A stretch of DNA of 42,626 bases from an uncultured Chlorobiaceae bacterium (lineage in GTDB: Bacteria; Bacteroidota; Chlorobiia; Chlorobiales; Chlorobiaceae). Each line of letters starts with the position of its first letter. Positions within the stretch are counted from its first letter, which is position 1. The stretch is from contig CAITSZ010000014.1 in the NCBI GenBank assembly GCA_903895195.1, positions 1 through 42,626 on the forward strand, in the 5' to 3' direction. The position numbers were made by a program, and so were the translations under genes. The notes below the pieces were generated by a model that was given only the letters and a program-made list of their open reading frames with translations, made no database searches and was not told the DNA's origin. This document shows positions 1 through 42,626 of the stretch, piece by piece.

Positions 1-69
1 ACTCATTAAGAAGGAAGAAACTGGAAATAATTGTTTAAGTTCTAACAACAAATCTGGCCTGAAAAAAGT

Positions 70-137
70 GGCACACTTTGCCACGGAATAGGTGGTACAC
101 TTTCGCCTGGAATACCTGGCACACTTTCCCCGGAATA
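70..137. repeat. Three 24-bp-spaced repeats resembling an IS21-type element end
   Basis: Three copies of a 20-21 bp unit of the form GGnACACTTTnnCnnGGAATA start at positions 70, 94 and 118, a regular 24-bp period. Several short repeats at a terminus are characteristic of IS21-family insertion sequences, so this is probably an IS end or its remnant. No transposase is visible in the window. The repeat stops a few bases before the readable homology of the following truncated gene, which fits insertion or rearrangement at that point. The family assignment is inference. Confidence 0.45.
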
Positions 138-141
138 CTCA

Positions 142-663
142 GTTCGGGGGCAGGTAGACTGGATAGTTACTTCAGGAGATAATCAAAAACTGCCATTTTT
201 GATTATTGATAAAAAGCGAGCCCTTATTTTTGCTTATAACAAGGATGGAGCAATTCTTGGTTCTGCGCCAGTGCTTCTTGGTTCAGCAATTGGCGACTTG
301 TCCATTCCGGGTACTGGCAGCAAGGAACTTTCCCAAATTCTTCCTGAAGAACGTATCACCCCGTCTGGTAGATTCTTTGCTCATCCGGGTAAAAACTCTA
401 ATGGCAGTGATGTGTTGTGGATAGACTTCAGCATGGCTTTAGCCATTCATCCTGTTCTTGATGGCAAATCCAAAGAAAAGAGATTATTGAGCCTCTTTTC
501 TGAATCGACTGAAAAACACAGGGTTTCATTAGGCTGTGTTAATGTTCCTAAGGAATTTTATACCAGCTTGATAAGGCCATTATTTTCAAAGGAGTCCGGC
601 TTGGTCTATGTTCTTCCGGAGACGCCCCAATGTGATCTCATTTTTAGTGTTGCGAGTAAATAA
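142..663 (+). pseudogene. 5'-truncated L,D-transpeptidase-like protein
   Basis: This is a truncated paralogue of the intact gene at 1033-1713. A formal ORF begins at a TTG at 199, but in-frame similarity to the paralogue runs upstream to about 142 (residues GQVDWIVTSGDNQK against GEVQQIFQDILSCGDNKN). The true gene therefore started further upstream and has lost its signal peptide. The catalytic-type region survives: a histidine in the AIHPV segment and HRVSLGCVNVP, the Ser-x-Gly-Cys-x-Asn core of YkuD/ErfK-type L,D-transpeptidases, which cross-link peptidoglycan. IS21-like repeats lie just upstream and probably mark the breakpoint. Without an export signal the product would not reach the periplasm, so I treat it as a pseudogene. 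Confidence 0.65.
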
Positions 664-1032
664 AGCGTATTGCTTTGGCGTATATTTTTTTAAATAGGGT
701 TAATAATTTTATATTATACATGTATAGGAAGCAGGTAATTCCGATAAATACCTATTATTCTTTATAGGTTATTCTTTCATCAGCTAATACGTTTCTCCAC
801 AAACTTTTTTCACCGCAAATCATCTGCATCCTATAGGGATATGCTGTGCAGCAAACGCCCTTTTATCAGTTCCAAGGATTAACAAGTTTCAATACCAGCG
901 TTCGCTGATAATTTTTTGGATAAAATTACTTCAAAAGGGCGATCTTATACAAAAGCCGGTTTTTTGGATTATAGATTATTGTTCTGTTAGAACTCCAAAC
1001 CTGGGTATTCTTCTGTTTCATTGTGATATAAA
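664..1032. other. Intergenic region, no gene seen
   Basis: AT-rich spacer between the truncated and intact L,D-transpeptidase-like genes. I found no convincing ORF, RNA gene or strong hairpin. It probably carries the promoter of the gene at 1033, but no clear -35/-10 pair could be chosen. Confidence 0.5.
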
Positions 1033-1713
1033 ATGAGCAATAATAATCGTGTTTGCCCTGCATGGTTTTTCAACGGGCTCTTCATATTTGCTCTCTTAGC
1101 GATTTTTCCCCGCTATGCGCATGCCGTCGAGCAAAACATGGCTACCGTTCCTCTATCGCCGCCTCAGGCATCAGGCGAAGTGCAGCAAATATTTCAGGAT
1201 ATATTAAGTTGTGGGGATAATAAAAATATGCCTTTTATCATTCTTGATAAGAAGCAGGCAAAAATTTATTCTTTTCAAAAGGACGGTCAACTTCTTGGTG
1301 AAGCACCGGCACTGCTTGGTATAGCTATTGGCGACTATTACTACCCTGGCACCGGACAAAAACAAATGTCAGAGATTAAAGTTGAAGAACGAACAACTCC
1401 GGCCGGCCGATTCCATGCACTCTTGGGTTATAATTCTCACGGCGAAGAGGTTTTGTGGGTAGATTTTGATATGGCTATTGCCATTCATATTGTCGTTAAG
1501 GGTACTGTCAAAGATCGTCGGCTTGAACGCCTGCAATCTCCTAACCCCAAAGACCATCGTATTTCTTTTGGCTGCGTTAATGTTCCCGCTCCTTTTTACA
1601 ACAATACCATCAGTCCGTATTTTATCGGTAAGGGAGGAATGGTTTATGTTCTTCCGGATACGAAAAAATTAAGTGAGGTTTTTGGTGATTCCTTATGCAA
1701 AAACAGCCGTTGA
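1033..1713 (+). CDS. Exported L,D-transpeptidase-like protein (YkuD/ErfK type)
   Basis: 226 residues. Residues about 1-32 form a signal peptide: a polar N-terminus, a hydrophobic core (GLFIFALLAIF) and an A-H-A site before VEQ. The C-terminal half has the L,D-transpeptidase-like signature: a histidine in AIAIHIVV followed about 34 residues later by HRISFGCVNVP, where the cysteine would be the acyl-enzyme nucleophile. Known family members form 3-3 peptidoglycan cross-links or attach proteins to the wall; which applies here cannot be told. The spacing and motif differ somewhat from classical YkuD, so this may be a divergent subfamily. The preceding gene is a truncated copy of the same family. 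Confidence 0.75.
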   Translation: MSNNNRVCPAWFFNGLFIFALLAIFPRYAHAVEQNMATVPLSPPQASGEVQQIFQDILSCGDNKNMPFIILDKKQAKIYSFQKDGQLLGEAPALLGIAIGDYYYPGTGQKQMSEIKVEERTTPAGRFHALLGYNSHGEEVLWVDFDMAIAIHIVVKGTVKDRRLERLQSPNPKDHRISFGCVNVPAPFYNNTISPYFIGKGGMVYVLPDTKKLSEVFGDSLCKNSR

Positions 1714-1788
1714 TTTCCTCTTTATTCAATCAGTCATATAAACAGAGTACTATAGGCACCTATCCATAGCGATCAGGTATCTTAATGC

Positions 1789-3432
1789 CTATGCATCCTC
1801 TGCTCCCATTTTTGACGGTCTTACAATCACTACCTCTTCGCGCTCAACAATTACCTGACCTGTAGGAAGATTTTTTCCGCGCCTGACATATTTTTTCAGC
1901 GTATACATTACTGGTACCAGTTCAGAATGTTTTGCGGCAGAATACCATGCTGCAACTTCAGCAGCTTTTTTGATTTCTTTCAGATGTTGTAATGTTGCGC
2001 CTTTCAATACACAGTGAGAACCCGCTGAACCACGTGCATGGAGCCATATATCATTTGGCCTGGCATGGCTAAAGGTCAGCAGCTCATTGTTTGCAGCATT
2101 TTTGCCGACGAGTACGGTAGCGGTCTGTGATAGTTGTATAATTCTGAACGGTAAAAGTAAACGCTTATTGTTGGACGCAAGAGCTCCGCTTTTACCCAAC
2201 AGCCCTGAATGCTGTTCAATAAATCTGCGAGCCTCTTTTACAGTTACAATATTTTCTGTTGCAGCCAGAAGTTCTTCCAGTGTTTTTTTATCCCGCTCAA
2301 GTCCAGAAAGCCTTTCCACCATTGTTTTGAGTTTCCCTCTGGTTTTCGAGGCTTTCGAAAAATACTCTTCAGCATTTTTCTGAAGCGTCAACGCTTCTTT
2401 CAGGCGAATGGTTGTATCAGGCTCACCTTGGAGAAAAATATTTTTTACAGTAATGCTTTGCCATTCAGTTCTTGGCTGGTAAAGCGAAGCCATAAGCAGG
2501 TGAGCAGAGGTTTCATAGTTTTTGGCTAACTCATTGAGCATTTCAGGGTTAAACCCATCCAATCTCTTTTGTTTATTCAGAAGTTCCCGCTTCAGTTTTT
2601 TGCGAAATGCTTTCAGTTCCTCTTGTGTTTCGAGGCTCTGACACATTTTTATACTGTAATAAGAAAGTCCTTCAAGAATCCGGTCAAAATAACGGGTTTG
2701 CTTGCCTGCGAAGTGCAGAAGTGAAAATACCGGTTCGCCACTCTCTTTTTCCGAGACGCCTCCCTTCGGGTCAATCAGTTCATAAAAAACAGACTTGAAC
2801 GCAATAAAAAGAGCTTCAGGGCTCTCCCTGTCAGTCGCCAGGTCAAGCATCACCATTACTGTCAATCGATCAAAACCCGGAAGCATGGGCCTCAGTTTTT
2901 CAGCGATACTCTCTTCATCCCTGCTGTTGAATTGTTCCAGAAAAAGCGATTGATTCATCGCCAGAATTTCAAGCTCTCTCAAAACTCCCGATGCATCACT
3001 CCTAAAATCATAGGGTTGACCAGCCAGTGAGTTTTTCTGCTTGAACGCATCGAAAATATGGTTTTCTTTAACAAGAAAAACGTTTGTCTTTGAACTGAAC
3101 AACTGCATCACAATTGTCACATCATCAGCAAGGGCAATGCGTATCTCCCTGTCACACGGAGAGATATCAACACTTGCAACCTTTTTCCGATAGGCCTCTT
3201 TCATCAGAGAGGGAGAATCGCGACTTTTTTTGCTGACACCCTCTCGTATAAAAAAAGAGAGCAGGGGAGTATGCGTAACAACGACAATCTGCATATGTGC
3301 GCCTGTACCGTCAATGAAACTGAGTCTCAGTTCATTTTTATCCTGTGAATATATCTCGACTACATACCCCCCGCAAAGGCGTTCATGCAGCTCCATTGCC
3401 GCATGGTAGAGAGTGAAATAGTTACGTATCAT
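1789..3432 (-). CDS. rqcH: NFACT-family protein, RqcH homologue (Rqc2-like)
   Basis: 547 residues. The N-terminal NFACT-N domain contains the Asp-Arg pair (D94-R95 in SPCDREIRIAL) that is needed for C-terminal tailing in RqcH. A long helical coiled-coil region follows (about 255-420), then the NFACT-R domain with NDIWLHARGSAGSH at about 460-473. RqcH binds the obstructed 50S subunit carrying a peptidyl-tRNA and recruits tRNA-Ala to add alanine tails that mark stalled products for degradation. Older annotations call the family fibronectin-binding protein. It stands alone, convergent with the L,D-transpeptidase-like gene. The retained DR motif suggests tailing activity. Confidence 0.88.
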   Translation of the reverse strand: MIRNYFTLYHAAMELHERLCGGYVVEIYSQDKNELRLSFIDGTGAHMQIVVVTHTPLLSFFIREGVSKKSRDSPSLMKEAYRKKVASVDISPCDREIRIALADDVTIVMQLFSSKTNVFLVKENHIFDAFKQKNSLAGQPYDFRSDASGVLRELEILAMNQSLFLEQFNSRDEESIAEKLRPMLPGFDRLTVMVMLDLATDRESPEALFIAFKSVFYELIDPKGGVSEKESGEPVFSLLHFAGKQTRYFDRILEGLSYYSIKMCQSLETQEELKAFRKKLKRELLNKQKRLDGFNPEMLNELAKNYETSAHLLMASLYQPRTEWQSITVKNIFLQGEPDTTIRLKEALTLQKNAEEYFSKASKTRGKLKTMVERLSGLERDKKTLEELLAATENIVTVKEARRFIEQHSGLLGKSGALASNNKRLLLPFRIIQLSQTATVLVGKNAANNELLTFSHARPNDIWLHARGSAGSHCVLKGATLQHLKEIKKAAEVAAWYSAAKHSELVPVMYTLKKYVRRGKNLPTGQVIVEREEVVIVRPSKMGAEDA

Positions 3433-3773
3433 AACTCCGTCAGTCCAGCTTGTTTGATCCCCCTTTTATTTCTGATCGGCATAGCGGAGAATGTTCTTTA
3501 ATGTATGCTGCCGCAGAAATCCAGTAGCAATATACTTCTGCTTGAACGCTTATTTCTATCAGGATCTCCCCTCAATCCTCACCACCGTCATTTCGCCTGC
3601 CCAATAGGAAATCGCCTGCGTAATCCAAAGCCAATAATATATTAGTCCTATAAGCCCTATTTCCCTTTCTTCTTCATTTATGCAGAAAAAAAAGTTATTG
3701 CTATTAAAACGCGGTTTTTGGCTCATGATTTGATTGATAATTGTTTTAAAACATGGAAATCAATGGAGTGTAT
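3433..3773. other. Intergenic region with 9-bp repeat units
   Basis: About 340 bases between the rqcH start and the Nif11-like gene. The only clear structure is a short run of 9-bp units (TCCTATAAG, CCCTATTTC) at about 3646-3663, which recurs at two other places in the window. No ORF or RNA gene is evident. Confidence 0.5.
3637..3663. repeat. 9-bp tandem repeat, copy 1
   Basis: Units ATATATTAG, TCCTATAAG and CCCTATTTC in register with a 9-bp period. The same unit family (consensus close to YCCYATAAG) occurs at 26553-26588 and 34811-34855, always between genes. Confidence 0.6.
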
Positions 3774-4004
3774 ATGTCCAGAGATGGGGTAGGGAAATTT
3801 TTACAAAGAATGAAGATTGACGAAGCCTTCAGGGATGCGGTTATAAGGATTGGCGACAGGGACGCAAGAATAGCGTTCATAAATCGCAATGGGTTTGATT
3901 GTACGCTGGATGAAATCCTGCAGTTTCCTGAAGAGTTGGCTAAAGAGGAGAGCCCCGACACCAAGAAATCGATAGACAATCAGCACTCAAAAGATTCAAT
4001 ATAA
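3774..4004 (+). CDS. Nif11-like small protein (possible leader peptide)
   Basis: 76 residues from the ATG at 3774. An in-frame ATG at 3753 would add seven residues, but GGAG at 3765-3768 lies five bases before 3774, and Nif11-type proteins usually begin directly with Met-Ser. The pattern VGKFLQRMKID...AFRDAVIR...ARIAFINRNGFDCTLDEI matches the Nif11 domain: helix, charged linker, then an x-x-x-GFD-x-T-x-x-E-(L/I) segment. Nif11 domains occur as leader regions of ribosomally made peptides (nitrile-hydratase-like leader families) and near nitrogen-fixation genes. There is no obvious glycine-rich core; the tail is hydrophilic and charged. No maturase gene is nearby, so the role is unknown. A hairpin follows at 4053. 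Confidence 0.7.
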   Translation: MSRDGVGKFLQRMKIDEAFRDAVIRIGDRDARIAFINRNGFDCTLDEILQFPEELAKEESPDTKKSIDNQHSKDSI

Positions 4005-4052
4005 TCCTCTCAACCCGGCACCCCTCACCACTGGCAACAAGTAATGATCGAC

Positions 4053-4082
4053 CACAAAACCGCACATTCGTGCGGTTTTGTG
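4053..4082 (+). terminator. Hairpin terminator after the Nif11-like gene
   Basis: A perfect 13-bp stem (CACAAAACCGCAC / GTGCGGTTTTGTG) with an ATTC loop, 48 bases after the stop codon. The T-rich part lies inside the 3' arm and no separate T-run follows, so termination is likely but not classical. It separates the small gene from the gas-vesicle promoter region. Confidence 0.55.
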
Positions 4083-4217
4083 CGTAAGCAAATCATGCAA
4101 CAAGCCAAAGCATACCCTTAACCGACACTCAGCTGGAAATAATAAATTTTATTAACCCTCTTGATTCCCTTTGGTTAGGCATCGGTAGTTTGATATCCAT
4201 GAATAATCAGAGCATGC

Positions 4218-4233
4218 TGGCACAGGTTATGCA
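4218..4233 (+). promoter_or_regulatory. Sigma-54 (RpoN) promoter for gvpA
   Basis: TGGCACAGGTTATGCA matches the -24/-12 consensus TGGCACRNNNNTTGCA at nearly every fixed position, with GG (4219-4220) and GC (4231-4232) separated by exactly 10 bases and a C before TGG. The only core mismatch is A for T at the first base of the -12 box. Transcription would begin near 4244, leaving a leader of about 65 bases before gvpA. An NtrC-type sigma-54 activator is encoded at 21829-23253, just beyond the gas-vesicle genes. Direct control by that activator is inference; no upstream activator site could be picked with confidence. Confidence 0.7.
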
Positions 4234-4308
4234 TCTCTTATTTCGTGAGGTAAACCGTCACTCACCCTTATAAAGACGGTATTGATAGATCAAACACTGG
4301 AGACCATC

Positions 4309-4515
4309 ATGGCAGTAGAAAAAACAATCGGCTCGTCAAGCCTCGTAGAGGTTATTGACCGTATCCTTGATAAGGGTGTCGTTGTTGACGCATGGGTAAG
4401 AGTATCATTAGTAGGAATCGAACTTCTTGCTATCGAAGCAAGGGTAGTAGTAGCCTCTGTTGAGACCTACCTGAAATATGCTGAAGCAATCGGCCTGACT
4501 GCAAAAGCAGCTTAA
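4309..4515 (+). CDS. gvpA: Gas vesicle major structural protein GvpA, copy 1
   Basis: 68 residues, the typical GvpA length. The start is the ATG at 4309, with GGAG at 4299-4302; a longer in-frame extension to a non-ATG codon at 4282 is not supported. GvpA is the small hydrophobic protein that forms the ribs of the gas-permeable, water-excluding shell. Family features are clear: [32 protein letters not shown] (helix, beta-turn-beta) followed by the second helix, ending AIGLTAKAA. It is the first gene after the sigma-54 promoter and has an identical twin 50 bases downstream. Confidence 0.97.
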
Positions 4516-4520
4516 GTGAC

Positions 4521-4537
4521 TGCAGAGAGAATCTGCA
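4521..4537 (+). other. Small hairpin between the two gvpA genes
   Basis: TGCAGA / TCTGCA, a 6-bp stem with a 5-base loop, right after the first gvpA stop codon and lacking a T-run. It could stabilise the 3' end of an abundant gvpA transcript or be incidental. It is not part of the duplicated unit. Confidence 0.3.
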
Positions 4538-4565
4538 TTATTAAAACCAAACACTGGAGACCATC

Positions 4566-4772
4566 ATGGCAGTAGAAAAAACAATCGGCTCGTCAAGCCT
4601 CGTAGAGGTTATTGACCGTATCCTTGATAAGGGTGTCGTAGTTGACGCATGGGTAAGAGTATCATTAGTAGGAATCGAACTTCTTGCTATCGAAGCAAGG
4701 GTAGTAGTAGCCTCTGTTGAGACCTACCTGAAATATGCTGAAGCAATCGGCTTGACCGCAAAAGCAGCATAA
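4566..4772 (+). CDS. gvpA: Gas vesicle major structural protein GvpA, copy 2
   Basis: 68 residues, identical in protein sequence to copy 1 and differing only by four silent bases. It carries its own copy of the GGAGACCATC leader before the ATG at 4566. Two tandem gvpA genes raise the dosage of the dominant shell protein, as in several cyanobacteria. The next gene begins 159 bases later, a gap with only a weak 6-bp hairpin (GAAGAG/CTCTTC at 4863-4880), so read-through into the helical protein genes is possible. Confidence 0.97.
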
Positions 4773-4931
4773 GCTGACCAGTAGCTTTATGAATGTTCTT
4801 GCTAAAACATCCTCAGGAAAATGAAAGTCCATCGAGCATGATTTACCAAGAACACATATTTAGAAGAGACTCCGCTCTTCCCACCCACATAAAAAAAGCT
4901 GCAGACAACAGTGATTTAATTTTACATCAAG

Positions 4932-5531
4932 ATGCTTACTAAAGAAACACCATACAGCGACGCTGGCATTTCAGAAGAATTTGGATACTCAGATTCGGTT
5001 CGCATACAAAAAATTCAAAATGCCTTTCAAAGTTCCGAAAATATTAAAGAGTCATGCCATTATTTAGTGGACAGTGTTAAAGACTCTTTGGACTATCTGA
5101 AAGAAAGACGGCTTGATCTAAGTTCAAAACTTTGTGAGGTCCTGGCAAAAAAAGAGTCAGTAAGGAAAAAGGATTATAACAGCATAATGGATGATATAAA
5201 CATGATGCTTGACGAAAAAGAGAATACTGCTAAAAATCATTTCCTGAATTACATAGAAGATCAAAAGGAGTTTACCCAGTCTTTAAAAGATATAATCGTG
5301 AATATTAGCGATTACAGCAAAGAAGACCTAAATAACAAGAATGCATTATTAAAATCAGAGTTGTCGGAAATAGCAGAAATACAGGAAAAAAGAAAACAAA
5401 CAGTTATAACGATATTGACGAATTTCCAGGAGACTCATAAAAAGGTTATGGAATATCTTGAGTCATTACTTGAAAAAGGGGAAGATATTACAATCAGAGA
5501 TATCAAAAAAGCTAAATATATAATAAGCTGA
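4932..5531 (+). CDS. Coiled-coil protein of the gas-vesicle locus, GvpC-type candidate
   Basis: 199 residues, almost entirely helical and charged (Lys, Glu, Asp, Ser-rich) with no signal peptide or membrane segment. I do not recognise a named family. It contains a stretch with the pattern K-x-DY-x-x-IM-x-x-I-x-x-x-L (about residues 80-94), similar to the repeat core of the following gene (R-x-x-x-Y-x-x-x-M-x-x-I). Its position directly after gvpA is where gvpC, the helical-repeat coat protein that ribs and strengthens the shell, lies in cyanobacteria. A GvpC-like coat role is inference. The start at 4932 has only a weak AAG before it. Confidence 0.6.
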   Translation: MLTKETPYSDAGISEEFGYSDSVRIQKIQNAFQSSENIKESCHYLVDSVKDSLDYLKERRLDLSSKLCEVLAKKESVRKKDYNSIMDDINMMLDEKENTAKNHFLNYIEDQKEFTQSLKDIIVNISDYSKEDLNNKNALLKSELSEIAEIQEKRKQTVITILTNFQETHKKVMEYLESLLEKGEDITIRDIKKAKYIIS

Positions 5532-5571
5532 ATATTGATTTTGTACCACCTAACGTAAAATGGAGACAACA

Positions 5572-6741
5572 ATGGGATTATCTAATGAAATGAAAAGCTT
5601 AAGTGAAGAAATGCTTTCTTCGTTTAAAAAACGCGTACAGGATAATGAAGAGTTGGTTGTAAATGTTGGAAAAAAACTGCAAGGGTATCGTAATGAACAG
5701 AAAAACACTGCGAAACAGTTGAATGCAAATGCAGCAGCACTTAAAAATGATCTGGCAGCTGGTGAAAAAGGGCGTTTGAGCACATATAATAAATTAATGT
5801 CCTCCATACAGAAAGACATTACAAGTATTGAGCAGGATGTTAAAAGTTCTAAGTCATCAGCAAATGCGTTGATCAAAGACTTTTCTAAAGCTCGTAAAGT
5901 TATGAGCCGCGATCTTGACAGATTCTTTTCAGAAGAGAATAAGTCTCGCGCTGAAACTGAACAATCAAGAATGGCAGATTATGAGGTATTTATCGGCAGA
6001 ATAAGCGATGAAGTCTCAAGTATTTTCAATTATACAAATGAGATGCTCGAAAAGTTTGCAAGTGAACATAAAGAGATGTCCGCAGATTTGAGAAAAGAGC
6101 TGGATGATGCCACAAATGAAAGATTTAAATATACTCATTCATTACTTAAAAGCATTCAGGGCAGAATTGCCGAAATAAGTAATGAGAATCTCACAGCTGC
6201 ACGCAAACTGAAATCAGATTTAAACCATGGCGAGGCAGAAAGGCTTAAAGAGTACAACGCTTTATTTGACAGGATCAGCAGTGAAGTAACTGAGTTAAGA
6301 AAATCAACATCCAGTTTGCTTGATAATTATTCAAAAGACAGGTCTCAGGGTAGAGAGCATTGGAACAAAATGCAGGAAGATATTGCAGCAATAAGGGGTG
6401 GAGATAAAAAAGCCGGCCAAAAAAAAGTTGAAAAAATAGTCGAAAAGATTGAGGTCAAGGTTCAACCTGTTGCAGTTGCCGTTCCAGAGTTACCGGTTGT
6501 TGTTGAAAAAGCGCCTGTTTTGGTTGTTCCGACTCCGAAAATCAGCGAAGAGAGCCGTTTAGAGGATAAAATCCTTCATTACATCAATAATCACCCTCAA
6601 GGTGTTAAAGTTTCAGATATGGAAGAACCATTGCATGAAACCAGAATGAAAATAGGTTTTGCAGCTAAATGTCTTTTGGATGCAGGAAAAGTCTCAAAAA
6701 TTGAAAACCTGTACTATCCCATAAAGAAAACATTTTTCTAA
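5572..6741 (+). CDS. Helical-repeat protein with winged-helix-like C-terminus, GvpC-type candidate
   Basis: 389 residues from the ATG at 5572, preferred over 5560 because GGAG at 5562-5565 sits six bases upstream, just as in gvpA. Residues about 1-280 are helical with four imperfect units built on the pattern L-x-x-(D/E)L-x-x-x-E-x-x-R-x-x-x-Y-x-x-(L/F)-x-x-x-I; units start near residues 60, 117, 174 and 215. A Pro/Val-rich linker (about 295-325) leads to a C-terminal segment of about 60 residues (LEDKILHYINNHPQGVKVSD...) that looks like a small winged helix. Four amphipathic repeats next to gvpA suggest a GvpC-like coat protein. The C-terminal domain would be unusual for GvpC. A hairpin terminator follows. 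Confidence 0.65.
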   Translation: MGLSNEMKSLSEEMLSSFKKRVQDNEELVVNVGKKLQGYRNEQKNTAKQLNANAAALKNDLAAGEKGRLSTYNKLMSSIQKDITSIEQDVKSSKSSANALIKDFSKARKVMSRDLDRFFSEENKSRAETEQSRMADYEVFIGRISDEVSSIFNYTNEMLEKFASEHKEMSADLRKELDDATNERFKYTHSLLKSIQGRIAEISNENLTAARKLKSDLNHGEAERLKEYNALFDRISSEVTELRKSTSSLLDNYSKDRSQGREHWNKMQEDIAAIRGGDKKAGQKKVEKIVEKIEVKVQPVAVAVPELPVVVEKAPVLVVPTPKISEESRLEDKILHYINNHPQGVKVSDMEEPLHETRMKIGFAAKCLLDAGKVSKIENLYYPIKKTFF

Positions 6742-6750
6742 GATTCCCCT

Positions 6751-6809
6751 GTAAAGCAAAACGGACTATTCCTTAAACATGAATTCTCCGTTTTGCTGTA
6801 CTGTTTTTT
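6751..6809 (+). terminator. Rho-independent terminator between GvpC-like gene and gvpN
   Basis: An 11-bp perfect stem AGCAAAACGGA (6755-6765) / TCCGTTTTGCT (6787-6797), extendable by GTA/TAC after one mismatch, with a 21-base loop and a TGTTTTTT run directly after. It splits the structural genes from the accessory genes and could lower expression of the latter. Confidence 0.6.
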
Positions 6810-6810
6810 G

Positions 6811-6838
6811 TTGTAAGGAGGCAAAAAGTCTTTATAAA
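6811..6838 (+). promoter_or_regulatory. Possible vegetative promoter for the accessory gvp genes
   Basis: TTGTAA (6811-6816) and TATAAA (6833-6838) are separated by 16 bases, immediately after the hairpin terminator. This could start a second transcript beginning with gvpN. It would leave only a short leader to the ATG at 6858 or 6885. It is a motif match only, in AT-rich DNA. Confidence 0.3.
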
Positions 6839-6857
6839 ATTTCAAAAGCTTGTTACT

Positions 6858-7784
6858 ATGCGCGCTCAGGGATATGATAATGAGATGAATACTGTGCTTG
6901 AGCCAAAGCCCATGCCGAATTTCGTCGAAACCGACTACATCAGGGATATAACCAATCGAGGTCTTACCTATATAAAGGCAGGATTTCCTGTTCATTTCAG
7001 AGGTCCGTCCGGAACTGGAAAGACAACCGTAGCGTTGCATTTAGCCAGCAAAATCGGCCGACCGGTTGTTATTATACACGGTGATTCAGAATACAAAACC
7101 TCAGATCTCATAGGAAGCGAGCAAGGGTACAAATATAGACGTCTGGATGATAACTTCATTCACTCAGTCCACAAGTATGAAGAGGATATGACAAAGCAAT
7201 GGGTCAACAATCGCCTGACCGTTGCAATTAAGAAAGGGTTTACCCTGGTCTATGACGAGTTTACCCGCTCGCGCCCCGAAGCAAATAATATTTTGCTCCC
7301 TATCCTTCAGGAAAAGATGTTAAGTACCTCTTCATCAAATGAAGAAGAGTACTATATGAAGGTTCATCCCGAGTTCAGGGCAATATTTACTTCAAATCCT
7401 GAAGAATATGCAGGTGTAAACCGTACTCAGGATGCCCTTCGCGATAGAATGGTTACCATGGATCTTGATTATTTTGATTACGAGACAGAATTGATGATTA
7501 CCCATGCGAAATCCGGGATGTCACTTAAGGATGCTGAAAAAATTGTGAAAATTGTCAGAGGCTTGCGTGAATCCGGTAAAACTGAGTTCGATCCTACTAT
7601 TCGTGGCTCTATTATGATTGCTAAAACCCTCCATGTGCTTCATGCAAAACCCGACAAGAAGAACGAGATGTTTAAAAAAGTCTGTCAGGATATTTTAACA
7701 TCCGAAACCAGCCGGGTGGGCTCAAAAACTAATCAGGAAAAAGTAAGGGGTATTGTAACAGAGCTGATTGATATGCACGCTTAG
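6858..7784 (+). CDS. gvpN: Gas vesicle protein GvpN, AAA+ ATPase
   Basis: 308 residues from 6858, or 299 from the ATG at 6885. The shorter form (MNTVLEPKPMPNFVET) matches the usual start of the family better, so the start is uncertain. Walker A is GPSGTGKT (49-56) and Walker B is TLVYDE (129-134), followed by the MoxR-type region TSNPEEYAGVNRTQDALRDRM. GvpN is an AAA+ ATPase needed for gas vesicles to enlarge from small bicones. An AAGGAGG at 6815-6821 has no ATG, GTG or TTG at a suitable distance. Confidence 0.95.
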   Translation: MRAQGYDNEMNTVLEPKPMPNFVETDYIRDITNRGLTYIKAGFPVHFRGPSGTGKTTVALHLASKIGRPVVIIHGDSEYKTSDLIGSEQGYKYRRLDDNFIHSVHKYEEDMTKQWVNNRLTVAIKKGFTLVYDEFTRSRPEANNILLPILQEKMLSTSSSNEEEYYMKVHPEFRAIFTSNPEEYAGVNRTQDALRDRMVTMDLDYFDYETELMITHAKSGMSLKDAEKIVKIVRGLRESGKTEFDPTIRGSIMIAKTLHVLHAKPDKKNEMFKKVCQDILTSETSRVGSKTNQEKVRGIVTELIDMHA

Positions 7785-7811
7785 AACCAATAAACGTAAA
7801 CGATTTATATC

Positions 7812-8123
7812 ATGCGGATAAGTAATCCAAAAAAGGGTGTCAGTCATATTAAAACCCTGCATACGGTCACTAAATCAGCAGCCAAGCAACATGACACTGC
7901 CGATTTTCTTGAGTTATATATGCTTGAAAAAGAAAAGCAACGCCTTATGAGCGAAGAAGCTAAAATATTGCACAGACTTGATTATGTACAGCATCGGTTA
8001 AGAAACATTCAGAGCATTTACGAACACAGTTCTCATTTACTTCATCAGAGCAGCGGGTATAATAACAACTTTGGCAATGTTAATTCAACTCCAGGATTTA
8101 CTACTATACAAATAGAGTACTAA
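7812..8123 (+). CDS. Small helical protein of unknown function in the gvp operon
   Basis: 103 residues, unrecognised. The N-terminus is basic (MRISNPKKGVSHIKTLHTVTKSAAKQ). A central amphipathic helix (about 30-75; LELYMLEKEKQRLMSEEAKILHRLDYVQHRLRNI) could form a coiled coil, and the tail is Ser/Asn-rich. It has no membrane segment or signal. It lies 27 bases after gvpN and 14 before gvpJ, so it is very likely cotranscribed and has a gas-vesicle role, perhaps as a small assembly factor. No obvious ribosome binding site is present, as for most genes here. Confidence 0.65.
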   Translation: MRISNPKKGVSHIKTLHTVTKSAAKQHDTADFLELYMLEKEKQRLMSEEAKILHRLDYVQHRLRNIQSIYEHSSHLLHQSSGYNNNFGNVNSTPGFTTIQIEY

Positions 8124-8137
8124 AATATTAAAGCACT

Positions 8138-8437
8138 ATGGCTGAATTAAAACACTCTGTTAATGCAACAGGCCTTGCCGATATACTTGAAAGAGTTCTT
8201 GATAAAGGCATTGTAATAGCCGGAGATATAAAAATACAGATTGCAGATATTGATTTATTGACCATAAAAATCAGGCTTTTGGTCGCTTCTGTTGATAAAG
8301 CCATGGAGATGGGAATCAACTGGTGGCAGGAAGACCCTTATCTTTCAACAAAAGCAAAAGATAAAGAACAGCATTTATTACAGGAAGAGTTGCAGTTGCG
8401 TATAGAAAAGCTCGAAGCTATGAATAAGACAACATAA
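8138..8437 (+). CDS. gvpJ: Gas vesicle protein GvpJ (minor GvpA paralogue)
   Basis: 99 residues. The GvpA-type core (LADILERVLDKGIVIAGDIKIQIADIDLLTIKIRLLVASVDKA) is followed by the GvpJ-specific GINWWQEDPYLS and a helical C-terminal extension of about 30 residues. It closely follows the layout of Bacillus megaterium GvpJ. GvpJ is a minor shell-related protein required in small amounts, thought to act in nucleation or at the tips. It lies 14 bases after the small helical gene and 11 before the Hsp20-like gene. Confidence 0.93.
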   Translation: MAELKHSVNATGLADILERVLDKGIVIAGDIKIQIADIDLLTIKIRLLVASVDKAMEMGINWWQEDPYLSTKAKDKEQHLLQEELQLRIEKLEAMNKTT

Positions 8438-8448
8438 AATCATCCGCC

Positions 8449-8967
8449 ATGAATAACGACAATGATAAAAAAAACCAGGGCGAATCTGAATTTGATTTTT
8501 TAGGTTTGGGAGGTCTGTTTAAAGGACTGGATAAACTGGTAGATCTTGCGGGTAAGCTTGAACAGACTGGGGCTTTAAATCGCGAAGGCGAAATAAATCT
8601 GGATCATTTGAAAAAAGGGATGAAGGGTGTTTATGGCTTTACGATTAAATCAGCTGTTGGCGGAGCTCCTAAAGTAGAAACGTTTGGTAATATTATAAAA
8701 ACCCCTCAAGGCCCTAAAGTCAACGAAGAGCGAGAGCCTATTACTGATGTATTTGATGAGCAGGATGAAGTTGTAATTATAGCAGAAATGCCTGGTATTG
8801 AAGAGGCGGATATTGTTGTAGATATAAATGACGATATTCTTGAAATATCGACCAGAAACGCTAAAAAAAGCTATAGGAAGGAACTCCTCCTTCCATTCAA
8901 ATCAGAAAAAAATATAGTTCAACAAAAATATATAAACGGTATTCTTGAAATAAGAATCAAAAAATAA
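8449..8967 (+). CDS. Hsp20-type small heat-shock protein, GvpH-like
   Basis: 172 residues. An N-terminal gas-vesicle-type region has repeated Gly/Leu (FDFLGLGGLFKGLDKLVDLAGKLEQ) and GVYGFTIKS. An alpha-crystallin domain follows from about residue 95 (REPITDVFDEQDEVVIIAEMPGIEEADI...LEISTRN) and ends NGILEIRIKK. Small heat-shock proteins hold unfolded clients; in halophilic archaea GvpH is a related protein that interacts with gas-vesicle proteins. The N-terminal GLGGLFKGL region resembles those gas-vesicle Hsp20 proteins. It lies four bases before the ArsA-like gene. Confidence 0.85.
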   Translation: MNNDNDKKNQGESEFDFLGLGGLFKGLDKLVDLAGKLEQTGALNREGEINLDHLKKGMKGVYGFTIKSAVGGAPKVETFGNIIKTPQGPKVNEEREPITDVFDEQDEVVIIAEMPGIEEADIVVDINDDILEISTRNAKKSYRKELLLPFKSEKNIVQQKYINGILEIRIKK

Positions 8968-8971
8968 ACCA

Positions 8972-9910
8972 ATGCCGCTGACAGGATTAGAGAGCAAAGA
9001 GCTTCGAATGATCATATTCGGCGGTAAAGGTGGTGTTGGAAAAACCAGTTGTTCTCTTGCTTGTGCTATCGGTTTAGCTGAAAAATTCAAAACATTAGTT
9101 ATTTCAACTGACCCTGCACATTCCATTTCTGATAGTCTTTGTCAGGAGATAGGGTTCAGACTCCAGCCTGTGCATAAGGTTAAGAACCTTACCGCTATTG
9201 AGATATCTGCAGACAAGGCCTTTAAGCAGTTTAAAAAAGAGCACGAAAAAGAACTGATTAAGCTTTTTGATACCTCCACGAATTTCGATGATGAAGACAT
9301 TCAGCAAATGATGAGTCTTTCAATACCAGGTATTGATGAAGTCATGAGTTTTAAGACCATTATTGACCTGATGGAGGAAAATAATTACGAAAAATATGTT
9401 GTTGATACGGCCCCGACCGGTCATGCACTTCGGCTCTTGTCATCTCCCGTACTCTTGGATGAGTGGATTAAGATGGCCGCGAAAATGAGATGGAAATATC
9501 GATATATGATTGAATCCTTCTCGGGCGAATACAAGGAAGACGAGGCTGATGTCATGCTTCTCCATCTAAAAAAAACTGTTAAACGTATTGCCGCAATCTT
9601 GAGCAACAGTCGTAAAAGCGAATTCATCCCTGTCTGCATTCCCGAAGACATGGCAATTATGGAAACAGAACGATTGCTCAAAGAGCTCCAGCATTTTAAG
9701 ATTACATCACGTCAAATGATTCTGAATAATGTCATGCAGTCAGACGAGTCAGGATTTTGCAGGCAAAGAAAAGCTGCTCAATCAAAATATCTCGACAAGG
9801 TCTCCGAGCTCTTTAAACAAATGCGGGTGGTAATTGTCCCTGTTTTTCCTGAAGAAATTAAGGGTGTGCCGGCATTGGAAAAGTTAAAAGATGTGCTTTT
9901 CGCACGGTAG
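8972..9910 (+). CDS. ArsA/Get3-family ATPase
   Basis: 312 residues, a single-domain ArsA-type ATPase. P-loop GGKGGVGKT (17-25), switch I-like STDPAHSISD (45-54) and switch II-like DTAPTGHALRLL (145-156) are all present. At the C-terminus, FCRQRKAAQSKYL corresponds to the Get3 region C-x-x-C-x-x-R-x-x-x-Q-x-x-YL, but the first cysteine of the zinc-binding pair is replaced by serine. Get3 proteins shield hydrophobic membrane proteins; ArsA powers arsenite export. No ars genes are nearby, so a chaperone role for hydrophobic Gvp proteins is the better guess. It lies between the Hsp20 and CDC48-like genes. Confidence 0.85.
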   Translation: MPLTGLESKELRMIIFGGKGGVGKTSCSLACAIGLAEKFKTLVISTDPAHSISDSLCQEIGFRLQPVHKVKNLTAIEISADKAFKQFKKEHEKELIKLFDTSTNFDDEDIQQMMSLSIPGIDEVMSFKTIIDLMEENNYEKYVVDTAPTGHALRLLSSPVLLDEWIKMAAKMRWKYRYMIESFSGEYKEDEADVMLLHLKKTVKRIAAILSNSRKSEFIPVCIPEDMAIMETERLLKELQHFKITSRQMILNNVMQSDESGFCRQRKAAQSKYLDKVSELFKQMRVVIVPVFPEEIKGVPALEKLKDVLFAR

Positions 9911-9931
9911 ACAGATAACGAAGGATGCATT

Positions 9932-12082
9932 ATGAGTAATGATGAATTAGTGTTGAAGGTAAAAGAAGCGATTGTCAAGGATGTCGGACGTGCAATAGCA
10001 AGAATTGATCCGCTTGACATGACTCGCTGTGGATTAGAGTCGGGCGATATCGTTCTGATTCAAGGCAAGCGCTCAACACCTGTTAAAATACTTCCAGCCT
10101 ACCCCGATGACAGAAACAAAGGGATTATACAGATTGACGGTATAACCAGAGAAAATGCCTCTGTTGGTATTGACGAAAAGATTGTCATCAATAAAACCAC
10201 CTGTAAGCAGGCCGCCAAAATAAAGCTGAAACCGGTAACCAGATCGAGTTCTCTTATAAAGGCTGACGATGCAAAATACATAGGCTCGCTTATTAATGGG
10301 TTGCCAGTCACAAAAGGTGATAAAATAAAAGCCACTCTTTTTGGATCCGGCTCAATATACTATACAATTACAGCGACAACGCCAGATGGAGTTGTGCTCA
10401 TACATCCTGATACCGCTGTTCAACTCGAACTTACAAAAGAGAATGAGGTCAAATCCAGCAAGATAACGTACGAAGATATAGGTGGGCTTGGTAATCAGGT
10501 TCAGCGAATACGCGAAATGATAGAACTACCCCTCAAATACCCTGAAATATTTGAGAGACTCGGTGTCGAACCCCCCAAAGGCGTTTTTCTGTATGGCCCT
10601 CCCGGTACCGGTAAAACCCTGATTGTCAGAGCGGTAGCTCAGGAAACGGATGCTTACTTTATCAATATTTCAGGGCCCGAAATAATGGGCAAGTATTACG
10701 GAGAGAGTGAAGCACGCGTACGTAATATCTTTGCTGAAGCACAGGCACACGCTCCATCAATCATATTTATAGATGAAATCGATGCCATCGCACCCAAACG
10801 TGAAGATATGGGAGGCGAAAAGCAGGTTGAAAAACGAGTTGTAGCGCAGCTGTTATCATTGATGGATGGATTGGAGTCGAGAGGTAAGGTCATTGTAATA
10901 GGTGCTACAAATATTCCCAATTCCATTGATCCTGCACTGCGCAGACCAGGCCGCTTTGACAGGGAGATATCAATTTCAATCCCCGACAAAACAGGCCGTC
11001 TTGAAATACTTCATATCCATACAAGAGGTATTCCTTTGTCAGAAGATGTAGATATGCTTAAGATCGCCGACATTACCCATGGTTTTGTCGGAGCAGATCT
11101 TGAAGCTCTTGCTCGTGAAGCTGCCATGACAGCACTACGTAAAATCCTGCCGCAGATAAATTATGAACTTTCAGAGATTCCTTATGAACTCTTGATGCAG
11201 CTTGAAGTCACCATGGATAACTTTCTGGATGCAATGAAGGAGGTTGAGCCTTCTGCAATAAGAGAGGTGTTTGTGGAGGTTCCCGATGTGAAATGGGAAG
11301 ATGTAGGAGGACTTGAAGAGATTAAACAGGCACTGAAAGAGACAGTTCAATGGCCTTTGAAATATGCAGAACTCTTCAAAAAAACAGATACGAAGCCACC
11401 CAAAGGAATAATTCTATATGGAAAGCCGGGTACAGGCAAAACCTACCTGGCCAAAGCGCTCGCCAGTGAAAGCGGCGTGAATTTTATTTCTGTAAAAGGG
11501 CCTCAGATATTGAGTCGTTTCATAGGAGAATCTGAAAAAGGTGTCCGTGAACTTTTCAGGTTAGCAAAACAATCTGCTCCCACAATCCTTTTTCTCGATG
11601 AAATCGATAGCCTCACCCCCAAAAGAAGGAATGATGGAACAGAGTCAGGGGTCATAGAAAGGGTAATCAGTCAATTCCTGACTGAGATGGATGGTATTGA
11701 GGAGCTCAAGGGCGTTACTGTGCTGGCAGCAACTAACAGGATTGATATCATAGATCCGGCGCTCTTAAGGTCCGGCCGATTTGACCTCATGTTCGAGGTT
11801 CCCTTGCCAGATGTAAAAACACGGGAAAAGATATTTTCAATTCATACCCGAAATATGCCGCTTGGCAAAGATGTAAACCTGACTGAATTAGCTGCAGCAA
11901 TCGATAATATGACAGGTGCAGATATACAGTTTATTTGTCAAAAGGCTAAAATGTGTGCCATACGCGAAATCATAGATAAAAAAGAAAATAAAGAACCCGA
12001 AGAAATAGCAGTCCTTAAAAAACACTTTGAGCAGGCAATACAAACAGTACAACTTCAAAACAGTAATATTCATAATGACTGA
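9932..12082 (+). CDS. CDC48/VAT-like double AAA+ ATPase
   Basis: 716 residues. An N-terminal double-psi-barrel-type domain (about 5-170) precedes D1, with Walker A GPPGTGKT (222-229) and Walker B IIFIDEID (277-284), and D2, with Walker A GKPGTGKT (497-504) and Walker [10 protein letters not shown] (551-559). D2 has lysine in place of the second proline of GPPGTGKT. Arginine-finger regions ([20 protein letters not shown]) are present. CDC48-type hexamers unfold or extract proteins from complexes. AAA ATPases of this type occur in some bacterial and archaeal gas-vesicle clusters. AAGGA before the ATG at 9932 is one of the few clear binding sites here. Confidence 0.9.
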
Positions 12083-12085
12083 GAT

Positions 12086-13105
12086 ATGACTCATAAAGGC
12101 ATATATATATACGGAATTGTGAAAAATGATTGTGTGACAGCTATTAAGAGTGCGTTGAGCGAGTCTGGGGTCTACACAATAGAGTACGAAGATATTGCAG
12201 CTGTCGTCTCAGATACGAAGCTTGAGAAAATTGAATATATGAATAGGGAGGAGCTTGCCCGCTTACTTATTGATCATCAGCAAAAAATAGAAAAACTGAT
12301 GAGTTTAGGCTGTTCAAATATTATCCCGATGCAACTTGGTACTATAGTCAGTTCAGGCAATGATGTAATGAAAATTCTGGAAAATGGCAAAAAAATATTT
12401 TCAGATACTTTTAATAAAATAAACGGTGTTGAGGAAATTGATATTGCTGCTGTTTGGAGCAATTTCGGTGAGTTTATTAAGAAGGTGTCAGAAAATCCGC
12501 AGATAATAAAAATGAAAGCGGCTATTGCTGATAAAGGTAGTTGTAATGAAGCAGACAGTATCAGTATCGGTAAACTTATAAAAGAAAAAATTGATCAGAA
12601 AAACAGTAAAGTCAATCTTGATGTTCATAATTCATTAATGCCATTTTGTATCGCTTCAAAAAAGCATGAAACAATGAATGATGAAATGCCTGTTAATTAT
12701 GCATTTCTTGTGAAAAAAGAAAACCATTATTTATTTATAAATACAATAGATGAACTCGATAGTATATATGTAAACAAACTGAATTTTAAAATTGTTGGCC
12801 CGCTTCCATGCTACAGTTTTTATACCGCAGAGTGTAAGGCAATAAGGAAAGCAGATATTGATAAAGCAAAGAGTGTGCTTGGTATTGATTTATCAAGTCA
12901 AGAGTATGATCTTAAAAAAGCATATCGATTGAAAGCATCACTTACGCATCCTGATAAACAAAGTAATAATGTTGATGATGAAGGCAGTAGTTTTACTGCT
13001 GCCAATAACGCATATAAGGTGCTGCTTGATTATGGGAGTATTATAAAACAAGCATCATCAATTGAATTGAAAGATCCCTTTTATCTTGTTAAAATAAAGA
13101 ATTGA
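12086..13105 (+). CDS. GvpF/L-family protein fused to a C-terminal J-domain
   Basis: 339 residues. Residues 1-250 are a GvpF/L protein: the N-terminal strand GIYIYGIV, the conserved SNIIPMQLGTIV region (78-88), the YAFLVKK strand and the closing FKIVGPLPCYSFY. Residues about 262-316 are a J-domain: LGIDLSSQEYDLKKAYRLKASL, then the diagnostic His-Pro-Asp (288-290), and AANNAYKVLLDYG. J-domains stimulate Hsp70 ATPase, so the fusion could bring DnaK to the gas-vesicle assembly site. A short C-terminal tail follows. The gene starts three bases after the CDC48-like stop codon, so expression is probably coupled. It is about 80 residues longer than its four paralogues. Confidence 0.9.
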   Translation: MTHKGIYIYGIVKNDCVTAIKSALSESGVYTIEYEDIAAVVSDTKLEKIEYMNREELARLLIDHQQKIEKLMSLGCSNIIPMQLGTIVSSGNDVMKILENGKKIFSDTFNKINGVEEIDIAAVWSNFGEFIKKVSENPQIIKMKAAIADKGSCNEADSISIGKLIKEKIDQKNSKVNLDVHNSLMPFCIASKKHETMNDEMPVNYAFLVKKENHYLFINTIDELDSIYVNKLNFKIVGPLPCYSFYTAECKAIRKADIDKAKSVLGIDLSSQEYDLKKAYRLKASLTHPDKQSNNVDDEGSSFTAANNAYKVLLDYGSIIKQASSIELKDPFYLVKIKN

Positions 13106-13106
13106 T

Positions 13107-13880
13107 ATGCAAAAGGACGGAAAATATGTTTACTGCATAATTGCAACAAGCTATGAGTGCAATTTTGGACCTATAGGTATAGGTGGAAGGGGCGACTTGG
13201 TCAGTTCTATCGGCTTTGAAGGGTTAAGTATGGTTGTCAGCGACCATCCGTTAAATCATTTTGTATTGAATCCTGAAAACATTCTCGCACATCAGAAAGT
13301 GATAGAGACTGTTATGGAGCAGTTTAACAGTGTTATTCCGGTTAGATTCGGCACCGTGGCTGCCACACCTGATGAAATTCGAAATTTGCTTGACAGGCGA
13401 TATAGTGAGTTATCAGAACTTCTTCATCGATTTGAAAACAAGGTGGAATATAACGTCAAAGGTTCATGGCGTAATATGAGCGCAGTATACAAGGAGATAG
13501 ATAATGAACATAAAGCACTGAAAGAACTTAGATGTACCATTGATACCATGGAGGATAAAGACAAAAAAAATATGCTCATCATGGAAGCCGGTCATCTCAT
13601 AGAAGATGCTGTACAAAAAAAGAAGGAATTGGAGGCGGAAGATATAGTCTCAGCTTTTCGCAAGACAGTGGTTGCATATAAACACAATAAAACCACAGGT
13701 GAGTCGATGTTTATGAATACAGCGATTCTTATAAACAAAGGCAGAGAAGTTGAGTTTGATAATATTATGAACTCTGTTGGCGATAGATACAAAGAGAGAA
13801 GTGATTTTTTCTATTCAGGCCCTTTGCCGATATTTAATTTTATTGATCTTAGAATTCTTCCGGAAAAATGGGAACTATGA
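13107..13880 (+). CDS. Gas vesicle protein, GvpF/L family, paralogue 2
   Basis: 257 residues with the complete GvpF/L layout: KYVYCIIATS at the N-terminus, an AHQKVIETVM helix leading into SVIPVRFGTVAA (the most conserved segment), a helical middle, MFMNTAILI, and the ending YSGPLPIFNFIDL. GvpF/L proteins are minor components that bind GvpA and other Gvp proteins during nucleation. It starts one base after the stop of the J-domain fusion gene. Whether it is GvpF or GvpL proper cannot be decided from sequence alone. Confidence 0.92.
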   Translation: MQKDGKYVYCIIATSYECNFGPIGIGGRGDLVSSIGFEGLSMVVSDHPLNHFVLNPENILAHQKVIETVMEQFNSVIPVRFGTVAATPDEIRNLLDRRYSELSELLHRFENKVEYNVKGSWRNMSAVYKEIDNEHKALKELRCTIDTMEDKDKKNMLIMEAGHLIEDAVQKKKELEAEDIVSAFRKTVVAYKHNKTTGESMFMNTAILINKGREVEFDNIMNSVGDRYKERSDFFYSGPLPIFNFIDLRILPEKWEL

Positions 13881-13901
13881 TTACCCTATACCTAAAAAAA
13901 A

Positions 13902-14678
13902 ATGAATGCTGATACAGTAAAAGAAGGAAAATATATCTATGGGATTATACGTAATTCCGATCCTGTCGATTTTGGACTGATTGGTATAGGAAATCGCCAT
14001 GATAAAGTTTATGGTGTTGTGTACAAAGATATATGTGCAGTGGTAAGTTCTTCGCCCGTAATACAATATGAGGCCCGACGAATAAATATGATTTCTCATC
14101 AAAAAGTGCTCGAAGAAGTCATGATAAAATTTAATGTCTTGCCGGTAAGATTCTCTACAATATCACCACATGACAACGATGAAGCTATAATTCGTATTCT
14201 GACAGAGGATTATACAAGGCTCGACGATCTACTCAGTAAAATGAAGGGAAAAAAAGAACTTGGACTTAAGGTCGTTGCAGAAGAAAGTAAAATCTATGAA
14301 AATATCATCCAAAAATATGACAGCATAAGAACACTAAGAGATAAACTGATAAATCAGCCCTCTGATAAAATTCATTACCAAAGGGTAAAAATAGGTGAAA
14401 TGGTAGCTGAGGCGCTTAAGAATGAAATAGAGTGCTATAAGAAACAGATACTCGACATACTGAACCCGATTGCTGAAGATGTCAAAATAACCGATAACTA
14501 TGGGAATTTGATGATACTTAACGCGGCTTTTCTTATTAAGGAGATAAAAGAATCACTCTTTGATTCCGCTGTTAATGATCTTGATAAAAAATATGGTAAT
14601 ATTATGACATTTAAATATGTCGGCACGCTTCCACCATATAATTTTGTCAATCTTTCTATTAATACTAAAGGAGGCTGA
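13902..14678 (+). CDS. Gas vesicle protein, GvpF/L family, paralogue 3
   Basis: 258 residues, closest in layout to the preceding copy: KYIYGIIRNSDPVDFGLIGIG parallels CNFGPIGIG there. The pair is probably an old tandem duplication. The conserved core is ISHQKVLEEVMIKFNVLPVRFSTI and the closing strand is FKYVGTLPPYNFVNL. Its 3' end holds the GGAGG that serves gvpG, and the gvpG start follows the stop codon by one base. The start follows a run of A residues with no binding site. Confidence 0.92.
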   Translation: MNADTVKEGKYIYGIIRNSDPVDFGLIGIGNRHDKVYGVVYKDICAVVSSSPVIQYEARRINMISHQKVLEEVMIKFNVLPVRFSTISPHDNDEAIIRILTEDYTRLDDLLSKMKGKKELGLKVVAEESKIYENIIQKYDSIRTLRDKLINQPSDKIHYQRVKIGEMVAEALKNEIECYKKQILDILNPIAEDVKITDNYGNLMILNAAFLIKEIKESLFDSAVNDLDKKYGNIMTFKYVGTLPPYNFVNLSINTKGG

Positions 14679-14679
14679 T

Positions 14680-14916
14680 ATTTTTATTTTAGATGACATA
14701 TTATTTGCTCCTATTAACGGTTTGATATTTGTAGCAAAAAAAATCAATGACGTTGTTGAGAAAGAAACGTCCGATGAAGGGACAGTAAAAGAGAGACTTA
14801 TGGCTCTTCAACTAAGATTCGAATTAGATGAAATTAGTGAGGAAGAATATGATAAAGAAGAAGATGACCTTCTTAAGAAGCTTGAAAAAATCCGTTTAGA
14901 TAAGCAGAATCGATAA
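14680..14916 (+). CDS. gvpG: Gas vesicle protein GvpG, probable ATT start codon
   Basis: 78 residues if translation begins at ATT (14680). The family normally begins Met-x-x-LDD-x-L-x-AP, and here ATT-TTT-ATT-TTA-GAT-GAC gives (M)FILDDILFAPINGLIFVAKKI. A strong GGAGG (14670-14674) lies five bases before the ATT. The only in-frame ATG upstream (14617) is deep inside the preceding gene and would add 21 residues unlike GvpG. The rest is typical: a helix, RLMALQLRFELDEISEEEYDKEEDDLLKKLEKI, acidic and helical. GvpG is a small accessory protein that interacts with GvpF/L in assembly. ATT starts are rare (infC is the known case), so expression may be low. Confidence 0.85.
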   Translation: MFILDDILFAPINGLIFVAKKINDVVEKETSDEGTVKERLMALQLRFELDEISEEEYDKEEDDLLKKLEKIRLDKQNR

Positions 14917-14949
14917 ATATTCTTAAGCAACCCTACAGGAGAGAAAGTC

Positions 14950-15222
14950 ATGAGTAAAATAATTGATGTAAGAAATGCTGTTATAGGCTTTCTTAAAGAA
15001 AACATAAAAACAACTGAAGTTACTGTTATAAAAGTTGAAAAAGGACAGGAAACATGGAAAACCGTGGCTGAAGTATATGAAGATGATTCATTTTTGAAAT
15101 CAATGAATCTACCTCCGAAAAAAATCAGATTATTCTATAATGTTGTGCTTGATTTAGATATGGATGTGATCTCATTCAACAGGCTGTCGACATACGATGA
15201 CTCAGAAAACGAAAACAACTAA
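14950..15222 (+). CDS. GvpO-like gas vesicle protein
   Basis: 90 residues. The central and C-terminal part matches the GvpO pattern: ETWKTVAEVYEDDSFL, then IRLFYNVVLDLDMDVISFNRLSTYDD (tryptophan, E-V-x-E, a Y-x-V-x-L-D strand and a final aromatic/arginine strand). The N-terminal region is shorter than in many GvpO proteins. GvpO is required for gas vesicle formation in haloarchaea, where it affects gvpA expression; the bacterial role is less clear. A good AGGAGA site precedes the ATG. The 3' end overlaps the next gene by 26 bases. Confidence 0.75.
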   Translation: MSKIIDVRNAVIGFLKENIKTTEVTVIKVEKGQETWKTVAEVYEDDSFLKSMNLPPKKIRLFYNVVLDLDMDVISFNRLSTYDDSENENN

Positions 15223-16033
15223 CTGTTATAATACTGTGGATATAGATGACAAGCAGCTCATATATGTTTATTGCGTAACATATATCGATCCTAAAGAAAT
15301 AAACTTATTTCTCAAAGAAAAGTTATATGTAATAGAAATTGATGGATTGTTTGTAATCGTTAAAAATGTATATGCAAATGAATATTCTAAAGAAAATATA
15401 AAAGTAAATATATCAGACGAATTATGGCTTGATACTCATGTTAGGGGCCATATGTCAGTTATTACGCAAATTATGGCAGTTAATGCAGTTGTTCCTTTTA
15501 ATTTCGGAACAATATATACTACCAAAGTTAGTCTTATTGAGTTTATTCAAAAATATCACAATGAGATAATAAAGTCATTGCTCTATGTGGAAAATAAAGA
15601 AGAATGGTCAGTTAAAGTATACTGTGATAAAAAAGATATAGTCGCCAATATGAGCCGGTTAAGTGAAAAAGTAGCCGCTATCAATGAAGAGATAAACAGC
15701 ACTACTCCAGGAAAGGCATATATTCTCGGTAAGAAAAAAATTGATATTATCGATAAAGAGATCATTGTAATATATAATTCTTATTCGAAATTGATTTTTA
15801 GCGCCTTTAATGAATTATCTGAAGAATTTAAGCTGAGCACGCTTTTAAGTTCCGAGGTATCAGGCAGAAGTGACGATATGATTCTTAATGCCACTTTTTT
15901 TATAAAAAAAGAAAATATAGATAACTTCTTTGTCGTGTCAGATATAATGCTTTCTGAATATGATAATATCGGGTTAGATATCGAACTCACCGGGCCTTGG
16001 CCGCCATATTCATTTATAAATATATCTAATTGA
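15197..16033 (+). CDS. Gas vesicle protein, GvpF/L family, paralogue 4
   Basis: 278 residues. The GvpF/L core is recognisable: LIYVYCVTY near the N-terminus, MAVNAVVPFNFGTIYTT (conserved V-P-F-x-F-G-T), a helical middle, MILNATFFIKK and the closing LTGPWPPYSFINI. About 20 extra residues precede the first strand. The start at 15197 overlaps the GvpO-like gene by 26 bases, so the true start could be slightly later, but no better in-frame ATG lies before the conserved region. Very AT-rich codon use, as in its neighbours. Confidence 0.9.
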   Translation: MTQKTKTTNCYNTVDIDDKQLIYVYCVTYIDPKEINLFLKEKLYVIEIDGLFVIVKNVYANEYSKENIKVNISDELWLDTHVRGHMSVITQIMAVNAVVPFNFGTIYTTKVSLIEFIQKYHNEIIKSLLYVENKEEWSVKVYCDKKDIVANMSRLSEKVAAINEEINSTTPGKAYILGKKKIDIIDKEIIVIYNSYSKLIFSAFNELSEEFKLSTLLSSEVSGRSDDMILNATFFIKKENIDNFFVVSDIMLSEYDNIGLDIELTGPWPPYSFINISN

Positions 16034-16034
16034 T

Positions 16035-16229
16035 ATGGAAAACGATCTTTATGATGTAAATAAAGAAATTACCATTCTTGATATACTTGATAGAGTCCTG
16101 ACAAAAGGAGTTGTAATCACAGGTGATATTGTAATTTCAGTAGCTGATATAGATCTTATTTATGTTGGCCTTAGGGTGTTATTGAGCTCTGTTGAAACAA
16201 TGGAGAAAATGAAAGCAATCGATTTATAG
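16035..16229 (+). CDS. GvpA paralogue of GvpM/GvpS type
   Basis: 64 residues, a short GvpA-family protein: ITILDILDRVLTKGVVITGDIVISVADIDLIYVGLRVLLSSVETMEKM. The sequence ADIDLIYVGLRVLLSSVET is closer to the minor paralogues GvpM (archaea) and GvpS (Bacillus) than to the major GvpA, where the equivalent is [19 protein letters not shown]. These minor proteins are needed in small amounts, probably for nucleation. It starts one base after the previous stop codon. M versus S cannot be settled by eye. Confidence 0.88.
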   Translation: MENDLYDVNKEITILDILDRVLTKGVVITGDIVISVADIDLIYVGLRVLLSSVETMEKMKAIDL

Positions 16230-16247
16230 ATTATATAATATTATAAA

Positions 16248-16994
16248 ATGCCATTTGTTGTTTATTCTATTATCGATAATACGGTTTGTGTTGTTGATTT
16301 AGCTCATATTAGTAACGAACTTTCACATAAGTTTAATACGAATCTCGAATTCGCTGAATATAAGAACTTATCGGCACTTGTATCATTTGTTAAGAAAAAA
16401 GATACTGGAACAACCAGGGATGAAGTTTTATGTTATGCCTCAATTATTGATGCAATGGCTGCTATGTGTCCGGTATTGCCAATGCGTTTTGGTTCAGTTT
16501 TAGAATCATATAACGACGTCCTCGAGTATTTGTCGCGTAATGCAGATGCCTTCATCCGTTCATTGGCGCTTATATCAAATAAGGACGAATATTCTGTCAA
16601 GGTATTATTTTCACAATCTTATCATGAGGATCCTGTCGGGAACACCTCCTGTAATGATCCTCAACCACTGCCTGATATACTGAATAGTACCAACCTTGCA
16701 AGAGAGTATTTAAGTAATAAATACAAAGATTATTTATCTGACAAAAAAAAGCATCAATATACTGAGCAGGTTAAGTCTTATTTTATGTCTCAAGCCCTTG
16801 CAATAACTGATTATATTGATTTTAATAAGTCACTATCCCCAGCTTTTATTATAGACGCAGTACTTTTAATTGACAAGTCAAAAAAAAGCAAACTTTTGGA
16901 TATTGTTGTAAACCTGCGAGCCATGTTTCCGATGCATAATGTCATGCTCACTGGTCCTTGGCCAGCCTATAACTTTACAAAAACCAAGATATAG
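16248..16994 (+). CDS. Gas vesicle protein, GvpF/L family, paralogue 5
   Basis: 248 residues, the most divergent and shortest of the five. The N-terminal strand is PFVVYSIID, the conserved segment is AAMCPVLPMRFGSVL, and the closing strand is VMLTGPWPAYNF. The GPWP ending is shared with paralogue 4 (GPWPPY), so these two form a subgroup distinct from paralogues 1-3, which end G-P/T-LP. The grouping suggests two different GvpF/L roles, one set on either side of gvpG/gvpO. Confidence 0.9.
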   Translation: MPFVVYSIIDNTVCVVDLAHISNELSHKFNTNLEFAEYKNLSALVSFVKKKDTGTTRDEVLCYASIIDAMAAMCPVLPMRFGSVLESYNDVLEYLSRNADAFIRSLALISNKDEYSVKVLFSQSYHEDPVGNTSCNDPQPLPDILNSTNLAREYLSNKYKDYLSDKKKHQYTEQVKSYFMSQALAITDYIDFNKSLSPAFIIDAVLLIDKSKKSKLLDIVVNLRAMFPMHNVMLTGPWPAYNFTKTKI

Positions 16995-17000
16995 AAAGCT

Positions 17001-17345
17001 ATGATTGACGACAAGATACTGTTCCGTGCCGGTTCGGCTGATGAGATAATCGAAGAACTTGAAAAGATCAAGCCTGGCATTCAAGGAAGGATTATTGCTA
17101 CTCCAGACAACGTGGATTCCGGTCTTGCAAAGCTCGTACTGACCCTTATCGAATTGATACGTAAGTTAATGGAAAAACAGGCTATGCGAAGAATAGAGGG
17201 GGGTTCGCTTACAGACGACCAAATCGAAAACCTTGGCGAAACGCTTATGAAGCTGGAAAACAAAATGGAAGAGCTCAAAAAAATATTCAATCTTACTGAC
17301 AAAGACCTTAACCTCAATCTTGGCCCACTTGGCGATCTGCTATAA
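17001..17345 (+). CDS. gvpK: Gas vesicle protein GvpK
   Basis: 114 residues. Typical GvpK pattern: VDSGLAKLVLTLIELIRKLMEKQAMRRIEGGSLTDDQIENLGETLMKLENKMEELKKIF. It is mainly helical with the conserved RRIEGGSL-D-x-Q-x-x-x-LG motif. GvpK is a minor protein essential for gas vesicle formation in tested hosts. It is the last gene of the locus and ends only 15 bases before the end of the convergent histidine kinase gene; no terminator hairpin fits in that gap. Confidence 0.95.
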   Translation: MIDDKILFRAGSADEIIEELEKIKPGIQGRIIATPDNVDSGLAKLVLTLIELIRKLMEKQAMRRIEGGSLTDDQIENLGETLMKLENKMEELKKIFNLTDKDLNLNLGPLGDLL

Positions 17346-17360
17346 TTTCTGCCGTCAATA

Positions 17361-20300
17361 TTAAGGGATTACTTCCCTGAGCTTCCTGATGTTCGGAAGC
17401 GTAATTATAACATTTGTTCCCGCTCCAGGTTTGCTCGATATCTTAATATCTCCATTCATTTCGTTAATTATTCCATAGCTTATCGAAAGACCAAGCCCGG
17501 TTCCTTTTCCTGAATCTTTGGTTGTGAAAAATGGATGCATAATATATTCAATATCTTTTTCACTGATACCTATTCCATTGTCTTCTATTGTTATAGCAAC
17601 GACATCTTCCTTATAAAAGGATCTGATTATTATTTTCATGTCAAATTCATTATTGCTCAGCAGTTTCTTCTCTTCAAGTGCGTCAATAGAGTTTTTAATG
17701 AGATTTGAAATAACCTGCTCAAATTTATAGATATTTCCTGTTACAGAAATTCTTTCCCGTTCTGGTTTGAAATCAAGTATTATAGATCTGTGTTTACATT
17801 GTTCCGAAAACATTAAAAGTGCGTTTCTTATTCCTTTATTGATATTTACGACTGATGATATATAATTGTTATCTGTACTTGAAAAAGACCTGATATTATC
17901 GATAATTGTCTGTACCCTTATTATGTTCTCAAAAATCTTTTCTGATTTATCTTTTATCTCCTTTTCACAACTCCATTTGTTTTTAGATGCCTCAAATAAT
18001 ATTTTGTCAACAGTTAGCCCGATATTATTAATTGGTTGGTAGATTTCATGAGCTATGCCAGATGCCATTTCTCCAAGACTGATTAGTCTCTTCGCATGAA
18101 ATAGTTCACTTTCAATTATCTTGCGTTGTGAAATGTCCCTGATTATCATCATATATGATGAAGGTGCTCCATTATAATCCTGGATAAGTGCTGCACTGAT
18201 TTCGGCTGAATAAAGCGTATTATTCTTCTTTTTCAGCAGTATTTCTTTGTTCTGAATTAAGCCTTCACGATAGGTTACATCAAAAATCTCATTAATTATT
18301 TTAATGTCATTTTGATAAACAATTGACGTAAATGGTTTACCTATAACATCCGCTTTATTACTCGCTCCAAATATCTCAAGTCCAATATCTGATACGCTGC
18401 TGATTATTCCGTCCAGATTTGTTGTTATAATACTGTCAGGTGATGCGGCAATAAGCGTTTGGTATTGTTTATCAAACTGCCTTCTGGCTTTTTCTGCCTC
18501 ATTATTATCATTAGTTTTTGTTATGAATACCGCTAATGAGTCTATTTTTTCATATTCACCATAAACCGGATATGCAGATATTTGATAGACATTATCATTT
18601 CCAGCACTATTAATGCCTTGGTTTTCATTTCCTCTGTCTTTAAAATGCACTGGTTCCCCGGTTTCATAAAGATGCCTAAACTTATCTTTTCGCTCTTCAA
18701 ACAGCTGCCGTGAAAAAATGTTATTAATATCCTCTCCCTTTAGATTGGCTGTTTTATCTTTTGAATACTCTTGATTGAAATTTTCATTAGCCTCAATTAT
18801 AATTCCATCAGGGCCTATTGCACAGACAGCTTCTTCGCTTGAATTTAACAGATTATTGAGATTGGTTGTATTTATAAGATGATTTGTATTAATATTCTTA
18901 TACTCAGATATATCAATTGAAATACCCATATATCGTTTTAAGCTTCCCGAATCATCTTTTACTGGAAATCCCTGTGTCATTAATCGTCGTCTTGCTCCAT
19001 CAGAGTCACCCACATTGTAAACAACATTAAACGTTTTGCCCTTTTCTATAGCATCTTTAATTACTTTATCCGTGTGTTCCTTGTCACTTGGCATAATTGA
19101 ATCTCGCCATAACTCATAAGAAGGAATGCCCAAATGAAGATCCTGCCCGTAAAGCATACGTATCTCGTCATCCCATATCATTCCTCCATTACTCAGATTC
19201 CACTCCCAGTTACCTGTTTTAAAGGTTATCATAGGAGAGAGTACCATAACAAAATATCCCTTCTGGTGACTATAAACCGTAATATCAAACCATTTGTTCA
19301 GAGTACTGAAATAAAATTCAAACTGTTCAGCAACACCGCTGAGGGCTATTTTTCCTACTCGTTCGATAAATTCAGTATTAGTTTGAAGAATATCCGGAAT
19401 CACATCCGATATTTTTTGCCCTTCAATATATTCCCACCCTGTCAGTTTCTTGAAATTCCGATTTACAACTTCGTACACCAAATCAACAGCAATTTCATTT
19501 TCAAAAAGAACACGACAGTAAGCAAACCCGTTCTCCATATTATTGAACAGATTCCGGTAGTGTACCCTTTTCTCGAACTCCTCTTTTTCGGTTTGATTCA
19601 GTGTTGTAAAGTCAACCGAGAACATTAACAGTTTCGTTATTTCACCATCTTTATTCGGTATAGGGTATATAGTATGGCGTAATATCTGTTCTTCACGTTC
19701 TTCATCGTATGTAACTTTCTCGCCGGTAAATAATACCTCGTCTATCTTTCTTCTACTCTCTCTCACAAGTTCAGGAGAAAGATAAGTGTAGTAATTTGAA
19801 CCGATTATGCTCTCTTTTTTTCCAATGCTCTCCTTGAAAGCTTCATTGCCAACCAGAATGGTCCCGGACCGATCAACAAGAAATGTTATTTCTGGAAACG
19901 CATCAAACAGGGGACGTAGCGATTGATCATCATCATCCTTGTCCAGAATTGCCATAAGCAGCTCTTCAACTGAATGGGCTTCAGCCATCTGGAGTATTCG
20001 AAGACGGAATGCAGTAAGTGACTCGTAGCGTTTTCGTTCTGTTATGTCATGTATAATCGCATAGAGTATCTCTTTTCCTTCAATAGTGATAGTATTGCTG
20101 AACACCTCTACATCGCGAAGAGAGCCGTCAATCTTTTTATGCCGAAATACAAACTGGTTTTGTTCCGAAGTCTTTGCCTTCAGCATATTAATCTTCACTT
20201 CCGCATTTGTAACAGTTGTGATCTGCTGAATGGACATTGTGCGCATCTCTTCTATAGACCATCCATAAAAGGTCGAAGCTGCTTGATTGGCGTCAATGAT

Positions 20301-21839
20301 CTTTCCACTCTCAGGATCAATAAGAAGCATCATTGCTGAATGATTTTCGAACAATGCTCTGAACCTCTCTTCACTCTTTGTCAGCGCCTCTTCTGCATGC
20401 CTTTTGTCGGTAATATCAGTAATAATCGAATAGAAAACCTCTTTGGTATTTACAACAAAAGCATTGCTGACTACTTCTACATCACTTATGCTTCCATTTG
20501 CTTTCCGGTGGCGAAAGATAAATCGGTTCTGTTTCGACCTTCTGACTTTATCAATGTTTTCATGTTTTTCTTCTGCAGAATCCATGTTGATTTGATGAAT
20601 ATTCATCCGCCTGAGCTCATCAACAGACCACCCGTAAAATTCAGCAGCAGCTCTATTGGCATCTATGATATTCAATGTTTCGGGGTCTACCAGCAGCATG
20701 ATTGAAGAGTGGCCTTCAAATAGCTTTCTTAGTCGCTCCTCGCTTTCCATCAGTGATGCTTCCGACTCTTTTTTAGCCTCACGGGTTCGTAACATTGTGA
20801 TGCCATAGGTAAGGTTTTCAGCCAGTGCAGTGATGAGCTTTGTTTCCTCAGAATTAAAAGCGTAAGGCTCATCGGAATAGATGGTTAAAGCGCCGAATAC
20901 CTCATTGTTTGATTTCAGCGGTAAACTTAGAATGGAAGCATACCCTCGCTTTACAGCCTCTTTTTGCCATGGATCCATAAGCGGATCATTGACGATATCA
21001 TGTGAGGAGGTGGGCTGGCCTGTACGGATTGCCGTTCCTACTGGTCCTTGTCCAATCTCAATCTCAGCCCAGGAGATTCTGGACATACTGATGTATCCTT
21101 CCTCAAAACCTGCATGAGCCATTTGGCGTATACTCTTTGCCTCATCATGTTCAGCATAGCCTACCCAAGCCATACGGTAGCCACCGGTTTCAACCATGAT
21201 GCTGCAAATCTTATGCAGCAACTCTATCTCATCAGAAGTTTGAATCAGAGCCTCATTGCAACGGCTTGTTGCTAACAGAGCGCGACTCATCCTTTTGATA
21301 TCAGACTCCGCCAGCTTGCGCTCAGTGATGTCATCAAACATTGCCACTGAGTACCCGGGTTCTGGCCTGTAAATCGTTATATCAAACCATTTGTTCAATG
21401 CTACAAGAAAAACTTCAAACTGATCTGGAATCCCAGTTTCAACTACCCGTCTATGTTTATCGATAAAATCAGGATTTGTCTCAGCGAGTCCGGGCAGAAC
21501 TTCGGTAATGCGGCGTCCGACGACGTCTTTCAGGCCGGTCAGTCTCTCATAGCCCTTGTTAACATCCTCATGAATAAAATCAACCCCGTTATCCTTTTCG
21601 ATAATCATTCGGCAGCAGGCGTAACCGTTCCGCATATAATCAACGAGGTCGAAATGCCTTGTTGTATTCCCGATCATCGAAGTTGCAGGCTTCTGAAGTT
21701 CCATATGGCTCTTATCTTCTATCGAGTCTGAGTAGTCTATCGCCATTCCTGTTTGATTTTTTTTACGGCTCGATTCAAGGGGGTCTGTGCAAATTTCTTG
21801 AAATTCAGTCACTCTAAGGGTCCCAGGCCTACTCTTCAC
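17361..21839 (-). CDS. Multi-PAS/GAF sensor histidine kinase
   Basis: 1492 residues, soluble (no membrane segment seen). Approximate order: PAS (62-175), GAF (195-350), PAS (370-490), PAS (495-615), PAS (650-760), PAS (775-880), PAS with PAC (890-1000), PAS (1005-1115), PAS (1130-1245), HisKA, HATPase. The phospho-acceptor is H1264 in GIAHEIYQPINN, with tyrosine where HEI-(N/L)-QP is usual. ATP-binding boxes are DNGIGIS (about 1420), FFTT and GKGTGLGLS. The C-terminus resembles NtrB-type kinases, matching the NtrC-type partner just upstream, with which it overlaps by 11 bases. The GTG start is uncertain: a GTG at codon 10 and an ATG at codon 32 are alternatives. The many input domains imply several signals, perhaps redox or light. 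Confidence 0.88.
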   Translation of the reverse strand: MKSRPGTLRVTEFQEICTDPLESSRKKNQTGMAIDYSDSIEDKSHMELQKPATSMIGNTTRHFDLVDYMRNGYACCRMIIEKDNGVDFIHEDVNKGYERLTGLKDVVGRRITEVLPGLAETNPDFIDKHRRVVETGIPDQFEVFLVALNKWFDITIYRPEPGYSVAMFDDITERKLAESDIKRMSRALLATSRCNEALIQTSDEIELLHKICSIMVETGGYRMAWVGYAEHDEAKSIRQMAHAGFEEGYISMSRISWAEIEIGQGPVGTAIRTGQPTSSHDIVNDPLMDPWQKEAVKRGYASILSLPLKSNNEVFGALTIYSDEPYAFNSEETKLITALAENLTYGITMLRTREAKKESEASLMESEERLRKLFEGHSSIMLLVDPETLNIIDANRAAAEFYGWSVDELRRMNIHQINMDSAEEKHENIDKVRRSKQNRFIFRHRKANGSISDVEVVSNAFVVNTKEVFYSIITDITDKRHAEEALTKSEERFRALFENHSAMMLLIDPESGKIIDANQAASTFYGWSIEEMRTMSIQQITTVTNAEVKINMLKAKTSEQNQFVFRHKKIDGSLRDVEVFSNTITIEGKEILYAIIHDITERKRYESLTAFRLRILQMAEAHSVEELLMAILDKDDDDQSLRPLFDAFPEITFLVDRSGTILVGNEAFKESIGKKESIIGSNYYTYLSPELVRESRRKIDEVLFTGEKVTYDEEREEQILRHTIYPIPNKDGEITKLLMFSVDFTTLNQTEKEEFEKRVHYRNLFNNMENGFAYCRVLFENEIAVDLVYEVVNRNFKKLTGWEYIEGQKISDVIPDILQTNTEFIERVGKIALSGVAEQFEFYFSTLNKWFDITVYSHQKGYFVMVLSPMITFKTGNWEWNLSNGGMIWDDEIRMLYGQDLHLGIPSYELWRDSIMPSDKEHTDKVIKDAIEKGKTFNVVYNVGDSDGARRRLMTQGFPVKDDSGSLKRYMGISIDISEYKNINTNHLINTTNLNNLLNSSEEAVCAIGPDGIIIEANENFNQEYSKDKTANLKGEDINNIFSRQLFEERKDKFRHLYETGEPVHFKDRGNENQGINSAGNDNVYQISAYPVYGEYEKIDSLAVFITKTNDNNEAEKARRQFDKQYQTLIAASPDSIITTNLDGIISSVSDIGLEIFGASNKADVIGKPFTSIVYQNDIKIINEIFDVTYREGLIQNKEILLKKKNNTLYSAEISAALIQDYNGAPSSYMMIIRDISQRKIIESELFHAKRLISLGEMASGIAHEIYQPINNIGLTVDKILFEASKNKWSCEKEIKDKSEKIFENIIRVQTIIDNIRSFSSTDNNYISSVVNINKGIRNALLMFSEQCKHRSIILDFKPERERISVTGNIYKFEQVISNLIKNSIDALEEKKLLSNNEFDMKIIIRSFYKEDVVAITIEDNGIGISEKDIEYIMHPFFTTKDSGKGTGLGLSISYGIINEMNGDIKISSKPGAGTNVIITLPNIRKLREVIP

Positions 21840-23253
21840 CCTCTTTTCTAACTATGGTTATCCCGAATTTTTTGATTTTTCTGATCAGCGCATGACGACT
21901 GATTCCAAGATACTCTGCGGCTAAAGATTGATTGTATCTGGCATTTTCCAGTGCTGTTCGAATACATTCCGCCTCGTGCTGTATCAGTTTTATGCCGGGT
22001 GTTTGTCTGGCGGGAATTTTGCTCTGCCGTGAAGGCAGGGTAAAATCATTAGGCATAAGTACACGGCCTGAACAGAGAATAATAGCCCGTTCAGTCATAT
22101 TCCTCAGCTCACGTATATTTCCCGGAAAACTATATCCAACAAGCTTGTCAAAAACTTCATCTGCAATATTGTCGATAGGCTTGTTGATTTTTTTCGAAAA
22201 CTCCTCAGCAAAATCAATAAGCAGCGGGGCAATATCTTCTGTTCGTTCTCGAAGAGGAGGAATGTGGATATGAAGGGTGTTGAGCCGGTGCAGAAGGTCA
22301 AGCCTGAATTTCTTCTCTTCAACCAGAGACTCAAGATCAACATTGGTTGCCGCGATTACCCGGAAATTGGTCTGTATCAACCTTGAATCACCTACCCGTG
22401 TAATCTCCTTTTCTTCAATTGCACGCAATATCTTTGATTGAAGCGTATACGGCATATCGGCTATTTCATCAAGAAAAAGTGTTCCGCCATTGCAGAGTTC
22501 AAATAATCCTTTTTTATCGGAGACTGCACCTGTAAAAGCGCCTTTCTTATGGCCGAAAAATTCGCTCTCCATAAGCGACTCTGTAATGGCGCTGCAATTT
22601 ATGGCACCAAAATAGTTGTCACAATGTGGCCCCATATAGTGAATGACTCTTGCAATAATCTCTTTTCCTGTGCCGCTCTCGCCCGTTATGAGGACATTGA
22701 CATCAATGTATTTTGAGGCGGTTTGTGCAAGTTCAAATATTTTAATGATTTGTGGACTTTTTCCAATAAAATGCCGTCCTATTGATGCCTGAATATCTTT
22801 AGTGATTAAAGAGTGTTTTTCTTCTATTTGCGCCAGCTTCTGCTGCATATACAGAAACTTCTGGGTCCGTTCAATAGCAATCTGCAAATCTATAAATCGT
22901 AAAGGCTTACGCATATAGTCGAACGCTCCGAGCCGTATGGATTCAATGACGGTATCCATATCTCCATGCGCCGAAACCATAATGACTTCAATGCTGGGGT
23001 ACTCCGATTTCACTTTTTTTAATACCTCTAATCCGCTTGTTCCAGGCAGGCGAATATCAAGAATCAGCAGATCAATCTCCATTCGGCTCAATACCTCAAA
23101 CCCCTCTTCAACTGTGTTGGCAGTAAAAGAGATAAACCCTGCATTTTCAAAATACTCTTTCAGCTCTTCAGTGAAATCAACCTCGTCATCAAGTATCAAT
23201 ACACTTATAATGCCGCTACTTTTCACGGAGACCGCTGTGTTCGGGAGTGTCAT
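21829..23253 (-). CDS. NtrC-family sigma-54-dependent response regulator
   Basis: 474 residues: receiver domain with phospho-acceptor D66 ([13 protein letters not shown]) and acidic pair D22-D23, AAA+ domain with Walker A GESGTGKE (191-198) and the sigma-54 contact loop GAFTGA (238-243), Walker [12 protein letters not shown], and a Fis-type helix-turn-helix at about 425-468 ([26 protein letters not shown]). It activates RpoN holoenzyme after phosphorylation, presumably by the overlapping multi-PAS kinase. The gas-vesicle genes end about 4.5 kb away and begin with a near-consensus sigma-54 promoter, making gvpA an attractive target. That link is inferred. Confidence 0.94.
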
Positions 23254-23967
23254 TATTACCGATTATCCAATGGTTTTACCAGACTCTATTCATCTTGAAA
23301 CGTATATCCACATCTCCAGAGTAGGTCATAAAAGCATAAAATAGACTCTCAGTTGTGCCGTTCAACTTGTTCATCAGTTCAGCCCCAAGAGGCCGGTTTC
23401 TTCGCATCAGGAGCACTCTCTTGTTGCCGGCAGTAATGGAAGATCAGGTTCGCTTGCAACCCCACTTTTGAACATGTTCATCATGAAAGGCAGGCATGAA
23501 GGACTCTTTTAGTGATTTGTGGGTACAGTGATTGTTGCATTGGATAACCCTGAATAAAAATCCAATGTATAAAGAATATATGCGCACTGTGGTTATATAT
23601 GTCAATGCAATCTGCTTGTAATATAATCAAAATATATATACAAGAGAGCGTCTCAGCAGATTGTTTGCTTGAGTATCTGGTCTGCTATTGCAAATTGACT
23701 GTGGCAGGGCATTAGAAAGGTTCCCAACAGAAAAATCAATCGCAGCGCCTTAATAGGCGCAAGGCGGTTTAAGGCTGGAGTGGATTTGTCCTTGACGGAA
23801 GGCCATGATTGCAAATTACACGCATCGTTACATCCGGTAAGCGAAGCGCGGATTATGATGATCTGGGGGTTAGGAGATAAAATAAACCAGCTTTTTTTCT
23901 GATCGACTGACTTCTCTGCACATGCATTGCATTGAACATGAAGAAAGTGAAAATAAAGAGATGGTAT
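23254..23967. other. Long intergenic region, no gene seen
   Basis: About 710 bases between the NtrC-type regulator start and the end of the hybrid kinase gene. I see no supported ORF. It contains an 8-bp inverted repeat CATTGGAT / ATCCAATG (23538-23545 / 23560-23567, 14-base loop) and a small GCGCC / GGCGC hairpin (23745-23760). No sigma-54 motif was found on the minus strand. The regulator promoter should lie here. Confidence 0.5.
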
Positions 23968-26292
23968 TCAGACTTTCAAGAGTTCCATCATCAGTTCAAG
24001 CAGTTCGCTTTTGTTGATGGGCTTGGTGATAAAACCGTCACATCCTGCCTCTGTGGCTTTTTCCCTCTCCTCTTTGGATGTGAATGCCGACTGGGCGATA
24101 ATGGGGAGGTCCGGCCGTTTTTGTTTGATCAGTTTTGTGGCATCATAGCCATTCATCACCGGCATCTGAATATCCATCAGCACAAGGTTGATCTCCGGAT
24201 GATGTCCCACAAGCTCTACCGCCTCCCAGCCGTTTTCAGCACAAAGAATGGTAATGTTGTCGCCTTTAAGGTTCTTTTTAAACAAGATGGTGCTTACTGA
24301 GTCATCTTCGGCTACGAGAATACAGAGAGAAGGAGGCGAGTCGATAGCATTTTTCACGACCGGTAATGAAGTGTCAGGGGCGCTGTCAGGTTGCTTGTAG
24401 GGTAGCGTAAAAGAAAAGGTACTGCCAGCACCCTCAACCGATTCCACCTTCATTGAGCCACCCAGCATTTCAACAAATGCTTTTGAAATGCTCAACCCGA
24501 GACCAGCCCCCTCATGAGCACGGGTTAAGGATGTATTGACCTGATGAAACCGTTCAAAAATCTTCGTTTTTTTGTCAACAGCAATACCCATTCCTGAATC
24601 AATACAAAAAAATTCAAGGGTACCCTCTTTTTTAGAATAACCGAAATCAATTCCACCTTTGGCGGTGAACTTAATGGCATTCTGGATAAGGTTTATCAGT
24701 ATCTGAGAGAGTTTTGCGCTATCGGTCTCAATAATGCACTCCAGGTCCGACAGTCCCTTCATACTGCTTAATCGCAATCCTTTTTTCCTCGCTTCGAGCT
24801 TGAAAAAAGCCAGAAGATTATCTAAAACCTCGTTTACATTGGTTTCAGTAACCTGCACGGTTGCTTCATTTGAATCAATGCGCGAAATATCGATGAGATC
24901 GTTGATCAGATTCAGCATGCGCTCACCGCTTTGATGAATGAGATCGATATACTCGGTCTGTTCTTCTCCCGATAATTGGGGTTCCTTCAACAGTTGTGAA
25001 AATCCGAGAATGCCGTTCATCGGAGTACGTATTTCATGGCTGATATTTGCCAGAAATGCCGTTTTTAAACGGTCGCCCTCCTCGGCTTTTTCTTTGGCAG
25101 CCAAAAGCTCATTCAGAGTGCAGTGCAGTGCTTTTTCGGCCTCAGCTTGATTTTTCCGACTTCGTAACATGGTGATTCCATACCCCAGGTTCTCAGCCAG
25201 TGCGTTAAGAAGATTAGTCTCCATTGCATTAAAAGCATCAGGCAAGGCAGAATAAACTGTTATGGCACCAAACACCCGTCGGCCGTTATTTAAAGGGAAA
25301 CTCTGCAGGGATGCATACCCTCTTTCTTTAGCTCTATACCGCCAAGGCTCAAACTCCGGGTCGTTAAGAATATCACGAATGCAGGAAGGCTTCCCACTGC
25401 GGATAACTTTGCCTATAGGTCCTTGCCCAAGTTTCACATCTGCCCAGGTCAAACCGGTTGTATCAATGTAGCCCTGCTCGAAACCTGCCTGAGCCGCTGC
25501 GTATATACTTTTTTCTTTGTCATTTCCCGCATACCCGATCCAGGCCATCCTGTAGCCGCCGGTTTCAACCATGATGCTGCAAATCTTTTGCAGTAATTCC
25601 TGTTCATTAGAGCAATGAATCAGAGCCTGATTGCAATGGTTTGTCGCAAGGAGTGCGCGGGTCAGCCGGTTAAGTTCGTTCTCCGTTTCTTGCTGCTCAG
25701 TAATATCCGACAGAATAAGCCGGTATTCGAGTCCATCACCGCTCAATACAGCATCAATGCGAACAGCTTGAACCACCGGGTCATCTTGTCCGCGGGAGTG
25801 GTGAACCCCATCATGCAAAAGCTTGACATCAACGCTTGCAGGCCCTTTCATGGAAACAACATCTTCAAGAACCGCCTTGAATACCGGGATATCTTCCGGA
25901 TTTATAAAATTCTGAAAACAATTCCCCTGTAACAGTGAACGCTCAACACCAAGCATTTTTGCTGCCGTCAGGTTTACTTGAATTATTGTTCCATCACGTT
26001 CCAGAGTTAAATATCCAGTAGGTGCAAAGTCATAAAGCTCAGTGTACCGCTCTAAACTCTTTTTCAGATTTTCATGTGATACAATGAGTCCATCATTCGA
26101 CCGCTTCACCTCTGCCTGAAGCGTTTCAAGCTCTATCTGATAACCGGATAGTTGCTGAATCATCCTGAACATTTCCTCAGGTGAAGAAGAAGAATCAAGT
26201 AGGGCCAAGGGGTTTCGCATCATGTGATCTTCACCAAGAGAGGGTAACTCTGATGATGAAGCAGGATTATTGCTTTGCTGCTTTTTCGGCAT
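23968..26292 (-). CDS. Hybrid sensor histidine kinase/response regulator
   Basis: 774 residues: N-terminal coiled coil (about 35-85), PAS (85-200), GAF (225-378), HisKA with H419 in NISHEIRTPMNGILGF, HATPase (boxes DSGMGIAVDKKTKIFERF and GAGLGLSISKAFVEMLGG), then a receiver with D707 in LVLMDIQMPVMNGYDAT. No membrane segment. The GAF domain is strikingly like that of the multi-PAS kinase (both contain KICSIMVETGGYRMAW and similar GQGP-G motifs), so the two probably arose by duplication and may sense the same signal. No Hpt protein or output domain is attached, so the phosphate must move to an unlinked partner. Confidence 0.9.
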   Translation of the reverse strand: MPKKQQSNNPASSSELPSLGEDHMMRNPLALLDSSSSPEEMFRMIQQLSGYQIELETLQAEVKRSNDGLIVSHENLKKSLERYTELYDFAPTGYLTLERDGTIIQVNLTAAKMLGVERSLLQGNCFQNFINPEDIPVFKAVLEDVVSMKGPASVDVKLLHDGVHHSRGQDDPVVQAVRIDAVLSGDGLEYRLILSDITEQQETENELNRLTRALLATNHCNQALIHCSNEQELLQKICSIMVETGGYRMAWIGYAGNDKEKSIYAAAQAGFEQGYIDTTGLTWADVKLGQGPIGKVIRSGKPSCIRDILNDPEFEPWRYRAKERGYASLQSFPLNNGRRVFGAITVYSALPDAFNAMETNLLNALAENLGYGITMLRSRKNQAEAEKALHCTLNELLAAKEKAEEGDRLKTAFLANISHEIRTPMNGILGFSQLLKEPQLSGEEQTEYIDLIHQSGERMLNLINDLIDISRIDSNEATVQVTETNVNEVLDNLLAFFKLEARKKGLRLSSMKGLSDLECIIETDSAKLSQILINLIQNAIKFTAKGGIDFGYSKKEGTLEFFCIDSGMGIAVDKKTKIFERFHQVNTSLTRAHEGAGLGLSISKAFVEMLGGSMKVESVEGAGSTFSFTLPYKQPDSAPDTSLPVVKNAIDSPPSLCILVAEDDSVSTILFKKNLKGDNITILCAENGWEAVELVGHHPEINLVLMDIQMPVMNGYDATKLIKQKRPDLPIIAQSAFTSKEEREKATEAGCDGFITKPINKSELLELMMELLKV

Positions 26293-26604
26293 TTGCGGTA
26301 TTTAGAAAGTTAGAACGCAAAACGTTCTCTCAACTATTGGATAACGATACGAACTCTCACAAGTTTTTTTCGACACCAACAGCATAAAGCGTGAGCGATG
26401 AGCAACTTTTTTTGTATGTGGCAAGTAGTTAGTCTTAACGTAAAGCAGTCGCAATGTATATAGTATATATGCGTATTGCGGTTAAGCCTGCATCTCCTAA
26501 AGAAAGATAAAAATAATCTTTGTATAAAATAAATGGTCGGATCTCTGAAGCTCTTTATAAGTCCCATAGTACCTATAAGACCTATATTACTCCAAAATCC
26601 TCTC
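26293..26604. other. Intergenic region with 9-bp repeats
   Basis: About 310 bases between the hybrid kinase start and the end of lysS. It contains the second 9-bp repeat run near the lysS end and is otherwise AT-rich. No RNA gene or ORF is supported. Confidence 0.5.
26553..26588. repeat. 9-bp tandem repeat, copy 2
   Basis: Four units in exact 9-bp register: CTTTATAAG, TCCCATAGT, ACCTATAAG, ACCTATATT. It is the same unit family as at 3637-3663 and 34811-34855, and lies just after the 3' end of lysS. Confidence 0.65.
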
Positions 26605-28140
26605 CTACTCCGGTTTCAAATGCGGAAAGAATATCACATCCCTGATGGAGTCCTGTCCGGTAATAAGCATTACCAGTCGGTCGATCCCTATTCCAAGCCC
26701 GGCGCATGGCGGCATGCCGTACTCGATTGCCCGAAGGAAGTCTTCATCAACAACCATAGCCTCCTCGTCGCCCCGCTGCCTTAATCGGGCTTGGGACTCA
26801 AGTCTTTCACGCTGTATGACTGGATCGTTCAGTTCTGAAAAAGAGTTGCACACCTCTTTGCCTCCGACAATAAGCTCAAAGCGCTCAACGATTCCTGGCT
26901 GTGAAGCGTGTTCCTTAGCCAGGGGCGACATTTCAGTAGGGTAATCGGTTATAAATGTTGGCTGAATAAGCTTTGGCTCAACAAATTCCCCGAAAATTTC
27001 ATCGATAATTTTGCCGCTGCTGATTTTTGGATCAAGTGACAACCCAAGATCTTTTGCGGTGTAGCGAAGCTCCTCTTCCGATTTTCCTCGAATATCCTTG
27101 CCGGTGTATTCCGCTATAGCATCAATAATGCTCAGGCGCCTGAACGGTGGCTTCAGATAGATCTCATTACCGAGAAACGTCGTAACATCGCTCTGATTGA
27201 CTTCGAGAGCAGTCTGGTAAAACAGCTCCTCAACGAGCTCCATCATCCAGTTATAATCCTTGTAGGCTACATAAAGCTCAACCTGGGTGAATTCAGGGTT
27301 ATGGAAACGGTCGATTCCCTCATTTCTGAAATCCTTTCCAAATTCAAATACCCCGTCAAATCCACCTACAATAAGTCGTTTGAGGTAAAGCTCATTGGCA
27401 ATACGCAAATAGAGCTGCATGTCGAGCGCATTGTGATGCGTCGTGAATGGCCGAGCTGCTGCACCTCCATAAATCGGTTGCAGTATAGGGGTTTCAACTT
27501 CAAGCCACCCTTGTTTGGCAAAAAATTGCCTCATAAATGAAACAACGGCTGAGCGCTTTATAAAGGTCTCTTTTACCTCCGGATTAACAATCAGATCAAC
27601 ATACCGCTGGCGATAGCGAAGTTCCTTGTCGCTGAAAGCATCAAAAATCACTTTTTCCCCATCGACCTCTTTTTCCTTGGCCACTGGTATCGGTCTCAGT
27701 GATTTGGTAAGCAGCTCCAACTGTTCGGCATGTACTGATATTTCACCGGTTCTGGTTTTGAACGTATATCCTTTCACCCCGACGATATCGCCGATATCGA
27801 GCAATTTGAAGGTGTCATACGTAGCGTCACCCACCTCATCTTTTTTCATGTAAATCTGGATTCTGCCTCTGGAGTCCTGAAGATGGAAAAACGATGCTTT
27901 TCCCATCTTTCTAATAGTCATGATTCTGCCCGCAACCGACACCGGTTCATGAACATCATCCTGAAAATTTATGAGAATATCATGTGAAGACCGGCTGACA
28001 TCAAATTTGCATGGGTAAGGATTTACCCCGGCATCAATGAGCTGTTGTCTTTCTTCAAGCCGGCGCACCATCTGGTCATTCAGGGAGGGCTGAGCCGGTT
28101 GCTCCTGGTTGTTCTGGTTCTGTTCGTTCTCTTTATGCAT
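26605..28140 (-). CDS. lysS: Lysyl-tRNA synthetase, class II
   Basis: 511 residues. An N-terminal OB-fold anticodon-binding domain (about 65-175; [23 protein letters not shown]) precedes the class II catalytic core: motif 2 [20 protein letters not shown] and motif 3 [30 protein letters not shown] at the C-terminus. It charges tRNA-Lys in the cytoplasm using ATP. The sequence is full length with no break. It lies 64 bases downstream of crtB on the same strand, so the two may share a transcript. Confidence 0.97.
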
Positions 28141-28204
28141 GATCTCCTGTACCTGTGAATTCTATAAGTGAAAAATTGTTGATCAGCCTTGGCTCTCCTC
28201 TTAA

Positions 28205-29137
28205 TCAGCCACTCACCATGGTTTTATACAAGACGTACGGAATGGTGCTGATTTTCTGATAAAATGAGCGATAGGCTCTTTTTGAAAAAACATCATAATT
28301 GTTTTTTTCGATCGCGCTTAAAATATTGCCGTAATTTATGCTGCTGATGCATACACCAAACCTGCTTTGCCTCTCAAGCATAGGTATGCCTTTCTCCGAA
28401 GAGCGGTAATAGCTACGGGCCCTTTCAATCTGAAACTTCATCAGATTGGTGAAGTTATTATTTATTCTCTTTTGCATGAACTCTTCTTTCGAATAGTTGA
28501 AACGGCGGAGATCCTCCAGAGGGAGGTATATCCTTCCACGGTCAACATCTTCGCCTACATCACGCAAAATGTTGGTCAACTGCATAGCTATTCCCAGCTC
28601 AATGGCGTGCTCCAGAGCTTGTTTGTCCCTGTATCCGAAAATTTCTGATGTCATCAGCCCGACTACAGCAGCGACCTTGTAACAGTAGACGTAAAGCTCA
28701 TCAAAGGTCTCAAAGGGCTTGAACTCGATATCCATAGCTACCCCATCCATAAGATCAAGCGGCAGCTCAATCGGGATTGCATAGCTTTTCAGGGTATCCT
28801 GCCAGGCCAGCATGATCGGGTCATTGTCGACGTTGCCAGCATAACAAGCTTTAAGCCGCGATTTCCAGCCCTCAAGCATCACGCTGATCTCATCGGTGGT
28901 AATCAGGCCATCTTGAAACTTATCCTCTGCCATGTCAACGACATCATCAACCGTTCTCAGCAGGGCATAAATCGCAAAAATCGGGTTCTGCTGCTTTTTA
29001 GGGAGAAACAGGCTTGCGAGGTAAAACGTTTTGGCGTGTTTTTTGGAAATATTCTTGCAGTAACTGTAAGCTTCTTCTAACGTTATCAGCTTATTATTTT
29101 CTTTTCCGGCAGTTTTTTCATTATAGCTGTAATTCAT
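28205..29137 (-). CDS. crtB: Phytoene synthase (squalene/phytoene synthase family)
   Basis: 310 residues. Both aspartate-rich magnesium-diphosphate motifs are present: DDVVDMAED and NILRDVGEDVDRGRIYLP, together with the N-terminal KKHAKTFYLASLFLP and the YALLRTVDDVVD helix. The enzyme condenses two geranylgeranyl diphosphates to phytoene, the first step of carotenoid synthesis. Green sulfur bacteria need carotenoids for chlorosomes and reaction centres. The family also includes squalene synthases, but the motif set and the expected host favour CrtB. Divergent from hflX. Confidence 0.88.
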   Translation of the reverse strand: MNYSYNEKTAGKENNKLITLEEAYSYCKNISKKHAKTFYLASLFLPKKQQNPIFAIYALLRTVDDVVDMAEDKFQDGLITTDEISVMLEGWKSRLKACYAGNVDNDPIMLAWQDTLKSYAIPIELPLDLMDGVAMDIEFKPFETFDELYVYCYKVAAVVGLMTSEIFGYRDKQALEHAIELGIAMQLTNILRDVGEDVDRGRIYLPLEDLRRFNYSKEEFMQKRINNNFTNLMKFQIERARSYYRSSEKGIPMLERQSRFGVCISSINYGNILSAIEKNNYDVFSKRAYRSFYQKISTIPYVLYKTMVSG

Positions 29138-29349
29138 CTGACATACGCGCTTATATTAGCCTGTTCTGGTCACCACAGCTCAGTTATCCTCTTTAATGAA
29201 TGCCGTGAAAGTAAAAATATGTAACTTTATAAGTCGTGACAACGTTAACAAAAAGAGTTTGTCAAGATAAAACAATGGTTGTAATATAGCAACAACACTT
29301 GTTACAGTTCATTATGCTACAAATGCTTGCCTAATCAATTATTGCCCTG

Positions 29350-30639
29350 TTGAATATTGTCGAATCTGAAAATAAAAGGGAAAAGGCCATTCTTATTGGC
29401 CTCTTTTCCCCCCCCGAAACACCCCGATCCCTTGTTGAGGAATATCTCGATGAGCTTGCTTTTCTCGCCGATACTGCAGGGGCTGATATTGTCGAAAAAT
29501 TCATACAGGATAAAAAACTGCGCGATCCAGCCTATGGTATAGGAAAAGGCAAGCTTGAAGAGCTGGTTCTCTTTGTCAAAGAGCATGAAATTGATCTTGT
29601 AATTTTCGATGACGATCTTTCGCCTGCACAGGCAAGAAATCTCGAAAAGACTCTTCAGTGCAAAGTTATCGATCGCACAGCCTTGATTTTGCAGATCTTT
29701 GCCATAAGAGCGCAATCGGCTCAGGCAAAAATGCAGGTTGAACTTGCCCAGCTTGAATACATGCTCCCTCGCCTTTCTGGACAGTGGACTCACTTGTCAA
29801 AGCAGAAGGGAGGTATTGGTAACAAAGGTCCCGGTGAAACTCAGATTGAGACCGACCGCCGTCTGGTTCGCGACAGGATCTCCCTCTTGAAAAAGAAGCT
29901 TAAAGAGGTCTCTCTGCAGCATGATACCCAGACCCAGGGTCGCCAGACAGTCCCGAGAGTCTCTCTTGTCGGCTATACAAATGCCGGTAAGTCCACCCTG
30001 ATGAACGCGCTCTGCCCGGAGGCTCAGGCTTTTGCCGAAAACAGGCTATTTGCCACCCTCGATACCAAAACCCGCCGTCTGGAACTGAACATCAACAAGC
30101 TTGTTCTTTTGTCCGATACGGTCGGTTTCATCCGCAAACTCCCGCACACGCTTGTCGAAAGTTTTAAGTCAACCCTTGACGAGGTGCTGCAGGCCGATTT
30201 TCTGCTTCATATCATCGATATAAGTCATCCCGGCTTTGAGGATCAGATGCAGGTTGTGCGCGACACGCTCAAGGATATCGGGGTTATGCATGATCATATC
30301 ATCGATGTATTCAACAAGATCGATGCCCTTGAAGATCCTTCACTGCTTAGGGAGTTCACTGAAAAATATCCTGATGCGGTCTTTATATCCGCCGTTCGTG
30401 GTCTCAATATCTCACTCCTTAAAGAGATTATCAGCCAGCATGTAGCCCGCGACTACCAGGAGCGCCATATAAGCATTCATGTTTCCAATTATAAACTCAT
30501 CAGCTATCTCTACGAGCACACTGAAGTTATTGATGAACGCTGTATCGACGAAGAGGTTGAGCTGACCTTCAGGGTGCACAAACACCAGCTCAAACACATC
30601 GATTCTCTCATCGCATCTTCACAAAAGCTCCCGACATGA
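29350..30639 (+). CDS. hflX: GTPase HflX
   Basis: 429 residues. The N-terminal HflX domain is typical (GIGKGKLEELVLFVKEHEIDLVIFDDDLSPAQARNLE, VIDRTALILQIFAIRAQS), then the glycine-rich GGIGNKGPGETQIETDRR, and the G-domain with G1 GYTNAGKST, G3 DTVGFIRKLPH and G4 NKID. HflX binds the 50S subunit and splits or rescues stalled ribosomes under stress. Translation begins at a TTG (29350) without a clear binding site. The reading frame overlaps ybeY by four bases (ATGA). Confidence 0.95.
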   Translation: MNIVESENKREKAILIGLFSPPETPRSLVEEYLDELAFLADTAGADIVEKFIQDKKLRDPAYGIGKGKLEELVLFVKEHEIDLVIFDDDLSPAQARNLEKTLQCKVIDRTALILQIFAIRAQSAQAKMQVELAQLEYMLPRLSGQWTHLSKQKGGIGNKGPGETQIETDRRLVRDRISLLKKKLKEVSLQHDTQTQGRQTVPRVSLVGYTNAGKSTLMNALCPEAQAFAENRLFATLDTKTRRLELNINKLVLLSDTVGFIRKLPHTLVESFKSTLDEVLQADFLLHIIDISHPGFEDQMQVVRDTLKDIGVMHDHIIDVFNKIDALEDPSLLREFTEKYPDAVFISAVRGLNISLLKEIISQHVARDYQERHISIHVSNYKLISYLYEHTEVIDERCIDEEVELTFRVHKHQLKHIDSLIASSQKLPT

Positions 30640-31058
30640 CCCTGCAGATTTACAACACCACAAAACGGGAACTCCCTGAACAACTCCTTGAAAAAGCAGT
30701 GCTTCTGGTGCTGAAAACTGAAGGATGCACCGTGGACTCCATTGTAGGAGTCTATTGCGGCAACAAAATGATGCAACGCATAAACCGTGAGTTTTTGCAG
30801 CATGATTACACAACCGATACCATTACATTCCGTTATAACAAGGGAAGTGATATCGATGGCGAGTTTTATATTTCCCTCGATGTCGTCAAAGAAAATGCTT
30901 CCAGATTCTCGGCTGATTTTCTTCAGGAACTTCTTCGCGTCACATTCCATTCCGCGCTTCATCTTATCGGTTATGACGATCACTCTCCTGAAGATCGACA
31001 GCTGATGCAGGACAAAGAAGCCTTTTATCTCAATCTCTTCCATCCCGAAAAAGCATAA
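30636..31058 (+). CDS. ybeY: rRNA maturation endoribonuclease YbeY
   Basis: 140 residues. The zinc-binding region reads TFHSALHLIGYDDH, equivalent to the family motif HGxLHLxGYDH, with the three metal-ligand histidines. The upstream DTITFRYN and GEFYISLDVV segments are also typical. YbeY takes part in 16S rRNA 3'-end maturation and ribosome quality control. The ATG overlaps the hflX stop codon (ATGA), so translation is coupled to a second ribosome-linked gene. Confidence 0.93.
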   Translation: MTLQIYNTTKRELPEQLLEKAVLLVLKTEGCTVDSIVGVYCGNKMMQRINREFLQHDYTTDTITFRYNKGSDIDGEFYISLDVVKENASRFSADFLQELLRVTFHSALHLIGYDDHSPEDRQLMQDKEAFYLNLFHPEKA

Positions 31059-31071
31059 TTCTTTTGAATCT

Positions 31072-31614
31072 ATGATGAGCAGCAATGATGTTCAGGAAGT
31101 TCCACGCCGTCAACCGTCATTCTGGAAGCGTTTCCTGTTGGCCATTAATCTCCTCGTTATTGTGTCGCTTGCTGGAGGAATATTCTGGATGCGATACCAG
31201 AGCGATGAAAAACAGCAACAGCTTACAGAGCAGGCCGAGATTCGCTACCTCTATCTTCAGCGCCAGGAAATGAAGCTATTCTCGCTTCCTCTCGCCTGGT
31301 CGGTGCGCAAAGAGCTGATGCGTTCCAATTATGACCAGATCGATGAGTATTTCACTGAATTGATCAAAAAGAAAGGGTTCGGCATCATCATGCTTATAGA
31401 CCCCTCCGGAACCATCAAAGTCTCGACTGATCGCAAGTTGCAGGGGAGTTCTTTTTCCCGCCTCTTTCCCGGAATGAACCTTGGGACATCGGAGCTGATT
31501 TCCTATCCTCTCCAGCAGCGCAAAAACATGTTTCTCGTTCCGGTGATGGGTCTGAATGATAAAATCGGAACCATAGCTTTTATCTGCAATTATCAGGAGT
31601 TGTTGACGCCCTGA
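31072..31614 (+). CDS. Membrane-anchored protein with periplasmic sensor-like domain
   Basis: 180 residues, family not recognised. One transmembrane helix at about 21-42 (FLLAINLLVIVSLAGGIFWM) follows a basic N-terminus. The remainder is an extracytoplasmic region that reads like a Cache/PAS-type sensor fold: a helical segment, then GFGIIMLIDPSGTIKVSTD and a terminal MGLNDKIGTIAFICNYQELL. There is no output domain, so it may be an orphan sensor module or act with another protein. It starts 13 bases after ybeY and ends close to the lipoprotein gene, suggesting one operon. Confidence 0.65.
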   Translation: MMSSNDVQEVPRRQPSFWKRFLLAINLLVIVSLAGGIFWMRYQSDEKQQQLTEQAEIRYLYLQRQEMKLFSLPLAWSVRKELMRSNYDQIDEYFTELIKKKGFGIIMLIDPSGTIKVSTDRKLQGSSFSRLFPGMNLGTSELISYPLQQRKNMFLVPVMGLNDKIGTIAFICNYQELLTP

Positions 31615-31672
31615 AGCATTGTTGTCTTATTTCTTTTTTGAAGTGTATCCAGTTAACTATAACGTTACTCAT

Positions 31673-32500
31673 ATGCGAAAAAGTGTTTCTCCGCTTCTTC
31701 TCGTTCTCACAAGTATGCTGATACTCGGAGCGTGCAGCAGCAAAAAAAATGAGACAACATCGCCAAAAGTCAGCGAAGTAACCCCAGGATCAATCCAGCC
31801 GGCTGTCCAGCCATTCGAAGGTGTTCTTACCTTGCAGACCACTATTCCTGATGCTGGATCCACAGAAACCAGGCTCTTTATTGCCAAAGAGGGGGTTCGT
31901 ACAGAAAGCAGTTCACACATGAAAAACATGCCTTCTGATATAAAGATGGTTATTATTTCCCCTTCCGACACCCCTAATCTTGTCTATCTCGTCAATACAG
32001 CACAAAAATCCTGGTCGGTTATCAATACCGATACCATGAAAAAGGATGTGGCCGCAACTGAAAAGACAGACAGTTATACCAACGCAAAAATTGAAAATCT
32101 CGGCAGAGAGCAGGTTAATGGTTACAACTGTTCACATGTTCGCGTCACTCATGGCGAGTCAGTGATGGAGATGTGGGTATCAAAAGAGATTCTTGATTAT
32201 TTTACCTATGCGCGGATGCAGAGTGCAAGTGACAAAAATATGCCTGTATTGGCTCGTCGAATGAAGGCCGCCGGTCTTGATGGTTTTCCCGTCAAAATAT
32301 GGCACCGTCAGGCCAACATTATTACTGAACTGACCAAAGTGGAAAAGCACGGGCTTGATGCCTCTCTCTTCAAGGTTCCGGCCGGGTTTACAAAAAATGA
32401 ATTTCCTGCAATGCACAGTGGTACAGCCTCCAGTAACAAGAAAGATCTTGAAGCCATGGTGAAGAAAATGCAGGAAGAGATGAAAAATCAGAAGAAATAA
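31673..32500 (+). CDS. Outer-surface lipoprotein of unknown function (DUF4412-like)
   Basis: 275 residues from the ATG at 31673. The upstream in-frame extension to 31619 is unlikely, because the signal sequence starts here: MRKSVSPLLLVLTSMLILGAC with lipobox cysteine C21. The mature part is rich in beta-strand pattern (RLFIAKEGVRTESS, MVIISPSDTPNLVYLVNTAQKSWSVI, NCSHVRVTHGESVMEMWVSKEIL), matching DUF4412-type proteins that measure a residue-modification-like change. The C-terminal tail is Lys/Glu-rich. Function unknown; probably cotranscribed with the sensor-like gene before it. Confidence 0.72.
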   Translation: MRKSVSPLLLVLTSMLILGACSSKKNETTSPKVSEVTPGSIQPAVQPFEGVLTLQTTIPDAGSTETRLFIAKEGVRTESSSHMKNMPSDIKMVIISPSDTPNLVYLVNTAQKSWSVINTDTMKKDVAATEKTDSYTNAKIENLGREQVNGYNCSHVRVTHGESVMEMWVSKEILDYFTYARMQSASDKNMPVLARRMKAAGLDGFPVKIWHRQANIITELTKVEKHGLDASLFKVPAGFTKNEFPAMHSGTASSNKKDLEAMVKKMQEEMKNQKK

Positions 32501-32556
32501 GATTTTGCCGATGCCCCTGTTTCAAAGGAGCATTTGCAATACAAACAAGGAGCTGA

Positions 32557-32781
32557 ATGGACGAAAAAAAATATCAGGATGCAGAGAAAGTTGTGGTTAC
32601 CGACATCCGCATGCCCTTCTGGTCCATGGTTATGTTTATGGTGAAGTTGGTTTTTGCCGGCATTCCCGCGCTGGTCATTTTTTCAACGATTATAAGCCTT
32701 ATCATGGCAGTTATAACGATGCTGTTTGGGGCGATGTGGGGGTTTCATGGAATGTTTCATCAGGGTGGCCCCTCATTTTAA
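32557..32781 (+). CDS. Small membrane protein of unknown function
   Basis: 74 residues. The N-terminus is charged (MDEKKYQDAEKVVVTDIRMPF), followed by one long hydrophobic region (about 22-65), enough for one or two membrane helices, with a Met/Phe/His-rich end. A good AAGGAG (32547-32552) precedes the ATG. The composition is plausible for a real small membrane protein in this operon-like run. No family recognised. Confidence 0.6.
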   Translation: MDEKKYQDAEKVVVTDIRMPFWSMVMFMVKLVFAGIPALVIFSTIISLIMAVITMLFGAMWGFHGMFHQGGPSF

Positions 32782-32833
32782 ACAAAATCGTATTACTGTT
32801 GCGTTGTTGTTGAACAAAAAAGCAGACAAAGCT

Positions 32834-33019
32834 ATGAACATTCTTGAAACCATCTCTGTGCAGTGCCCATCGTGCGGTGAAGTAATGGAACTGCAGGTTG
32901 ATTGTGAGGAAGGAAATCAGGAGATAACGGAAGAGTGTCCGGTTTGTGACAGACCCCTTACCATTCTTATCTCTATCTCTGACAATGGCGTTTCATCATT
33001 TGATATTGTAGCTGATTAG
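32834..33019 (+). CDS. CPXCG motif-containing cysteine-rich protein
   Basis: 61 residues from the ATG at 32834. Two Cys pairs, QCPSCGEV and ECPVCDRPL, form a zinc ribbon, followed by an acidic C-terminal half (ILISISDNGVSSFDIVAD). This fits the CPXCG family of small zinc-ribbon proteins, whose function is unknown. An extended reading frame to 32726 exists but overlaps the upstream membrane-protein gene, and the Met at 32834 gives the usual family length. Confidence 0.85.
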   Translation: MNILETISVQCPSCGEVMELQVDCEEGNQEITEECPVCDRPLTILISISDNGVSSFDIVAD

Positions 33020-33133
33020 TATTCCCGGATTTATCAGCTACATCTAAAATATCGCAGTCATACACCGGCGAGAAGGAGTCTCTTGCGCTAATTTTTGCTC
33101 AAATAAAGTTATCCCTTACCCCTTATCGAGCCG

Positions 33134-34363
33134 TTAAAACTGCCTCGACAAGCCAACCTGAATACTGCTTGCCTTAAATGGGGTTAGTCCTTTATCCCCA
33201 CTCCCATACAAACTCCATTCAGCACGCTGCTCATACTGCTCATATTTGACATCGACCAGCCAATCCTTATTAATTTGTTTGCTCACCTTCAACCCAAGGG
33301 TTATAGCTCCGTAAGCCGACAAACGCTGGTCTTCGGAATAATAAACAGCATTAGCCGGAGGAGGTGTTGGTTGCGTCGGGTCTGCTTTTTCAGCTCTTCC
33401 GACAGAGACATAAATATCAGCCTCACTTTGTGTATAGAGCCTGAGAAGTGGCGTAACCGTCCAGCCTTTATATAATGGCTGAACATACTCAGCATCCAGC
33501 GTATTCGCCCTGATACCAAAAGTATCGGAATAATACCGGTATGACAGATGGACGGTCCCATCAGTACCATTATCATCAAAATGATGGTTCCAGCGAGCTA
33601 AGGCCGTTAAAGCGTTGCGTTCCCGTGGCCGGTTGTCATTGAGCTTATAAGGGTCCGAGTAATAACCGCTTCCCTTGGAATACCCGAAATTGAGCTGAAC
33701 AATATCCTGTGGAGTTAACACCCTTGTAACCCCGATCAACCCGGTTGTCACCTTTTTTGTCTCATCAATAGCAGGGTTGTTAACTGGATTGATTGAATCA
33801 TTGTTAAAGCTGCCGCCGAGAGTAAGCGTTGTGTTTTTGTCTTCAGTCGATAGACTCCCTTGAAGAGAAAATCCCCGGGAGATATAATCGGACTCTTTTG
33901 AATAGGATGTACCAATATTTACGCTTCCTTTTGAAAAATAACGTGTCAGCTGAACATCGACTGCTTGCCGGAAATCTTTCATCGTGGTCAAACCGGAGGA
34001 GTGATAAGCCGGAGATGCACCTGAAACGGAATCGGAGGTGTAGCTCGTTCCTATGGACCATTTCCCTGCAACAGGCACCAGAGCACTCACTGAGTAGGCA
34101 TTAACACCGATCCTGTCCTGGAAACCACTGCCTGATGTTCCCGAAGCCGCAACGGAAGAAGCTCCGGATATCGTATTAATGACACTGGTGCTTCCTGTAG
34201 CAGCTATCTCCTGACTGTCTTGATAATGAAGATATTTGAAGCTGACAACTCCTCTTTCCGGTGGAGCTGCAGCATTGGCAAACTGAAGTGACGGCAACGC
34301 TAACGCTGCTGTTGCAAAAGCAGCACCAAAAACTTTTGATTTCGTTGTTGAAAACGATCCCAT
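33134..34363 (-). CDS. DUF3570 outer-membrane beta-barrel protein
   Basis: 409 residues. A signal peptide (AFATAALALPSLQFANA, cleavage near residue 32) precedes a long series of alternating strands ending in a C-terminal aromatic (VGLSRQF), as in outer-membrane barrels. Strands such as VVSFKYLHYQDSQ and LSYRYYSDTFG match DUF3570 proteins. The gene follows the DUF4266 lipoprotein gene by 24 bases on the same strand, the usual pairing. Such pairs often lie near FAD:protein FMN transferase (ApbE) or thioredoxin genes, but neither is seen here. Transport or redox role unknown. Confidence 0.82.
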   Translation of the reverse strand: MGSFSTTKSKVFGAAFATAALALPSLQFANAAAPPERGVVSFKYLHYQDSQEIAATGSTSVINTISGASSVAASGTSGSGFQDRIGVNAYSVSALVPVAGKWSIGTSYTSDSVSGASPAYHSSGLTTMKDFRQAVDVQLTRYFSKGSVNIGTSYSKESDYISRGFSLQGSLSTEDKNTTLTLGGSFNNDSINPVNNPAIDETKKVTTGLIGVTRVLTPQDIVQLNFGYSKGSGYYSDPYKLNDNRPRERNALTALARWNHHFDDNGTDGTVHLSYRYYSDTFGIRANTLDAEYVQPLYKGWTVTPLLRLYTQSEADIYVSVGRAEKADPTQPTPPPANAVYYSEDQRLSAYGAITLGLKVSKQINKDWLVDVKYEQYEQRAEWSLYGSGDKGLTPFKASSIQVGLSRQF

Positions 34364-34387
34364 AAATAACCTGTTTTGAAGTTTATG

Positions 34388-34627
34388 TCAATTGCATCCG
34401 CAACCACCGCCGCCAACGCCCGACCCGCCGGAGGCACCCTCTTTGCTGCTGTAGATATGTTCAGTAAAAGCATTATCAAGTTTATCCCCCTCAAAGGTCA
34501 TTTCAGGCCTCGCAAGAGTCGCTTTCTCCCAGGGCTGAACAGCAGTTCCCAGTGCACACCCCGACAAGCCAAGCATGCTCATCAACAGCAAAGCATACAA
34601 TGATATTTTGATTATATCTCTGTTCAT
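34388..34627 (-). CDS. DUF4266 lipoprotein
   Basis: 79 residues. Lipoprotein signal with lipobox LSGC (C24), then GTAVQPWEKATLARPEMTF, the core pattern of DUF4266, and a Gly-rich tail ending GGGGCGCN. The Cys-rich end is characteristic of the family and may bind a metal or form disulfides. GGAG lies nine bases before the ATG on this strand. Cotranscribed with the DUF3570 barrel gene. Confidence 0.85.
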   Translation of the reverse strand: MNRDIIKISLYALLLMSMLGLSGCALGTAVQPWEKATLARPEMTFEGDKLDNAFTEHIYSSKEGASGGSGVGGGGCGCN

Positions 34628-34810
34628 CGTTTTTTCTCCAATGGAGTATATTGTTCATTTGATTCCTTCCACCCAACCCCTTACAGCATAAACCCTTGTG
34701 AAGTTAATCACTCCAAATAAAATATTCCAATATGCAAAAACATTTCTTTTGCATACAGGCAATTTTTATTATTTCTTAAGATTCGGGTTCTAATTCCAGT
34801 CGCCATAACC

Positions 34811-34855
34811 TTCCATTAGTCCTATAAGACCTGTAAGTCCCATAAGCCCTATTCC
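34811..34855. repeat. 9-bp tandem repeat, copy 3
   Basis: Five units in register: TTCCATTAG, TCCTATAAG, ACCTGTAAG, TCCCATAAG, CCCTATTCC. This is the clearest of the three runs in the window. Confidence 0.7.
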
Positions 34856-34894
34856 CTAACAAAGCCCCCAACTGCAAATTTTTAAAAATAGATC

Positions 34895-34951
34895 AAAAAA
34901 ACCACTGTACCGGAACGCTTATTCTGTAGGTTCCGGTACAGTGGTTTTTTT
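34895..34951 (-). terminator. Strong hairpin terminator of tolB
   Basis: A perfect 22-bp inverted repeat, 34895-34916 against 34930-34951, with a 13-base loop. The outer arms are A7 and T7, so it reads as a stem plus U-run on both strands. It lies 32 bases after the tolB stop codon on the minus strand. Confidence 0.85.
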
Positions 34952-34982
34952 CAATAATAGGTCCAGCCTATGTAACCTGTTA

Positions 34983-36299
34983 CTACTTTCTGAACAACGA
35001 CCATGATGGCTGCATCTCTTCGCCGTCACCCTGCAATAAACGCCTCTGATTATCGCCGGTCGAATTCATGACAAATAATCTTTTCTTTCCCTGACGGCTG
35101 GAGGAAAATACAATCATTTCACCATCAGGCGACCATGATGGATGTTCGTTTTCTCCTGATTTTTTTGTCAACTGCTGTAGCCCCGTTCCATCAGCATTGA
35201 TGACAAATAAATCAATTTCACCTTTGCTTTGCATTGTTGAGTATGCAATTTTATCACCGGCAGGTGACCATGATGGCTGCGTATTATACTTTCCATTAAA
35301 AGTAAGCCTCAGAACCTCTCCAGACTGGATATCCTGGACAAATATCTGAGGTGCGCCGTTTCGCGACGAAACAAATGCCATTTTACTGCCATCCGGAGAA
35401 AATGTTGGCGAAACATCTATCCCCCGGCTGTTGGTAACCCTTCGTGAAATAGAGCCGTTAGGCTTTACAAGATAGATGTTCTGATCACCTTCAAAAGATA
35501 GGGTTGTCGCCACTTCGTTGTTGTTTCTCCAGCCGGGGGCAATGCTTACGCCACTTTTACTCGCGGCAGCTGTTTTCTTCTCTGCAAGGTTTTTTATATA
35601 GAGCGTCGGCCGACCGGAAGTGAAATCAGTGTAGGCAAGATAACGGCCATCAGGGGAGAGCGATGGTGTCAGAGTGATCGAGCGGGAATTGGTCAGTTGC
35701 TCTAAACCCTGGCCATCAAACTCACATTCGTAAATCTCTTTATATCCGGTTTTATTTGAAACAAAGACAATCTTGCTGCCGAAAAGCGACTTTTTACCAG
35801 TAAGAAGCTCAACAAGATCCTCACAGAATGCATGGCCGATAGAACGAAGCTGCTCCTCTTTGCCACTATAGGTTTTTTTCAGCAGAGGCTTTGCGCTTGC
35901 AGTTTCGTAAACTTCTGCATCAAAATTGATGTTGCCTGATTTTTTTGATACACGACCCCCGGCATAAACTTCCCCGCCTACAGAATTAAGAGCTCCGAAA
36001 TTAATACTCTCGCTCTTATTGTCGTTTACCACCTTTATGTTGAGTGGGGGAGAGATCAGCGTGAAAAGCTTTGTAAAATCCAGACCGTCACGTATAACCC
36101 TATCAAGATTCTGAGCCCACTCACTATCCCTTTTCCCCTCGGCATCGGGTTTGCCGAGTACCAGGGCAATTTTACCCGACCCTTCCTTGCGAATCGCTAT
36201 ATATTCACCTGCCTCAGCAGCACCAAGGTACAGGGGAGTAATAAAAAGAGAACATAAAACAATAATAATGCCGGAAACGGCATGCCTGGTAAATGTCAT
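34983..36299 (-). CDS. tolB: TolB-type translocation protein (periplasmic beta-propeller)
   Basis: 438 residues, usual for TolB. Signal peptide ending AAEA before GEYIAIR, an N-terminal alpha/beta domain (about 30-160), then six-bladed beta-propeller repeats with the S-PDG-xx-(L/I)-A-Y/F-x-S pattern (SLSPDGRYLAYTDF, TFSPDGSKMAFVSSRN, SWSPAGDKIAYST, SWSPDGEMIVFSSSR). TolB links the Tol-Pal system to the outer membrane and is needed for envelope integrity and division. The other tol genes are not adjacent here. Confidence 0.88.
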   Translation of the reverse strand: MTFTRHAVSGIIIVLCSLFITPLYLGAAEAGEYIAIRKEGSGKIALVLGKPDAEGKRDSEWAQNLDRVIRDGLDFTKLFTLISPPLNIKVVNDNKSESINFGALNSVGGEVYAGGRVSKKSGNINFDAEVYETASAKPLLKKTYSGKEEQLRSIGHAFCEDLVELLTGKKSLFGSKIVFVSNKTGYKEIYECEFDGQGLEQLTNSRSITLTPSLSPDGRYLAYTDFTSGRPTLYIKNLAEKKTAAASKSGVSIAPGWRNNNEVATTLSFEGDQNIYLVKPNGSISRRVTNSRGIDVSPTFSPDGSKMAFVSSRNGAPQIFVQDIQSGEVLRLTFNGKYNTQPSWSPAGDKIAYSTMQSKGEIDLFVINADGTGLQQLTKKSGENEHPSWSPDGEMIVFSSSRQGKKRLFVMNSTGDNQRRLLQGDGEEMQPSWSLFRK

Positions 36300-36609
36300 G
36301 GTGATAGTAACAATCTTGAATATGAAAAGGAGGTTTCTGGTGATCTTGGCAAATTTATTTCAAACACTGGCTAGCTCTCGAAAATGTACCTTTTTTTAGC
36401 CATATCGAAAAACTATCCCGGCGCACTTCCCTGATAACTGGTTCTCATAGTTTCAATTTCTTTCTTGCCCCGTGCATGTTTTTCAGTGTATTATCGTATA
36501 AAACGTTATTATAATTTTTTGGTAAACTATCTTTTTTACCCCGGCATGTTCCAGCCATTCCGGGTTGAAACCTCCAGAGAGTTAATTAGCCGCCAATCTC
36601 AATATCACG
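36300..36609. other. Divergent intergenic region, tolB / rodA
   Basis: 310 bases between two divergent genes, so it must hold both promoters. I could not choose convincing boxes. A GTG-started 19-codon ORF with AAGGAGG before it (around 36328-36400) is noted but not called. Confidence 0.45.
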
Positions 36610-37833
36610 ATGGAAAAACAAAGCAAAATTGATTTATGGTTTCTGGTTCCGATGCTGGGAATTATAGGTATCGGACTGATGGCGGTCTATAGTGCAACCC
36701 ACGGATCTGGTGATCCAACCTTGTTTTACCGTCAGTTCTCCTGGAGCTTGATAGGAATTGTTGTTGTGTCGTTTGTCTACTCTCATGATGTTCGTGTTAT
36801 CCGTGATAACGCTTATATCTTTTATGCGATAGGAATTATTCTTTTGATAGCGGTATTGGTCGTCGGTAAAAAAGTTGGAGGGAATACAAGCTGGATAAAA
36901 ATTGGCTTTTTCAGTTTTCAGCCATCCGAAATTGCTAAAATGTCCACCATTCTTGCTCTTGCAAGATTCCTCTCAGATGACGAAACTGACATCCGGTCGT
37001 TACCCCATTTTTTTATCGCTCTCGGGCTTGCTTTTTTCCCGGCAATGCTGATCATTTTTCAGCTTGATATGGGTACAACGATTACATTTCTGTCATTTAT
37101 TGCCCCTATGCTTATTGTTTCAGGATTTGATCTTTATGTCCTCATGTTGCTTGCCTTTCCCCTCATTCTGATGATCAGCGGTTTTTTCAATATTTATTTT
37201 ATTATCGCATCTGCGCTCATTCTCTTTGCAACGCTTGTTATTTATCGTAAGAAATTTCAGCTTCATCAATTGATTGTTATATGCTCAGGTTTAGCTACCA
37301 GCCTTTTAACACAAAAGTATGCCACCAGCATTCTCAGGCCCCATCAGATCGATAGAATTCAGACATTTCTGGATCCGATGAACGATCCTCAGGGAGCCGG
37401 ATATAATGTTATCCAAGCAAAAATAGCAATTAGTTCAGGAGGATTGTTGGGGAAAGGGTTTCTTCATGGAACACAGACTCAACTGCGATTTATTCCGGCA
37501 CAGTGGACAGATTTTATTTTTTGTGTTATTGGTGAAGAGTTTGGTTTTATTGGAGCGGTGCTCTTGCTATCACTCTATCTGACGCTGATACTCAGGTTGA
37601 TCTGGGCCATATTTTCCATTAAAAACCGCTTTGTTGAGCTCACGCTTACCGGATATGTATCGCTCTTATTTATTCATATTGTTATCAATACAGGTATGAC
37701 CATTGGTCTTATTCCTGTCATTGGCGTTCCTCTGCCATTTGTCTCGTATGGAGGCTCTTCCTTGATTGGAAATATGATTATGGTAGGGCTTGCGCTGAAC
37801 TTTTCCCGAAACAAGCGGAATCTGGGGTATTAG
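36610..37833 (+). CDS. rodA: RodA/FtsW-family peptidoglycan glycosyltransferase (SEDS)
   Basis: 407 residues with about ten membrane helices. The early [20 protein letters not shown], the [22 protein letters not shown] loop, and the terminal [15 protein letters not shown] are classical SEDS signatures. RodA polymerises glycan strands in the inner membrane during cell elongation, normally with a class B PBP. The sequence is nearer RodA than FtsW in length and in the QPSEIAKMS region. The PBP partner is not in the window. Confidence 0.9.
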
Positions 37834-37880
37834 GGGAGCACTGAACGGCAGACACCAGTGTTGAGCTGGAGAAAAAAAAA

Positions 37881-38291
37881 GCTGAAACCGAAGCTATAAG
37901 CCGAATTCTGTGGATTACCAGGGCTTAACCTGATAAAACTGCAGCCATTTATCTAATGCGGCTTACCCGAAAACTCTCCTTGCGGATTTGAGCGGGCCAC
38001 TCTTATCCCCCCGAGAGGAGAAAGTTTTCCTATTTAGCCTTGCTTCGGGGAGGTTTGCCAAGCACACTACATTACTGTAATGTCTGGTGGTCTCTTACAC
38101 CGCCGTTTCACCCTTACTCCGGTTGCCCGGAGCGGTTTGTTTTCTGTTGCACTATCTGTGATAATCGGCTTGCGCCGTCATCCCCAGGCTTGAGTCCCCT
38201 GGACTCTCGACCGGCACCCTGCCCTGTGAAGTTCGGACTTTCCTCCGCCATAGCCTGTGCTATACGGCGACTGCACACTTCTGGTTTCAGC
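37881..38291 (-). ncRNA. rnpB: RNase P RNA (bacterial type A)
   Basis: About 411 bases on the minus strand. The universal RNase P core GGAGGAAAGTCCGAACTTC then ACAGGGCAGGGTGCCGG lies at the 5' side (about 38255-38208), and the 3' end contains ACAGAATTCGGCTTATAG. Terminal helix P1 is visible: GCTGAAACC (38291-38283) pairs with GGTTTCAGC (37889-37881). It is followed on this strand by a run of nine T residues (37880-37872), a likely transcription stop. The RNA is the catalytic subunit that removes 5' leaders from pre-tRNAs. It sits between rodA and the zinc-ribbon gene. Confidence 0.95.
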
Positions 38292-38322
38292 TTGTCAAAG
38301 AACCATACGTCCTGAATGCTTC

Positions 38323-39123
38323 TCAGCCTTCAGCCTCTTCAAAGAGTCTTTCATGAACCACAATTCTACCGCATGACTCGCAAAGATAGAACCCGCCTTG
38401 AACAATCATGGTATGACGATTGGTAGGAACCCTGGTATTGCATCCCGAACATGCATTCCGATTCAGTCTTACAACTGCATTCTGCAACGTTCCGCTTCTC
38501 AGGTGGTCATACTTGTCGAGCAATCTTACAGCTTCAGTCTGAATAATCTTTCTCTGTTCCTTGACCTTTTTTTTCAGGGAATCAACGTCTTCTGCAGTTT
38601 CAATAACAATACTGTCCAGTTCCTCTTTTTTGACAGAAAGCTGTTTGGTCAAGTCTTCAAGCTGTTGCAGCAGAACATCGTCAGGCATCATCTCTTCAGT
38701 AATCTCGTCATAACGGTTCTCAGTAATCAGCTGGCGCCCTTTTTTCTGGATTTCCAGAGCCCGCTGTTCAGCATGAACAATATCCTGAAGCTGAATCTCT
38801 CCCTGGGCTATCTCCTTTTCTTCATATTCTATCTGTTTGGAGAGAGCGTCATATTCCTTGTTATTACGGGCAAGAGTCTGTTTTTCCTTAAAGTTCAGGA
38901 TCTTGTTTTTACACTCATGGATGCTGTCGTGCAGTTGCTGTCGCAGCTTCATGCGATCGTCAGCTGTTTTCTTTCGTGATTCGATCTGGCGACTGGTGAA
39001 TCTAAGGTCTTCATCCAGAGCCGTAATTTCCTCCGGAAGCCCTTTCTGTAAGCTGACTATGCTTTCTATTTTGTTATCAAGGTGCTGAAGCTTGACAAGT
39101 AGGTTTATTTTGGTATGATCCAC
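38323..39123 (-). CDS. C4-type zinc-ribbon coiled-coil protein (DUF164-like)
   Basis: 266 residues. A long antiparallel coiled coil (about 10-190; LQHLDNKIESIVSLQKGLPEEI, ARNNKEYDALSKQIEYEEKEI) is followed by a C-terminal zinc ribbon with CSGC (225-228) and CESC (248-251), ending CGRIVVHER. This matches the C4-type zinc-ribbon family (DUF164/FlgN-like), present in most bacteria and of poorly known function; a nucleic-acid role is often proposed. The gene is 32 bases upstream of rnpB on the same strand. Confidence 0.85.
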   Translation of the reverse strand: MDHTKINLLVKLQHLDNKIESIVSLQKGLPEEITALDEDLRFTSRQIESRKKTADDRMKLRQQLHDSIHECKNKILNFKEKQTLARNNKEYDALSKQIEYEEKEIAQGEIQLQDIVHAEQRALEIQKKGRQLITENRYDEITEEMMPDDVLLQQLEDLTKQLSVKKEELDSIVIETAEDVDSLKKKVKEQRKIIQTEAVRLLDKYDHLRSGTLQNAVVRLNRNACSGCNTRVPTNRHTMIVQGGFYLCESCGRIVVHERLFEEAEG

Positions 39124-39284
39124 TACGGCTGATGTTTTGGATTATTAAAGCATAAAAAAAAGCACCTTCTCAGGAAAAGGTGCATGCCTGTGTGTTGTGT
39201 GTGTGTAAAAGTCAGACTGAACAAAATCGACTGTTGAGATATTGCTTAGCGTCCTTGCGTGCATATCGCGGGGAATATTGTTTG

Positions 39285-39366
39285 TGCCCGAAAGGAGACT
39301 CGAACTCCTACACCTTGCGGCGCGCGTCCCTGAAACGCGTGCGTCTACCAATTCCGCCATTCGGGC
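39285..39366 (-). tRNA. tRNA-Leu, anticodon CAG
   Basis: Reads GCCCGAA...TTCGGGC with a 7-bp acceptor stem and discriminator A. The D-arm region GGCGGAATTGGTAGACGC, anticodon stem CGCGT/ACGCG with loop TTCAGGG (anticodon CAG), a long variable arm (CGCCGCAAGGTGT) typical of class II tRNAs, and T-loop GTTCGAGTC are all present. No CCA is encoded. It decodes CUG. It lies downstream of rpmG on the same strand. Confidence 0.95.
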
Positions 39367-39429
39367 ATTGTGGTATGCTCAGACCGGAACACTAAGCACC
39401 CTCTTTTTGCTGTACGAGCAAAGTTCAGC

Positions 39430-39612
39430 TTACTTAATCTCCTTATGCAAGGTGTGCTTCTTCATATTTGGATTGTACTTCTTCAAGATAAGACGTTCGG
39501 TGGTATTTTTCTTGTTTTTTGTGGTTGTATATCTTGAAACTGTCTGCCCTTCTTTTTTGGCTTCAGTGCATTCAAGTGTAATAACGATTCTGTTTTCTTT
39601 TCCTTTTGCCAT
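39430..39612 (-). CDS. rpmG: Ribosomal protein L33
   Basis: 60 residues: [22 protein letters not shown]...[33 protein letters not shown], matching L33 throughout, including [10 protein letters not shown]-x-L-KKYNP and the basic tail. It has one cysteine rather than the two CxxC pairs of the zinc-binding form, so it is the zinc-independent type. L33 is a small protein of the 50S subunit near the E site. Confidence 0.95.
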
Positions 39613-39760
39613 GGTAACACCAATCAGGTATGAGTTGTATAAGAGTTGAGAATATAAGCCCTGTCAGCTGATTTTGCAAGTTATGGGTTTTTTCTTTCCG
39701 TGATAACAGGAGAAAAGCTATTTTTGACTTCTCTATAACACTTTAAACGGTAACGAACCC

Positions 39761-41014
39761 GTGCTTGACAGTAAAATATTTCAATATACCGCCAATACGC
39801 TATGCTGCGTTAACGTTAAACTTGATGGACTTGCCGGTACTTTCGGAACTCCTCTTTTTGTCACTTCCCGGCAAAGTCTTGTGGAAAGCTTCATGGCATT
39901 TGAGCGTGCTTTCGAAACGTTACCACATTTTACCTGTTATTCGGTAAAGGCAAACTTTAATCTCAGTGTTATCAAAACCTTTGCCGAACTTGGTTGTGGT
40001 TGCGATGTCAACTCCGGGGGCGAGCTCTATCGTGCACTCCAGGCCGGAGTTTCTCCTGACCGGATTATTTTTGCCGGTGTAGGTAAAAAACCCGAAGAGA
40101 TTGCCTATGCACTCCAAAGCGGAGTCCTTATGCTCAAGGCTGAGTCATACTCGGAACTCAAGGCCATTAATCGTATTGCCGGCGAGCTTGGTAAAAAAGC
40201 CTCCGTAGCGATACGAATCAATCCGAACGTAACCGCTGAAACCCATCCCTATATTACCACTGGTGATAGTAAAGAAAAGTTCGGTATTGACGAAGCGGAG
40301 TTGCCCGAGGTATTCTCTTTTCTTACTCAATTGCAGAACGTAAAGCTTGTCGGGCTCGATATGCATATCGGTTCGCAGATTTTCGACCCGGAATATTATG
40401 TGGCGGCAACCACCAAGCTCCTCACTATTTTGAATGCAGCGAAAGCCAGTGGCTTTGCTATTGAGTTTCTGGATATTGGCGGAGGGTTCCCGGTAACCTA
40501 CGATCCGCAGAAACCAGCCACACCGATTGAGCACTTTGCCGACAAGCTGATTCCAATGCTTCTCCCTACCGGCATAAAAGTCATTTTTGAACCCGGACGT
40601 TACCTCGTTGCCAACGCATCGGTGCTCTTGACCAGAATTCTCTATAAAAAGCGCAATCACACAGGCAAAGAGTTTTTTGTTGTTGATGCCGGAATGACTG
40701 AACTGATTCGTCCTGCGCTCTACCAGTCGCATCACGAAATTCAGTCGGTCACCCATCATGAGAACACCATTATCGCTGATGTTGTTGGTCCAGTCTGTGA
40801 GTCGAGTGATTTCTTTGCCAGACACAGGGCAATTCCGGATGCCCAGGAAGGGGAGCTGCTTGCAGTAATGTCCTCAGGGGCTTATGCCGCAGTGATGGGT
40901 AGCAACTACAATGGCCGGTTACGCCCTGCGGAAGTTATGGTGGATGGAAGCGAGGTGACGCTTGTTCGAAAACGTGAAACCTATGAACAGCTTGTTCAGA
41001 ACGAACTTTTCTGA
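39761..41014 (+). CDS. lysA: Diaminopimelate decarboxylase
   Basis: 417 residues from a GTG. The PLP lysine is in CYSVKANFN near residue 65; the glycine-rich phosphate loop GGGFPV, the substrate-binding FEPGRYLVANA, and the C-terminal barrel motif GPVCESSDFFAR (cysteine contributed across the dimer) and GAYAAVMGSNYNGRLRP are all present. It converts meso-diaminopimelate to L-lysine, the last step of lysine synthesis. The start lacks a clear binding site; an out-of-frame ATG lies nearby but does not lead this frame. Confidence 0.95.
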   Translation: MLDSKIFQYTANTLCCVNVKLDGLAGTFGTPLFVTSRQSLVESFMAFERAFETLPHFTCYSVKANFNLSVIKTFAELGCGCDVNSGGELYRALQAGVSPDRIIFAGVGKKPEEIAYALQSGVLMLKAESYSELKAINRIAGELGKKASVAIRINPNVTAETHPYITTGDSKEKFGIDEAELPEVFSFLTQLQNVKLVGLDMHIGSQIFDPEYYVAATTKLLTILNAAKASGFAIEFLDIGGGFPVTYDPQKPATPIEHFADKLIPMLLPTGIKVIFEPGRYLVANASVLLTRILYKKRNHTGKEFFVVDAGMTELIRPALYQSHHEIQSVTHHENTIIADVVGPVCESSDFFARHRAIPDAQEGELLAVMSSGAYAAVMGSNYNGRLRPAEVMVDGSEVTLVRKRETYEQLVQNELF

Positions 41015-41069
41015 AGAGTTCAGCTTTCAGAGAGAAAACATCTTTGTCGGTTCAGCCTCTGCTGCTCGT

Positions 41070-41939
41070 TTAATGATGGATGTTATTAAAAATTCGAAGG
41101 GTGGCATCGGCCATGTTCAAGGTATAGAAATGAATACCCTTGATATTATGGTCGATCAGCTCCTGCACCTGACTGGTAGCCCACTCGATACCGATTGATG
41201 CGACCTCTGTATCGTTTGCGGCATTCATGACTTTTGATAACAGCGGAGCGGGGACTCTGGCACCGAGTGCCAGTTCCGACATTCTGATCATCCCTTTTTT
41301 CGTCGTGATCGGCATGATGCCGGGGATAATGGGAACGGTAATGCCGGCGATGGCACAACGTTCTACAAAGTCAAAATAGTCCCGGTTGTCAAAAAAGAGC
41401 TGGGTCACAATATAGTCGGCACCTGCATCAATTTTTTCTTTCAGATACTCAATCTCTTTCATTCTGTTAGGCGTCTCAGGGTGCCCTTCCGGAAACCCCG
41501 CAACCCCGACACCAATAGCAGGATAGCTGGTTTTAATAAACCCGACAAGATCTATGGCATGAGGGAAATCCTTGATGGCTTCTTCAATCGTAGCCACTCC
41601 CGCAGGTTTGTCACCTCTCAGGGCAAGGACGTTGACTATGCCGTTTTCCTGATAGTTTTCAAGAATCGTACCCGTCTCCTCTCTGTCGGAAGAAATGCAG
41701 GTCAGATGAGAAACAACGGTCAGCCCGGTCTCTTTCTGAATCCTTGTAACCAGATCATGGGTTCTTGAACGCGTTGAACCGCCAGCGCCATACGTAACGC
41801 TCACATACGAAGGATTAAGAGGGGATAGCGCAGCAATGGTTTCAAAGAGCTTTTCCCAATCCTCATCTTTCTTGGGTGGAAAAAACTCAAAGCTGAATAC
41901 AGGTTTTACGGCAGCGTTTAGAATCTCTTTGACAAGCAT
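41070..41939 (-). CDS. metF: 5,10-Methylenetetrahydrofolate reductase
   Basis: 289 residues. The FAD-barrel signatures are clear: VFSFEFFPPKKDEDW, YVSVTYGAGGSTRSRTHDL, VVSHLTCISSDREE, LALRGDKP, IGVGVAGFPEGHPE, DYIVTQLFFDNRDYFDFVERC and PIIPGIMPIT. The enzyme reduces methylene-THF to methyl-THF for methionine synthesis. It ends IKGIHFYTLNMADATLRIF, also conserved. It converges on lysA with a 55-base gap. Confidence 0.96.
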   Translation of the reverse strand: MLVKEILNAAVKPVFSFEFFPPKKDEDWEKLFETIAALSPLNPSYVSVTYGAGGSTRSRTHDLVTRIQKETGLTVVSHLTCISSDREETGTILENYQENGIVNVLALRGDKPAGVATIEEAIKDFPHAIDLVGFIKTSYPAIGVGVAGFPEGHPETPNRMKEIEYLKEKIDAGADYIVTQLFFDNRDYFDFVERCAIAGITVPIIPGIMPITTKKGMIRMSELALGARVPAPLLSKVMNAANDTEVASIGIEWATSQVQELIDHNIKGIHFYTLNMADATLRIFNNIHH

Positions 41940-42152
41940 CTCAGATAAAAAGGATTAAAGGCTCAATTAAAAAACAACAATATACGGTTCTTTAAGATAT
42001 CGTTTTAATGCGTTTTGCAGGTTCGTCAATGGTTTGAGTACTTTTTTTTACCTTTTATTGCTCAGATATTCTCTCAGATAGTATATAGGTATTGGTTTCT
42101 GCCAATAGTCCGATGATCCGATTGAAGGAGTATAAAGTTTTCTGCCAAAGAG

Positions 42153-42179
42153 CAAAGGCACTGGAGTCCAGTGCCTTTG
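42153..42179 (-). terminator. Hairpin terminator after the PEP-CTERM gene
   Basis: A 12-bp perfect stem, CAAAGGCACTGG / CCAGTGCCTTTG, with a 3-base loop, 39 bases after the end of the minus-strand PEP-CTERM ORF. A short T-rich stretch follows on that strand (GCTCTTTGG). It is a good candidate terminator. Confidence 0.6.
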
Positions 42180-42217
42180 TTTATAAAGATATCCGTTATT
42201 ATTCAAAGGCGTAATTA

Positions 42218-42535
42218 TTATGCTGTTTTGATCAGGCGACGCTTGCCGAAAACTGCCAGGCCAAACAAGCCTGTGCCAAGCAGCACTATGGTGCTTGGTT
42301 CGGGAACATTGCTGGTAACCAGGCCTTGGTAGACAGTACCATCGTTAAGTACAGCCGGAGAGATCCAAGTCGCACGAGATGCATAGCCGGAAGTATTAGC
42401 TGTATTTGCATTTGCAAGGTAACTGTTGTACAAAGATACTATGGTGGAGCCGGATCCGTAGTGAGTCTGATCTAACTTATACTGTTTTTGTAGTCGGAAA
42501 TTAAAAATGAGCCAATTTCGGAAATTAGCAATCAC
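42218..42535 (-). pseudogene. PEP-CTERM protein, probably 5'-truncated
   Basis: The ORF has 105 residues. The C-terminus is an exemplary PEP-CTERM sorting signal: VPEPSTIVLLGTGLFGLAVF, then GKRRLIKTA, which directs export and envelope anchoring by an exosortase. The N-terminus has no signal peptide. The first roughly 15 codons fall in a repeat (TCGGAAATT at 42494 and 42518, 24 bases apart) resembling an IS end, so the original 5' end has been replaced. The mature part has a Ser/Thr/Asn-rich sequence (SGSTIVSLYNSYLANANTANTSG). An exosortase is not in the window. Confidence 0.65.
42494..42526. repeat. 24-bp-spaced repeat at the right edge, possible IS end
   Basis: TCGGAAATT occurs at 42494-42502 and 42518-42526, exactly 24 bases apart, around GAGCCA. 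On the minus strand this reads GGCTCATTTTTAATTTCCGA. The period and the GG-xx-CA-x-TTT pattern agree with the 24-bp repeats at 70-137, though the sequences differ. It is a likely terminus of an IS21-like element lying beyond the window. Confidence 0.4.
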
Positions 42536-42626
42536 CCAGGCAGCGTCTTTAGACTACGTCATTTTGTAATGATTTCCTACCACGTTTTGAAGCGGTAGTT
42601 GTTTTTTTCTACGGTTGGCCCCTCCT

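Follow-up and report, generated by a model that had tools for sequence, protein, structure and literature searches.

How the very hydrophobic shell protein GvpA stays soluble and enters the growing gas-vesicle shell is an open question, and it is touched by a gene cluster of an uncultured Chlorobiaceae bacterium (assembly GCA_903895195.1), in which the first of five GvpF/L genes appears to continue into a J-domain. Is this fusion genuine, how widely is it distributed and could it bring Hsp70 to newly made shell protein? The window, i.e. the whole stretch of DNA that was analysed, comprises 42,626 nucleotides of contig CAITSZ010000014.1.

The original prediction, made from the letters alone, had seen at positions 12869-13034 (residues 262-316 of the fusion) a C-terminal J-domain with an intact His-Pro-Asp motif (HPD, residues 288-290). 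The gene (12086-13105; table 1) is an open frame with an ATG start, in which a GvpL/GvpF domain and a J-domain are joined in frame; the stop of the CDC48 gene lies 3 bases before its start, and the next GvpF gene starts 1 base after its end. The match to PF06386 (173.5 bits, above the cut-off) covers profile positions 1-244 of 245, and that to the DnaJ profile PF00226 (residues 264-315, E=3.8e-9) scores 37.0 bits, the curated cut-off being 27.8. A genome-wide search with PF00226 recovered the same J-domain independently (39.9 bits) and, apart from the fusion, yielded only DnaJ. No other Pfam domain is present in the fusion, i.e. neither a G/F region nor a zinc finger nor beta-barrel client domains; lacking these hallmarks of class A and B proteins (DnaJ and CbpA type), it therefore falls into class C.

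Table 1. Features of the gas-vesicle gene cluster in the window and, in the last row, Hsp70 genes linked to related clusters (with locus prefix).
Feature	Position	Strand	Evidence
Nif11-domain small protein, upstream of gvpA copies	3753-4004		PF07862, 36.6 bits
GvpA copy 1	4297..4512	+	tblastn, identical to sister-genome GvpA over 72 residues
GvpA copy 2	4554..4769	+	tblastn, identical to sister-genome GvpA over 72 residues
Coiled-coil protein, just upstream of GvpN	5560-6741		weak apolipoprotein-like match
GvpN	6858..7784	+	TIGR02640 341.7 bits
GvpA-family (GvpJ-like) protein	8138..8437	+	PF00741 E=5.6e-17
Hsp20-like protein	8449..8967	+	PF00011 E=2.6e-5; NCBIfam NF041800 127 bits, cut-off 140
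ArsA/Get3-family ATPase	8972..9910	+	PF02374 E=9.9e-81
CDC48-family AAA ATPase, directly upstream of fusion	9932..12082	+	NCBIfam TIGR01243 934 bits
GvpF/L-J fusion protein, 339 aa	12086..13105	+	open frame; Pfam; AlphaFold mean pLDDT 91.3
GvpL/GvpF domain, residues 5-246	12098..12823	+	Pfam PF06386 E=1e-50; VIA-align Z 20.1 to 6l5d
J-domain, predicted helices 255-265, 273-287, 299-322	12848..13051	+	PF00226; AlphaFold model; VIA-align
His-Pro-Asp, residues 288-290 (cat cct gat)	12947..12955	+	sequence
C-terminal stretch beyond J-domain, predicted strand 332-338	13079..13102	+	AlphaFold model
GvpF/L paralogue without J-domain	13107..13880	+	PF06386 E=1.1e-56
GvpF/L paralogue without J-domain	13902..14678	+	PF06386 E=1.6e-60
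GvpG, frame overlaps preceding gene, true start probably later	14617..14916	+	PF05120 E=4.2e-20
GvpO-like protein	14950..15222	+	PF05800 E=1.1e-4, 22.6 bits, just below Pfam cut-off 25
GvpF/L paralogue without J-domain	15197..16033	+	PF06386 E=2.1e-43
GvpF/L paralogue without J-domain	16248..16994	+	PF06386 E=1.7e-31
GvpK	17001..17345	+	PF05121 E=2.1e-35
Gas-vesicle-linked Hsp70 genes	L081:10418-12286, L083:12870-14693, L136:8493-10370, L133:8515-10413

An AlphaFold2 model based on 51 fusion sequences (mean pLDDT 91.3) contains a confident three-helix J-domain, with the HPD between helix II (273-287) and helix III (299-322), at the start of a loop that is the weakest region of the model (mean pLDDT 61 over residues 291-300). 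The motif LKKAYRLKASL, proposed earlier as the helix II preceding the HPD, spans residues 276-286 and indeed lies within the predicted helix. By VIA-align, residues 3-250 superpose on Anabaena GvpF (6l5d, Z 20.1) and the GvpF part likewise on Microcystis GvpF (4qsg, Z 19.3), while residues 256-319 fit the DnaK-bound J-domain of DnaJ (5nro_B; Z 7.9, rmsd 2.2 over 61 residues). Foldseek assigned a probability of 1.00 to several J-domains, and in a sequence search of the PDB with the fusion, GvpF entries and J-domain entries were matched separately. The J-domain first read from the letters is thus upheld by profile search, predicted fold and, as set out below, conservation. A tail resembling LVKIK, as at the end of this protein, is also seen at the C-terminus of many relatives.

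The fusion gene is located inside a gas-vesicle gene cluster, surrounded by GvpN, GvpG, GvpK and GvpA-family genes. That Hsp20-like, ArsA/Get3-like and CDC48-like genes accompany the five GvpF/L genes had been noted at the outset and proved correct, all of them being tightly clustered on one strand. An apolipoprotein-annotated gene, comparable to the match seen just upstream of GvpN, likewise occurs in gvp clusters of Prosthecochloris (PMC10158934).

A survey for the same architecture, which had been suggested together with the prediction, revealed a wide distribution. Scanning 84,980 species genomes with the pattern LxF[KR][IC][VI]GPLP, which is located in the GvpF part and favours this GvpF subfamily, matched at least 80 loci, nearly all of which extend into a J-domain, with the J-domain C-terminal to GvpF in all fusion relatives. 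These relatives come from at least 20 bacterial groups of phylum rank, among them Bacteroidota, Omnitrophota, Chloroflexota, Planctomycetota, Elusimicrobiota and Pseudomonadota; the nearest named ones among the matches listed are Chlorobiaceae metagenome-assembled genomes. In the same genus, six genomes, this one included, have a fusion (61 to 48% identical to the present one), and a seventh, G024, has a shortened version with YPD instead of HPD. Among gas-vesicle genomes sampled from single phyla, the fusion was present in five of six (phylum of G063), two of five (G062) and about six of 16 (G065). GvpF matches that are plasmid-borne actinobacterial, cyanobacterial or haloarchaeal stop before the J-domain. 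An apparent GvpF-J-GvpF triple fusion (L071/L166) was dropped, its frame running across a masked stretch of N.

With the window being part of a draft genome, it had to be asked whether the fusion reflects a sequencing or assembly error, or the J-domain a chance resemblance. Nothing in favour of this was found, and E-values far from chance as well as about 80 loci with an equally in-frame fusion, one of them on a complete Octadecabacter arcticus plasmid (where the gene is annotated only as a GvpL/GvpF family protein), make it vanishingly improbable; specifically, a frameshift or assembly artefact is ruled out by intact frames in the same-genus genomes and about 80 further contigs.

Across 88 distinct J sequences, the histidine is found in 87, the proline in all 88 and the aspartate in all 87 aligned at this position, and the basic positions of helix II and the F/A/Y/L positions of helix III are also kept, while most other positions vary. 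The only J-bearing frame without HPD (L047, 7977-9050) reads LLPEN instead and is an orphan gene, with no CDC48 or Hsp20 nearby and a GvpA-like frame as its sole gas-vesicle neighbour in the locus. The YPD-bearing gene of G024 (L182:9058-10975) belongs to a decayed cluster with fragments of CDC48 and GvpK. In a tree of 120 GvpF/L domains, calculated by a quick method with the J columns left out and with some weak branches, all 26 sampled fusions fall into one clade among the GvpF/L paralogues; the fusion label requires 2 changes, one of them being the decayed G024 gene, versus 23.9 with shuffled labels. On sequence comparison, the fusion turns out to be ancient and conserved over many bacterial phyla. 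Within the Chlorobiaceae, where synonymous sites are near saturation, the GvpF part has a pN/pS of 0.25 and the J region a median of 0.42; the latter changes somewhat faster but, judged from these ratios, is under purifying selection.

Neighbours were counted in 61 fusion loci with enough upstream sequence, among the matches listed. GvpN (59 of 61) and Hsp20 (58 of 61) are nearly always present, CDC48 is found in 56 and directly upstream of the fusion in 46, and ArsA occurs in 43. Almost half of these loci (30 of 61) also encode a small DnaJ-type zinc-finger protein with roughly six CxxCxG repeats; five out of five tested score above the cut-off of the Pfam family DnaJ_CXXCXGXG. Such genes lie in L033, L046, L067, L083, L091, L093 and others, sometimes in two or three copies. 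In the present and sister Chlorobiaceae genomes, a search for DnaJ-type zinc fingers gave only that of DnaJ itself above the cut-off.

If the J-domain works with an Hsp70, which one could this be? In the present genome, no dedicated Hsp70 was found: there is one full DnaK, and the other PF00012 matches are short, weak and MreB-sized. The partner here can therefore not be a dedicated Hsp70. In other organisms, which belong to several phyla, Hsp70 genes lie within gas-vesicle clusters (L081/G061, L086/G062, L083, L096/G068 and G179), on a gvpK/gvpL contig with the fusion on another contig (G065), in a part-cluster in which no fusion was seen (G1095) or beside the cluster (G098). In an Hsp70 tree, from which the G179 fragment was left out, the copies of G061, G062, G068, L083, G065 and G1095 make up a clade separate from the housekeeping DnaKs; the G098 gene (L153) groups with housekeeping DnaK and was rejected as a gas-vesicle paralogue. 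In the readable gas-vesicle Hsp70s, the interdomain linker and the segment corresponding to the J-binding site of DnaK are largely kept. An Hsp70 of their own was present in three of 58 scanned fusion loci, so that most fusion clusters are without one, and with too few fusion-less clusters sampled we claim no statistical significance for the association between Hsp70 and fusion. The chances seem evenly balanced that several phyla have an organelle-dedicated Hsp70 system of dispersed DnaJ modules, in which GvpF bears the J-domain, the zinc-finger proteins stand alone and some lineages add an Hsp70 paralogue specific to gas vesicles, alongside Hsp20, ArsA and CDC48, and that the Chlorobiaceae operate a reduced version which borrows the housekeeping DnaK.

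What, then, does the J-domain do? Two studies describe GvpF as binding monomeric GvpA, even its first helix, and propose that it serves as a transient chaperone (PMC9501494, PMC11445434); in one of them, it is the primary partner of new GvpA (PMC11445434). We consider it probable that the fusion acts as a class C J-protein and, during assembly, brings Hsp70 to shell protein held by its GvpF part. The GvpF part would bind a GvpA-family shell protein early, perhaps while the chain leaves the ribosome, and the C-terminal J-domain would dock on DnaK; the HPD would then trigger ATP hydrolysis by DnaK and load Hsp70 onto the hydrophobic shell subunit, which would remain fit for assembly until it is passed on to GvpG, GvpL and GvpN. 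This proposal builds on the fusion itself, its predicted fold, the conservation of the HPD, the single clade, the operon context and the gas-vesicle-linked Hsp70s of some relatives; DnaK binding, ATPase stimulation, the identity of the client and the hand-over step are inferred. The pathway suggested in the original prediction, which would link Hsp70 to the assembly of GvpA, is supported in part, by the J-domain itself, by the chaperone-rich operon and, going further than that prediction, by the Hsp70 genes and DnaJ-type zinc fingers of related clusters; Hsp20, ArsA and CDC48 may share in it. In favour of the proposal, the HPD has disappeared solely from an eroded cluster (G024) and from an orphan gene (L047); counting against it, any of the five GvpF/L paralogues here might be the GvpA binder, an Hsp70 gene is missing from most fusion clusters and the J region changes faster than the GvpF part. 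GvpF lacks a J-domain in well-studied gas-vesicle systems, and the J-domain is therefore not needed for gas vesicles generally.

Hsp70/J systems and AAA unfoldases frequently cooperate in disaggregation, and the position of CDC48 directly upstream of most fusions could thus mean that the J-domain recruits Hsp70, together with CDC48, to withdraw or recycle gas-vesicle protein that is misassembled or has collapsed, rather than to build the organelle. We regard this as unlikely, since the alphaproteobacterial loci L023, L084 and L103 have the fusion without an adjoining CDC48, L177 is a gas-vesicle cluster with CDC48 but no J-domain, and the reported role of GvpF as primary, transient partner of new GvpA (PMC11445434) points to an early step. 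The J-domain might also have lost its Hsp70 function and serve only as a structural or protein–protein interaction module, as some J-like domains are known to work without Hsp70 and the J region finds its top solved-structure match in a J-like protein lacking the HPD, Tim16 (from the Tim14-Tim16 pair). A nearly invariant HPD over otherwise very divergent sequences, however, as well as Hsp70s of a separate clade in several gas-vesicle clusters, make such a loss of function quite improbable.

Seen as a class C J-protein that recruits Hsp70 for assembly, the fusion resembles other class C (type III) members, e.g. HscB and the DNAJC proteins, which likewise combine a single HPD-bearing J-domain with a client-specific domain and whose chain contains neither a DnaJ G/F region nor a zinc finger; here, however, the client domain is GvpF and the J-domain is C-terminal, an architecture absent from the literature searched. 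Cyanobacterial GvpF proteins (6l5d, 4qsg) share the GvpL/GvpF fold but end where the J-domain of the fusion begins. GvpF of Halobacterium and Bacillus megaterium contains the homologous domain and has been proposed as an early GvpA chaperone, and the accessible parts of these reports neither propose an Hsp70 link nor mention a J-domain (PMC9501494, PMC11445434). Clusters with arsA, hsp20 and several gvpL/F copies have been described from Pelodictyon luteolum, Polaribacter irgensii and Geobacter uraniireducens, in a text whose accessible part mentions neither a J-domain nor CDC48 (PMC2963123). J-domain, GvpF and ArsA/Hsp20-containing clusters are thus already known separately, and both domains of such a fusion protein would be visible in domain databases; yet neither the GvpF/L-J fusion and its wide occurrence nor the accompanying zinc-finger proteins and gas-vesicle Hsp70 clade were found in open-licence literature, with mention elsewhere being possible. 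That the fusion has escaped notice is probably due to its absence from the best-studied gas-vesicle systems. A widespread GvpF with a predicted Hsp70 docking site and linked Hsp70 genes provides a hypothesis testable by exchanging one residue (HPD to QPD), and may point to co-expression partners for engineered gas vesicles, which serve as ultrasound contrast agents.

Three minor observations concern the surroundings of these clusters. In L135 (5048-6870) and L176 (12235-14056), the frame of the gas-vesicle Hsp70 is broken at a run of 10 and 9 G, respectively, which may reflect a tract of variable length or an error in sequencing. In a member of the Chloroherpetonaceae (G041, L183:18886-20001), the gas-vesicle cluster is followed about 4 kb downstream by a dnaJ gene. 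In the window, GvpK is directly followed on the minus strand (17361-23253) by frames that by eye resemble a multi-PAS histidine kinase and a sigma-54-type response regulator, possible regulators of the cluster.
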